Shown here: piece by piece, positions 1-64,000 of the stretch
How positions within the stretch are numbered: position 1 is the stretch's first letter
Layout: each line of letters starts with the position of its first letter
NCBI GenBank assembly: GCA_030062745.1
Contig: CP099839.1
Span: 10,476,118-10,540,117 of the forward strand
Length of the DNA stretch: 64,000 bases
Reading direction: 5' to 3'
Origin: Capitulum mitella
Lineage: Eukaryota; Arthropoda; Thecostraca; Pollicipedomorpha; Pollicipedidae
Translations under genes and position numbers: made by a program
Notes under the pieces: model-generated
What the model saw: the letters and a program-made list of their open reading frames with translations, nothing else
The model's database searches: none
What the model was told of the DNA's origin: nothing

Positions 1-2627
1 CAGTGAGGCTTTTCCACCCAGGCTAATTTGCACTTTGCCAAGTTGGCTTTGATGGGTTGATGCGAAATATTTCGCGAAACTGCTCCTTACCTATACGGCG
101 AAATTCCACATGATTCCGACGAAAAGGAAAACAGGAACTATGTTGTTAAGACCTCTATGAGTTTCAGTCCAGGACTGGACGAACTGGTTGAGCTGGTTGA
201 CAGAGCTGGTGACTAGTTGGTTAACGGACGAGAGGTGAGCGGGAAGGCGCGGAAGGGGCTTTAAAACAATGCGGCTTCTTGTGTCCAAAAAATCGTGGTG
301 CAAAAAAGCTGCGCAAATACGGTTCGAAACCTGCTCTTGGACATCTGTCTGTTACTGCGGCCCGACATAAACAATGATCGTCTCCTGCTGGCCCGCGTGC
401 TGCGAGTGTCTGCAAGCATGAGAATCCATGGTAGGCTTCCAACGCGAAGATTTGCACCGTCATCGGTGCAGGAAGCTGGACTGACTCGAGATAGGCGGGT
501 GCCCGCCTGACGAACCCTCGCACTGCTGCAGACACAAGGTCAAGGTCATCTTTGGCCAGTGCCACACGTTGGCCTCGGTCGTTTTTCCGCCTCATTTTCT
601 GCTTCGCGCTCTTTACTCCGCCTCTGCCGGGATGGCTGCTTCAATGCAGCTGCTGCACTGCACTAGCACTACTGCATTAGCTGCTTTACCAGCACTGCTG
701 CTCACTGCATAAACGGCAAGCATCGTGTCTCAATTTAACATCAGCTCAAGCCAATGTCCCTCCAAGGAGTAATTTGTGAGTTTGCCGCAAGGTATCCGTT
801 TGTTTGAAATCATGGCAATAAATGTGCAGAAATAGACTACTCCTAATTCAATTTACGTCAAGGTATCATCTACCTAATCTGACATAGAAGATGCTGTCAT
901 GTTTTCATGTCACCAGGCATAGCCATAGTTAAAACCTCAGTGGCAGTACCGCGTGTACCAGATATCGAGGCCCAGTTCGTTTTTTTGGACGGAAGACACA
1001 TAATGCAATTGTGCCCCACCAGCTTTTGCCGAATACCAATGGCACAAAACGATAACCCTCCATATGATTACAAAGATTCAGCATTTCAGGGACAAAAAGC
1101 CACGACATAGCATTAACACATTCTTTTGACTATCTGATGTCATAACAAACGTTTATATTCCTTTTTGCCGTTTCAAAAAAAAAAACAGTGGTGGTCGTGC
1201 AAAAAATGTACACTTAAACCGCCATTAACGCCTATGCTTCATTTTTCACGTAATACCATGGAAATGTTAGTTATTAATGGTAGCCGTATTACCACACGGC
1301 ATTTTGCTTCCCACCACTCTTTCTAACAATTATTCTATGCAAAAGTCCATGAAACACCGGAGCAAATAAATATATTTTACTCATGTATTTGAGCTCCCAA
1401 TGCGTCATTTGCCCACTTGTTATCGAACCTGACGGAGCGTCGAACGTCACTCGGGCGGGAGTCGGTGGACTTCAGGCCCTGGAGTCAAGGATCCTCCTCA
1501 CCCACCCTGCCGTGTCACGCTCCCCGAGCTGGTGGTGCGTTGGCAGTGAGGTCACGTTCAGAAAATTCCAACTCGCCTCTGTGGCGCCAAGGATGCTGGC
1601 GCACCACCTTCGCAAGGGACCGGGTAGTCTGAGGCTTCAAGAAACGAGACAACCGCCGCGTGAGGCGGCACCGCCGAATGACACCACATGTTTCTCACAA
1701 CTTTGTGTGACGTGAGATGCGTGGGTTGAATCGTGGACCTTGCCGTATTTTCACGGAGATCGTCATGCTCTGAGACATACTCAAAGACCTTTAACTGATT
1801 CCGTGTTTTAAACGTTATCGTTTCACGACAGATCACCAATGTTTGGAGTTGTTCTTCCTTTGTTTTTCTTCGCCCTTCAGCACGACTCCCGATCTGATTC
1901 GCGCTACAGCAGATTCCCTATCTGAATCTTGGTGTGTCCGGGATTGTGGGTTGGGCATTTGGGTACACATTTCACAAATTATCGGTCATGCACCAATTGC
2001 ACTACACATTTTTCTTAGATTCGTATGTGTTTGTTCAAACCGTGCAAAAGAAAAAATGGTGTAGGATTACCATTTTCCGTTTCAGAGGAAAAATGCGCCA
2101 TTACACGGCGTACAAAAAAATGAAACAAAAACTTGCCTCCGGTAAGAAGTTTTCAATTGAGATGGCCATTCAGCCTAACCTTTGATAGTTTCAGGGCCGT
2201 GTTCAGCTCCTGGACGTCTCTTAACTTTGGGAGATTCACATCATGTCGGTCCGGTGCTCTAAAGGGTCCTTTATTACCCAGAGATGCGTATATTCTCGGA
2301 GCAGGGAACTCTTGTTGATTTCAATGAACAAAAAACTGGTTCTAAACAACGTTCTCTCGAACCTAAATAGTCCTAAAAAGTCTAAATAGTCATAAACAGC
2401 CGCGCTTCTCAAACTGTCTGTTTTGCGGTGCAAAATGACATGGCCAAGTTCCGATTTTGTATCCACTTCCGGGTAGGTTGGGCCATTCGGCAAACTGAAA
2501 TGACCTATGGCTGTCACAAAAATTTACGCAGCTCCTTCCCGATTCTGACAATAGAAAATACCTCAGTGGCCTGCAGTATCATTAACGGTAAAAGGAAACC
2601 AAGTTAGAACGATAATTAACCACAGAC
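1..2627. other. Non-coding flank, no gene recognised
   Basis: No open frame here resembles a known family and none has a convincing exon structure. The longest frames (about 110-125 codons near 221-595 and 1,383-1,715) have no recognisable domain. The sequence is mixed in composition and carries no repeat that I can name. Confidence 0.4.
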
Positions 2628-2631
2628 TTAA

Positions 2632-3832
2632 CCCGTCCCCGACTGGGGGGGCAGTTGACTGCCCCCCTGAGGTTTTTCTGGGATTGCGAGAGAACCAACA
2701 AACACAGAGTGACGAAACTTTGTGTACCTTTTGCTCCAAAATTAATTTTAACCTCAGGTCAGGTCAGGTGCCTGACCTAGGCCAGGTCAAACAGACCTAT
2801 GTCAAAAAACGTTTAGCGCCCTCTAACTTTTTCGCAAAACAAGACATCTCAATAATACTTTCAGGGATTAGTGATCGTGATAGATGCAACAAATCTGCTA
2901 TCTCGGATTTTTCGGAATTTTCCGGGTCATTGACCTAAGGTCAAGCCCATTTTCAGGACATATCGCCGTTCTTTCTGAAATTGACGGAATATTCCATAAC
3001 ATTTTTAGTGTGGAGTGAAGCAGACATCTAGTTACCGTCATTGGGCAAAGTATCAGTGACTTCCAGCCATTGACCTGAGGTCAGGTCACGAACAAATGCA
3101 GTGGGCCAAAATGTACCACCGTCAAAATCGACGATGAATTACTCAGAATGGGTAGAAAATGGCAGAATTAGCTTGTACAGACGTAATTAATACCAGGAAC
3201 CTCAAAAAGTTTGAAAAAGTGGCATATTTTGGAAATAAACAGGCTCTCGCGAATAAAGTTCCGCCAACTTTGTAGACTGGCAACTAATCAATTTTTCCAA
3301 AATTTAAGCATGAGAAACCATCACAAGAACCACAAAGATCAATAAAATCTACATAGATCGTCTTTTTTCGCGAAAATAAAGGAACGCTAAAATTAGTTCC
3401 CGTCAATTTGGTACCGCATACGGTAGCGGCGCACAGTGACGGCTGACGGGAGAATTACGGTGTCTTTAACTCAACGTTTCGGCGTATATATTGAACAAAT
3501 CTGAGGAAATTAGACGTGTATCGGCATCCGCAGACATTTACTTGTGCGCTGGTGCCTTTACCTATGCGTTATTAGTCACAGCCCTCGAGATTCAGGCCAT
3601 TTCTCGATCTCATGCCATCGGCTATGAGAAAACATATATAGGGCGTAAATTGGCTTACATATTATCTAAAACTAAAAATGAGACCAGTTTCGAGCTCTAC
3701 TTGTGACAGGCTTTCCAACGGTATGCTTATTTTTATCGTGCGACCAACCGTTCGTGAGTTAGAGGGGGGGCAGTCAACTGCCCCCCCCCCCCAGTCGCCG
3801 GTGTTCGGGACGGTCCGACGGTCGTGCGCGGG
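2632..3832. mobile_element. TTAA-flanked piggyBac-like MITE, copy 1
   Basis: This 1,201 bp element begins CCC and ends GGG, and is flanked by TTAA (2,628-2,631) and TTCA (3,833-3,836, one mismatch). It is homologous along its length to 41,215-42,433. Both ends share an inverted subterminal block: CGACTGGGGG followed by a G-run/CAGTTGACTG/C-run hairpin, near 2,641-2,668 and inverted near 3,763-3,796. Inside are several AGGTCA-type half sites. There is no transposase frame, so it is non-autonomous. The TTAA target and CCC...GGG ends are the piggyBac hallmark; the family assignment is inferred from ends only. Confidence 0.75.
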
Positions 3833-3836
3833 TTCA

Positions 3837-4035
3837 GTAATGACTGCAATACATGGCAAGCACTCTGTCGCAAGTTAAGGATATATAGATCCTTTAAGCA
3901 TTTTATATGTTTAAATATTCCCTATCAGCGTCCAAACTACTGTACATACTCTAAAGATGATGAATATCATCGAAACGTCGGTAAAAACATAAGTTAACTA
4001 TGACATCAATATTGGAGGCTTAATTTGCGATTTTC
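3837..4035. other. Short non-coding spacer before duplication copy A
   Basis: Sequence between the transposon and the start of the duplicated block. It has no counterpart next to copy B and nothing recognisable in it. Confidence 0.4.
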
Positions 4036-4154
4036 CGATAAATATGAAAACCTTAATACCAAAACATCGCACAAATGACAAAGAAAATCGTGAAATGTCG
4101 ATACGCACTGATATCCAGTAAGACATGTCTTAATGAAAACACCCTCCCTTAATA

Positions 4155-4345
4155 CACTAATATATATATATATTAATTTGTATATATATTTGATTATATA
4201 TTATACATAATATATAATATATCTTAAATTATGTATATATAATTATATTTCTGATATATATATATTTATTTGTATATATATTTGATTATATATTATACAT
4301 AATATATAATACATCTTAAATTATATATATATATATAATTATATT

Positions 4346-4396
<51 letters not shown>
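4155..4396. repeat. AT-rich block with 92-bp tandem duplication and (TA)n
   Basis: A segment starting TTTGTATATATATTTGATT at 4,177 is repeated at 4,269, a period of 92 bp, and is followed by a pure (AT)n run up to about 4,396. Copy B keeps only a simple (AT)n run at 41,091-41,134. Confidence 0.8.
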
Positions 4397-4400
<4 letters not shown>

Positions 4401-4471
4401 TAAAGCCAGCAAACAGATTGTTAAGTATACATTGATGGTTAAAAACTACAGCAAACTTGGCATTGATGATC

Positions 4472-4475
4472 TTAA
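4472..4475. other. Empty TTAA target site of the MITE
   Basis: The TTAA in 'gatcttaatatgaaat' corresponds to the two TTAA copies flanking the transposon in duplication copy B (41,211-41,214 and 42,434-42,437). The flanks continue without interruption here, so this is the pre-insertion state. Confidence 0.8.
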
Positions 4476-6849
4476 TATGAAATAGCGGTAACAACAACAT
4501 CAGTAAACTATGCATTAGGCCCGCAAGGCCGTGATGGATGGTACCTATGTATGTAAGTATGTACGTACGAATGTATGTATGAATGTTTGCATGTGTGCAT
4601 TTGAATCTCTGGGCCACACATGTTGACTTTTACGGTCCAGCGTCTAACACATTTAAACGCAATGACAATGGTATTAAAAGGTAGAGAACATGATAATCAC
4701 TACATATGGTATATGACACATGATGAAAATATTGGACACGTTGGCTTGATGTATATATCACGGTATCCGTGTTACGGGAATAGTTGGATGACAGAAACTA
4801 GGTTGTGAAAAGAATTACAGTGGAGGGCGAAATGCGTTACGTGATCATGGAAGGCTCACAGACAAACCTTTTTATAGTCACTTAAATCACACAAAACAGC
4901 AGAATACAGGACCGCGATACGGTCACCGCAAAGGACCGGAAACACTAACGATTTTTGAAAACACCCGCTTAAGACGGCCAGCAACGACGAATCGTTCCCT
5001 GAAAAACCCATCGTGCCGTCCCATGACTCGACATCGCAGTCGCTTCCAGGGTCAAGGCGTCTATTGCCACTACTGGCTTGAAAAATAAGCGGAACCAAAC
5101 GACCCCAAAGCATGCAATCACAGCCTGATTCACAGAGATTCAGGTGTGGAATTCCCCGTGAAAAGCACAGCCTAGTTAGCAATAGCAGCGCTTGAGTAGG
5201 TCAGTCGTGATTCCCGTGCTCTGGTTTGCGACTTTCAGTCAGTCATTTTCCCATTAGCATTACTCTTTGCTGAGTTTATTTCATCCAGTTACTGTTGAGC
5301 ACTGTTGTGAGTTGTGAGTGATTAGCCAACGATATGTATAGTCGTGATATGATATCGATCTGGCAAAAACGGAGCTATCGTTCAGTTTATTACGGCAAAT
5401 GGAGACATTTTGCGTCACGGTTTACACTTTAACGACATTGTAGTAGTTCCCTTTTCTTGTCGTCATTTGGACGGCAAAATAATATTTTTATCAGACAGAA
5501 TAATATATTTGCCATAGGAAATATTCTTCATCAGTTTCCGGTACCAATTCCATGATACCCACCACAGCCAACGCCCTCGACATACATATCGACATGATCG
5601 ACAATATCGAGCGTCCGTTGTTTTCGTTGACAGCCACGCCCGACGGACCACTATACCTGGCGGAGTCACGGGGTCCAAGATCGACTGCCTCTGTCTGGCT
5701 GAGGTTCGTAATTGTTACCAAGTGTTCTGGTGCACTGACGATCGGCAGATGAATTAAGTCAGTGTTGATATCGGGTAACATTGTCTGATGCTGACATCTG
5801 TCACACTTCTCGGCGTCAGGTGTGACGCTGAATCAAAGGAGATCAAAAACATGTGTCACGGGGAGGGGAGGTTATATATGTTACATCTCCATCGGTATAA
5901 CCTAACCTACCTCCAAATGTTGATTTCTTTGTATTAAAAAAGTGTTCTGTGGACAAAAAAACTGCGCTTCCGTCCGCAAACGGGGCCAGAAGGCACGTGG
6001 GTCCCCCTTTTCCATGAAAGGGACCCATAGCCCGGATGCCAACCCCCCCCTTCCCCGATCCGCCAGTACGCTGGTAACGGCGTCCAGTGACGATAGCAAG
6101 ACTTCTATGTAATGTTACAATGCGATAAATTTAGCCTTTTGGCTGGAGTCAAAATTAGACATTGTAAGCCAATGATCATTCGAATTTGTGGGGCAAAGGC
6201 CAGCGCATTATGTCCCTTGGCAAACTTCCGTTCGCACAGTTTTGAGTTTTGCCAGCGAGGATTTTCGAGTTCTCCGCCATGCTCCCGGTAAACAAAGCAA
6301 GCTTCCAACCATTCCAAACAGATACTGTTGCTAAATTACGTAAAATAAAAATGAATGAAGTCAATCAGTACTTGCAAACGAACTGGCAAAAAAAAAATAT
6401 TTTTTTACGGAGTCAACCGCGTCACTGCAGCGTCCAAGGAAAGGATGTCTTCTTGAAACTTGACTAATTTAGTTCGATTTTCTTGAAAATAAAACTGCAC
6501 AGAAGTTATTTGTCTTTCAAAGGATTTCGTATGTATCTAACTTGCCCGAAGCCCAAATGCACCACCCGACTTTACCGTGTGGCTTGTATCGCTACCCTAG
6601 AAAATATAAAGCATCAAAATATAAAACTGACTTCAGCCAATGTGCTTTAGTCACCAGTCCACTCAGCCCGTCCGCAAGAATTGGTCAATGAAAGCATTTG
6701 CACCTGACGACTGAAGAGTGCACGCCCATTATGGAAGCGTCACGTCCGCTACATAATCGTGCTGGTCGTTATCGCGTGGTTGCAGTCGCATGCCAAGTAA
6801 CCGTGTGTGTTCACCACACTATGAGTGCATAGATGCACACGCGTACGCA

Positions 6850-7350
6850 TACGCATAGGTCCCTCACGAGTGGAATCCGCAGTCTGTGCGTGCGGACGCG
6901 TCGGCGCGTGTTGGGACGCCGCCGTCGCCGGTCGGCTTGGGTCGGCGGAGTGGCAGGAAGACCGGCGGCCGCCTTCACGGTGCGCAGCCAAGGCCAGCGC
7001 GCCGGAACCGCCGCCGGACAGCGCCGTCAGCGTGACAGCGCGGTTTGAGTTCCACCGTGTCCCCATGACTCCGGGGAGAGGGTCAGCGGCAGGACGGCCG
7101 GCGCCCGAACGGGGGAAGGAACTCGGCTCCGTGTTTGGCCGCAGTAACGGCAGCAGTAATGGGAACGGGACCGGTGCTGACCGGACGTGAAGGTCGGCGG
7201 CACGAGCCGACAGACCTTGCGCCCGTGACCACTGGGCGCCAGGAAGCCGTTCGTGACGCGGCAGCGGGCGGCGTGACCACACGGACCAGCATCGCCTGAC
7301 ATCATGTCACGACCGTCACGCCAACGATACAAAGCCACACGGCTGCTATT
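6850..7350. promoter_or_regulatory. CpG-island-like GC-rich segment (copy A)
   Basis: A dense CpG and G+C rich patch in AT-rich surroundings, preserved at 44,890-45,420 in copy B. Open frames exist on both strands, as expected for GC-rich DNA, but they differ by frame-breaking indels between copies. It could be a promoter or an unrecognised first exon; the sequence does not decide. Confidence 0.3.
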
Positions 7351-8718
7351 ACGAGGCGGCGTTGTAAACAAACGATGACCAGTCAGTTAAGCGGAGTTCC
7401 GCATTTCCTGGGCCATTTCCACAACAGACACGGCGATTTTCAGCTACCTACAATGCACATTGTAAAAAAGGCGTGAGTTATACTGAGATGCCATTTTATT
7501 GTGCTACAACCCATAGAACGATAGCGAAAGCCTGGGAGACCTTGGGAGGACATCAGACAACACTTGCAATGACCGTTAGTTACAGTTCACACAACAATGA
7601 TCTGCATTTGGCATTTGCTGCACATATTGCAAAGTGGGTCTCGACATTGAGAACATGGCAAAACTTCATAATTTCGTAAAACTTTGGAAAATATGCTTCG
7701 AAAAACGCCCATTCATCACGCAGGTGGATCATCAAGAATGTCAAACGTTCTTCGAATTCGTAGAGCTGACTAAAAACAATCTCACAGTCTGTCGTCACAA
7801 GCGCCCGACAGTAAAAGCACAGCACGTCCACATATTGCCGGCAGTCTGGCTGGTAAACGTTATTTAGCATGATAAACACAAAACTGGGGATGGATTCTCA
7901 ACATGCCGTCCATGACCGCGAACGTTTTAAGTATTTCAAACTCGATATTGTACTGTTTCAGACATCTCTTTTAAAACCCTTTTCCTTTTCGCCACAAAAG
8001 AAAAAGGCAAAGACTTGACCACATTCTTTTACATACAAGACTTGATGACATTCTTTTACATACACTTAAGTTTTGTGGTCACGAAATTTCATGATATGTA
8101 TGGGAAAAGATGGACAAGACATCTGTACGACAAAACAGAACGAAACAATGAAAGAAATAGAGGAAATCACGAAGTTGTACCAAACATATTACGTCTGACC
8201 ACAGCAAGGCACATAAGCAAACAACAATTTTATAAGCAAACAACAGTTTTTCAAATTTAGCTAATACAGGAAATGAAATTTCAAACGTGCCTTGTTTCCA
8301 GGGTTCCAATGAAGGAAGAATGCCAGCACAGAAAGGTCAAACCATAACAAAGAGTGCCTTGTGACAATTTCCAGCCAGCGAAACGTGTACGTGCACGGAA
8401 AAGTTCCAGGTTGAGAAAAACAAGGCGTCACAGCAGCCGCGATGTACTGTAAAATTCGTAACGAACTTAGTCCGACAAGAAAATCGTTTCTTTCGCTCCT
8501 GTGCGGGCACCTGGACACTATTACACGAGAAATCGGACAAGTACGTACACATTACCATGCGACTCTAGACGTCACGCAGAAAGTCCTTAATCAACCAAAA
8601 GTTCGGCAACCGGGCGAAATTATTCGAAATTCGGATTCAACGCACGCCGAGGTCAGCGTCTCCCCTGGAAACACTGTTTAACATGTACTATATCAACGCC
8701 GTTCACTCCAAACCTTTA

Positions 8719-8815
8719 GATAATATATATATATATATATATATATACGTAAATATATATTAATTTTTGTGTTATACACATATATATATATATATATATA
8801 TACATATGTATATAT
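8719..8815. repeat. (TA)n microsatellites
   Basis: Two (AT)n runs separated by a short spacer. The equivalent place in copy B (46,812-46,835) has only a short (CA)n/(TA)n stub. Confidence 0.85.
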
Positions 8816-9565
8816 ATACAAAATTCTGCATGCCGACCGCATTTCAACGCACAGCTATCACATTCCATGTAAATTTGGAGGTTTTTCATGAAAAAAATTT
8901 CGAATGTCGCTTCTACCTGATGCACCGAAAACATTCGGCTTTCATCAACACCTGATGAGCAGGTCACTGCGCCTGAGAGAGTTTCAAAACCAAAGTTTCC
9001 AATGCCGCCAAAACACCTAGATGGTGATAGCGGATCGTTTTTGTATCGTGCAATTCCCAAGAAAAGTGTGACTGACTTCCGACCGCACCCAAATATGTGC
9101 GCCTATTACGGATTACGTGGTCTGCTTAGCCACCAACTACTGCATGCCGTACAACAATATAATTAACACCAATCTGCAATCAGTCATAGACTGCAATCAC
9201 TTTGACAATGGGCAGCATTGCATGATGTGAGAAAACTATACAATCAAATTCTTCCCCGATATAAAACCTGTACCCACCCCACAACGCGACGAGTTTCAGA
9301 CCTACAGCTGATCACAGCCACACTGGATCAGCGTGAGATAACTGTCCGTAATTTCAGAAATACATCGACGAGGCACCGCGGCCTTATCATATCATCAACG
9401 CCTTCCAGGCGTCTGGCCCCATTTCAGTGAGCAACAACTCTGCCGGTGATAGGCGACGGTCGCCAGCACCGCCGGGACCAGACACCTTGACTCCAGACAG
9501 AGCGGCGGCAGTGGCACAGAGTGGCACGGTGTCAAAGGTCCCTGGCGACACCCGACCGCCCTGGT

Positions 9566-12500
9566 CTACAGCTTGCCCCTGAGCTGGGTGCACAACTGCC
9601 ACCAGTCCGGCCTCTGCGTGCATCCGGGAGTCGAAAGAAACGACTGGAAGATCCTCTCGTATATCTGAAACAGCGGTGACTGGTAAGAAAACAGACGTCA
9701 AGAGCTAAATGTTAGCAAAGGTCAAGTGACATAATGTCGCATAAAAATGTTGCTTAAATCCTTCTGGTGATGTATAAATTACAACACATATGGGCAAATT
9801 TAGAACCAAAATTATGCTACATGGACAAATGCCTAAATTATCATACTGAGCCTGGTGTTAGAAAAAAAAACGGACTAACAGTTTCTGCATTCCTTTATCG
9901 TCACATGAAGAACACGTTCACAAGAAAGCACCGCGCTGTTACATCTTTACGAACACCACTGTCAGCTTCCTACAGTACTCGCTACTATGCCCGGACAGGT
10001 TCCTCATTGCAAAGGCTGTCTAATGACCTCTCCGTCTGAATGAACAAGACGGGCATGACTCCGTGTCACTCTAGGTGACCCAGACGCGTACAAGTTCTGC
10101 CGCCCAGAGCCCAAGACGTTCTCGCCGACCACCGACCTGTCCGTCCGAGTGTCCCAGACACGAGTCCAGCACGAAGTCGTCGGGCGCCATCACGTCCACC
10201 AGCGTGATCACCTTCGGCTTCAGCTCCGAGCACAGGTCGCGGATGCTCTGCTGCATCTGGCTGACCTGCGGCCCGCTCAGGTACGAGCCTGCCGCACGGG
10301 ACAGTGGGGCGAGTTACGGGGCGTCCATTGTTGGGTCAATGGGACGTTCAAGCAAAACTCCCGCCACCAGATGGCTCCGCGCGCCGAAGCCACAAACACC
10401 ATGAATAGAAAGAAAAGGTCTACGTATTCAGTCCTGATACTGGTACTCAAATTTTAAATCCATACTTTCACATCTAATATTTTTGCATGTCTAGGCAAAA
10501 TACACCGTTAGTAAACCTGAGTCTGGGCAAATGTCCGGCACATACTGGACAAGGGCGGTCAGTTGCAGGGATAAATTACGTTCAGGTCTTTCTAAAATTA
10601 ACGCTACGAGACGAAGATTATCGAGAGTAGCTTATTTAAAGACATGCAACAACAGATAAGCTTTAGTTTTTTAACGACACCCATCATTCCGCTCCATTTT
10701 TGGACCTAAATTTTGTCCAGCTTGTGTGGGTATTCAAGCACCAGCAACGTACCTCGACTATCGAAATCGCAATTAAAAATTTGCGATACAGTAAATAAAA
10801 TTTGGACATTCTCGCCGACTACCAGTCGTATTGTGGCCATGAATGTATCCGTAATCCGTATTTTTGCCAATATGTTTGGTTAGCGAGTCTGACCTGAAAA
10901 TTCTGAGCTATAAACATCTCACTCTTTAACCCTAAATTAATCCAAATTTATCTCCTTACTAGCAGCGATTAACTCACAGGGGAGAATGTGTTGCACTGAG
11001 GAAGAAGGAAGTAAATCGCAGGACGCTAAGTAACCGCCGAGGATACCAAAACACCTAACAACGTACCACCCGATGAGGACGTAGTGGAACGGGAAACGTG
11101 CATCGAATGCACGCATGAAAAAAAGGCACGATGGCCTCGAACCGAGCTGAGGAGAGGTGTACGTGCCTGTACTTGGTACAAAAAAACTGCAGGTGACCGG
11201 TTAAACATACCTGCGGCCAGGAAGGTCATGTATTTGGTCTCCAGGCACCAGAGGCCGTACAGCACGGCCAGCTGGGTCAGCACGCGGCGAGTGGCCTCAT
11301 CGGGAGCGGTGGCCAGCTTGTCCGAGAACCGACGCAGGGCAAACAGCTGAAAACAAAAGAGAGGGGAACGTCAGCGGCGACAGGAAGCTCGTGATCGGCC
11401 TAACGCAGTAAAAAGACTGTCTTTTTGAAGATCGCGACCGACCTCACTAAATGCTGGAATTCAGAAGCCGTCCAGATGCAGCAGTGTCGCAATATATATA
11501 TAGATAGGTAGATAGATAGATAGATAGATATTGCGAGGGGAAATTCCAATTTGCGATTTACCCCAACTGCTTTTAACGTTATTCTGGCCACTGCAACCAA
11601 ATGCGCAACACAATATCTACCACATGATCATACGAGCGCCAGAACACAACGCAAGCCTATCCCGCAATGCTGCAAGTTCACATCAGATCTCTCTACAGCC
11701 CAGCCCGTCCGGGGCCGCGAAGCTGAGCATGCGTGCTCTGACCTCGATGAAGGCGGTGGCCAGCGGCCGGGCGCCGTGCACCTGGACGTGGTTGCGCGCC
11801 TGTCGTTCGGGGCCCTCCAGCCGCGCCAGCCGCGCCTCCACCGAGCTGAGCAGGTGGCGCACCAGCCACTCGAACGCGTCCGTCACGACTGGGGACGGGC
11901 GGCGCAGCGGTGGGAGGAGCGGGTGCCGTCGGTGGCCGCGAGACCGGCGCCAGACGCTGTGACTGGTCCGAACCGACAGTCTGACTGTATAGTGTACGGT
12001 CAGACTGTCTGACCGTACACTGTGCTGAATGACTATACTGTTTAGTCTGACCTGCGGTTATCCGCGCACCTCCCAGCAGATGCCGTGAAGAGTGTGATCA
12101 GAACCTGTGACACTTGAGTCTCGAGTTATTTTCGTCCATTTCATACGGATGTTTGTGTAATGTCATGTTTTCTGAAGAAGAGCACATGAAACCTCCAGCT
12201 TTTTCCACAAACCGTACGTCCTACAACCAATCGCGCAATGCTCGGTAGCGTCTAGGTTTGTGATGAAAGTTAAAAGTGCCATCAAGCACACAACACATCC
12301 TCGTGGTAGTCACCACGACCCCTTCTAGGTTAGCCATCTCGGTAAGGACATCGAGTCCACTTACCATCTAGCCATTGCAAACTTTTAAACATTGACATCT
12401 TTTTGAACACAGCGTTGAATGACACCACATCATCCACTGGAACAGCCGTGGACCCAGCTCCCGCAGGTCCGCAGGTTCCCAGCGGCGCCGACCAGCGCCC

Positions 12501-15500
12501 GGCCTCGCCGTGCACTCACACTGCAGGGAGCCGGTGTCAGGCGCCGGCCGGACAGCGGGCCGGGCCGCCGCCCCGCTTCAGGAAGTCGATCGAGTGCAGC
12601 GGTGAGCCGGTCACCGACATCCGTGCGACGCGCAGCAGGAAGTTGCCCAGCTGCTGGATCAGCACGTTGTTGTCGCCCTCGTACGTCAGGCATGCGTCCT
12701 GGTCGTTGCGGATGTCACCCAGCCGGCCGGCTGCAGGACAAACGGGACGCTGCATGCAACGCCAGTGCGCAGCATCGATGGAACGAGGCGGGTGGAAAGT
12801 GGATCCACAGCTTCGGGCGGTGTGCGATCCCTGGAATATATAGAAAAATACAACTCCTTTCAAGTCATTATGAGTTCCCCAGGCCCCTTAAATCTGGCTA
12901 TATGGGAAAACATTTAAGTGTGATTTCATTCCACTATTTCGACTGCAAACTAGCAAATCAACTGTCTCAAGAGCCTTTACTCTGCCTCTTCTGGAACCCA
13001 AAATCGGCCTCGGAGCCCAATCCGGTAATGTTCCTCCCTCCTGACACCGGAAGGCCCAGCCCTAGCCGGGAGACGTCCGTAGGCTGACCTGAGAGGTAGC
13101 CGTGTCCGCCGCAAGCTTCGCGACACTCCTGTATACAGTCGCGCGCCAGCCAGCCCGACACCGGCTTGGTGCCCGACGACAGAGCGTGGATCTCCGCCGC
13201 CAGCAGAGCCTGCGCGCACAGACCGGTCCGGCGTCTGACAGCGGCCCGGCACAGCGTTAAGGGCGTCCTCTTACAATGCCCGGGCGCACGGATCGGCGAT
13301 TCATTTCACAGTGGTCGGAAAGAGCGGCACAGGCATCTTCTGACAGTGGATGAACAGTCAGGCTGGTACATTCCCTCGTGTCCACTGGAGAAAACGTCAG
13401 CACATTCTATGACGATAGCCACACACTGAAGTCAGCCTATCATCTCCAACGGCTGGTCGCGGCAGTCATTACGTCTTACGAAATACAAGTAGAGATATGG
13501 AGCACAATTCAACGCAAAGCCAGTGATGTACATCGGGTAGATCGCTGGAGGACTTAAAAAATGGCAGCTGGTGATAACGGTCGCTGGTTTAAAAACGTAT
13601 GTCGAAAATAGTGCATCTATTCAAAGTACGATTCCTCCACAATGTCGATATCCAAGGAGGGGATAAGATAGAGCGATACCTTACCATTTCGGCTGCCTTG
13701 TCTCCAGAGTATTTCCGCTTAACAAATCCTGCGAAAACTTCATTCAGGTACACAGCAAGGTGGTACCAGACGTAAGTACCGCCCAGATACGGAAACAACC
13801 GCCATTGCTGAAAAGGACGGACCACGTAAGGAAACGATCATTTGTTTCCCATGCCATTAAAAACGGCGTTCACGCAACCATCGCTTCACTCTTTAAGATC
13901 TTTTGCCCTGCTAGCCTTTTTACACGACCATTTTCATGTTTCTCTCCAACCTTGTGGTCTTTGTTGGTGATCGGGGCCGTCCTGCCGTCGTCACGTGTGC
14001 CGACCCTGGATTCAGGCAGAGCCGTTCCCGCCATCATGTAGTTTTAGCCATCACAGTGTCATTTTAACGTCGGGGCTGAGGAGCCGACCCTGCAAGCAGA
14101 TCGGATTTCAGGCCGACATGTGCGGCGGCGTCGGGGGCAGTCGGTGTCGGCGGCAGTCAGAAATAAAGCGTGGAGACGTTGGGACGCGTGTGTCAGCCTG
14201 GCGGGCGAAGGGTCGTCGAGACGCAGCCAGGCTAGGCAGATGTCCAATCATACCACAAACCTGAAAACGTTACCGGTGACCAGGCCTTACAGGCTAAGAA
14301 ATACATCATGACGATGTAAATGAAAACCGCCAAACAAGCTTGCCGTGAAATCAAACAACCCAAGGAATAGGGTATCCATGAGTAGGGAAGCAGATGGGTT
14401 ACAGTCAAACCCGGCTGGCGCCACAGGCCGCAGTCCAGACAGACTCACCACCAGCGGGTACTCGACGGCCAGCCCCAGTGACCGCTCCCTCCAGACAGAC
14501 TCACCACCAGCGGGTACTCGACGGCCAGCCCCAGTGACCGCTCCCTCCAGACAGACTCACCATCAGCGGGTACTCGATGGCCAGCCCCAGTGACCGCTCC
14601 CTCCAGACTCACCATCAGCGGGTACTCGACAGCCAGCCCCAGTGACCGCTCCCTCCAGACAGACTCACCATCAGCGGGTACTCGACGGCCGGCCCCAGTG
14701 ACCGCTCCCTCCAGACTCACCATCAGCGGGTACTCGACAGCCAGTCCCAGTGACGCTCCCTCCAGACAGACTCACCACCAGCGGATACTCGACGGCCAGC
14801 CCCAGTGACCGCTCCCTCCAGACAGACTCACCATCAGCGGGTACTTGACAGCCAGCCCCAGTGACCGTTCCCTCCAGACTCACCACCAGCGGATACTCGA
14901 CGGCCAGCCCCAGTGACCGCTCTCTCCAGACAGACTCACCATCAGCGGGTACTTGACAGCCAGCCCCAGTGACCGCTCCCTCCAGACAGACTCACCACCA
15001 GCGGGTACTCAATGACCGGCGTCTCGGAGTCGCCGTCGCCGAACTGACGGCGCGCGGCGCAGTAGCGCAGAGCGATGGTGAGCGCGCGGCGCAGGTCCAC
15101 CTGGCACATGAACGTGATGCCCACCCGGCCGCCGGAGAGGGCGCCCAGCGACGAGGCTGTTCGCGGAGCGGGGGACAGTCAGCTGACGTGGGATTCGACG
15201 GACGCCGCCCGAGAGGAGCAGACATCTCCGCAGTCCGACTCAAAACTGCACATGCGCACAGCCTCACTTTGTGGACCAAATCTGTGTACTGTAGAATCAA
15301 AACCGAAAACCGAATGAACAGCACGCAAACGAAATCACTATGTTGGTCATCCTGGAATTAGGGTTGCACGGTTCACGACAGTTATCAGAGATTAAGAAAT
15401 ACGCGCCCACTTTGATCCGTGTGAGCCCAAATCCAGCTGCCACGCCCAGCAAGGCAAACTACCACGCCGACTAGCATTTCACATGGCTTTTGCGGCAACA

Positions 15501-18500
15501 GAACTTACCAAACCTAACGTTGCTGTCCTTGATCGGAGAAACATACTGGCCCTCTTCCGTGACGTCACCGTTCTTGTTCAGCAGGTTCTCACGAGGAATA
15601 CGGTAGTTATCGAACACCACAAACCTAAAACGACAGCATGAAAAATAAAATGAACTGAGCCACATGTTACATCCATACCGCAATCATAAATCTGAACACC
15701 TATAACACGCGTTTAACATAAATGACGCCTACTAATTCTCCGCAAATGTTTAAGCAATAGTTAAGATGAAATTTTACGGAGCATATATCAACAATAAGAT
15801 AATGGTACGTTTCCTGGTCGACACTACCACCACATTATTCAGCCCTCCTCCACACCCGCCGCCAGTCCGCGACAGTCTGGTTGTTCCCCGCCCTGTCCTG
15901 CCTCGGTCCGGGCCGGGTACTGACCCGTTGTCGAGGCCGTTCAGCCCGAGCTTGTGGCCCATGTCGCCGACCGTGACGCCCGGGTACGCCCGCTGGGTGG
16001 CCGGGTCGCGGATCGGCACCACGAACGCGTGCAGGCCGTGGCCGGCGCCGTCGGCCGTGTGCAGCTGGGCGAACACTATCGCCAGACAGCTGGTCTGACC
16101 TGCGGCCGGGCGGCGGGTGCCGTCACCGGACGGCGCGCAGAGGCGCACAGCCGACGACCGACGGCACTGCGTGAGGTCGGCCGAGCCGCCGCGCTCGGAT
16201 CGGCGGCCGTCCCGGCCAAGGGCTGTATCATGCGTGGAGGTTTTGCCAGCGACAATAAACACTGGAATGGTGCTTCCTACCGAAACACATCAGCACTATG
16301 TGTTGGCTGCCTCCCCCCCCCCCCAACAACCTGTGCCATCCTGTGGTATCTGTTCATTTTGATAATGGCCTATAATGTCACAGCCTGCCAAAAAAGAAAA
16401 CATTTCTACAAGAAGTCACCGGTATAACCAGTCTCAAACAGTATCTGACCATCCCGCCCTCCGTAAGACGGCACGCTCCACACGACCCCTTCATTCACTG
16501 CAGAGCCACACTCCGCCACACCTCACTCACCGAGCCCTCCGACCCAGCACTTGGCGGCACGAACGTCCGGCGTGTGCAGCACGAACTGGCCGCTAGATGG
16601 CTCGTACGTCGCGGTGGTGCGCATCCGGCGCGTGTCGGAGCCGTGCGCGAGCTCCGTTAGCGCGAAACAGCAGGTGGTCTGCGGAGGGTCGGCGGCCGGC
16701 GACAGAGGAACAGCCAGCCAGGGCGTCAGAGACCAGTTGGCACGCATTAACAAGCCAGGATCTTTTTATTATGAGTGCGTACGTGCGAGTGCCTCCGTTT
16801 CGCCTGGCTTCAGTTCTAGATGTCACGGAAAAATAATTCTACCCAGGACTTCCTTAAAGACAACGTTGCTTTTTAATCCCAAATATGCTTCAGCATGTCT
16901 CATCATATTCAATTCCATCTCACTACATGTTTTCTAATGTGTAAATGACAAGCAGAAGCAGAACCACTTTACTGTCAATCACAATAGTGATCTGGATGCA
17001 AAAGATGCATGTAAATTAGTACAAATGGGATTCATGTGGGAAACACAGGATTCCAATCAAAGAGCCACAAAGAAGCAACTAGATTCCTATAACAGGTTAT
17101 AAGACAAGTCATATAGGTTAGAAGACCTGTGAAACACATGTTTCACAAGACCCACCTTCCTCTCCATGAAATCTTGCATGATGCCAAGATGGCGGTCTGT
17201 GCCCATTCCCACAGTGGCCATCAATGGCAGGTGAAACAACATTGCATTCTTAGTCTGCAAAGACCAGCTATAACTTCCTAAAACTTCTAATGTCATCAAT
17301 TCCTGGAAGAGCACAATGCAAAATCTGTAAATTTTGCAATAATTGACAAACCAATGATCACTGTGCTACATAAAAAGAGGCTGGCACCCATTAATACCAC
17401 CAACCAGAGTCAACATTTTCAAAATTGCCTTCTACCTGCAAATATGAGGCAGGGAACTGGAAAACACAACACAAACAATGAATATCTGTGCACATTGTGG
17501 CAAAATTCAGCCAGATGGGTGTGTGAGGTGTAGATATTGATTCATGCTACTGGATCCCTCTGCTGTTAGGCTTCTGATTTTTAATTTTTTTTCTCTTTTT
17601 TGAGGCCAACCAATAAATATTTAATAGAGGAATTTGCCAAGCTGGTGTCTAAGTGCTATACAAACAGGCAATACAAATCAGATGGGAAGGTCTGGATGCA
17701 AGAAGGGTGCAAAGGTCAATGGAGAGGCAGCCAATAACCAGAGGTAACAATTCAGAGCCCTGACAGGAAGAAGTCTGACAGCATGAATTTTAATCTACAT
17801 CCTTGGTACCTTAACTGACTGAAACTGGCCACAATGGCTGTGCAAGTCACTCTTTCAGTGAAAAATCCAATGGTGGGAGCACATTTTTCTCTCACTCTCC
17901 TTGTCTATCCAACTGGATATAACTCTGTGCTGAATAAGCCCACAGAATGACCTTACATGCCTGGCACCAGCAGATCCCATCATGTACTGGGTGATGAGAG
18001 GAATCATGTAATGTAGCCAGTTCAGTAGCCAGAGGGTAACATGCATTGCATGTTGCAACCTTGTGAAATAAAAGAGGATATACTTAACATGCATCAATAG
18101 GAATTTCCACAGGTTAACTTTTGCAGTGCTGTCACTAAGTAGGTCAACCCCACAAAATGTTAACACTCATTTTTTCCATTTAAGTCCCTGATTTTTTGTG
18201 GCCTGGCCATTTTGCATGTTGTATGACCATGGCCACAGTGAACAACATTTTTGGCACCATTATTTTCTGGCCTGGGAATATTGCTTTGTTGTTCTCCATT
18301 GGTTGGCACAGGTAATGTTGTTGCATCCTATGATGTGATTAAAAATTTCCTACAAATATTCAAGAAAGGCAGGTGGTTTCAGGTATGAGGGAAAAGAGCA
18401 TACAACATTGTTCACAATGGCGGTTGTTATATAAAATGCTTTTTCATTCTAAGCTAAGAAAAAGTCTCATTTATTACCCCAGCAATGATGCATCAGCAGT

Positions 18501-19480
18501 AAGATGGGCTCCCAGCTCTGTAAGGCTGTCCAGGAAAATCTTATGAATTATTTTCAAGCCATCAGCATGAGAATATGTTAAGAATCAAGTGAAATGAAAT
18601 GAATGAAATGAATCATGAATCAATGAAACCAAATGAAAATGAAATGAAAAAATGTTACACTTCTCAGAGGTTATTTAAAAAAAGGGCTGAGGTTTGCATA
18701 TGCATCAATCACAGTATTTACATACATCAGCCACTTTACAACTGTGGTTTATCAAAATGTCTTCTAATGACATGAATAATTACAAGTCCAATGCATTTCG
18801 ATTCACCTCCCAAGGTTTCTGGTTTGGCCTCAACTTGCCTAATCCCATTTCCACAAGGGCAGTTAGTTGTTTCATGGTCTGCCTACGCTGCTCTTCAAGA
18901 CCAGCACCACTGCAGCGATCACTGAACACTGGCTGGGAACGTAACTTCTCCACCAACAAAGCCTGCAACAAAATACAGCAAATCCAAATGGGTACCAGAA
19001 TTGACTGTAGACAGGAACAACTGACAGTAAAACATATATATGTGTGTGTGTGTATACATATATGTATGTATATGAATAATAACTGTATACAAAATGTAAT
19101 TCATGCATATAATGTTTATGTGTGCAATAACAATTATCTCTCAATCACTGCAATGTGTTAGCCAGGCAATGCTGCTGCTGGAACTGAATTTAAACAACCA
19201 AAGCCTTTTTCCAGGTTTTAGGGTGTTACATATGAAATGTAGACGACCACATGTGAATGAACATGCATAAAAAATTACAACTATTAGGGAACCATGAATA
19301 GATCCAGACGCAACATTTCTGAGCTTCTTGCCAGTACATTTGTTAAAAATGGCATACCTTGTATTTTATTTGATCAGTACCGATGACAAAAGCAGACAAT
19401 GTTTTGGGCTGTAAAGTAGTCATTTTCCTGTACCATGTCAGCGGACCATCTTTAACGCTAGTATTCAACATCGAGGGCAT
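9566..19480 (-). CDS. ACOX3: Peroxisomal acyl-CoA oxidase 3, copy A (frameshifted in exon 10)
   Basis: Flavoenzyme family that oxidises branched-chain acyl-CoAs (pristanoyl-CoA type) in peroxisomes, producing H2O2. Exons in gene order: 19,480-19,358; 18,962-18,807; 17,302-17,156; 16,678-16,531; 16,099-15,925; 15,624-15,509; 15,156-14,996; 13,807-13,685; 13,209-13,089; 12,730-12,520; 11,888-11,743; 11,346-11,211; 10,288-10,137; 9,664-9,566. All are bounded by AG/GT. Visible family motifs are ALTELAHGS (exon 4), [12 protein letters not shown] (exon 5), RRQFG (exon 7), [11 protein letters not shown] (exon 9) and the catalytic-glutamate segment TYEGDNN (exon 10). The start ATG has an in-frame TAA nine bases upstream. 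One extra base in exon 10 relative to copy B gives a stop after residue 487, before the C-terminal domain and peroxisomal signal. Either a recent pseudogene, a truncated product, or an assembly error. Confidence 0.9.
11491..11530. repeat. Short (TA)n(GATA)n tract in ACOX3-A intron 11
   Basis: About 40 bp. The same locus in copy B (49,547-49,653) has grown to more than 100 bp. Confidence 0.85.
11991..12021. repeat. 14-bp-arm hairpin in intron 10
   Basis: AGTGTACGGTCAGA and its exact reverse complement are separated by 3 bases, inside a patch rich in CAGTCTGAC variants. It lies on the intron side of the exon 11 acceptor. Copy B keeps the CAGTCTG motifs but not the hairpin. Confidence 0.85.
12540..12541 (-). 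other. One-base insertion breaking ACOX3-A exon 10
   Basis: The plus strand reads gtgtcagGcgccgg here and gtgtcagcgccgg in copy B (50,610-50,613 region). Exon 11 starts with two bases of a split codon, so exon 10 must end one base into a codon. Copy B (210 nt) does so; copy A (211 nt) does not, and meets TGA first. Confidence 0.85.
14432..14999 (-). repeat. 52-56 bp minisatellite of the exon 7 splice donor (copy A)
   Basis: Each unit carries the last bases of exon 7 and the start of the intron. On the minus strand this is TACCCGCTGGTG (or CTGATG) followed by GTGAGTCT. Eleven copies of the boundary can be counted, at about 14,452, 14,508, 14,564, 14,616, 14,672, 14,724, 14,779, 14,835, 14,887, 14,943 and the genuine one at 14,996. 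Units are 52, 55 or 56 bp. Confidence 0.92.
17000..19230. other. CpG desert over ACOX3-A exons 2-3 and flanking introns
   Basis: From 17,101 to 18,780 I count two CG dinucleotides in 1,680 bp, one of them in exon 3. TG and CA are abundant. The remaining CGs are concentrated in exons. CG frequency is ordinary before about 16,850 and after about 19,430, so the borders are sharp. Confidence 0.85.
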
Positions 19481-20600
19481 AGCTGATTATTAAAACGTTC
19501 GCAGCCAGTCCGTACGCATCGATATCAAAACGGAGTTTTTCACGCCGAGATAGGGGGTTCGTCTTGTAAAGGTATCTTGGTCTTTCAGGCCTGCTGCAGG
19601 GGAGAAATTTATTCGAGAGTCGTAGCAAACGCGGCAGTTTGGCTACCAGACATTACATTTACATTACACTAAAAAGCTGCAAAAAAAAAATATAAGACAT
19701 TCGAAGGCATACGTCATCCCACGTTTAGAGCATTCCAACACAAACCAACCAGTCTGACATAGACTGATCTCATGGGGTTGTCTTGGGTGCCAAAGGAGGT
19801 GTCCAAACTATAGGCTTACTGTTTGCATCATGTGTGTCGATTGGGGGCTATGGAATATCAAATGCAGATGGCAGGACAACCATACTGCTGAAAAGAGAAA
19901 GAAAGATAGGGATAAAAAATCGTTAACACGACAGGCAATTCTCATTTTTGCTCAGAAAAAATGTTTTTAATATTTCCGTCTGGCTTCTGAGGGCTTCCAG
20001 CTGGCAAGAACGTCGCGTAGCTTCAACCGGTACGGAAGACATCGCGATTGATTCTATGATGTCGTAACAACTGTACAAGTTTCTCAAGTTACTGCAGGGT
20101 AATGACTGAGGTCAAGGAAGAAATGCGTACATTGCATTTTGCTCGGTATCTTTTAAACTGCAAGCCTTTGTTTCTCAACTCAGTTTCACAATACCATCCA
20201 ACATTTTCCGTTTTCTTTTTTGCGTGTGTAATCTCGCGTGAGGCCTTTGTAGGCCATCCAGTCTTATTCCTTATTACTTCTGGCAGACGACTCGGGTTTG
20301 TCCCATCTTCTTGGCTGTGGTCGCCTGAGTTATTGCTACTCTTGTGAACAGGGTTCTGCTGTCGCGATGGTAATAGCGGTTATCCATTTTCATAAACATG
20401 AACATTCCATTATCCATTTCCATTTCCATTCCTTTCAATCACGTTGAGCTAGGACTTGCACAATCTTGTTCCGAAAAATACAAACACTGTTGGATGTGAA
20501 AAATATAGCACAGTCTTCTCCCGGTCGTCTTTTGGTGAGCATCGAACAAGCGGTTCCATTGTGGAGAAGGTACTCTCCACACCACATGATAGACAGCAGG

Positions 20601-20603
<3 letters not shown>

Positions 20604-20652
<49 letters not shown>
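20604..20652. repeat. (TA)n microsatellite
   Basis: About 24 uninterrupted TA dinucleotides. Confidence 0.95.
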
Positions 20653-20659
<7 letters not shown>

Positions 20660-23397
20660 CTTTATACACACAAAGAGACGTCCAAGGGCAGATTAAGAAT
20701 AGGCAATGGGGAGGGAATAATACTAATAACGTACCGTCGGCTCACACACACGGAGCCTGGACCAAGTACACAAAGAGCCAGGCCCACCACGCAGCCCGGA
20801 AACAGCCTCAGTCTGCAAACGGAGTCTTAAAAGAGCCGGTGGCCCCTGGTCTCCAGTACGTGGAATGTATAGATCCGGTGGCCCTGGGCGCCTCAGGGGA
20901 AAAGTACGTTGTTCCACCGTCCCCGGTTTTTAGGTGGCGTCGCATGGCGGCCGGGCTTGCCCTTTCTGTGGCCTCCATCTAAGGCGGCCTGAGCTTGGGC
21001 GCATCATACCCGCCGTTGCACCATGTTTTGGATCAAGTATGTGATTTGACCCAGTGTGTGAAATACCTCTGCGTGAGATTTGGTGGGAGGAGAGAGTTGG
21101 TACAAGAAAATGGGGTAAGACCAGCGGCGCACTCAGGATTTACCTTAAGAAGGAGCTCGGCTCAGGGTAAATGTAATCCCTGCTAAAAAATCTCCCCATT
21201 TTATTTTGAAGATGAGGTAAACAATTTCCTGTTCAAAAGCAAAATATTATATATTTCTTGTGTGGAGCATGCTAATTAATCATACTGTCAAATTATGACA
21301 ATATAATTAATTAGCATGTCTGCATTAAAGATAACCCGTAATAACATACAGAATATGGAACAATATCATAGAGAACTCCATTCATGTGGGGTGTACAGTG
21401 TGTACTGTTTAGTTCGCTGTGCTCTTCAGTGTTGGTTTACAGCGCTGAGGTGTAAACCTGTAACTGGCGGGAAAGAAAAGTTTTTTCGGAGTCGTTTTCA
21501 CCAAAATCGGAAACGAAGTGGTTGAAATCCGGTAGGGAAATAATGGGGGGAGGGGAACTGAGTACACTGGATTGAAGGGGCTGGCCTTTGTCACACCAGC
21601 TTTTAACACAGTTCTTCATCCATGGATTTTAAGACACAAAACGCTACTTCAAATGGATGCTTTTCAGCTTTCGCTGTTCTTTCCACGTTTTGCCTAAAAA
21701 TTTGATTTTCTGTCTGTTGGTTCTGAGGACGTGAAGAGAAGGCCGCGGACGCCTGGCGCCATCGCATGCAACGCGATCGGCGCCGGAGCTGAACGTCTGG
21801 CGTCACCGCTCCGGCCGCTGACCTTGGCACGAGGTCGTACGGGCCGCCTCACGCCGCACCCACCGCCTCCGACTGACGCACAAGCACGCGTCGTCACGCC
21901 GACAAGCGCCGCCGGCAGGAAGCCGTGCGTGTGGACGACATGAGCTACGTAGCACAGGTCCGAGCGATGCTGCAACCTGCAGCAGGCACTGCACACACGG
22001 GCTGGCTGACACCGTGGTGTGCGGGCGCATGCTGGTGTACCGATCTCTACTGGGGTGGGGATTGAGACGACCACTTTCGTATTTTCCTTTGGCCTTCTTA
22101 TCCCATCTCTGCCGCCATCACATCAGACGACTATCCGTCATCCGCTGTATGACTGTAAATCTTGGCAGCCATGCCTAATGAGCAGTAACCGTTTGCCACA
22201 CTGTTTGGCACTGTGGCTTGATTTCTGACAGTCCATCCATGCTGAGCATAAATTCCAAACAAAAGTCGTTTCGTTGCATTAAGACATTATTCAGAGGCAC
22301 ATCCAAGAGGGGACCCACCGCAAGCACATACGAGGGGGACCCGTCGCCCCTAACAGACTACCTGGAATGTGCAAGTGAAAAAGAATCGCGGAAAGAAAAG
22401 CCTAGTTGCCAGCAGTTCATGCATTTTTTACATCCATCGTCCTGCTCAAAAAAGAACTGCCTATACGGTCCTATTAGTATTCCCCCGATCGCAGCGGTGA
22501 GCCAAGCCAAAAAGGCTGAAATGTCTTACGCTGGAAAAAAACCCGTATACGCCCAGAGTTTGCGAAGACTGCTGTCGCGCTGCTGGTTCCAGGGGTGCTG
22601 TTTTCCAAAATCCTTGGTATGTGCGTCCGGGCACCAGGCTTCTTGTACGTTGCAGGCCCTGGTAGCCCTAGCCCCCCCCCCCCTCCCCTGGGAACCAAAA
22701 GCTACTCAGGTTTCGGCCACATCATTTCCCTACGCCGAAAATTCGGGATTATTTTCATTTTAGGAGGTAAAAACGCTGACAACCAAAGGCGGATGGTGGC
22801 CCTTGGGCGCGCCTTTGGGTGCATTTAGGTTGCTATTTTTTTTTTTAATCATGAATAGTGGGTGCCCACAGATATATGCATAACTGCACTTGTAAAAGTG
22901 TCCAAGATTTGCTTTTGGTGCTATAAACTATTTTTTTTTTGCTTGTGGGTGCAAAGGCCATGTTAGGAAAGCACAAATCGGCCTTGGGGCCGCATGTGTA
23001 CTGACAAAGGAATGTCAAGTTACAGCCCTGGCTAGTGCTTTCTATGAAAAAATGTGCAAGTTACCAAATACCTTTGACTTTGACGAGTCCCGCAAGTACC
23101 CAGGATTTGCAAAAAAATTGCTAACCCGCCGCCAGCGTCATTTGTGGAGAGAATGGCAACTTCGCACATCCCTTCGACGTCGACGAAAGCTAAACTAAGA
23201 ACAATGCGAGGAGCAAAATGCTACAGAATTGTACCGCTCGCGACGGCTGATCCCTGCGAACTGTTCGGAGATAGAGTTACTCTGTTCAGTGGCCGACACC
23301 GATTCATACACGGCACGAGCAAAGAATGCGTCAAAGGCAGGGCTGGAGAAAGTGGGGGGGGGGGGGGGTCCGGACCACGAACCCCTCGATCCTCCGG

Positions 23398-23444
23398 CCC
23401 CCGGACCCCCATGATCAGACAGCCTTATCATGGGGGTCCGGGGG
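23398..23444. repeat. Perfect 18-bp-arm GC hairpin
   Basis: CCCCCGGACCCCCATGAT (23,398-23,415) is exactly reverse-complemented at 23,427-23,444 across an 11-base loop. A G-run of 15 lies about 35 bp upstream. It may be a transposon end. Confidence 0.9.
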
Positions 23445-24419
23445 TCATGGCACTCTGAGGAGATGGTCCTTTTTACATTTGACAAGAAAAATATTATTTC
23501 ATTTACTAGGGCACGTAGCAAACCGGGACGAGTCCATAATAGCAACCAAGAGCTTTTGCGCGTTAAAAAGAAAAGAATCCTTCTGAGGATCCTACGTAGT
23601 TTGGAAACATTCAGGAACATGCAGACGACTGTCAGTGGACCCTGAATTAAAAACTTCTGGATATAATCATGGGCACATTGCAAAGGCACAGGGATCCTTA
23701 ACAGTAGCCTAACAAAGAAAAAGGAATAGTAAATGATATAATAAACATACAATGCAAAAATATAATAAATAAGGCCTTCATTAAAGATTCCTGACAATTC
23801 CAGGGACTTAACAAATATTCAGGAGTCCGCAGACAACTATTAAGGCCAATGAAGACTTTAAAGCCTCTGAAGATAATCTCGGAGTTCACAAGCAAGGCCG
23901 GGAGGAGGCAAGGGTATTAGCGAGCATTCAGCGCCGTCATAAAAAGATCTGCATCCTGAGAATAGAGCTCTGAGCTAGGAAAACATTTTCCGTCTGTCTG
24001 CAAATCCTCGGTCAGGAGCAGGGGGATCCAGGCTTTTGCCAAGGGGGGAAGGGGCCAACGGTCAGCGCGGGGCCCCTCCCGGCCGCCGCCATTTTTCAAT
24101 CTTCAGATACGAAAAAACGTTGATCCGCGCGGGTCTAAGGGTAAATATTTTACTCAGTTCGACTTCTTACTATATAAAGTAGCCGAAAAAATTCAAGCAC
24201 CTCACTTTATTCCAGAAAATTTTGCGTTTTCTTTACGTACGAAACGACCGAAATATGACAAAAACGGGGGGCTTTGGGCCACTGCGTCCCTCTCCTAATT
24301 CAAATGTCGTGCCTGCGTCTGGTCCAGGAGCCCCTCTTTCCCTTGGTAGTTGCTGGCGGCTTTTTTTTTGCCAGCTTAGGTTAGGTTTCGTCTTGCAATC
24401 AGAAAACATTTTGTCACGG

Positions 24420-24860
24420 CCGGGAGCGAGCTGCGAAGCCGGCCGGAGCTGAGAAGCCGCCCGAAGGCAGCGCCTCTGAGATGGCCGGCCGCCGGCGGCA
24501 GTGCGGCCGCTGCCGGGAGGCGCGCCCCGCTGCCGACTCCCAGCCGACGCCCTGGGAGCCGCCTCGGCGCCGGAGAGCCGCCGCAGACCGGGGGCGCGGC
24601 CGGCGGCCCGTCGGCCGGCCGGCACGCCCGCAGACAGCAACAGCGGCGAGGGCCGGACGCATCAGATATGCCGCACCTGCCGCCGGGTCCGGGGCCGGCG
24701 CCGCGGCGTGCGCCAGATAACGGCGTCCCGCGCCGGCCCTCGCCTCGCACGACCGCCGCACGGCTGCAGAAGGGACCGGTCGGTGAGAGGGTATCCTCGC
24801 CCGGAGCCCCCAGTCACGTCAGGTCTTCCTGGTGGCAAGTCTGACCGAGGGCTAGTCACG
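24420..24860. promoter_or_regulatory. CpG island, unknown role
   Basis: An abrupt, very GC- and CpG-rich block between AT-rich flanks. Open frames run on both strands. The plus-strand frame from ATG 24,481 (79 codons) starts in a favourable context, but no domain is recognisable. It could be a promoter or first exon of a gene not otherwise seen. Confidence 0.3.
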
Positions 24861-27018
24861 TGGGCCTGCCATTATCCGGTTTTTCGGTTTCTTGGGCGCC
24901 GCATTCCCTTGGACTCGGGTGCGAGGGTTTTGTAACTGCGTGCTACAACAAGGGTCTTGGGGGGCGGGTGAAATGGTTTTATCAAGAGCGACGTCATAAA
25001 CGTATCAGATTATAGCAAGCCTGAAATCTGCTTTTAGGAAAGAACTTGGAGGGTTCAAGAACAGAAAAAGAAATATTTCAGGTTCATCACGTCCGCACAT
25101 TTCATGGCTTATTTCCTGAGACCACTAAAATTCTATTCGCACGTTCCGTGAATTATTTGTTGCGAGGCCATTGAAATTCTATTCAACTCTAACACGTACG
25201 TATCTTTTCTAGCGTGTAAAATGTTTACCCTGTTGGATAAAGTGGAATGTGCGTATGCTTCTGGTCAAACCAGATGCCCTTGTCTGGAAAAGCGAGAGCC
25301 CCAGCAGTTGTGGCAGCTACAAATATCGCTACTCGTTTTGTTTGAATATAGCAGTTGATGAAGACCGAGTCGTAAACACTCCACTGAAGAGTGTGAGACT
25401 TGCAAACCTGGTCGAAAATTTTCATTTTTCACATTTGCTCTCGCTGACCGTGTCACTCAAAGAAGGACTGCACAGGAAGAAATGCGATTTCGCCATGCAA
25501 AGATGACGCAGCCAGTTAACACAAAAGATAGAATATGTGCTACGAAAGATCTGACGTCTACATCCAGAGACGCTTCAGTTCATATTTGGTGTAACCTGAC
25601 TGCACGCAGTTCTCCGACCGGGAACGATAACCAGGACGGCTGCGATAAGTGCAGATAACCTTGAAGTCTTCGTCGCAGATAACCAAGAACGTCTGGGAAG
25701 CAGCTGCCGTGCCTCAGAGGGTGGGATGGGCAAGGTGTCTCCACCCCCAGTCCTGGAAATGTTAACATTGTCACATGGCGATATATGGGAAGAAAGAACT
25801 CAAGTATGATTTGTCCTGGCTGGCTTTGCCTTTGCGTTTGCTGGACTTAAGTCGCAGCGCCGCCATCCACTGTAAGGATGAGCATTCTGTGCTATTTATC
25901 GCATTCGACATTAATTTTACGCCTTTCGCTTCGATCATTTATACCGTAAGCTCAGTGTTTTTCCAATTAAATACGTCGCGGTCGGCACGACAGTTGAAAA
26001 TCAATCCTTTTGAAACATCACTAGTTCCACTGTGTCGCGCAGCCAGTCATTGAACTGCACGTGCTGCTCCGTCGACTGCGAACAGCTGAAAGCGTCACTG
26101 TTCCCTGTGCTCATCGGATTTAATGACGCTGTAGTCATTCGTCATGTTTATTTCATAGAACACCCATGTCTTAGAACACACGTTCTCGGGTCACGGAAAC
26201 GACCCAGCAGCTCAAACCAGAGAACATGTGATTTGTCACGAATCACGACACAGATATGGAGTTGTCACCAGGGGCGTCAACTTCCGTAAATGATTGGGTG
26301 GGCCGAGCCGTCGGCTCGACAACCAACCTCCCCCAAATGTGGGTTTCCGAACGAATTTAACCCACTTTATCTTAATCAATGAACATTTTTGAGTTTTCTT
26401 TTGCTATTCTTCAAGTAAAAGTTCTGTATATCCCATGTGTATAGGTACATGTATGTATGATATAACGATAAAAACATCACTTCATGCCTCATCATTCATT
26501 TTCTATCTTTTATCCCCTGTGGCCGTTTCTTTGGTTATTTTTACCCAATTCCAATTAAAACTCGCAAAAAGTGGCCCAAACCAACATTGGAGGGGCCCAA
26601 ATCAACACTGGGCGGGCTAGGGCCCCTCGAAAGAATATAGTTCGACACCTCTGGTTGTCACCAAACTGGCCATCGCGTTCCCACCGCCACTGCTTTCTTA
26701 TTCTGGAATTCTGGAATTCTATAACATTACACCAGACTGGTTTCGTTTCCTTTCGCTGGTCACGAACATTTCAACGCGTCACGATTTGTCGCGCCTGCGT
26801 TGTTATTGTCTCGCATGCAAGGCTGTGGTGGCCACGCAGGTTTGGCTGCGTGCAACGTCAGCGATGCAACGGAGTTTGCAACCATTCTGTTGTAACCACC
26901 TTACTCGATCGCCAAGAATCAGGGCCGAATCAATTCACCATGACTCCAAATGGGCCCGACTGCGTCTGAAGGAGGTGCGGCCAGCCCGCCACAGAATCGG
27001 AGACCGTCGGCGACCGAG

Positions 27019-28602
27019 TCAGCGGTTGCGCGGCTCCATCTTGAGGAAGGCGCCGTCCTTCGGCCGCGTCAGGAAGGCGCTCATGTCGAGCGGCATGGGC
27101 GGCGGCGGAGTGCGCGGCCCCGGCTTCAGCGTGCTGTCCCGCAGCACGGCCACCAGTGCCACCTTCGCCTCGAACAGCGCGAACCGCATGGCGATGCAGT
27201 TGCGCGGCCCGCTGCCAAACGGGATGAAGGCGCACGGGTGACGCTTCTCCTTCTCTTCGGGTAGGAAGCGGTCCGGGTCGAAGCGCAGCGGGTCCGGGTA
27301 AATGTCCGGGTCTCGGTGGATGGCCAGCACGGGCACTTGGATCAGCAAGCCGCGCGGGATATGCACGTTCGTGCCCGGAAGCGTGTAGTCCTTGGAGCAC
27401 CGTCGCTCCAAGCGTATGGCCGGCGAGTACAGGCGCAGCGTCTCGCTCAGCACCCGGTCCACGTACGCCATCTCGGCGACGGCCTCGTAGGTCAGCTGGC
27501 CGCCGTGCTTCTCCAGGACGTCGTCGATCTCGCGCTGGGCGGCCCGCTGGCAGTCCGAGCTGGTGGCCAGCGAGTAGGCGGCGAACGTCAGCAGCGTGGC
27601 CGTCGTGTCGTACCCGGCGACGAAGAACAGCACGGCCTGGCTGACGATGCTGGAGTTGGTGAGAATGCGGTGGCCGTCCTTATCTCTGGAGTCCAGCAGG
27701 AGCTGCAGGTAGTCTTTCCGGGACGTTCCGCTCGATTCGCGGTGCCGAATCGTTCTGTTTACAGCACGTATGAAAAAGTCGCTCGAGGCCTCGTTTGGAT
27801 CGGGCAGTTTGAGTGCGATCCATTCCGGGAGCAACAGGAGTGCTATGATTCGAAAGAGAGCATACCCCTTGAAGGGCTTAAGGAAATTTCCTGCATGTCT
27901 CGCAAATTCGGTGTTCGGATCAATAAAGGAGTTGCAGTTTACGCCAAACGCACATGACGCGATGTTGTCCATGGTGAAGCGGCCAAATGCATCCTTGAGT
28001 TCGACTTCACCATGTTCTTCCATCTCCTGGAGCAGATATTTGCCAAGATTGGAGGCGTTGTCCAGGCACAGCTGGTGCATGGCCTTCAGCTTGCTCGAGG
28101 AGAATGTCGGTGACATCACCGCTCTCGTCTCCTTCCACACCTTACCGTTTACAACGGAGAGCATCTCTCTGAAGATTTCGCTTGTGATAAGGTCTCGGCG
28201 ATCTGTGAAATGCTCAAAGTCCTTGATAGTAATTGCGCGAATAAGATCCAAATCTCCTACAGTAAGTACAGGACGTGTCATCTCGATCCAGCCACAGTAT
28301 CGCTTGCCACCACACTGGTTGTACAGCCAGCTATCCAACATTATAATCGATCCACTTTCAATCTTGTTCTTCTTATAATCTATTCCGAATGGAAACTCAG
28401 CGGTAGGGCCCGGCACGCCTTGAGAAGGCCAGAAGTCGTAGTACCTTGTGAGGTAGTGGTACACGCCACCGACAACCAGCACCAGAACGGCGACCACCAG
28501 CGGGTTCAGAAGCCATGACGTCGCCCACGACAGCAATGAAAGCAGCGTACTCAGCAGCCAGCACGCCGCAGACCACAGTGCGGAGAACAGCGCGGCGATC
28601 AT
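27019..28602 (-). CDS. Cytochrome P450, CYP3 clan, intronless
   Basis: A haem-thiolate monooxygenase expected to sit in the ER membrane and oxidise small lipophilic compounds or hormones with electrons from P450 reductase. The 527-aa frame is complete from ATG to TGA, the normal length for a microsomal P450. Visible parts are a hydrophobic N-terminal anchor (about residues 31-51), a PGP hinge (64-66), helix C WKETR (156-160), helix I AGYDTT (329-334), ExxR as ETLR (387-390), the PERF-equivalent DPDRF (442-446), and the haem loop PFGSGPRNCIA with Cys469. The residue after Cys-Ile is Ala rather than the usual Gly. RNCIxMRFAL and the overall pattern point to the CYP3 clan (CYP3/6/9-like); I do not assign a subfamily. 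No intron interrupts it. GC content rises abruptly in the C-terminal half. It lies in the 20 kb segment absent from unit 2. Confidence 0.95.
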   Translation of the reverse strand: MIAALFSALWSAACWLLSTLLSLLSWATSWLLNPLVVAVLVLVVGGVYHYLTRYYDFWPSQGVPGPTAEFPFGIDYKKNKIESGSIIMLDSWLYNQCGGKRYCGWIEMTRPVLTVGDLDLIRAITIKDFEHFTDRRDLITSEIFREMLSVVNGKVWKETRAVMSPTFSSSKLKAMHQLCLDNASNLGKYLLQEMEEHGEVELKDAFGRFTMDNIASCAFGVNCNSFIDPNTEFARHAGNFLKPFKGYALFRIIALLLLPEWIALKLPDPNEASSDFFIRAVNRTIRHRESSGTSRKDYLQLLLDSRDKDGHRILTNSSIVSQAVLFFVAGYDTTATLLTFAAYSLATSSDCQRAAQREIDDVLEKHGGQLTYEAVAEMAYVDRVLSETLRLYSPAIRLERRCSKDYTLPGTNVHIPRGLLIQVPVLAIHRDPDIYPDPLRFDPDRFLPEEKEKRHPCAFIPFGSGPRNCIAMRFALFEAKVALVAVLRDSTLKPGPRTPPPPMPLDMSAFLTRPKDGAFLKMEPRNR

Positions 28603-29159
28603 TCCGTCTGACGCAGATTACAAGTATGTCGTCCGTCCGCGGCTCTCTTGCACGGGTGGCAGGATGACGTTGTCCTGAAATATCTCCAAAGAACGTCTCG
28701 TCAAAAACGTCGCCCGGTCTTGCTGTCACAACGCTTACCGGTCCGTCGTGTCCTTCCCGCGCGCGTCCTAACTCTCACGCTGACTGGGCATCGATTCAGC
28801 AGCAGTACGGCCTTGGGTGCACTCAGCCGCTAGGCCAGTGGCGTCGCCACGGCCACGACAGCGGGGGGAAACGACGCGTTCTGAGTCCTTTCTTTCCATG
28901 CATTATTACATGCATGGAATTTACATGCATGTTAAATTTTCCCGAGCGAAGTGCCAGGCCCCCCTCCTCCCACTGCACTCCCGCCATCCTTTTCCACTTC
29001 CGTGGCGCCGTTACTGGTGACCGCCGAAAGTTGCCGAGTCAGGGACCTAACGTAACTGTGTTTACCACTCGTTAGATGGCAGCACTGACGGATGACGGAG
29101 AAACACCTGGATGAATAGATCCACGCCGCATTTGAATGAGGCTAGCGGATAAATGCGGC
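28603..29159. other. Upstream region of the P450
   Basis: Contains the presumed P450 promoter. No TATA box is obvious to me. A small hairpin, TCCATGCAT/ATGCATGGA, lies at 28,896-28,919, about 300 bp upstream of the start codon. Confidence 0.35.
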
Positions 29160-29225
29160 CCTCGTCAGCGCAGTGATTAGAGGATTGAGCTCTTATAATC
29201 GCTCCATTTGGGTTCGATTCTCGAC
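29160..29225 (+). repeat. tRNA-like SINE head
   Basis: CAGCGCAGTGATTAGAGG resembles a pol III A box (tRNA D-arm), and GGGTTCGATTCT about 30 bp further on matches the B box (GGTTCGANTCC). The ends do not pair into an acceptor stem, so this is a tRNA-derived element rather than a tRNA gene. Confidence 0.45.
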
Positions 29226-29399
29226 GTTGCTATTCTTGGCCTGTGGCATACATGTTTTCGATCCTGGATACTCCTGGATTCAGCCCAAATCGCTGCCTGG
29301 TGGGGGAGGGGCTTCCTGTTTGCGCGGAGCGCCCTGTGCTCATGCTTTGGGCCTCATCGAACCTCTCGCCACGAGACCCCTTCGGGTCCCCTTTCGTGG

Positions 29400-29900
29400 G
29401 GTCCTTTCTTTGAGTCTGAGAGGAACCCTCTCTCGCATGGTGACTCGTAGGGAGCTTCATGGGTCTATGTGAAAATCTGACGGGTTCCTGATGCAGTCAG
29501 AGAGACCCCTGAGGGGTTAGATAATCCCTCAAACGCACAGAGGGCTCCTTAAGCTCCTAAAGGACCCCTGAGTCCACAACAGGGCCCCAGCGAGGCAGAG
29601 TACCTTTGAGACTGCTAGAAGGGTCATAGGACCCCTGAGACGGCCACGATGATGACTGAGTCCCTTGGGCAGCAAAGAGTCCCCTGGAATGTCATAGGGG
29701 CTCTGAATGGGTTTCACGGGCCTGTGCGCAAAGTTGAAGGCTCCTGATGCAATCAGAGGACCTTGGGAAGTGTTCCCTGGAACCGCAAGAGGGGCTCCAA
29801 CACAGCAAAGGGCCATAAGACCGCCACGCATACTATAGATGCCCCTGAGATGGCAAGAACTGAAGATGGTGCCAAGCACGGCACGAGGAGATCCTGGCCA
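29400..29900. repeat. Degenerate repeat rich in CCCCTGAG
   Basis: CCCCTGAG or close variants recur near 29,508, 29,563, 29,628 and 29,847. A longer phrase, TCCTGATGCA(g/a)TCAGAG, recurs about 250 bp apart near 29,486 and 29,738. It looks like a decayed tandem array; no coding frame stands out. Confidence 0.4.
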
Positions 29901-30225
29901 ACCAGGGAGCCCCCGGAACGGGGATTCATCGGTGACCTCAACCCCGAGAGGGCCCCAAATGGGCAACGTTGATCTTTCCGAAAATTTTAGGTGCTCTTTG
30001 TGTAATTTATGAATCAATCAGTGTCAATATCAACATCAAAATCAATAATATGTGTGATCTTTATGCAGTTAGGGGTCCCTGGGAAGGTCAGATGGGTCAG
30101 ACAATACGCCAAAAGATACGTGTAGCACTCTTATTTACACTTAAGCAAATCCGCGTTGCTCGAAACCTGATCTGCAAAAGATGAAAAAATGACACCATAG
30201 CGGTCCGACATCCTCACTCAAGACA

Positions 30226-30612
30226 CCAAATGAATGGAAATTGTCATATTCCACATTTTAACGTCCAAACACACACCCTTCTCCCATTTCGTTAGAAAAC
30301 TCGCAAGGAATGGCCTGTACGGGCCGAGAAAGTGTCCAAAGTTGACCTTTTGAACCCCATTTGACCTTGAAGATATTGACCTAGTCTCATGAAAATTGTA
30401 CACAATGTCCTCATTCACGACGCAAAATGAATGGAAATTGTCGTATTCCACATTTTAACTCCCAAACAGCCACCCTTCTCCCGTTTCGTTTGAAAAATCA
30501 CAAGAAATGGTCTCTACGGTGCGAGAAAGTGTCCAAAGTTGACCTTTTCAACCCCATTTGACCTTGGAGATATTGACCTAAAGTCATAAAAATTGCACAC
30601 AATGTAAATCGT
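30226..30612. repeat. Two tandem copies of a ~195-bp unit
   Basis: AATGAATGGAAATTGTC begins both copies, near 30,230 and 30,425. Both contain GTGTCCAAAGTTGACCTTTT and end in ACACAATGT. Divergence is modest. Confidence 0.8.
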
Positions 30613-30729
30613 TATAGCTTTACCCTGTCCATAAAATTTCATGCCTCTAGCCTTTTCCGTTTTTGAGATCGGAGGGGGTACTTTTGTTCCCTCCCTTCCA
30701 GAGCGCGTTAGCGCGAAACCCCCTTCCAC

Positions 30730-31484
30730 TGCGTGGATTTAACTGTAGTGCAGTGGCCATGTTCCATAATATGTATGTTCCCAATTTGCAATTTTTTTTA
30801 TATTGCACTTCATAATCTTCTTTTTTTATATTTATGGACTATTGTCACAGCACAGATAAAATAATACACACAACTCTAATTCTTGCGAAAAAAAACACGC
30901 ATTGGAGTGTAGATTGTGCGGATGGCTGGTGTGGCATGCAAAAACAGCTTTTGAAGTTGGTGTGGTGGAGGCCACACCCCCCCCCCGCATTCTCCACCCA
31001 TGAACGGATTCCACAACTGCAAACAGCCCGACATTGTAGAGTAATGAGAGTGTCCATATCGCACGGCACTGTTGTCTACCGAAGGTGTATGCTTTTTCAG
31101 GTATCCTGACGCTGAAGAGGCTGTGCAACTGCAACGACTTGTTGACATTTCACTGGAATAAGACGATGATGCCTGTGCAGTCTTCTCTGCTAGGGGCGGA
31201 TTTCCAATTGAAACCACTGACAATGGATATTTATTTCATAGCAAGGTCCAGGCATCTATAGACGTATTTAATTCCTTCATTTCATTACTTCTCGAACCGT
31301 ATACTCATCGATTCAGTGAAATAGGTTGTATGACAGACAGCCACACACGACGATACCCATAATGAATTCCGCACAAAGGCATAACAGTTAACATTCGTTT
31401 TGCCCTTATCAGGATTTCGCGCCAGCGGACGAGCTATTCGCAGCCACAGTACTGAAGTGGAAGTCCTACAATGAATACAGTGGT
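30730..31484. other. Non-coding spacer
   Basis: AT-rich DNA with no recognised gene or repeat apart from short homopolymer runs. Confidence 0.4.
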
Positions 31485-31891
31485 AATCCTTTAGAAGCGC
31501 ACGCCATAAACCAAGCACAATGGATGACATATACGGCGCGCGTGGCAAAAGGAGACGTCAGCTGTTGCAAGAAAACAACATTATGCACTGGAGCTCCAGG
31601 GTCGTGGATCACCTACTGTTCGCTAACCTAACCTAACCTAACCTAACCTAACCTAACCTAACCTAACCTAACGTTTTGAAAAGGGAAGGCGTTCCAGAAT
31701 GCAGTAGCCAAAAGATAAGCTAGTATATGCCTACTGTGTAAAACAGGAGCGAATAGTAGGTGATCTACGACCCTGGAGCTCCAGTGCATAATGTTGTTGT
31801 TTCTTGCAACAGCTGACGTCTCCTTTTGCCACGCGCGCCGTATATGTGTCATCCAGTGTGCTTGGTTTATGGCGTGCGCTTCTAAAGGATT
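31485..31891. repeat. Inverted repeat with ~140-bp arms
   Basis: The left arm 31,485-31,624 is nearly identical to the reverse complement of 31,748-31,891, with a few mismatches and short indels. The 123-bp centre holds ten CTAAC units directly adjoining the left arm. Confidence 0.92.
31623..31672 (-). repeat. Interstitial telomere-type tract, (CTAAC)10
   Basis: Ten perfect CCTAA/TTAGG units. TTAGG is the canonical arthropod telomere repeat. Confidence 0.95.
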
Positions 31892-32164
31892 GCCGAATAC
31901 AGTTAGGTGCCAGCCATGCAGACCTGTCCAGGTCCCTGGAAATGAGGAACACCTTCGCGTAACCCTCGCAAACGTTTCTTTTAGTCCACAGCTTTTTTAT
32001 CCTGCACAAACGCATATTAATGACGCGCAGTCGAACGCCGCTTGCAATGACGACCGTGAATAATGTGACAGCATGGACCGCACATGAGACAAAAGACGTC
32101 GCGGAGAGACTCCTGCACTTACGTGGTTCATCCTATCCCCCGCAAAGTGATCCACTTTCTCTGC
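31892..32164. other. Region just downstream of TRMT9B
   Basis: Presumed 3' flank or UTR of the TRMT9B-like gene. No clear poly(A) signal was identified. Confidence 0.35.
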
Positions 32165-35100
32165 TTAGATGGTCCACACCTGTACCTTCTCAGCCACGAT
32201 GCACCAGTTGGCGTGATCATAATAGGACGAAACGATGTGCAGATTGTCGACGTATTTCTCGATGAGTCGGTCCAGTTCGCCCTCCCTGAACACGTGATAG
32301 TAGCGATGGTGGCCGAACGCGTCGCTCGGCGCCGGCTCCCCGGAGGACGCCTGGCCACCGGCGGCCTGGTCGTCCTCGCCGGCGGCCGCCGCCGCGTCCA
32401 GATCGGCCTCGGCCGGGTCGAGCGGATGTCCGGCCGACTGCGGCCGGGGCAGGCGTGTCGTCCGATCAACGGCCGGCGGGGAGCCGTCGGTCCGGCCCGC
32501 GGGGCTGTCCTCACTTTCACTCCCGCGTGACGCTGCCACGCTGGCAGGACACGAGCCGTCCGGCATTCGGCCGTACGAACTGGGCCTGGGCATCGGCAGC
32601 GAAGGCCTACGGTCAGAACTCGCGCTCAGGGCCCTCGCCGAAGGGCTGGGGCCAGGCCTCAGAGGACGTCTAGGGCCTGAACAGAGTCTGGTTGCCAGCG
32701 GCGAAGGGCTGAGGCCAGACCTCAGTGAAGGTCTGGGGTCTGGGCTGAGGCTGGGGATCAGCGGTGAAGGCCTAGGGTTTGACTTGACGCTTGGGGCCAG
32801 CGTTGGAGTGCTGGCACCAGACCTTAGTGGCGGTCTAGGGTCCGAGCCAAATCTGACGGCCAGTGGCAGAGGTTTGGAACCAGAGCAGCTCAGGCTAGGA
32901 GGCAGGGGTAAAGGTCTGACGATCAGCGGGGCATGTCCGCCAGCCAAGCTCCGTCGCCCCGTCTCTGTCACCTGCTCACTCCCGACAAAGAGTGTCACCA
33001 GCTCACTCCGGGTAGGAAATGTCACCAGCTCACTCTGGGCAAGGAGTGTTGCCTGCTCACTCCCGGCAGGGAGTGTCACCAGCTCACTCCGGGTAGGGAA
33101 TGTCACCAGCTCACTCTGGGCAAGGAGTGTCGCCTGCTCACTCCGGGCAGGGAGTGTTGCCTGCTCACTCTGGGCAGGGAGTGTCACCTGCTCACTCTGG
33201 GCAGGGAGTGTCACCTGCTCACTCCCGACAGGGAGTGTCACCTGCTCACTCTGGGCAGGGAGTGTCACCTGCTCACTGCCGGCAGGGACTGGCGCCAGCT
33301 CACTGTGGGCAGGAACTGCCTGGGGCGGGAGCACCTCTTCCAAAGGGTGTTGGAGAGGCGATGCGTGCAGCCGCGCCAGTGTCATCCGGCAGCGCCTGTC
33401 CTTACTGGCTGGCGCCACCATAGCCGACGTAGAATCGACCAAGCTCCAGTTCGTTTTTTCACAGCCAGTGGCTTGCCGAGGCTCGTCTATGACGCTGTCA
33501 TGTTTTTCATTTGGTGCTTCCAATAGACATGTTCCTTTCGAGTGATTAAATTCATGTGATATGGCTGCTGAAGCGCTGCGTTTGCTGGGAACACTATCGG
33601 ATTTATAAGTCTGTTTGGGGAACAATATCTGGGGCTCTCCCCTTCTCTGAGTCTCGGTCTTGCGGTCCATATAGAGCTCTCCCGTCCTCTCAATCTCGAT
33701 CGCACAGTCCATATCTCTCCTCCTCTGAGTCTTCATCTCGCGGTCTGTACGCGGCTCTCCCGTCCTCGGAGCCTCCATCCCACAGTCCGTGCGGGACTTC
33801 CCCGCCATCAGAGATTCTCCCGCACTTTTAGACTTGATCTGGCATTCAACATCAAGGTCCACCAGCGGCTCTAACGTTGCATGAATCATCAGCACCTCCG
33901 TCTGGAGGCCTGGCTCCGGCTCTATGTGAGCCTGGAGTTGCTGCAGTTCGATCTCGCGGTCCAGCTCCAGCAGCTCCTGCGGCGTCGGCCATTCGGCGGC
34001 CAGGCTGATGACGCTGCAGGCGCTGCTCGGACTGCTGGCGTCGCTGCTGGCGCACGAGCTCTCGCTGCCCAGGTCGTCCGTCTCCGGCTGAAACACTTCA
34101 AACGGCGGGCGGGCAGCCGCCGGGCCACGGGCCATCGGCGCAGCGAGCGCTTCCTGCGAGCCTGGTCGGCCGGTCATGTTCGCGCCTTGCCCCAGGTCAT
34201 GCGGAGACGGCGTGCGGCTGCCGGCAGCCGGCAGCGCGCAGACTCTGCTCACGCAGCGGCGGTCGACGCTCCCTGGCGCGGCCGGCGCGCCGACCGCCCC
34301 CAGCCGGACGTTGTTGTTGATGACGCTCTCCGACGGCGGCACGGCGGCGGCTGGCGGCCGGAGCCGGCTGTGGCCGGCCGCCGCCTGGTCCGTGTCCGGA
34401 GCACGGCCGGCCGCGTTGTTGTTCGCCGGGCAGGTGTGACAGCCGCTGCACGGGCATGACGCCGTGTTTGGCCGCGGGCCGGCCGGCGGCGGCCTGGTGC
34501 CGGGACCGACGGCCGCTGCCGGCTCTGCCACGGACAGAAGACGCTGGCCTCCGTCCAGCGGCGGCGCCGGCGGCGACAGCGCTCGACGCAGGCCGAGCCG
34601 GTCCAGGACGCCGCAGCCGCGCGGGGGCGACGGCAGCGGCACCGGAGCGCGCGGCGAGCGCGGCGACGAGCTGTCCGATGAGCCGCTGGAGATGGACCGA
34701 CCGCGGGGGCCGGCGGCCCGCTCGGCCGGCTCTAGCCTGTGCACGAACACGACGGACACGCAGCTGTCCTCCGAGTCCAGACTGGTGTCGCTCTGGAAGC
34801 TGTTCTCTTTGGAGCTGTCGGAGCCACTCTCGCGCGAGGCCCTGCGCTCCCTGGAGGTGCGCTGATACAAGTTACGCCGGTCTAGCCGAGGGCTGAGAGA
34901 TATGAGGTCGGTTCTGGACCACGAGCCGTATGTTTGTGTGTCAAAGTGGTCACTGAGCTCTGCCATGGACAAGATTCCATTGCTGCCATGATCAGCAACA
35001 AAGGTATGTCGTCTAGTATTCAGATCACGTCGATCTGAAGAGTACTCAAACACAAAGGCATCAGAGCACGTCCCATCATTCGCCAAGCTGTAGCCATCTT

Positions 35101-35909
35101 GCACTTCATGCATCGTTTCAACTGTGCTTTTTCTACGCGATGGCGTTGGACCACTCTGGGTCACTTTCTCTAAATCCTGGTTCAATTTGTCTGGATATTC
35201 TTGAACCACTTCCAGCGGCTTGTAAATGAGAGGGGATTCTGACCTCTCCTCTCCATGCACCAGATTGCCGTGCAATGCATTCTCATTCAGGCCGCGTTGC
35301 TGTCGAATCTGCGCCTGAATCATGTGACCCTGTTTCTCATTTTCCGATTGCCCCGGGCTCTCGTTCAGTGGCTTCCGATTGTCGCCGAGGCGCGGGGACT
35401 GGTCGGCCGGTGGGGTCACCTGGTGGCGCGTGACAGGCGCCTCCTGGCAGCGGCGCTGCCGGCCCAGCGCCGGCTCCTGGTTCGTCTGCGCCTCGGCTGC
35501 CCGCTCGCCGGCCTGGCGCGCCTCGTCCTCCAGCACGGTGGTGAGCGAAGTCCGGGCCGGCCCGCCGGACCGCTGTTCACTGTCGGCCGTCTGAGCGCTG
35601 CCGACGTCGGAGGACTGTTCGCCGGCGCGGCCCGGCTCGGCAGGCCGCGGCGGGCCGCGCACGGAGGCCGGCAGCACGCTCCACATGTCGCCCACGTTCA
35701 GCGAGCGGAAGGGCGGCCAGCGAACGGCCGCCGGCGTCGGCCGGCGGCGAGCAATCGAGCGTGTTCCGCCGCCGCGGCGCCTCCTCCAGACCAGTGACGT
35801 CATCCTCCAGACGGATCTCAATCAGCTGGTCGCCGTCGGTCGCCGCGTCAGCCGCCTTGGTGTGGGTGGCGTCCGGCCACGAGCCTGAGGCGCTGCGTCC
35901 GGCCAGCTT
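32165..35909 (-). CDS. TRMT9B-like protein, terminal exon
   Basis: Large last exon of a TRM9/ALKBH8-type tRNA-methyltransferase-like gene. The final ~45 residues read RYYHVFREGEL ... YYDHANWCIVAEK and match the conserved C-terminus of TRMT9B (human KIAA1456; Drosophila fire dancer). Before that lie some 1,150 residues that are almost entirely disordered: Ser/Pro/Arg-rich, with a 13-unit nonapeptide repeat. The predicted acceptor is ..TTGCTGCAG at 35,910, phase 0, joining exon 37,898-37,991. The first ~50 codons (IEIRLEDDVTGLEEAP) run in a different frame from the 1,200-codon body (WPPFRSLNVGDMWSVLP onwards), so an indel or micro-intron between about 35,690 and 35,760 must be assumed. The methyltransferase domain is not in this window. 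Invertebrate members with a long disordered insert are known; the function here is inferred from homology only. Confidence 0.75.
32957..33313 (-). repeat. 27-bp tandem repeat coding 13 nonapeptides
   Basis: In the TRMT9B frame the units follow SE(Q/L)(V/A)T(L/F)Pxx, thirteen in a row including degenerate end units. The period is a multiple of three and the frame stays open. A second, looser proline-rich repeat (units around PRPxLRSGxSP) covers roughly 32,570-32,900. Confidence 0.9.
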
Positions 35910-37897
35910 CTGCAGCAAGGTCACAGCGGTCAAGGACGGCCAGCTGACTCACGCAGCACTCACTGAGGACGCACAAAATGTCGCGTTGTTGCTATCGTGC
36001 GATGTCTCCGCCGACACTGACTGGGATATTTTACCATCTTCCATTGACTGGGGGAAGGAAGTTAACCCCTCCCCCTTTCCCTGTCTGTCTCGAGAACCAG
36101 TCGCCCTGTTTGGCTGAATTAAACCGCCGTCCATAATGCTGAACTGTGCGGTCTTGTGATACAAGCATTTTCTACTCTGGGATCAACGAAGGACGTCCCA
36201 GATCAGGCCAAACCGTCAAAAGTGGCCCTTTTTACCAAAGTCAACTGATCTCAATGAAAAGCATACCGGAACTAAAGTATGAATGATCATATATCTCGGG
36301 GTAGCTTTACTTCATATTCAGCAAGCCAAATGATCCAAGGTCATCAAAGGTTTAAGTCGCAATCTGGGTCAAATTTGAAGCCCTTTCCAACGAATCATGA
36401 AATACATGTTTCCAAGCCCATTAGACTTGCATATTTCAAAAAGGGCACTTGCAAAAAGATTTGCACACAAGTAAAGCCTTGGAATGGTCCCTATTACCAT
36501 GCACATGCAACATTGCAACATTTTAGGGTTTAAGGCCTAGAGTATTGCGAGCACGCTGGTGTCTCCGTGTGGCACTTTGATATGACTTGACAAGTCGATT
36601 TAGTCCTTGTCACACATTTTTGCAACATACTGTATGACGCCGCGAGGGCCAAAATCTCCGTCACGCCGGTAATCTGGTGCGTCAAGCGGACGCCACCAGT
36701 TTGCTCATTAAACTGAAATCTGCATGACATCGTCGAAGGTCAAACTGCGAACTTTTGGTTCCAAGAACAAGCTGTGCAAGACGGATGTGAAATATGTCGC
36801 AAGAAAATCGCTTGTCTTCCAGAGTTAAGTAGGCCGTATCCAAAAATCAGCTTATTCAGCTTCATTGCTGAAATATTGGTAAAACAATGTGAGAGAAAAA
36901 TTACTGGTCCCAGAAAGCGAAAAATACGCAGCTGACCGACGATGACCAAGGACGAGTTCAGTAGCGCTCCATACTGAACCCTTAGGTCATGCTGATATGC
37001 TGAATAGATCACAATCATCATGCGGTGTAAAAGCATCGACAATGCAGCGGCGAAGCAAAATTGAGCGTCAAACCGCTAAGTATGGTCATTTTTATGGCGC
37101 TGTTTGGACGCGACCTAAGATGACCTCGGTTCCAAATATCCACAAATATTCCCCACAAAAAAAATCCAAATATACGATCGCCAAGTATACGCACAACTGA
37201 TGTCAGAAAAGATAATGGAAGTTTCAAGACGCTACGTTCACTCGCTTGGGAGATACGCGGGAAATGCACCAGGAGGAGGAGCGTCAAACGCCCCCTAGTC
37301 AGTGGCGGGTTAAGCTCATGATTGACATAAAGTGGCCGTATGACTGGAAACTGACCGTTTTCCTTGCTGGAGGGACCCCAGATTTTGGATACTACGCACG
37401 TGGTGTAACGGAGAATGGTCAGTGCTACCAGTAGCCACAAAATGATGAAAATGATGAACGGCCACTGGGATAACGCACGCGGGGTCAGCTTTCATAACAA
37501 ATGGCGCTAAGATCAACTTTCTCCATGCAAAGCCAGATGGTTTAGGAATACGAGAGCTCGCTTGCGTGTACGGATATACGTGCTCTTAGAAACAGTAGAC
37601 GGTGTCTATAAATTTTGCTTTGTTTTACGCGACCATGCAGTGCACCTGACCTCGACGATGAATGGAATGTGTGGAACGACAAAATCTTTAGCAAAGGCGG
37701 CAAAGGGGCAATAAGTGAGGCACTGAAAATAGCAAAACTACACTTGAAGCATCAGGGACACGAAACGGGACCAGGCATAATATCCACGAGATCAGGAACG
37801 GGCCTTGCACGCTCGCGGCCGCTGCGGTTAGTAAATGGCTTCAGAAGGCGGTGGCCCCAGCAGGCGGAGAACTGAGGGCCCGCGAAAGGTTCATCAC
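35910..37897 (-). other. Intron of the TRMT9B-like gene
   Basis: About 2 kb between the predicted donor (GTGATG at 37,897) and acceptor. AT-rich, no further exon seen. Confidence 0.5.
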
Positions 37898-37991
37898 CAG
37901 CAGGGCGCGGCGCACGAAACTGTAGCACGTCTGGCCGGAAGGCGCCAGCTCCGCGGGGCTCTGGGACCCGCTGGTCACGGTCGGGTCGACG
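37898..37991 (-). CDS. TRMT9B-like protein, internal exon
   Basis: Acceptor GCTCACAG before 37,991 and donor GTGATG after 37,898. The 94 nt complete a split codon and then encode VDPTVTSGSQS ... QTCYSFVRRALL. The phases match both neighbours (phase 2 in, phase 0 out), which is the main support. The Cys-Tyr-Ser-Phe-x-x-x-Ala segment sits where human TRMT9B has its YGFYSTLGKSF segment. Confidence 0.65.
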
Positions 37992-38486
37992 CTGTGAGCT
38001 CTCTGAATCGGCCGCCGACCGGCCCGCCGACTCTCGAACCTGGCCGAAACACCGCAGTCTCAACCACCTCGGACGCGGCCACACCGCATGGTCGCCCGGC
38101 AAGGGCTTCCTCATTCCTCACTGACTGGAGGTATTACGTCCAGTCAGTTGGCATTAGTATAACAAAGTCACACTATACGCCTCCACGGTGCGTTGGAGGG
38201 TAACTTCGCGTGACAAGAATTCAACGAGAGTACAAGTATTGTCAGACTGGTGCACCACTGTCTTCATCTGACAACGCAATTGCGAAGCGTCGCAGCCAGA
38301 CACGGTGTCTACCGCACGTGAGCCATACGATCTGCGTATGTAACAGCTACTGGACCCGAGGCCTGTAACGAGAGGCGACGTTCTAACTAAGCTACATCCA
38401 ACACCCAGGTTTGAGCAATTAAAACACGAGGACTTCTGTTCCTGCTCAAGAAGCCACGCGCCTGGAGACGGTGGCCGACCACTGAC

Positions 38487-38644
38487 CTGGCTGACTCGGC
38501 CGAGGCCGTGTCGCTGTTCCGCCTGAATGCGCTGCAGGCGACGGCGTCTTCGTCCAGTGCGGTCGAGAAGGCCTCCGGCTCGTCCGCGGACGCCTTTTTG
38601 GTGCTGCTGAGCGAACGGGGCTGTTCCCACGGCACCAGCACGTC
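38487..38644 (-). CDS. TRMT9B-like protein, exon with QDVLVPW motif
   Basis: The exon encodes DVLVPWEQPRS and 41 further codons up to SDTASAESA, ending in phase 2 at donor GTCAGT. QDVLVPW is a hallmark found just after the methyltransferase domain in TRMT9B and ALKBH8. The acceptor CTCAG/GACGTGCTGG at 38,645 is the last member of a 17-fold repeated acceptor array. The upstream exons with the AdoMet-binding motif are not found between here and the end of the window. Confidence 0.75.
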
Positions 38645-39205
38645 CTGAGACCCAAACTGCCGGCACAGATCAGGACGTCCTGAGACTCAACTGCCGGCAT
38701 AGACCAGCACGTCCTGAGACTCAACTGCCGGCACAGACCGGCATGTCCTGAGACTCAAGCTGCCGGCACAGATCAGGACGTCCTGAGACTCATCTGCCAA
38801 CACAGACCGGCACGTCCTGAGACTCAAACTGTTGGCACAGACCAGGGCGTCCTGAGACTCAACTGCCGGCATAGACCAGCACGTCCTGAGACTCAACTGC
38901 CGGCACAGATCAGGACGTCCTGAGACTCAACTGCCGGCATAGACCAGCACGTCCTGAGACTCAACTGCCGGCACAGATCAGGACGTCCTGAGACTCAACT
39001 GCCGGCATAGACCGGCACGTCCTGAGACTCAACTGCCGGCACAGACCGGCACGTCCTGAGACTCAAACTGTTGGCACGGACCAGGGCGTCCTGAGACTCA
39101 ACTGCCGGCATAGACCAGCACGTCCTGAGACTCAACTGCCGGCACAGACCGGCACGTCCTGAGACTCAAACTGTTGGCACAGACCAGGGCGTCCTGAGAC
39201 TCAAA
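38641..39205 (-). repeat. 34-bp minisatellite of a splice acceptor
   Basis: Seventeen copies of minus-strand GAGTCTCAGGACGTG (with variants) recur every 34-35 bp from 38,641 to about 39,190. The first copy is the genuine acceptor of the QDVLVPW exon. Units 34 bp long shift the frame by one base each; the 35-bp variants contain an extra T. Confidence 0.93.
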
Positions 39206-40029
39206 GACCCAGAAATGAGAAAAATGACCTATATCTTCATCTATGGGGCAGACAATGCCACACATATTCTGCGCTGAACAACCGTGGTTAACCACCGTGG
39301 CTTTCCTGGGCGCAGTTTTTAGCTCACTGTATTTTTAAAACTGCACAGGGAATTCGCGTATTCGCGTTCTGTGAACGTCATAACTCACAAACTCACATTC
39401 GTGCTTCTCAACACATCGGTTTATTAATCACTGCTCAATTATGTATGCCTGCATATTTTCAGGTCAATTAAAATTATTTGTCTCTCAGGAAAAAAAATGA
39501 AAAACTCCCGACATACCATACCACCGCAATTTCTCTAAAAGTGTTGCGTCTAAAGTTGTGAGTTTACAGCGAGCGTGAGATATTTCGGTAGATGACGGCG
39601 GCGCCACGGTAGGGCGGCGTCTGGTTTCCGATTGGTCGGCGGAGTCGCGGTCAGCGGGCCATGGTGCGCCCACATCGCAGCTGCCGGAAGACGTGTGCGT
39701 GTGTGTGCGCTCGCGGCACTCCGTTCTGTGGCACGCCCGGGTCCGGACGTTAGGGTCTCCCTCCATTCGGCCACCAGGCGTTCATTTAGGTGTGGGCTGG
39801 GGTTTGATTTAGACAACAGTTGACCAGGAGAAATTGTAATTGTGTGTTTGAGTGTAATGTAGCTTGGATAGTCAACAAAAAAAAGCCCAAACCTCGGGAT
39901 TTTCCCGTCCTTATGAACGGAGCTGACCGAGTCTGCTGTGCGGTGAGGGAATATTCTATCATTTACAGAAAAAGCCACCGCTGGCTGCAGGTCCTGGTCT
40001 CGGCAGCGCGTAAAGGCACGCTCCATCCA
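39206..40029. other. Non-coding spacer
   Basis: No exon recognised. A modest GC-rich patch at 39,590-39,780 has open frames on both strands without a known domain. I searched it for methyltransferase motifs and saw none. Confidence 0.45.
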
Positions 40030-40975
40030 GGCAATCGAGATACACAAGCGCAAAATTTGATTTTATCAGCTGTCAAAATACAATTTTTGCTTACGTATTC
40101 AGGTGTCAAGCGACTAAACATGGTTTACAATAACAAACAAATGAATACATGCATCCGAGACGTCATTTTTCATACAATGACTGACAACTACAGCCTACTT
40201 TACCAGCGATCCCTGGCCGAGCATTTATCGGTAATTATTTGACAGTTGACGGCGTTCCTTCCCCCCCCCCGTGAAAATCGCTAATGTCGGCTGAGCCAGC
40301 TCAACCAATCTCCAGACTACGTCTGGGGCTAGTTACCAAACTCATTCCCCATGACTTTAAAAATGCATGTATAGTTATCTAGCTTCGTGCCAGCCGCGAC
40401 ACATCCTCTATTTCTGATAAATTAGCCCGTCCTGATTTTTTTCCATCTTTGACCAAGCATTTTCACTCATCTGTCCATGAACAAGTTTATGTCCTGTTTA
40501 CTCTCTAGAATGGTATTTTTTTAATTAAAACCATTTGCATTAGTTACGACGTCACCGTGTGTTGACAAAACGGTTACCGTAACTGAAATCAGCGCCCTGG
40601 TGAGTTCCGCGAAAACGCCATTAAAAACAATGCACGTTTATTACGACATCGCTCGCGTAAGAAACATGGGTAAGAAAACTATGCATCAAAACAAATCGAT
40701 AAACAAGAGGATCTGCCGGCAGTGCGAGTTCGAGCGGTGCGCGGCGTGCCGGGCTACCGGCTGTGGACGAACACCGTGTCGTGCGAGTGGAGGCCGGCCT
40801 CGCGCAGCGTCTGGTCGGCCCGCTCCGGCGCCGAGAGCTCGCGCCGCGGGCACGCGGCCAGCAGCACGTGTTCGGCGGCCGGGTAGCCCAGGTGCTGGAC
40901 GTACTCGGTGACGCAGCGTAGCCGTGACGACGACGGCAACTGGAACTGGATTCGGCCGCCGTCGGGCACATTGCA
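40030..40975 (-). pseudogene. Truncated UBXN7 3' end (UBX domain part and 3' flank)
   Basis: Homologous to 57,240-58,195. The coding part, 40,754-40,975, keeps the TAG stop and about 70 residues, from PDGGRIQFQLPSSS to TVFVHSR. That is most of the UBX domain and nothing upstream of it. The p97-binding FPR motif is CPR here. The AATAAA poly(A) signal is kept (40,637-40,642). The copy stops exactly at the duplication junction, so it has no promoter, start codon or UBA/UAS domains. Confidence 0.9.
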
Positions 40976-41000
40976 CATTGCACATTGCACATCGGCACAT
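40976..41000. other. Tandem duplication junction with filler repeats
   Basis: UBX-domain sequence changes directly into ACOX3 downstream flank through several CACATTGCA repeats. The same flank in copy A (about 4,062-4,075) has only one related phrase, catcgcacaa. Confidence 0.75.
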
Positions 41001-41087
41001 TGCACAAATGACAAAGAAAATTATGAAATGCCGATATGCACTAGCATTCAGCGATATGTATTAATGAAAACATCCTGCCTCAATACA

Positions 41088-41090
<3 letters not shown>

Positions 41091-41134
<44 letters not shown>
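41091..41134. repeat. (AT)n microsatellite
   Basis: Uninterrupted (AT)n, homologous to the AT block of copy A at 4,155-4,396. Confidence 0.95.
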
Positions 41135-41139
<5 letters not shown>

Positions 41140-41214
41140 TAAAGCTAGCAAACAGATTCTTAAGTATACATTGATGGTTGAAAACTACAGCAAACTTGGC
41201 ACTGATGATCTTAA

Positions 41215-42433
41215 CCCCACCCCGACTGGGGGGGGGCAGTTGACTGCCCCCCCTGAGGTTTTTCTGGGATTGCGAGAGAACCAACAAACACAGAGTCACG
41301 AAACTTTGTGTACCTTTTGCTTCATCAATTTTGCATCTCGCGTCAAAATTTTGACCTCAGGTCAGGTCAGGTACCTGACCTAGGTCAGGTCAAACAGACC
41401 TATGTCCAAAAAAGTTTGGCGCCCTCTAACTTTTTCGGAAAACAAGATATCTCAATAATACTTTCAGGGATTAGTGAACCTGATAGATGCAACAAATCTG
41501 CTTATCTCAAATTTCTCGGAATTTTCCGGGTCATTGACCTAAGGTCAAGCCCATTTTTAACACGTCATCGTTTTTTTCGGAAATTGACGAAATATTTCAT
41601 AACATTTTCAGTGTGGAACCAAGCAGACATCTAGTTACCGTCATTAGACAAAGTATCAATGACTTCCAGCCATTGACCTGAGGTCAGGTCACGACTAACT
41701 GTAGTGAGCCAAAATGTATCACCGTCAAAACCGGCGATGAATCACTCAGAATGGGTGGAAAATGGCAGAACTGGCTAGCACAGACGTAAGCAATACCAGG
41801 AACCTCAAGAAAGTTTGAAAAAGTAGCATATTTTGGAAATGAACAGGCTCTCGCGAATAAAGCTCCGCCAGTTGTGTAAATTGGAAACTAATGATTTTTT
41901 TCAAAATTTAAGCATGAAAAACCATCACAAGAACTACTAAGATCAACAAAATATACAAAGATGGTCAATTTCCGCGAAAATAAAGGAACGCAAAAATTAG
42001 TTCCCGTCAATTTGTTACCGCATACGGCAGCAGCGCACGCCTAGCAGCTGCCACGAGAAATGCCGTGTCTTTAACTCAACGTTTCGGCGTATGTATTGAA
42101 CAAATCTGGGAAATTAGACGTGTATCGGCATCCGCGGACCTTTGCTTGTGCGCTGGTACATTTACCTATGCGTTACAGCTCTTGAGATTCAGGCCATTTC
42201 TCGGTCTCGTGCAGTCGGCTATAAGAAAACATATATAGGGCGTAAATTGCTTACATATTATCTAAAACTAAAATTGAGACCAGTTTCGAACTCTACTCGT
42301 CACAGGCTTTCCAACGGTATGCTTATTTTCATCGTGCAACCAACCGTCCGTGAGTTAGAGGGGGGCGGCCAACCTTCGAAACGGTTGGCCGCCAGTCGCC
42401 CATGTTCGAAACGGACCGACGGTCGTGCGCGGG
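41215..42433. mobile_element. TTAA-flanked piggyBac-like MITE, copy 2
   Basis: 1,219 bp, CCC...GGG ends, perfect TTAA duplications at 41,211-41,214 and 42,434-42,437. The uninterrupted target is seen in copy A at 4,472-4,475. It is homologous to 2,632-3,832 in the same orientation, with one difference at the right end: the G-run/CAGTCAACTG hairpin is replaced by a CGGCCAACC/GGTTGGCCG hairpin around 42,366-42,392. No transposase frame. Confidence 0.88.
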
Positions 42434-42694
42434 TTAATTTGAAACAGTGGTAACACGATCACCAGCATTCTGTGCATTAGGCCCGCAAGGTCGTGATGGA
42501 TGGTACCTATGTATGTATGTATGTATGAATGAATGTATGTGTGCATTTGAATCTCTGGGCCACACATGTTGGCTTTTACGGCCCAGCGTCTAATACATTT
42601 AAAGGCAATGACAATGGTATTAAAAGGTCAAGGACATGATAATCACTGCATGATGATATATGACACATCATGAAAATAATGGACGCGTTGGCCT

Positions 42695-42830
<136 letters not shown>

Positions 42831-44119
42831 TCGGTATCCGTGTCACGGAAATAGTTGGATTACAAAAACTACGTTGTGAAAAGAATGACAGTGGAGGGCG
42901 AAATACGTTACGTGGTCATGGAAGGCTCACAGACAAACCTTTTTATTGTTACTTAAATCACACAAAACAGCAGAATACAGGACCGCGATACGGTCACCGC
43001 AAAGGACCGGAAACACTACCGATTTTTGAAAACATCCGCTTAAGACGGCCAACAACGACGAATCGTTCCCTGAAAACCCATCGTGCCGTCCCATGACTCG
43101 ACATCGCAGTCACTTCCAGGGTCAAGGCATCTATTTGCACTACTGGCTTGAAAAATAAGCGGAACCAAACGACCCCAAAGCATGCAATCACAGCCTAATT
43201 CACTGGGATTCAGTTGTGGACTTCCCCGTGAAAAGCACAGCCTAGTTGGCAATAGCAGCGCTTGAGTAGGTCAGTCGTGTTTCCCGTGCTCTGGTTTGCG
43301 ACTTTCAGTCAGTCATTTTCCCATTAGCATTACTCTTTGCTGAGTTTATTTCATCCAGTTACTGTTGAGCACTGTTGTGAGTCGTGAGTGAACAGCCAAC
43401 GATATGTATAGTCGTGATATGATATAGATCTGGCAGAAAACGGAGCTACCATTCAATTTATTATGACAAATGGAGACATTTTGCGTCACGGTTTACACTT
43501 TAACGACATTGTAGTAGTTCCCTTTTCTTGTCGTCATTTGGACGGCAAAATAATATTTTTATCAGACAGAATAATATATTTGCCATAGGAAATATTCTTC
43601 ATCAGTTTCCGGTAACAACTCCATGATACGCACCACAGCCTAAGCCTTCGACATACATATCGACAGGATCAACAATATCGAGCGTCCGTTGTTTTGGTCG
43701 ACAGTCACGCCCGCCGGAGCACTGTACCTGTCACGGGGTCCAAGATCGACTGCCTTTGTCTGGCTCAGGTTCTTAATTGTTACCAAGTGTTCTGGTGCAC
43801 TGACGATCGGCAGATGAATTCATTCAGTGTTGATATCGGGTAACATTGTCTGATGCTGACATCTGTCACACTTCTCGGCGTCAGGCGTGACGCTGAATCA
43901 AAGGAGATCAAAAACATGTGTTACGGGGGGGGGTATATATGTTACATCTCCATCGGTATAACCCGACCTACCTCCAAATGTTGATTTCTTTGCATTAAAA
44001 AAGTGTTCCGTGGACAAAAAATGCGCTTCCGTCCGCAAACGGGGCCAGAAGGCACGTGGGTCCTCCTTTTCCATGAATGGGACCCATAGCCCGGATGCCA
44101 ACCCCCCCCCTTCCCCGAT

Positions 44120-44159
44120 ACTGGACGCCGTTGCCAGTACGCTGGCAACGGCGTCCAGT
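44120..44159. repeat. Perfect 18-bp-arm hairpin
   Basis: ACTGGACGCCGTTGCCAG, then loop TACG, then its exact reverse complement. Copy A (6,059-6,089) has lost most of the left arm. Confidence 0.95.
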
Positions 44160-44889
44160 TACGATAGCAAGACTTCTTTGTAATGTTACAATGCGATAAA
44201 TTCCGCCTTTTGGCTGGAGACAAAATTAGACATTCTATGGCAATGATCATACGAATTTGTGGGACAAAGGCCAGCGCATTATGTCCCTTGGCAAACTTCC
44301 GTTCGCACAGTTTTGGGTTTTGCCAGCGAGGATTTCAGCCATGCCCCCGGTGAACAAAGGAAGCTTCCAAGCATTACAAACAGATACTCTTGCTAAATTA
44401 CATAAAAGAAAAATGAATGAAGTTAATCAGTACTTGCAAGCGAACTGGCTAAAAAAAAACCGAATTTTTATGGAGGCAACCGCTTCACTGCAGCGTCCAA
44501 GGAAAGGATGCCTTCTTCAAAGTTGGCTAATTTAATTTAGTTCGATTTTCTTGAGAATAAAACTACAGAGAAGTTATTTGTCTTTCTAAGAATTTCGTAT
44601 GTATCTAACTTGCCCGAAGCCCAAATACATCACCCGACTTTGTTAACAAAACCGTATGGCTTGTATCGCTACCCTACAAAATATAAAGCATCAAAATTCA
44701 AAACTGATTTCAGTCAATGCGCGTTAGTCACCAGTCCACTCAGCCCGTCCGCACGAAATGGTCAATGAAAGCATTTGCACCTGACGACTGAAGAGTGCAT
44801 GCCCACTATGCAAGCGTCACGTCCGCTACATAATCGTGCTGGTCGTTATCGCGTGGTTGCAGTCGCGTGCCAAGTAACCGTGTGTGTTC

Positions 44890-45420
44890 ACCGCACTGTG
44901 AGTGCATGGATGCACACGCGTAAGCGTGCGCATCCAAGGCCCCGCACGCGTTCATGCGCGAGCCTCTCACGAGTGGTATCCGCAGTCTGTGCGTGCGGAC
45001 GCGTCGGCGCGTGTTAGGACGCCGCCGTCGCCGGCCGGCTTGGGTCGGCGGAGTGACAGGAAGACCGGCGGCCGCCTTCACGGTGCGCAGCCAAGGCCAG
45101 CGCGCCGGAACCGCCGCCGGACAGCGCCGTCAGCGTGACAGCGCGGTTTGAGTTCTACCGTGTTCCCATGACTCCGGGGAGAGGGTCAGCGGAGGGACGG
45201 CCGGCGTCCGAACGGGGGAAGGAACTCGGCTCCGTGTTTGGCCGCAGTAACGGCAGCAGTTATGGGAACGGTGCGGTGCGGAGCGGACGTGAAGGTCGGT
45301 GGCACGAGCCGACAGACCTTGCGCCCGTGACCACTGGGCGCCAGGAAGACGTTCGTGACGCGGCAACGGGCGGCGTGACCACACGGACTGGCATCGCCTG
45401 ACATCACGTCACGATCGTCA
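44890..45420. promoter_or_regulatory. CpG-island-like GC-rich segment (copy B)
   Basis: Counterpart of 6,850-7,350, again dense in CpG in AT-rich surroundings. Indels (for example an extra ~24 bp near 44,935) change the frames relative to copy A, arguing against a conserved protein. Confidence 0.3.
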
Positions 45421-47618
45421 CGCCAACGACACAAAGCCACACAGCTTCTGTTATGAGGCGGTGTTGTAAACAAACGATGACCAGTCAGTTAAGCGGAGTT
45501 CCGCATTTCTTACGCAGATTCCGCATTTCCTAGGCCATTTCCACAACAGACACGGCGATTTTCAGCTAACTACAATGCACATTGTAAAAAAGGCGTGAGT
45601 TATACTGATATTCCAGTTTATTGTGCTACAACCCGTAGAACGACAGCGAAAGCCTGGGAGACCTTGGGAGGACATCAGACAACACTTGCAATGACCGTTA
45701 GTTACAGTTCACACAGCAATGATCTGTATTCGGCATTTGCTGCACACATTGCAAAGTGGGTCTCGACATTGAGGACAAGGCAAAACTTCATAATTTCGTA
45801 AAACTTCGGAAAATATGCTTCGGAAAACGCCCATTCATCACGCAGGTGGATCATCAAGACCGTCAAAAGTTCTTCGAATTCGTAGAGCTGACTGAAAACA
45901 ATCTCACAGTCTGTCGTCACAAGCGCCCTACAGTAAAAGCACAGGACTTCCATATATTGTCAGCAGTCTGGCTGGTAAACGTTATTTAGCATGATAAACA
46001 GACAACTCGGGATGGATTCTCAACATGCCGTCCATGACCGCGAACGTTTAAAGTATTTCAAATTTGATATTATACTGTTTCAGACATCTCTTTTGTAACC
46101 ATTTTCCTTTTCACAACAGACAAACGCACAGACTTGACGACATTCTTTTCCATACACTTAAGTTTTGTGGTCACGAAATTTCATGATATGTATCGGGAAA
46201 GATGGACAAGGCACCGGTACGACAAAACAGAACGAACAAAAATTAAAGAAATAGAGGAAGCCACGAAGTTGTACGCAATATAGTTCGTCTGGCCATGTGG
46301 AGTTCGTCTGACCACAACAATGCACATACGCAAACAACAGTTTTTTTCAATTTCGGTAATACAGGAAATGAAATTTCAAACGAGCGTTGTCTCCAGGCTT
46401 CCAATGAAGGAAGAATGCCAGCACAGAAAGGTCAAACCATAACAGAGTGCCTTGTGACAATTTCCAGCCAGCGAAACGTGTAAGTGCACGGAAAAGTTCC
46501 AGGTTGAGAAAAACAAGGCGTTACAGCAGCCGCGATGTGCTGTTAAATTCGTAACGAACCTAGTCCAAGAAAATCGTTCCTTTCGCTCAGTGCGGGCACC
46601 TGGACACTATTACACGAGAAATCGGACAAGTACGTATACATTATCATGTGACTCTGACGGCACGCAGAAGGTCCTTAATCGTCCAAAAAGTTCGGCACCT
46701 GGGCGAAATTATTCCTAATTCGGATTCACTGCACACCGAGGTCAGCGTCTCCCCTGGAAGCACTGTTGAGCATGGACTATATCAACGCCGTCCACCCCAA
46801 ACCTTTAGATAATATACACACACACATATATATAACGAAAAATTTAAAACAAGAGCAAGGTGTACCCGAAATTCTGCATGCCGACCGCATTTCAACGGAC
46901 AGCTACCGCATTCCATGTAAATTTGAGGGGTCTTTTGATTAAGAAAAAAATATCGAATGTCGTTTATGGCTGATGCACCGAAGACATTCGGCCATAATCG
47001 ACACTTGATGAGCAGGTCACTGCGCCTGAGAGGGTTTCAAAACCAAAGTGTCCAGTGCCGCCAAAACACCTAGATGGTGATAGCGGATCGTTTTTGTATC
47101 GTGCAATTCCCAAGAAAAGTGTGACTGACTTCCGACATCCCTCAAATATGTGCGCCTATTACCGATTACTTGGTCTGTTCAGCCATCAACTACTGCATGC
47201 CGTATAACAAGATGATTAACACCAATCTGCAATCAGTCATGGACTACAATCACTTTGACACTGGGCAGCTTTGCATGATGTGAGAAAACTATACAATCAA
47301 ATTCTTCCCCGATATAAAACCTGTACCCACACCCACAACGCGACGAGTTTCAGACCTACAGCTGATCACACTCACACTGGATCAGCGTGAGATAACTGTC
47401 CGTAATTTCAGAAATACATCGACGAGGCACCGCGGCCTTATCATATCATCAACGCCTTCCAGGCGTCTGGCCCCATTTCAGTGAGCAACAACTCTGCCGG
47501 TGATAGGCGACGGTCGCCAGCACCGCCGGGACCAGACACCTTGACTCCAGACAGAGCGGCGGCAGTGGCACAGAGTGGCACGGTGTCACGGTCTCTGGCG
47601 ACACCCGGCCGTCCTGGT

Positions 47619-49545
47619 CTACAGCTTGCCCCTGAGCTGGGTGCACAACTGCCACCAGTCCGGCCTCTGCGTGCATCCGGGAGTCGAAAGGAACGACTGG
47701 AAGATCCTCTCGTATATCTGAAACAGCGGTGACTGGTAAGAAAACGGACGTCAAGAGCTAAATGTTAGCAAAAATCAAGTGAAATAATGTCGCATAAAAA
47801 TGTTGCTTAAATCCTACTGGTGATATATAAATTACAACACATATGGGCAAATTTAGAACCAAAATTATGCTACGTGGACAAACGTCTAAGTTATCATGGT
47901 GTGCCTGGTGTTAGCAGATAACGACCTAACCGTTTTCGTTTTCCTTTCTCGTCACATACAAAACATGTTCACAAGAAAGCACCGCGCTGTTACATCTTTA
48001 CGAACAGCATTGTCAGCTCCCTACAGTAGTCGCTTCTATGCCCGGACAGGTTCCTCATGGCAAAGGCCGTCTAATGACCTTTCCGTCTGAATGAACAAGG
48101 TGGGAATGACTCCGTGTCACTCTAGGTGACCCAGACGCGTACAAGTTCTGCCGCCCAGAGCCCAAGACGTTCTCGCCGACCACCGACCTGTCCGTCCGAG
48201 TGTCCCAGACACGAGTCCAGCACGAAGTCGTCGGGCGCCATCACGTCCACCAGCGTGATCACCTCCGGCTTCAGCTCCGAGCACAGGTCGCGGATGCTCT
48301 GCTGCATCTGGATGACCTGCGGCCCGCTCAGGTACGAACCTGCCGCACGGGACAGTGGGGCGATTTACGGGGCGTCGATTGTTGGGTCAATGGGAAGTTC
48401 AAGCAAAACTCCCGCCACCAGATGGCTCAGCGTGCCGAAGCCATGGATAGAAAGAAGAGGTCTACGTATTAAGTCCTGATACTGGTACTTTAAATTTCAA
48501 ATCCATACCTTCACATCTAATATCCTTGCGTGTCTAGGCAAAATACACCGTTAGTAAACGTGAGTTTGGGCAATTGTCGGGCACATACTGGACAAGGGCG
48601 GTCAGTTGCAGGGATAAATTACGTTCAGGTCTTTCTAAAATTAACACTACGAGACGAAGATTATCGAGAGTAACTTATTTAAAGACATGCAAAACAGATA
48701 AGCTTTAGTTTTTTAACGACGCCCATCATTCCGCTCCATTTCTTGGACCTAAATTTTGTCCAGCTTGTGTGGGTATTCAAGCGCCAGCGACGTACCTCGA
48801 CTATCGAAATCGCACAATGCGCTATTTAAAAATTTGCGATGGAGTAAATAAAAATTGGACCTTTTCGCCGACTAACAATCGTATTGTGGTCATCAATGTA
48901 TCCGTAATCAATATTTTTGCCAATATGTTTGGTTAGCGAGTCTGACCTGAAAATTCTGAGCTATAAACATCTCACTCTTTAACCCTCAGAGCCGCCTAAA
49001 TTTATCTCCTTACTAGCAGCGATTTACTCACAGGGGAGAATGAGTTGCAATGAGGAAGAAGGAAGTAAATCGCAGGAGGCTAAGTAACCGCCGAGGATAC
49101 CAAAGCACCTGACAACGTGCCACCCGATGAGAAGGACGTAGTGGAACGGGAAACGTGCATCAAATGCACGCATGGAAAAAGGCACAGATGGCCTCGAACC
49201 TAGCTGAGGAGAGGTGCATGTGCCAGTACTTCGTACGAAAAACTAGGGGTGGCCGGGTAAACATACCTGCGGCCAGGAAGGTCATGTATTTGGTCTCCAG
49301 GCACCAGAGGCCGTACAGCACGGCCAGCTGGGTCAGCACGCGGCGAGTGGCCTCATCGGGAGCGGTGGCCAGCTTGTCCGAGAACCGACGCAGGGCAAAC
49401 AGCTGAAAACAAAAGAGAGGGGGACGTCAGCGGCGACAGGAAGCTCGTGATCGGCCTAACGCAGTAAAAAGACTGTCTTTTTTAAGATCGCGACCGACCT
49501 CACTAAATGCTGGAATTCAGAAGCCGTCCAGACGCAGCAGTGTCG

Positions 49546-49642
<97 letters not shown>

Positions 49643-52600
49643 TAGATATATATTGCGAGGGGAAATTCCAATTTGCGATTTACCCCAACTGCTTTTAACG
49701 TTATTCTGGCCACGGCAACCAAATGCGCAACACAATATCTACCACATGATCATACGAGCGCCAGAACACAACGCAAGCCTATCCCGCAATGCTGCAAGTT
49801 CACATCAGATCTCTCTACAGCCCAGCCCGTCCGGGGCCGCGAAGCTGAGCATGCGTGCTCTGACCTCGATGAAGGCGGTGGCCAGCGGCCGGGCGCCGTG
49901 CACCTGGACGTGGTTGCGCGCCTGTCGTTCGGGGCCCTCCAGCCGCGCCAGCCGCGCCTCCACCGAGCTGAGCAGGTGGCGCACCAGCCACTCGAACGCG
50001 TCCGTCACGACTGGGGACGGGCGGCGCAGCGGTGGGAGGAGCGGGTGCCGTCGGTGGCCGCGAGACCGGCGCCAGCACTGTACAGTATACAGTCTGACTG
50101 CCAGACTGACTACACAGTACAGTCTGACCTGCGATTATCCCCACACCTTCCAGCAGAGACCGTCAAGAGTGTGATATGAACCGGGACACTCAAGGTCTGG
50201 AGTTTTTTCGTCAATTTCGTCCGGATGTTTGCGTACCGTTATGTTTCAACGAACAGCACATGCAACCTCGAGATTTTCCACATACTGTACGTCCTACGAC
50301 CCATCGCGCAATGCTCGGCAACGACTAGTTTTGTGGCGAAAGCTAGATGTGCCATCAAAAACACAACACACCCCTGTAATGTCACCACGATCCGTTCTAG
50401 GCTAGCGATCTCAGTTGGTAAGGACATCGAGTCCACTTACCACTTAGCCGTTGGAAACTTAAACAGTCGCACCCCCTAAATACAACGTTGAACAACACAC
50501 CATCATCCACTGCAACAGCCCTTGACCCGGCTCCCGCAGGTCCGCAGGTTCCCAGCGGCGCCGACCGGCGTCCGCTCTCGCCGTGCACTCACACTGCAGG
50601 GAGCCGGTGTCAGCGCCGGCCGGACAGCGTGCCGGGCCGCCGCCCCGCTTCAGGAAGTCGATCGAGTGCAGCGGTGAGCTGGCCACCGGCATCCGCTCGA
50701 CGCGCAGCAGGAAGTTGCCCAGCTGCTGGATCAGCACGTTGTTGTCGCCCTCGTACGTCAGGCAGGCGTCCTGGTCGTTGCGGATGTCGCCCAGCCGGCC
50801 GGCTGCAGGACAAACGGGACGCTGCATGCAACGCCAGTGCGCAGCATCGATGGAACGAGGCGGGTGGAAAATGGATCCACAGCTTAGCGCGGTGTGCAAT
50901 CCCTGAATATACAGCAAAATACAACTCCTTTCAAGTTATTACGAGTTCTTCAGGACCCTTAAATCTAGCCATGTGCAAAAACATTTAAATGTGATTTCAT
51001 TCGACTATTTCGACCGCAAATTAGCAAATCAGCCGTAAGAGTCTTTATTCTGCCTCTTCTGGGGCCCAAAATCGGTCTCGGAGCCCAATTCGGTAATGTT
51101 CCTCCCTCCTGACACCGGAAGGCCCAGCCCTAACCGGGACATGTCCGTCGCCTGACCTGAGAGGTAGCCGTGTCCGCCGCACGCCTCGCGACACTCCTGT
51201 ATGCAGTCGCGCGCCAGCCAGCCCGACACCGGCTTGGTGCCCGACGACAGAGCGTGGATCTCCGCCGCCAGCAGAGCCTGCGCGCACAGATCGGTCCGGC
51301 GTCTGACAGCGGCCCGGCACAGAGGTAGGAGCGTCCTCTGACAATGCCTGGGCGCACGGATCGGCGATTCATTTCACAGTGGTGGGAAAGAGCGGCACAG
51401 GCATCTTCTGACAGTGGATGAACAGTCAGGCTGGTACATTCTCTCGTGTCCACTATACAAAACGTCAGCACATTCTATGACGATAGCCACACGCTGAAGT
51501 CAGCCTATCATCTCCAACGACTGGTCGCGACAGTCATTACCTCTTAGGAAATACAAGTAGAGATATGGAGCACAATTCAACGCAAAGCGAGTGATGTACA
51601 TGGCGTGGATCGCCGGAGGACATAAAAAATGGCAGCTGGTGATAACGGTCGCTGGTTTGAAAACGTACGTCGCAAATACTGCATCTATTCAAAGTACGAC
51701 TCCTGCACAATGTTTATATCGAAGGAAGGGATAAGATAGAGCGGTACCTTACCATTTCGGCTGCCTTGTCTCCAGAGTACTTCCGCTTAACAAATCCTGC
51801 GAAAACTTCATTCAGGTATACGGCAAGGTGGTACCAGACGTAAGTACCGCCCAGATACGGAAACAGCCGCCATTGCTGAAAAGGACGGACCACGTAAGGA
51901 AACGACCTTTTGTTTCCCATGCTATTAAACAAGGCGTTCACGCAACCATCGCCTCACTCTTTAAGATCTTTTGCCCTGATAGCCTTTTTACACGACCATT
52001 TTCATGTTTCTCTCCAACCTTGTGATCTTTGTTGGTGATCGGGGCGGTCCTGCCGTCGTCACGTGTGCCGACCTTGGATTCAGGCAGAGCCGTTCCCGCC
52101 ATCATTTAGTTTTAGCCATCACAGTGTTATTTTAACGTCGGGGCTGAGCAGCCGACCCCGGGCGCAGATCGGATTTCAGGCCGACATGTGCGGCGGCGTC
52201 GGGGGCAGTCGGCGTCGGCGGCAGTCGGAAATAAAGCGTGGAGACGTTGAGACGCGTGTGTCAGCCTGGCGGGCGAAGGGTCGTCGAGACGCAGCCAGGC
52301 TAGGCGGATGTCCAATCATACCACAAACCTGAAAACGTTACCGGTGACCAGGTCTTACAGGCTAAAAAATACATCATGACGATGTAACTGAAAACCACCA
52401 AACAAGCTTGCCTTGAAATCAAACAACCCAAGGAATAGGGTATCGATGACTGGGGAAGCAGATGGGTTACAGTCAAACCCGGCTGGCGCCACAGGCCGCA
52501 GTCCAGACAGACTCACCACCAGCGGGTACTCGACAGCCAGCCCCAGTGACCGCTCCCTCCGGACTCACCACCAGCGGGTACTCGACGGCCAGCCCCAGTG

Positions 52601-55600
52601 ACCGTTCCCTCCAGACAGACTCACCATCAGCGGGTACTTGACAGCCAGCCCCAGTGACCGTTCCCTCCAAACTCACCACCAGCGGGTACTCAATGACCGG
52701 CGTCTCGGAGTCGCCGTCGCCGAACTGACGGCGCGCGGCGCAGTAGCGCAGAGCGATGGTGAGCGCGCGGCGCAGGTCCACCTGGCACATGAACGTGATG
52801 CCCACCCGGCCGCCGGAGAGGGCGCCCAGCGACGAGGCTGTTCGCGGAGTGGGGGACAGTCAGCTGACATGGGATTCGACGGACGCCGCCCGAGAGGAGC
52901 AGACATCTCCGCAGTCCGACTCAAAACTGCACATGCGCATAGCCTCACTTTGTGGACCAAATCTGTGTACTGTAGAATCAAAACCGAAAGTCCAATGAAC
53001 AGCACGCGAACGAAATCACTATGTTGGTCATCCTGGAATTAGGGTTGCACGGTTTACGAGAGTCATCAGAGATTAAAAAATAAGCGCCCACTTTGATCCG
53101 TGTGGACCCAAATCCAGCTGCCACCCTCAGCAAGGCAAACTACCGTGCCGACTAGCATTTCACATGGCTTTTGCGGCAACAGAACTTACCAAACCTAACG
53201 TTGCTGTCCTTGATCGGAGAAACATACTGGCCCTCTTCCGTGACGTCACCGTTCTTGTTCAGCAGGTTCTCACGAGGAATACGGTAGTTATCGAACATCA
53301 CAAACCTAAAATGACAGCATGAAAAGTAAAATTAACTGGGCCACATGTTACATCCATACCGCAATCATAACTATGAGCTCGTATAACACGCGTTAAACAT
53401 CAATGACGCCTACTAGTTCTCCGCAAATGTTTAAGCAACAGTTAACATGAAATCTTATATAGCACATATAACAATAACATAATGGTATGTTTCCTGGTCG
53501 ACACTACCATCACATCATTTAGCCTCCTCCACACCCGACGCCAGTCCGCGGCAGTCTGGCTGTTCCCCGCCCTGTCCTGCCTCGGTCCGGGCCGGGTACT
53601 GACCCGTTGTCGAGGCCGTTCAGCCCGAGCTTGTGGCCCATGTCGCCGACCGTGACGCCCGGGTACGCCCGCTGGGTGGCCGGGTCGCGGATCGGCACCA
53701 CGAACGCGTGCAGGCCGTGGCCGGCGCCGTCGGCCGTGTGCAGCTGGGCGAACACTATCGCCAGACAGCTGGTCTGACCTGCGGCCGGGCAGCGGGCGCC
53801 GTCACCAGACGGCGCGCAGAGGCGCACAGCCGACGACCAACGGCACTGCGCGAGGTCAGACGAGCCGCCGCGCTCGGATCGGCGGCCGTCCCAGCCAAGG
53901 GCTGTATCATGCGTGGAGGTTTTGCCAGCGACAATAAACATTGGAATGGTACTTCCTACCGAAACACATCAGTCCTGTTCACATCTGTTCATTTTGAAAA
54001 TGGCCTATAGTGTCACAGCCTGCCAGAAAAGGAAAGACTTCGACAAGAAGTCACCGATATAACCAGTTTCAAACAGTATCTGACCATCCCGCCCTCCGTA
54101 AGACGGCACGCTCCACACGACCCCCTTCATTCACTGCAGAGCCACACCCGCCACACCTCACTCACCGAGCCCTCCGACCCAGCACTTGGCGGCACGAACG
54201 TCCGGCGTGTGCAGCACAAACTGGCCGCTAGATGGCTCGTACGTCGCGGTGGTGCGCATCCGGCGCGTGTCGGAGCCGTGCGCGAGCTCCGTTAGCGCGA
54301 AACAGCAGGTGGTCTGCGGAGGGTCGGCGGCCGGCGACAGAGGAACAGCCAGCCAGGGCGTCAGAGACCAGTTGGCACGCATTAACAAGCCAGGATCTTT
54401 TTGTCATGAGTGCGTACGTGCGAGTGCCTCCGTTTCGCCTGACTTCAGTTCTAGATGTCACGGAAAAATAATTCTACCCAGGACTTCCTTAAAGACGACG
54501 TTGCTTTTTAATCCCAGATATGCTTCAGCATGTCTCATCATATTCAATTACATCTCACTACATGTTTTCTAATGTGTAAATGACAAACAGAAGCAGAATA
54601 ACTATACTATCAATCACAATAGCGATTTGGATGCAAGAGATGCATGTAAACCAGTACGAATGGGATTCATGTGGGAAACACAGGATTCGAGTCAAAGAGC
54701 TGCAAAGAAGCAACTAGATTCCTATAACAGGTTATAAGGCAAGTGATATAGGTTAGAAGACCTGTGAAACACATGTCTCACCAGACCCACCTTCCTCTCC
54801 ATGAAATCTTGCATGATGCCAAGATGGCGGTCCGTGCCCATTCCCGTAACGGTCATCAATGGCATGTTAAACAACAGTGAATTCTTAATCTGCAAAGACC
54901 AGCTATAACTTCCTAAAACTTCTAAAGTCATCAGTCCCTGGAACAGCAGAATGCAAAATCTGTAAATCTGGCAATAATGCAGGAACCAATAACTACTGTG
55001 CTAGATAAAAAGAGGAGGCTGGCACCCATTAATATCACCAACCAGAGTCAACATTTTCGAACTTGCCTTTTCCTGCAAATATGAGGGGGAAAACTGGAAA
55101 ATGCAACACAAACAACAAACACCTGTGCACATTGTGGCCAAATTCAGCCAGTTGGGTGTCTGGGGCGTAGATATCTATTCATGCTACTGAATACCTTTGC
55201 TGCTAGGCTTTCTGGCAGCTGCAATGCAACTCCCCTCATCTGAGACCAACCAATCAACATTCAGTAGAGGACATTGCCAAGCTGGTGTCTAACTTGCTCC
55301 AGGCAATACAAAGCAAATGGGCAGGTCTGGATGCATGAAGGGTGCAGAGATCAATGGAGAGGCAGCCACTAACCAGAGGTGGCGATTCGGAGCCTTGGCA
55401 GGAAGAAGTCTGACAGCATGAATTTCAATCTACATCCTTGACCCCTAACTGACTGAAACTGGCCACACTGCCTGTGCAAGTCATTCTTTCAGACAAAAAT
55501 GCAATGGTGGGAGTACATTTTTCTCTCACTCTCCTTGTCTATCCAAGTGAATACTATCCAAGTGGATATAACTCTGTGATGAATACACCCACAGAATGAC

Positions 55601-57065
55601 CTTCCATGCCTGGCCACCAGCAGATCCCATCATGTCCTGGGGGATGAGAGAATTCATGTAATCTGGCCAGTTCAGTAGCCAGAAGGTCACATGGACTGCA
55701 TGTTGCAACCCTGTGAAATGAAAGAGGATATACTTAACTTGCATCAATAGGGATCTTCGTGAGTTAACTTTGCAATGTTGTCACTAACTAGGTCAACCCC
55801 ACAAAATGTTAACACTCATTTTTTTTCATTTAAGTCCCTCATTTTTTGTGGCCTGGCCATTTTGCATGTCACATGACCATTGCCAGAGTGAACAACATTC
55901 TTGGCACCATTATTTTCTTGCCTGGGAATATTGCTTTGTTGTTTTCCATTGGTTGGCCCAGGTAATGTTGTTGCATCCTAAGATGTGATTCAAAATTTCT
56001 TACAAATATTCAAGAAAGGCAGGTGGTTTCAGGTATCAGGGGAAAGAGCATGCAACATTCTCCACAATGGTGTTATATAAGATGCTTTTTGGTTTTATGC
56101 TAGGTACAAGTCTCATTTATCACCCCAGCAATGATGATGCATCAGCAGTAAGGTGGGCTCCCAGGTTTATCTGGCTGTCCAGGAAAATGTTATGAACTGT
56201 TTTCAAGCCTCCACCATGAGAACATCTGTTAAGATTCAAGGAGGTATTTGAAAAAAAATGTTGCATTTTTCAGAGGATATTTAAAAAAAGAGGGCTGAGT
56301 TCTGTGTATGTATCAATCACAGTCTTTAGATACATCAGCCAATTTACAACTGTGGTTTATCAAAATGTCTTCTAATGACATGAACAATTACAACTCCAGT
56401 GCATTTCCATTTACCTCCCAAGGTTCCTGGTTTGGTCTCAACTTGCCTAATCCCATTTCCACAAGGGCAGTTAGTTGTTTCATGGTCTGCCTACGCTGCT
56501 CTTCAAGACCAGCACCACTGCAGCGTTCACTGAACACTGGCTGGGAGCGTAACTTCTCCACCAACAAAGCCTGTAACAAAATACAACATATCCAAATGGG
56601 CACCAGAATTGACTGGAAAAGATAGGAACAGCTGACAGTAAAACATATATATGTGAATAACAACTGTAAACAAAATGTAATTCATATGTGCATAATGTGT
56701 ATGTGTGCAATAATGATTATATCTCAATCACTGCAATATAAGGGCCAGGCAATGCTGCCGCTGAAACTGAATCTATATGACCTAAGCCTTTTTTAGGTTT
56801 TAGGATGTTTCATACGAAATGTAGAGGAGCAAATCCTGAATGAGCATGTATCAAAAAATTGACAACTATTAGGAAACCATGAATAGATCCAAATGCAATG
56901 TTTCTGAGCTTCTTGCGAATACAGTCGTCAAAAATGACATACCTTGTATTTTATTTGATCAGTACCGATGACAAAAGCAGACAATTTTTTGGGCTGTAAA
57001 GTTGTCATTTTCCTGTACGATGTCAGCGGACCATCTTTAACGCTAGAACTCAACATCGAGGACAT
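47619..57065 (-). CDS. ACOX3: Peroxisomal acyl-CoA oxidase 3, copy B (intact)
   Basis: Fourteen exons: 57,065-56,943; 56,570-56,415; 54,937-54,791; 54,313-54,166; 53,778-53,604; 53,305-53,190; 52,837-52,677; 51,875-51,753; 51,277-51,157; 50,802-50,593; 50,010-49,865; 49,402-49,267; 48,339-48,188; 47,717-47,619. All phases match and the total is 2,013 nt, or 670 aa plus stop (human ACOX3 is about 700). It catalyses FAD-dependent 2,3-dehydrogenation of branched or long acyl-CoAs in peroxisomes, passing electrons to O2. Visible are ALTELAHGS (148-156), RRQFG (324-328), [11 protein letters not shown] (412-422) and TYEGDNN with the presumed catalytic Glu441. GQNGLDNG-like and LLNKNGDVT segments favour ACOX3 over ACOX1. 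The C-terminus is Gly-Lys-Leu, a variant of the SKL peroxisomal signal. This is probably the functional copy. Confidence 0.95.
49547..49653. repeat. Expanded (TA)n(GATA)n in ACOX3-B intron 11
   Basis: More than 100 bp, against 40 bp at the same place in copy A (11,491-11,530). Confidence 0.95.
52501..52682 (-). repeat. Minisatellite of the exon 7 splice donor (copy B)
   Basis: Four copies of the exon 7/intron boundary: three spares near 52,520, 52,571 and 52,629 plus the genuine donor at 52,677. Copy A has eleven. In copy B the exon 7 frame stays open through the entire array to a stop at 52,473. Confidence 0.92.
54600..56930. other. CpG desert over ACOX3-B exons 2-3 and flanking introns
   Basis: Counterpart of 17.0-19.2 kb. 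Between 54,961 and 56,340 I count about five CG dinucleotides. Ordinary CpG density returns near exon 1 and before exon 4. Confidence 0.8.
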
Positions 57066-57170
57066 AGCTGATTATTAAAACATTCGCAGTGAGTGCGTAA
57101 TCACCGATATCAAAAACGGGTTTTTCACGCTGATATACGGGGTTCGTCTAATAATCTTCCTTTCAGGTTG

Positions 57171-57866
57171 ACAAATATGGCTCCCTACAGTCAAAACATC
57201 AGAGGAAATGGGCTGCCAATTTTAATTTTTCAGTCGGGACACGCAAGTGCAAAATTCGATTTTATCAGCAAAATCAAAATACAATTTTTGCCTACGTATT
57301 CAGATGTCAAGCGACTAGACACGGTTTACAATAATTAACGAATTAATACAAGCATCAGAGAAGGCATTTTTTTGCAATGACTGAAAACTACAACCTATTT
57401 TTACCAGCGATCCCTGACCGAGCATTTATCGGTAGTTATTTGACAGTTGATGGCGTTCCTTCTCCCCCTCCCCAAAAAAAGACACACATTCTTTTCCCTT
57501 GTGGGAATTGCTAATGTCGGCTGAGCCACCTCAACCAATCTCCAGACGACGTCTGGGCCTAGTTACCAGACTCATTCCCCATGCCATGCATGTATAGTTA
57601 TCCAGCTTCGTGCCAGGCGCGACACATCCCGTGCTTTTGATAAATTAGCCCGTCCTAAATTTCCCCCCCCCATCTTTGACCAGGCATTTCCACTCACCTG
57701 TCCATGAATAAGTTTATGTCCTGTTTATTCTCTAGAATGCTATTTTTTGTTTTTGTTTGAAACCATTCGCATTAGCTACGACGTCACCGTGCGTTGTCAA
57801 AACGGTTACCGTGACTAATCAGCGCCCCGGTGAGTTCCTCGAAAACACCACTAAAAACAACGCATG
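57171..57866. other. Boundary of copy B and UBXN7 3' flank
   Basis: Within about 70 bp (57,170-57,240) homology switches from the end of ACOX3-A (19.59 kb) to the UBXN7 downstream flank (40.03 kb). The 20.4 kb present in unit 1 is missing at this point. Confidence 0.7.
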
Positions 57867-57872
57867 TTTATT
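57867..57872 (-). terminator. UBXN7 poly(A) signal AATAAA
   Basis: AATAAA on the minus strand, about 115 nt after the UBXN7 stop. Conserved in the truncated copy at 40,637-40,642. Confidence 0.6.
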
Positions 57873-57983
57873 ACGATATCGCTCGCTTACGAAACATGAG
57901 TACGAAAACTATGCATCAGGACATATCGATAAACAGGAGGATCTGCCGGCAGTGTGAGTTCGAGCGGTGCGCGGCGTGCCGGG

Positions 57984-59567
57984 CTACCGGCTGTGGACGA
58001 ACACGGTGTCGTGCGAGTGGAGGCCGGCCTCGCGCAGCGTCTGGTCGGCCCGCTCCGGCGCCGAGAGCTCGCGCCGCGGGAACGTGGCCAGCAGCACGTG
58101 TTCGGCGGCCGGGTAGCCCAGGTGCTGGACGTACTCAGTGACGCAGCGCAGCCGTGACGACGACGGCAGCTGGAACTGGACTCGGCTGCCGTCAGGCAGA
58201 CGCAGCGCGAGCGTCCAGGCCGGGTCGGTGACGCTGCCCAGGTGGCGGCGCCACTCCTCGCTCGGCGCCGCTGCCGGCTTGGTCCCGCTCGCGCCGTTCT
58301 CGGCTGGCCGCGTCGTCTCGTCCGCTCCGTTCGCCACCGTTTTCGGAGCGTCATCGTGGTTGTCGTCGGCAGCGGCGGGTTTCACTGTCTCCGTGTCGCC
58401 GACCTGGTCGGCGCCGTTCGCCGCCGGTTTCGGCGCGTCGGCGGCCGGCTCCTCGGCCGGCCAGACGGGCGGTGGCGGCGGCGGCACGGGCGAGACGCGC
58501 TCGCTGCGCCGCGGCGACAGCTGCGCCGACGTCACCGACGACAGCTCGGCGCTCTCGGCCCAGAAGTCGTCGTCGTCGTCGTCCGAGTCGGAGTCGGCGG
58601 GCGGCGCGCGCCGCTGGCGCGCCGGGTCCGGCTGCAGCGACTTCTCGATGGCCAGCCGCAGCTGCGCCTCCTCGTCCAGCTCGAGCACGCTGTCCTGTCG
58701 GGGCCGCTTCGGCGTCGGCGGCGCGTCCTCGCTGAACTTGTGCGCCTCCAGGAAGTCGATGAGCAGTTCGATGGCCGAGTTTTTGTCGAGCTTGCTCCAG
58801 GTGCGCAGCAGTTCGCCGGTGCGCGGGTCCAAGATCGCCACATACGGCCAGCCCGCCACCGGGTAGAACGTCTTGTACTTGAGGCCCTCGCTGCTCTCGT
58901 GGTACACCTGCCAGAACACGAAATTGGCGCGCACGATGTCGCGCACCTTGTGCGACGACCAGACGTCGCGGTTGAGCACCTGGCAGGCGAACTCCTCCGT
59001 GTTCTGCACGTTCACCATCAGCCACTTCTTCTCGGTCACGCCGTGGTCACGCGCCGCCTGGAACGTGCCGCGGAAGATCAGCTCCAGCGGCGGCCGGAAG
59101 ATCTCCTCGAGCGTCTGCAGCTTGTACTGGGCGCCCTGGCGGGCCGGCCGCTGACTGGGCCCAGCCGCCGCCAGGCCCAGCTGCGTCTCCTGCAGCCGGA
59201 TCTCGGCGCTGAAGTCGCGGAACTTGTCGAACACCGAGTCCGTCTGGCGGAGCCGGCTGCGGCGCGCCGGCAGTGCGTAGTTGGCGGCGCTGTGCGCCGG
59301 CTCCAGCAGCACCTCGGCGCGCGGCGGGATCGGCGCGCGCACCGGATCCCCGTCGGCCGCGGCCAGCGCCGTCGCCGTCGGCGACGCCGGCATGACGTCG
59401 GCGCCGTTGGCGGCCGGCTCCGGCACGCGGTCCGTCTCGAAGTGGATGTTGATGGCGCGCTGGACGCTGCCGCCGGCGGCCGCCAGCAGGGCGGCGGCCC
59501 GCTCCCGGTCGGCGGCCGTCACCGCCATTATCTGGTCCAGGTCGGCCTCGGCCGCCGGCGCCGACAT
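57984..59567 (-). CDS. UBXN7: UBX domain-containing protein 7
   Basis: Adaptor that links the p97/VCP segregase to ubiquitinated substrates and cullin-RING ligases. The 527-aa product has the family's full order: N-terminal UBA (about 7-45), RAPIPPRAEVLLEP segment (77-90), UAS thioredoxin-like domain (about 150-275, with KKWLMVNVQN and LNRDVWS), UIM (LDEEAQLRLAIEKSL, about 297-311), an acidic/proline-rich linker, and a C-terminal UBX (449-527) with the p97-binding FPR at 496-498. I chose ATG 59,567 because it has A at -3 and the UBA follows at once; the frame upstream is open but offers no ATG. CDS is a single exon, GC-rich. A good acceptor (CTGCCCCACAG, about 59,594) just upstream suggests a separate 5' UTR exon. 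Confidence 0.96.
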   Translation of the reverse strand: MSAPAAEADLDQIMAVTAADRERAAALLAAAGGSVQRAINIHFETDRVPEPAANGADVMPASPTATALAAADGDPVRAPIPPRAEVLLEPAHSAANYALPARRSRLRQTDSVFDKFRDFSAEIRLQETQLGLAAAGPSQRPARQGAQYKLQTLEEIFRPPLELIFRGTFQAARDHGVTEKKWLMVNVQNTEEFACQVLNRDVWSSHKVRDIVRANFVFWQVYHESSEGLKYKTFYPVAGWPYVAILDPRTGELLRTWSKLDKNSAIELLIDFLEAHKFSEDAPPTPKRPRQDSVLELDEEAQLRLAIEKSLQPDPARQRRAPPADSDSDDDDDDFWAESAELSSVTSAQLSPRRSERVSPVPPPPPPVWPAEEPAADAPKPAANGADQVGDTETVKPAAADDNHDDAPKTVANGADETTRPAENGASGTKPAAAPSEEWRRHLGSVTDPAWTLALRLPDGSRVQFQLPSSSRLRCVTEYVQHLGYPAAEHVLLATFPRRELSAPERADQTLREAGLHSHDTVFVHSR

Positions 59568-59639
59568 GGTGCGCCCCAGCCGCCGCGTCAGCCTGTGGGG
59601 CAGCGGCCGGTCACTGGGACTGCCACGTGGGGACAACTG

Positions 59640-59829
59640 TTACGGATAATCGCCAGGAATGGGACAAGATATCCAATTAGTCTTTAGGGCTGGCAACACC
59701 ATGTACGGTTTCCAGGATCCCTGGGAACTCAGATCTTATGAGGAGTATTCATCTTTAAAAACGATTCATTCTATTTCAGGGATGACATGTGATAACAGTC
59801 CTCACAAAAAACACAGGGTATGGATAAAA
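59640..59829. other. Immediate upstream region of UBXN7
   Basis: Short transition from GC-rich UBXN7 to the AT-rich CpG-free stretch. No TATA box recognised. Confidence 0.35.
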
Positions 59830-62464
59830 GCAAAGCAAAGATTAAAAATGCACATTGTATTAAGCCCTGCTTAGGCACTGTCCCACCCCTCATTCTTCCT
59901 TGTCTATGCCCCTCCCATTTGGCCTAGTGAAATCAGTAGGCAATTGAAGATGCTGTTGAACAGAATGGTGCCAGATGGTGTGAACCTTGGACAGACTCAC
60001 ACCATGTGGAAACCTGCTGCTCTATTTGATGTCATAGCCATTTATGACATGATACATTGTAAAATATCACTGCAAAAATAGCAGGCCTGGCAATGAAAAG
60101 AAATACTAGTCTGGCACTCACTCCTAAATGCTAATCAGAAACAGAGCCAATCAAGGTTGAAAAGCAAAAATGAATATGTATTAAACATAAATTCAGGCTC
60201 AGGAGGCAGAAAAAACTGTAATGCATTTTCAGATCTATTACTTTAGAACAGCCTCTGTTCCTGCAATGTTATATAAATAACATGATGCAATACATTAGAT
60301 ACTGATAAGATTAGTAAAATTTTCCCACCCTAGCCTTGCCTAGCCCAGCCTAACCTAATCTTCCCTACCTTAAGTTCTCTGACAAGTGAAAGACTTCAAA
60401 TCCTACTCCTACTTATATCATTACTGCTGCCATACAACAGCAACTCTTTATTTTCATTTTCCCTCTGCCTTGCTGGCTTTCCCTACAAAACTGCATAACC
60501 AAACTGTGATGCAACACACAATGGCTGCATATGAATTATTCATACTGCAACTTGGTAGGTGTCAACAAGGTCTTGCTGAGGCAGGGCTGGGGTAGGGAGC
60601 TAGATTTGGCAGCTTTAAAAAACTTTGGGGAAAAACACCAAAACTGATGCAGCACAGCTCACCTTGGGACAGCAGGCTGGATCTGATCATTATGATGATG
60701 TGAGATCAGACCATGTGTTATTTTAATGCTCTTCCAGGAGAAATGTTGTTCAATAAGCAACATCAGCACTGATGTGCCACATCTTTCTCAAAGTGCCATA
60801 TGTTTCATTTTTATGACAAAAGCTATAAAGAAAATGGTCAGCTTTTTTGTGGATTTCCAAACAAAATAACCTAAATCCATTCCAAAAACACAGTTTAGGG
60901 GTAAAAAGGTACATAGAACCTGCCCCATATGAGGCAGCCACAATCATGAATCAAATATTATTATTTAGCCTCACAGAAGCTTGCATAATTTTGTGTTTCC
61001 TTTCTTCCCCTTGTAAATGTTTTTTTTCCATACATATCTGTAAATAATTATAGTCTACCTTACAATGGCCAGTGTGCTGGACAATTTTAAAGCAATAACT
61101 GTAAATATGATTTGAGCTTGGCATGATCCCATGTCTTCACGATAGAATATATTTGGTTATATTTCATTTTGGCACCAGTTCCATTGCAAATCTTGCTCCT
61201 ATCAGCTGAAGACAGTGAATTGCTTATTCCTATTGGATGGTTGCAATGTAAGTGAATGTTGGTTGGCAGATCAGGTGTCACACTGTCCACTGTTAAAGGT
61301 AGAGGTGGTATGGTGGCATGCATGTTTTGATTAATAATATGTCCTCTGTATCTTTCAGGACTGTCATTTCTTCTTGTTTCATACTTATTCATAGATTTTC
61401 CCTTTTTGATTATTTTTTTGCACATTTTTAGAGTTCTGTTCACTTATATTTATATCATTAATTTCATTTTTTAATGTGGTAATGTGATACATTTTGATCT
61501 CATTTTTTAATGCACTTTTGCACAATAAAAAATAAGAGATTAAAAATTTTCAAAGTTATATTTTTTCAAGTTACATTCATTGTTGCTTGTGGACTCCAAT
61601 GATATTCTTTTGCATCCATAAAAAATTATATTTTTGCATTTCTCTGTTTTATTATTATTTTCAATTGACTTTTATAACATTGTATACTTGTATTTCCTTG
61701 TTTTATTATTATTTTCAGTTTACCTTTACAAGTTTATTTTTCTCTACATTTTACTATTACTTATACTTTCTGAGTTTTCTCTTTTACCATTGCTTTCATA
61801 TTCATTATCCCATCACCATCCCACTTTCCTGCAGCATAAAAAATTATTCACAATGTTTTTAATGTTTATCATAAATCAAGACTACCAATCTACTGCCCAT
61901 TTCAACATAACAGTACAAAACCTCAATTTACATTGCAAATTCAAAATAAATCTGAGTGCTCACCCCAGAAACATTGTTCTCAATATTACTAGCCACTGCA
62001 TGTAATGCATTCACCTTCTTTGTTGTTCTCATTTTTCATTTTGTTCTCATGAGCCTCCTCAAGGCCACAGTCACATACTAGCATCTCAGGACACAGCAGA
62101 CAACATAGGCAACATATTCCTGGGATATTTTTTGCATGGAAATTAAAATCCATAAGCAATTGAAATGGCACTTTCTTGTATGTAGCCTGACTGATCAGTG
62201 ATGATTTTTAAAAAAAGTTACATTCTTTAGAAACGCGGACAATGTGGTGCCGCCAAGGTTAAGGTTATTGACATCAAGGATGTGTAGACCCTGCATGCAT
62301 TTTCAAGTGATTAATGACATCATACATATGAAAATTCTATTCTGTTGCCACAAACTGAACTTGGAGGAACTGCTGAATTATCATGCTGTTATATTATTGT
62401 ATTAGATAATTGTTGGGATACCTGATATCAGTATTATTACATTATGGCATTTAATACTCATTAC

Positions 62465-62845
62465 ATTAGGTTGCTAGGTTGGGTTGTGCTGGGCTAGGTT
62501 AGGTTAGATTAGGTTAGGTTAGGTTAGGTTACTATGTTAGCCTAGGGTAAATTTTTATTTATTGTTTTATTTCACTTCCTAATATTTTCCAGTTTTGTTC
62601 TGTGATTTCTTGTGCTGGGATAGGTTAGATAAGGTTAGTTTAGGTTAGGTTAGGTTAGGTTAGGTTGGGTTAGGTTAGGTTAGGTTAGGTTAGGTTAGGT
62701 TAGGTTAGGTTAGGTTAGGTTAGGCCAGGCTAGCTTAGCTTAGGTTAGGTTAGGTTAAGTTAGGTTAGGTTACTATGTTAGGCTAGGGTAAATTTTTATT
62801 TATTGTTTTATTTCACTTCCTAATATTTTCCAGTTTTGTTTTGTT
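62465..62845 (+). repeat. Interstitial TTAGG arrays with duplicated flank
   Basis: Two TTAGG-type arrays (about 62,491-62,531 and 62,620-62,771, with variants) are each followed by the same ~80-bp phrase, starting ACTATGTTAG and running through ATTTTTATTTATTG. The array-plus-flank unit is thus tandemly duplicated with a period of about 240 bp. Confidence 0.88.
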
Positions 62846-62944
62846 ATTTCTTTTTCAGATATTTCATTTCACTACTTTTTATTTTTTTGTATTTTTCAAA
62901 CTGCAACTACACTTTGCCAGCTTTGAAATATTTGGACTTTTTTA

Positions 62945-62965
62945 GTACTATTATTATTATTATTA

Positions 62966-62996
<31 letters not shown>

Positions 62997-62998
62997 CT
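62945..62998. repeat. (TTA)n microsatellite
   Basis: Imperfect (TAT)n run with one TTT interruption. Confidence 0.9.
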
Positions 62999-63815
62999 TT
63001 ACAATGGTTAACTTTTTATTTTAAAGATCATTTATATTGCACTAGCTATTTCCCCAAACTTTTTTATTACTGTTGATTGGACCTTGAGTCTGACCAACGA
63101 CCAATCAGCATCAAGATCTCAGGTAAACAAACTATTTAATGCAGAAACGTCAAAAATCCCTACGCGAGGGTCGGGCAGTTAGCATACCAGTGACGACACA
63201 ATCTGTTTTGGGGGAAAAAATGTGCGTTTCAGGTTTTTCCGGCTGAAATCGTAAGTAATACTTATCAGTATTGCATTTGAAACACCATGCTACCACTACT
63301 ACGATTATTTTCCCTCGAAGTAAGTGCTCGGTCAAAATCTTACTGTTGACCATGACTGGGCACCAAGTGCAATAGCGAAAAAAGAGATGCACCACATACC
63401 CATAAAGCTAGTGAAAGCATGCAAATGTAGCAGAATGACATCCAGAAGGTTGAATGGCATGAACACCTCCGACAAGAGGTTACAGTTAACATTTAAGACT
63501 TGATCCCAGTGGTGTATTCAAGGGGGCATGGAGGCATGTGCTCCCCTTACTAAACTGCATGTACAAATATACATGCGAGCAAATGTTGACCATTAAAAAT
63601 CTGAGGTAGGCAGGTACGAAAAAGACTGAGAATGTACAATATTTCACGCGATGCAAGGAATTTCGCTCGCAAGCAGCTCTTTAAACCAGATTTTCAGTGG
63701 ACTACCTAGAGTTGTGCCAAACTGCCAAATCCTGCATATGTCAATGTTCCACCTCGTATGCATATTCAAGTTCGTGGGTAGGTCAGCCCCTAACACCACA
63801 TAATAAATAAAATAC

Positions 63816-63995
63816 TTGCCAAAAATGACCGAATAAAACACCGTAGGCCCCCACTGAGATGAGGTAGAAGAAAAACAGCCCGCAGGCCACACAACAACGT
63901 AACGGCCGCAACAGCAGTACTCCACACAACGGACCACTTGGTCCGGACCCAATGTCCGATAAAATGGCGCCGCGCCAATTTAGGATCAGGCACAT
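63816..63995 (-). CDS. Possible first exon of an unknown membrane protein
   Basis: From ATG 63,995 a frame of exactly 60 codons reaches a usable donor (CAA/GTATTT, phase 0). It encodes a hydrophobic stretch rich in Leu, Phe, Val and Cys (GVLLLRPLRCC ... LFFFYLISVGAYGVLFG), suggesting one or two membrane helices. Other frames are open here too and no family is recognised. It lies next to normal CpG density at the edge of the 59.8-63.1 kb desert, as a promoter-proximal exon would. Alternatively it is 5' UTR of UBXN7. Confidence 0.2.
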
Positions 63996-64000
63996 GTTTC

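Follow-up and report, generated by a model that had tools for sequence, protein, structure and literature searches.

Canestro et al. 2002 reportedly gave the original description of 'mirages', minisatellite-like tandem repeats that lie across an exon-intron border and carry an AG or GT splice signal within their units. In amphioxus, such arrays have been documented in Adh3 and in the globin genes BflGb6 and BflGb9 (PMC3087553), with PGBD5 and TnC added to the list (PMC3902484), and the authors' data suggest no interference with regular splicing. Human segmental duplications also contain minisatellites, some of them at exon-intron boundaries, that changed the gene structure of paralogues (PMC2812944). 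Among the open-licence matches listed, no arthropod mirage was recognised from titles and abstract openings, which is no proof of absence. Tandem genomic duplication is also the basis of the AGGT duplication model, which explains intron gain.

We analysed a 64-kb stretch of DNA (hereafter the window) in which a minisatellite lies over the acceptor of a TRMT9B-like exon, with the following coordinates:

38634 to 39204, minus strand: minisatellite with a 34/35-bp unit, 16.6 copies and 17 TCTCAG acceptors, 16 of them spare (TRF and unit dissection).
38487 to 38644, minus strand: TRMT9B-like exon of 158 nt, DVLVPWEQPRSL...SAESA, with an assumed phase-0 acceptor and a GTCAGT donor (unit dissection and donor score).

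An initial annotation of this DNA had described seventeen tandem copies of an acceptor, with the first codons of the exon inside the unit, and was right on both counts. TRF returned 16.6 copies, exact TCTCAG sites on the minus strand numbered 17 (first exon-like bases from 39193 to 38644), and dissection resolved the unit into three parts: roughly the last 12 nt of the intron (TTTGAGTCTCAG), roughly the first 11 nt of the exon (GACGTGCTGGT) and a further 12 nt (CTGTGCCGGCAG), of which no exact copy exists outside the array in the 64-kb window and whose source was not found. Acceptors were spaced by 34 nt in 11 of the 16 intervals and by 35 nt in the other five, 549 nt in total; one acceptor belongs to the exon at 38644-38487 (DVLVPW...), where the last TCTCAG is followed by GACGTGCTGGTGCCGTGG, encoding DVLVPW, and 16 are spare. 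Unit variants recurred as pairs and triplets, which matches what block-wise expansion predicts, and the TRF scores of the 38634-39204 array were 845 for period 34, 852 for period 69 and 895 for period 103.

As in mirages, a minisatellite-like tandem repeat extends across an exon-intron border, here one predicted from sequence, and splice signals are found within the units, both in this array (17 TCTCAG) and in two oxidase gene copies of the same window (11 + 4 GTGAGT). The acceptor array adds one more case to an oddity already described and reveals no new mechanism. With the AGGT model it shares a tandem duplication carrying splice-site sequence, but that model creates a new intron, of which there is no sign here, where an existing acceptor was multiplied. 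Consistently with the amphioxus mirages, the 34/35-bp unit falls within the range of Adh3 (10-72 bp) and length instability may be a common trait; in contrast, its 17 acceptors exceed the 6 and 3 repeat units of two BflGb6 haplotypes (PMC3087553, PMC3902484). Moreover, the amphioxus hosts are cephalochordates, while the present host, judging from its TTAGG arrays, is probably not. The human internal tandem repeats resemble it in their units of about 30 bp, in the position of some of them at exon-intron boundaries and in differing between paralogues, but their host is human and the changes were judged from transcripts (PMC2812944).

Two further features bear on which of the acceptors might be used:

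39194 to 39240, minus strand: end of the intron, holding its native pyrimidine tract and preceding copy 1, whose first exon-like base is 39193 (96th percentile, approximate matrix).
38645 to 38656, minus strand: alternative 12-nt exon start with acceptor GGCAG/TTTGGG, giving FGSQDVLVPW (frame check).

Joining the flanks of the array yielded an acceptor with a pyrimidine-rich end: the array has split the old acceptor, and the intron's own pyrimidine tract now fronts the farthest copy, at 39193. All acceptor and donor percentiles come from an approximate splice-site matrix, with which this copy 1 scored best, at the 96th percentile of the 3440 AGs on the strand, copies 2-17 lay between the 68th and the 82nd percentile, and the true copy (38644) was at the 79th. 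Normal splicing is therefore not assured with copies 2-17 at these percentiles only; weak as it is, the last copy should not be written off, because it falls among the percentiles of the oxidase acceptors that were picked (77th-100th, same matrix) and above that of the second TRMT9B-like exon (56th). A second in-frame acceptor at 38656, 12 nt upstream of 38644, adds FGSQ, and it alone among the 48 AGs of the array upstream of 38644 remains in frame and open if the intron is in phase 0.

Under the same assumption (phase 0, CAG/GAC), nine of the 16 spare acceptors shift the reading frame and seven keep it, and all seven then meet a stop. The earlier statement that most spares shift the frame is to be corrected to these counts, and stops inside the repeat weigh as much as the frame. 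A stop before 38487 is reached from 15 of the 16 spares and the remaining one (copy 16) is out of frame, again in phase 0, and the broader idea that the spares are harmful to the frame was borne out, with a frameshift or a stop for all 16.

We consider it quite probable that the array is a mirage-type minisatellite, one that grew at a splice border through neutral instability of the repeat and is tolerated by splicing, not a regulatory device. It would have started when a segment spanning the 3' splice site of the TRMT9B-like exon was duplicated in tandem, and would then have expanded to 17 acceptors, partly in two- and three-unit blocks, presumably via slippage or unequal exchange. The spliceosome would be expected to ignore most spares, a presumed tolerance, and to settle on the last copy (at 38644 or 38656), since splicing to any other one shifts the frame or soon runs into a stop, leaving no productive mRNA; wrong splice products would be removed by NMD. 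The 17 acceptors in 34/35-nt units and their block pattern (periods 34/69/103) argue for this explanation, as do the pyrimidine-rich acceptor obtained from the joined flanks and, if the intron is in phase 0, the stops met from 15 of the 16 spares and the frame shift of the sixteenth. By analogy, the amphioxus arrays of the same class suggest the same (PMC3087553, PMC3902484).

Against it stands the observation that the farthest copy (39193) scores highest, yet splicing to it leads to a stop after 31 codons. A stop downstream of the best-scoring acceptor would fit an array that regulates TRMT9B via decoy acceptors, splicing to poison copies lowering its mRNA, a reading which we hold to be very improbable. 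Against it, a special RNA structure was unsupported: the array with short flanks folded far more stably than 20 dinucleotide shuffles (z -5.99), but when the letters of the consensus unit were shuffled and tiled 8 times, 65 of 200 such controls were at least as stable (z -0.30). Acceptor accessibility in the predicted folds did not single out copy 17, and the candidate of an RNA structure hiding the spare acceptors was rejected on both results. DNA folds gave z values of -1.65, -1.28 and -3.95 for three stretches of the array and 0.19 for the oxidase array, with the same shuffling flaw as the z of -5.99.

The preferred explanation, neutral instability tolerated by splicing, also depends on the state of the gene, of which two more parts were predicted:

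37898 to 37991, minus strand: predicted next TRMT9B-like exon, SVDPTV...CYSFVRRALL, with an in-frame join and an acceptor at the 56th percentile (frame and approximate matrix).
32168 to 35909, minus strand: predicted last TRMT9B-like exon or exons, with C-terminus RYYHVFREGEL...NWCIVAEK (open frame and motif comparison).

The donor at the 38487 end scored at the 99th percentile of GTs on that strand (approximate matrix), the exons at 38644-38487 and 37991-37898 joined in frame (DVLVPWEQ...SAESASVDPTV...CYSFVRRALL), and the frame ran on into KLAGRS at 35909; this predicted in-frame join of exons 1 and 2, with the frame entering exon 3, would favour tolerated instability. An open frame of 1218 codons ends in a TRMT9B-like C-terminus, in which 27 of 46 residues were identical to an approximate human TRMT9B sequence (E 1.4e-12). 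The DVLVPW motif and the RYYHVFREGEL...NWCIVAEK C-terminus, both found in the window, are marks of TRMT9B, and the gene looks like TRMT9B, with the C-terminus supporting this identity. Within its C-terminal open frame lies a coding minisatellite of 27 bp (9 codons; 12.9 copies, 32966-33313). In exon 3, near 35720, the reading frame changes by an apparent 1 nt, from the KLAGRS... frame to the RSLNVGDMW... frame; no GT-AG intron was seen there by eye, and the apparent change may come from an indel, from an error in the sequence or from an intron that is not visible.

Neither the C-terminal frame nor the exon at 38644-38487 matched a Pfam family, and the SAM-binding motif I pattern had no match in the six frames of the window, weaker motif patterns matching at scattered places. 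On the minus strand of 39206-57200 and 59640-64000 no Pfam methyltransferase was detected, a search which a domain split over short exons could escape, and the upstream methyltransferase exons may lie beyond 64000, the end of the window. The gene may thus be broken, with no upstream methyltransferase exon, no Pfam family and a 1-nt frame change, which would speak against tolerance by working splicing; if it is broken, the array is harmless and nothing depends on it. The TRMT9B-like exon would then be a dead or truncated gene piece from a segmental duplication, in which the minisatellite grew as splicing there no longer matters. This alternative seems to us doubtful, though it draws on the missing SAM motif I and Pfam methyltransferase, on the oxidase and UBX gene pieces duplicated around the exon and on the apparent frame change in exon 3; it is opposed by the in-frame joins of predicted exons 1, 2 and 3, by the 1218-codon frame with its well-kept C-terminus (27/46 against the approximate human TRMT9B sequence), by the room left for upstream exons beyond 64000 and by a sister donor array in oxidase genes with open exons.

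That sister array is present in two copies:

14434 to 15010, minus strand: 52-56-bp minisatellite with 11 GTGAGT donors at the exon end of acyl-CoA oxidase copy A (TRF and donor count).
52509 to 52691, minus strand: homologous donor minisatellite with 4 donors in the tandem acyl-CoA oxidase copy B (TRF and donor count).

The joined oxidase exons matched nine PDB acyl-CoA oxidase sequences (E 2.9e-67 to 2.8e-52) and contain Pfam ACOX domains; the identity as an acyl-CoA oxidase rests on these matches, and the number in 'ACOX3', the name used initially, is tentative. One array repeats an exon end with its GTGAGT donor (11 of them in copy A), the other repeats an acceptor in the TRMT9B-like gene, and the two are indeed the mirror images they had been taken for. 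The oxidase gene is tandemly duplicated (2627-19564 and 41210-57149), its pieces being about 85-98% identical and the donor array stretch about 95% identical between copies A and B. Eleven donors in copy A against 4 in copy B, an observation in favour of repeat instability, mean that such arrays change length. One ancestral donor array therefore changed length in at least one copy with the exon kept in both genes, and nothing else in the window speaks as strongly for such arrays being both unstable and tolerated; the difference in copy number (11 vs 4) is one between oxidase paralogues, the TRMT9B array being known from one allele. In copy B (52476-52859) the exon's reading frame stays open through the donor array and beyond all 4 donors, and read-through would therefore add coding sequence before the first stop.

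From the two arrays, the initial annotation had also postulated a process that initiates tandem duplication at exon borders, which our chance test did not support. Against 47 predicted borders, picked by hand from predictions and sometimes not the top-scoring site, a randomly placed 571-bp segment touched a border with a probability of 0.23 in the window and 0.56 in gene spans. The test took in three arrays, the third of which (32966-33313) sits within an exon; the array of oxidase copy B is homologous to that of copy A, therefore not independent. Of the 36 rows in the TRF list, the test left out this array, all microsatellites, arrays with only about two copies, an AT-rich array of 92-bp units (2.5 copies) and one of 12-bp units (3.3 copies). 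At least two of the three independent arrays would touch a border by chance with a probability of 0.12 (window) or 0.52 (gene spans), values that are if anything too low because N-terminal oxidase exons are absent from the border list. A core motif common to the TRMT9B and oxidase units was rejected as well: the longest same-strand string, AGACTCA, has 7 bases, and shuffled units shared at least 7 with a probability of 0.21. A 10-mer, ACTGCCGGCA, which may be a chance match, is shared by the acceptor array and the 27-bp coding minisatellite, and the palindrome-bearing 9-mer TGCCGGCAG is also present elsewhere in the window. A lineage-wide process starting tandem duplications preferentially at exon-intron borders would account for finding an acceptor border and an unrelated donor border both affected within a single 64-kb window, and several amphioxus genes with like arrays are reported (PMC3087553, PMC3902484); with chance alone giving 0.12 or 0.52 and a shared string no better than chance, we regard such a process as improbable.

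With 17 acceptors that are nearly identical, the array offers a natural test of how the spliceosome chooses. The native pyrimidine tract is missing from the copy next to the exon and present at the farthest one, so that scanning, exon definition and NMD filtering predict different outcomes, and the parting of tract and exon makes acceptor choice a clean question for RNA data. If the host is an arthropod, as it looks, mirages, described in amphioxus in PMC3087553 and PMC3902484, would extend to another phylum. It is a tentative thought, one we would bet against, that minisatellites at splice borders recur throughout the genomes of a non-chordate lineage, having arisen independently of amphioxus, and that in some genomes genes with spliceosomal introns routinely put up with ten or more tandem copies of a working splice site.

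Alongside the tandem segmental duplication of the oxidase, the 3' end of a UBX-domain gene is duplicated (40032-40968 and 57231-58198), with a truncated copy of this 3' end at 40276-40968, and about 20 kb holding TRMT9B and a P450 separates the duplicated copies. An uninterrupted UBA/thioredoxin-like/UBX frame spans 57987-59639 (551 codons stop to stop), which we take to be UBXN7-like, and an uninterrupted cytochrome P450 frame spans 27022-28617 (Pfam p450, E 3.7e-84). Interstitial (TTAGG)n or (CCTAA)n runs lie at 31627-31671 and in the interval from 62509 to 62754; TTAGG is the arthropod telomere repeat, and the host may accordingly be a crustacean or another arthropod. The window shows no CpG depletion (observed/expected 0.98).
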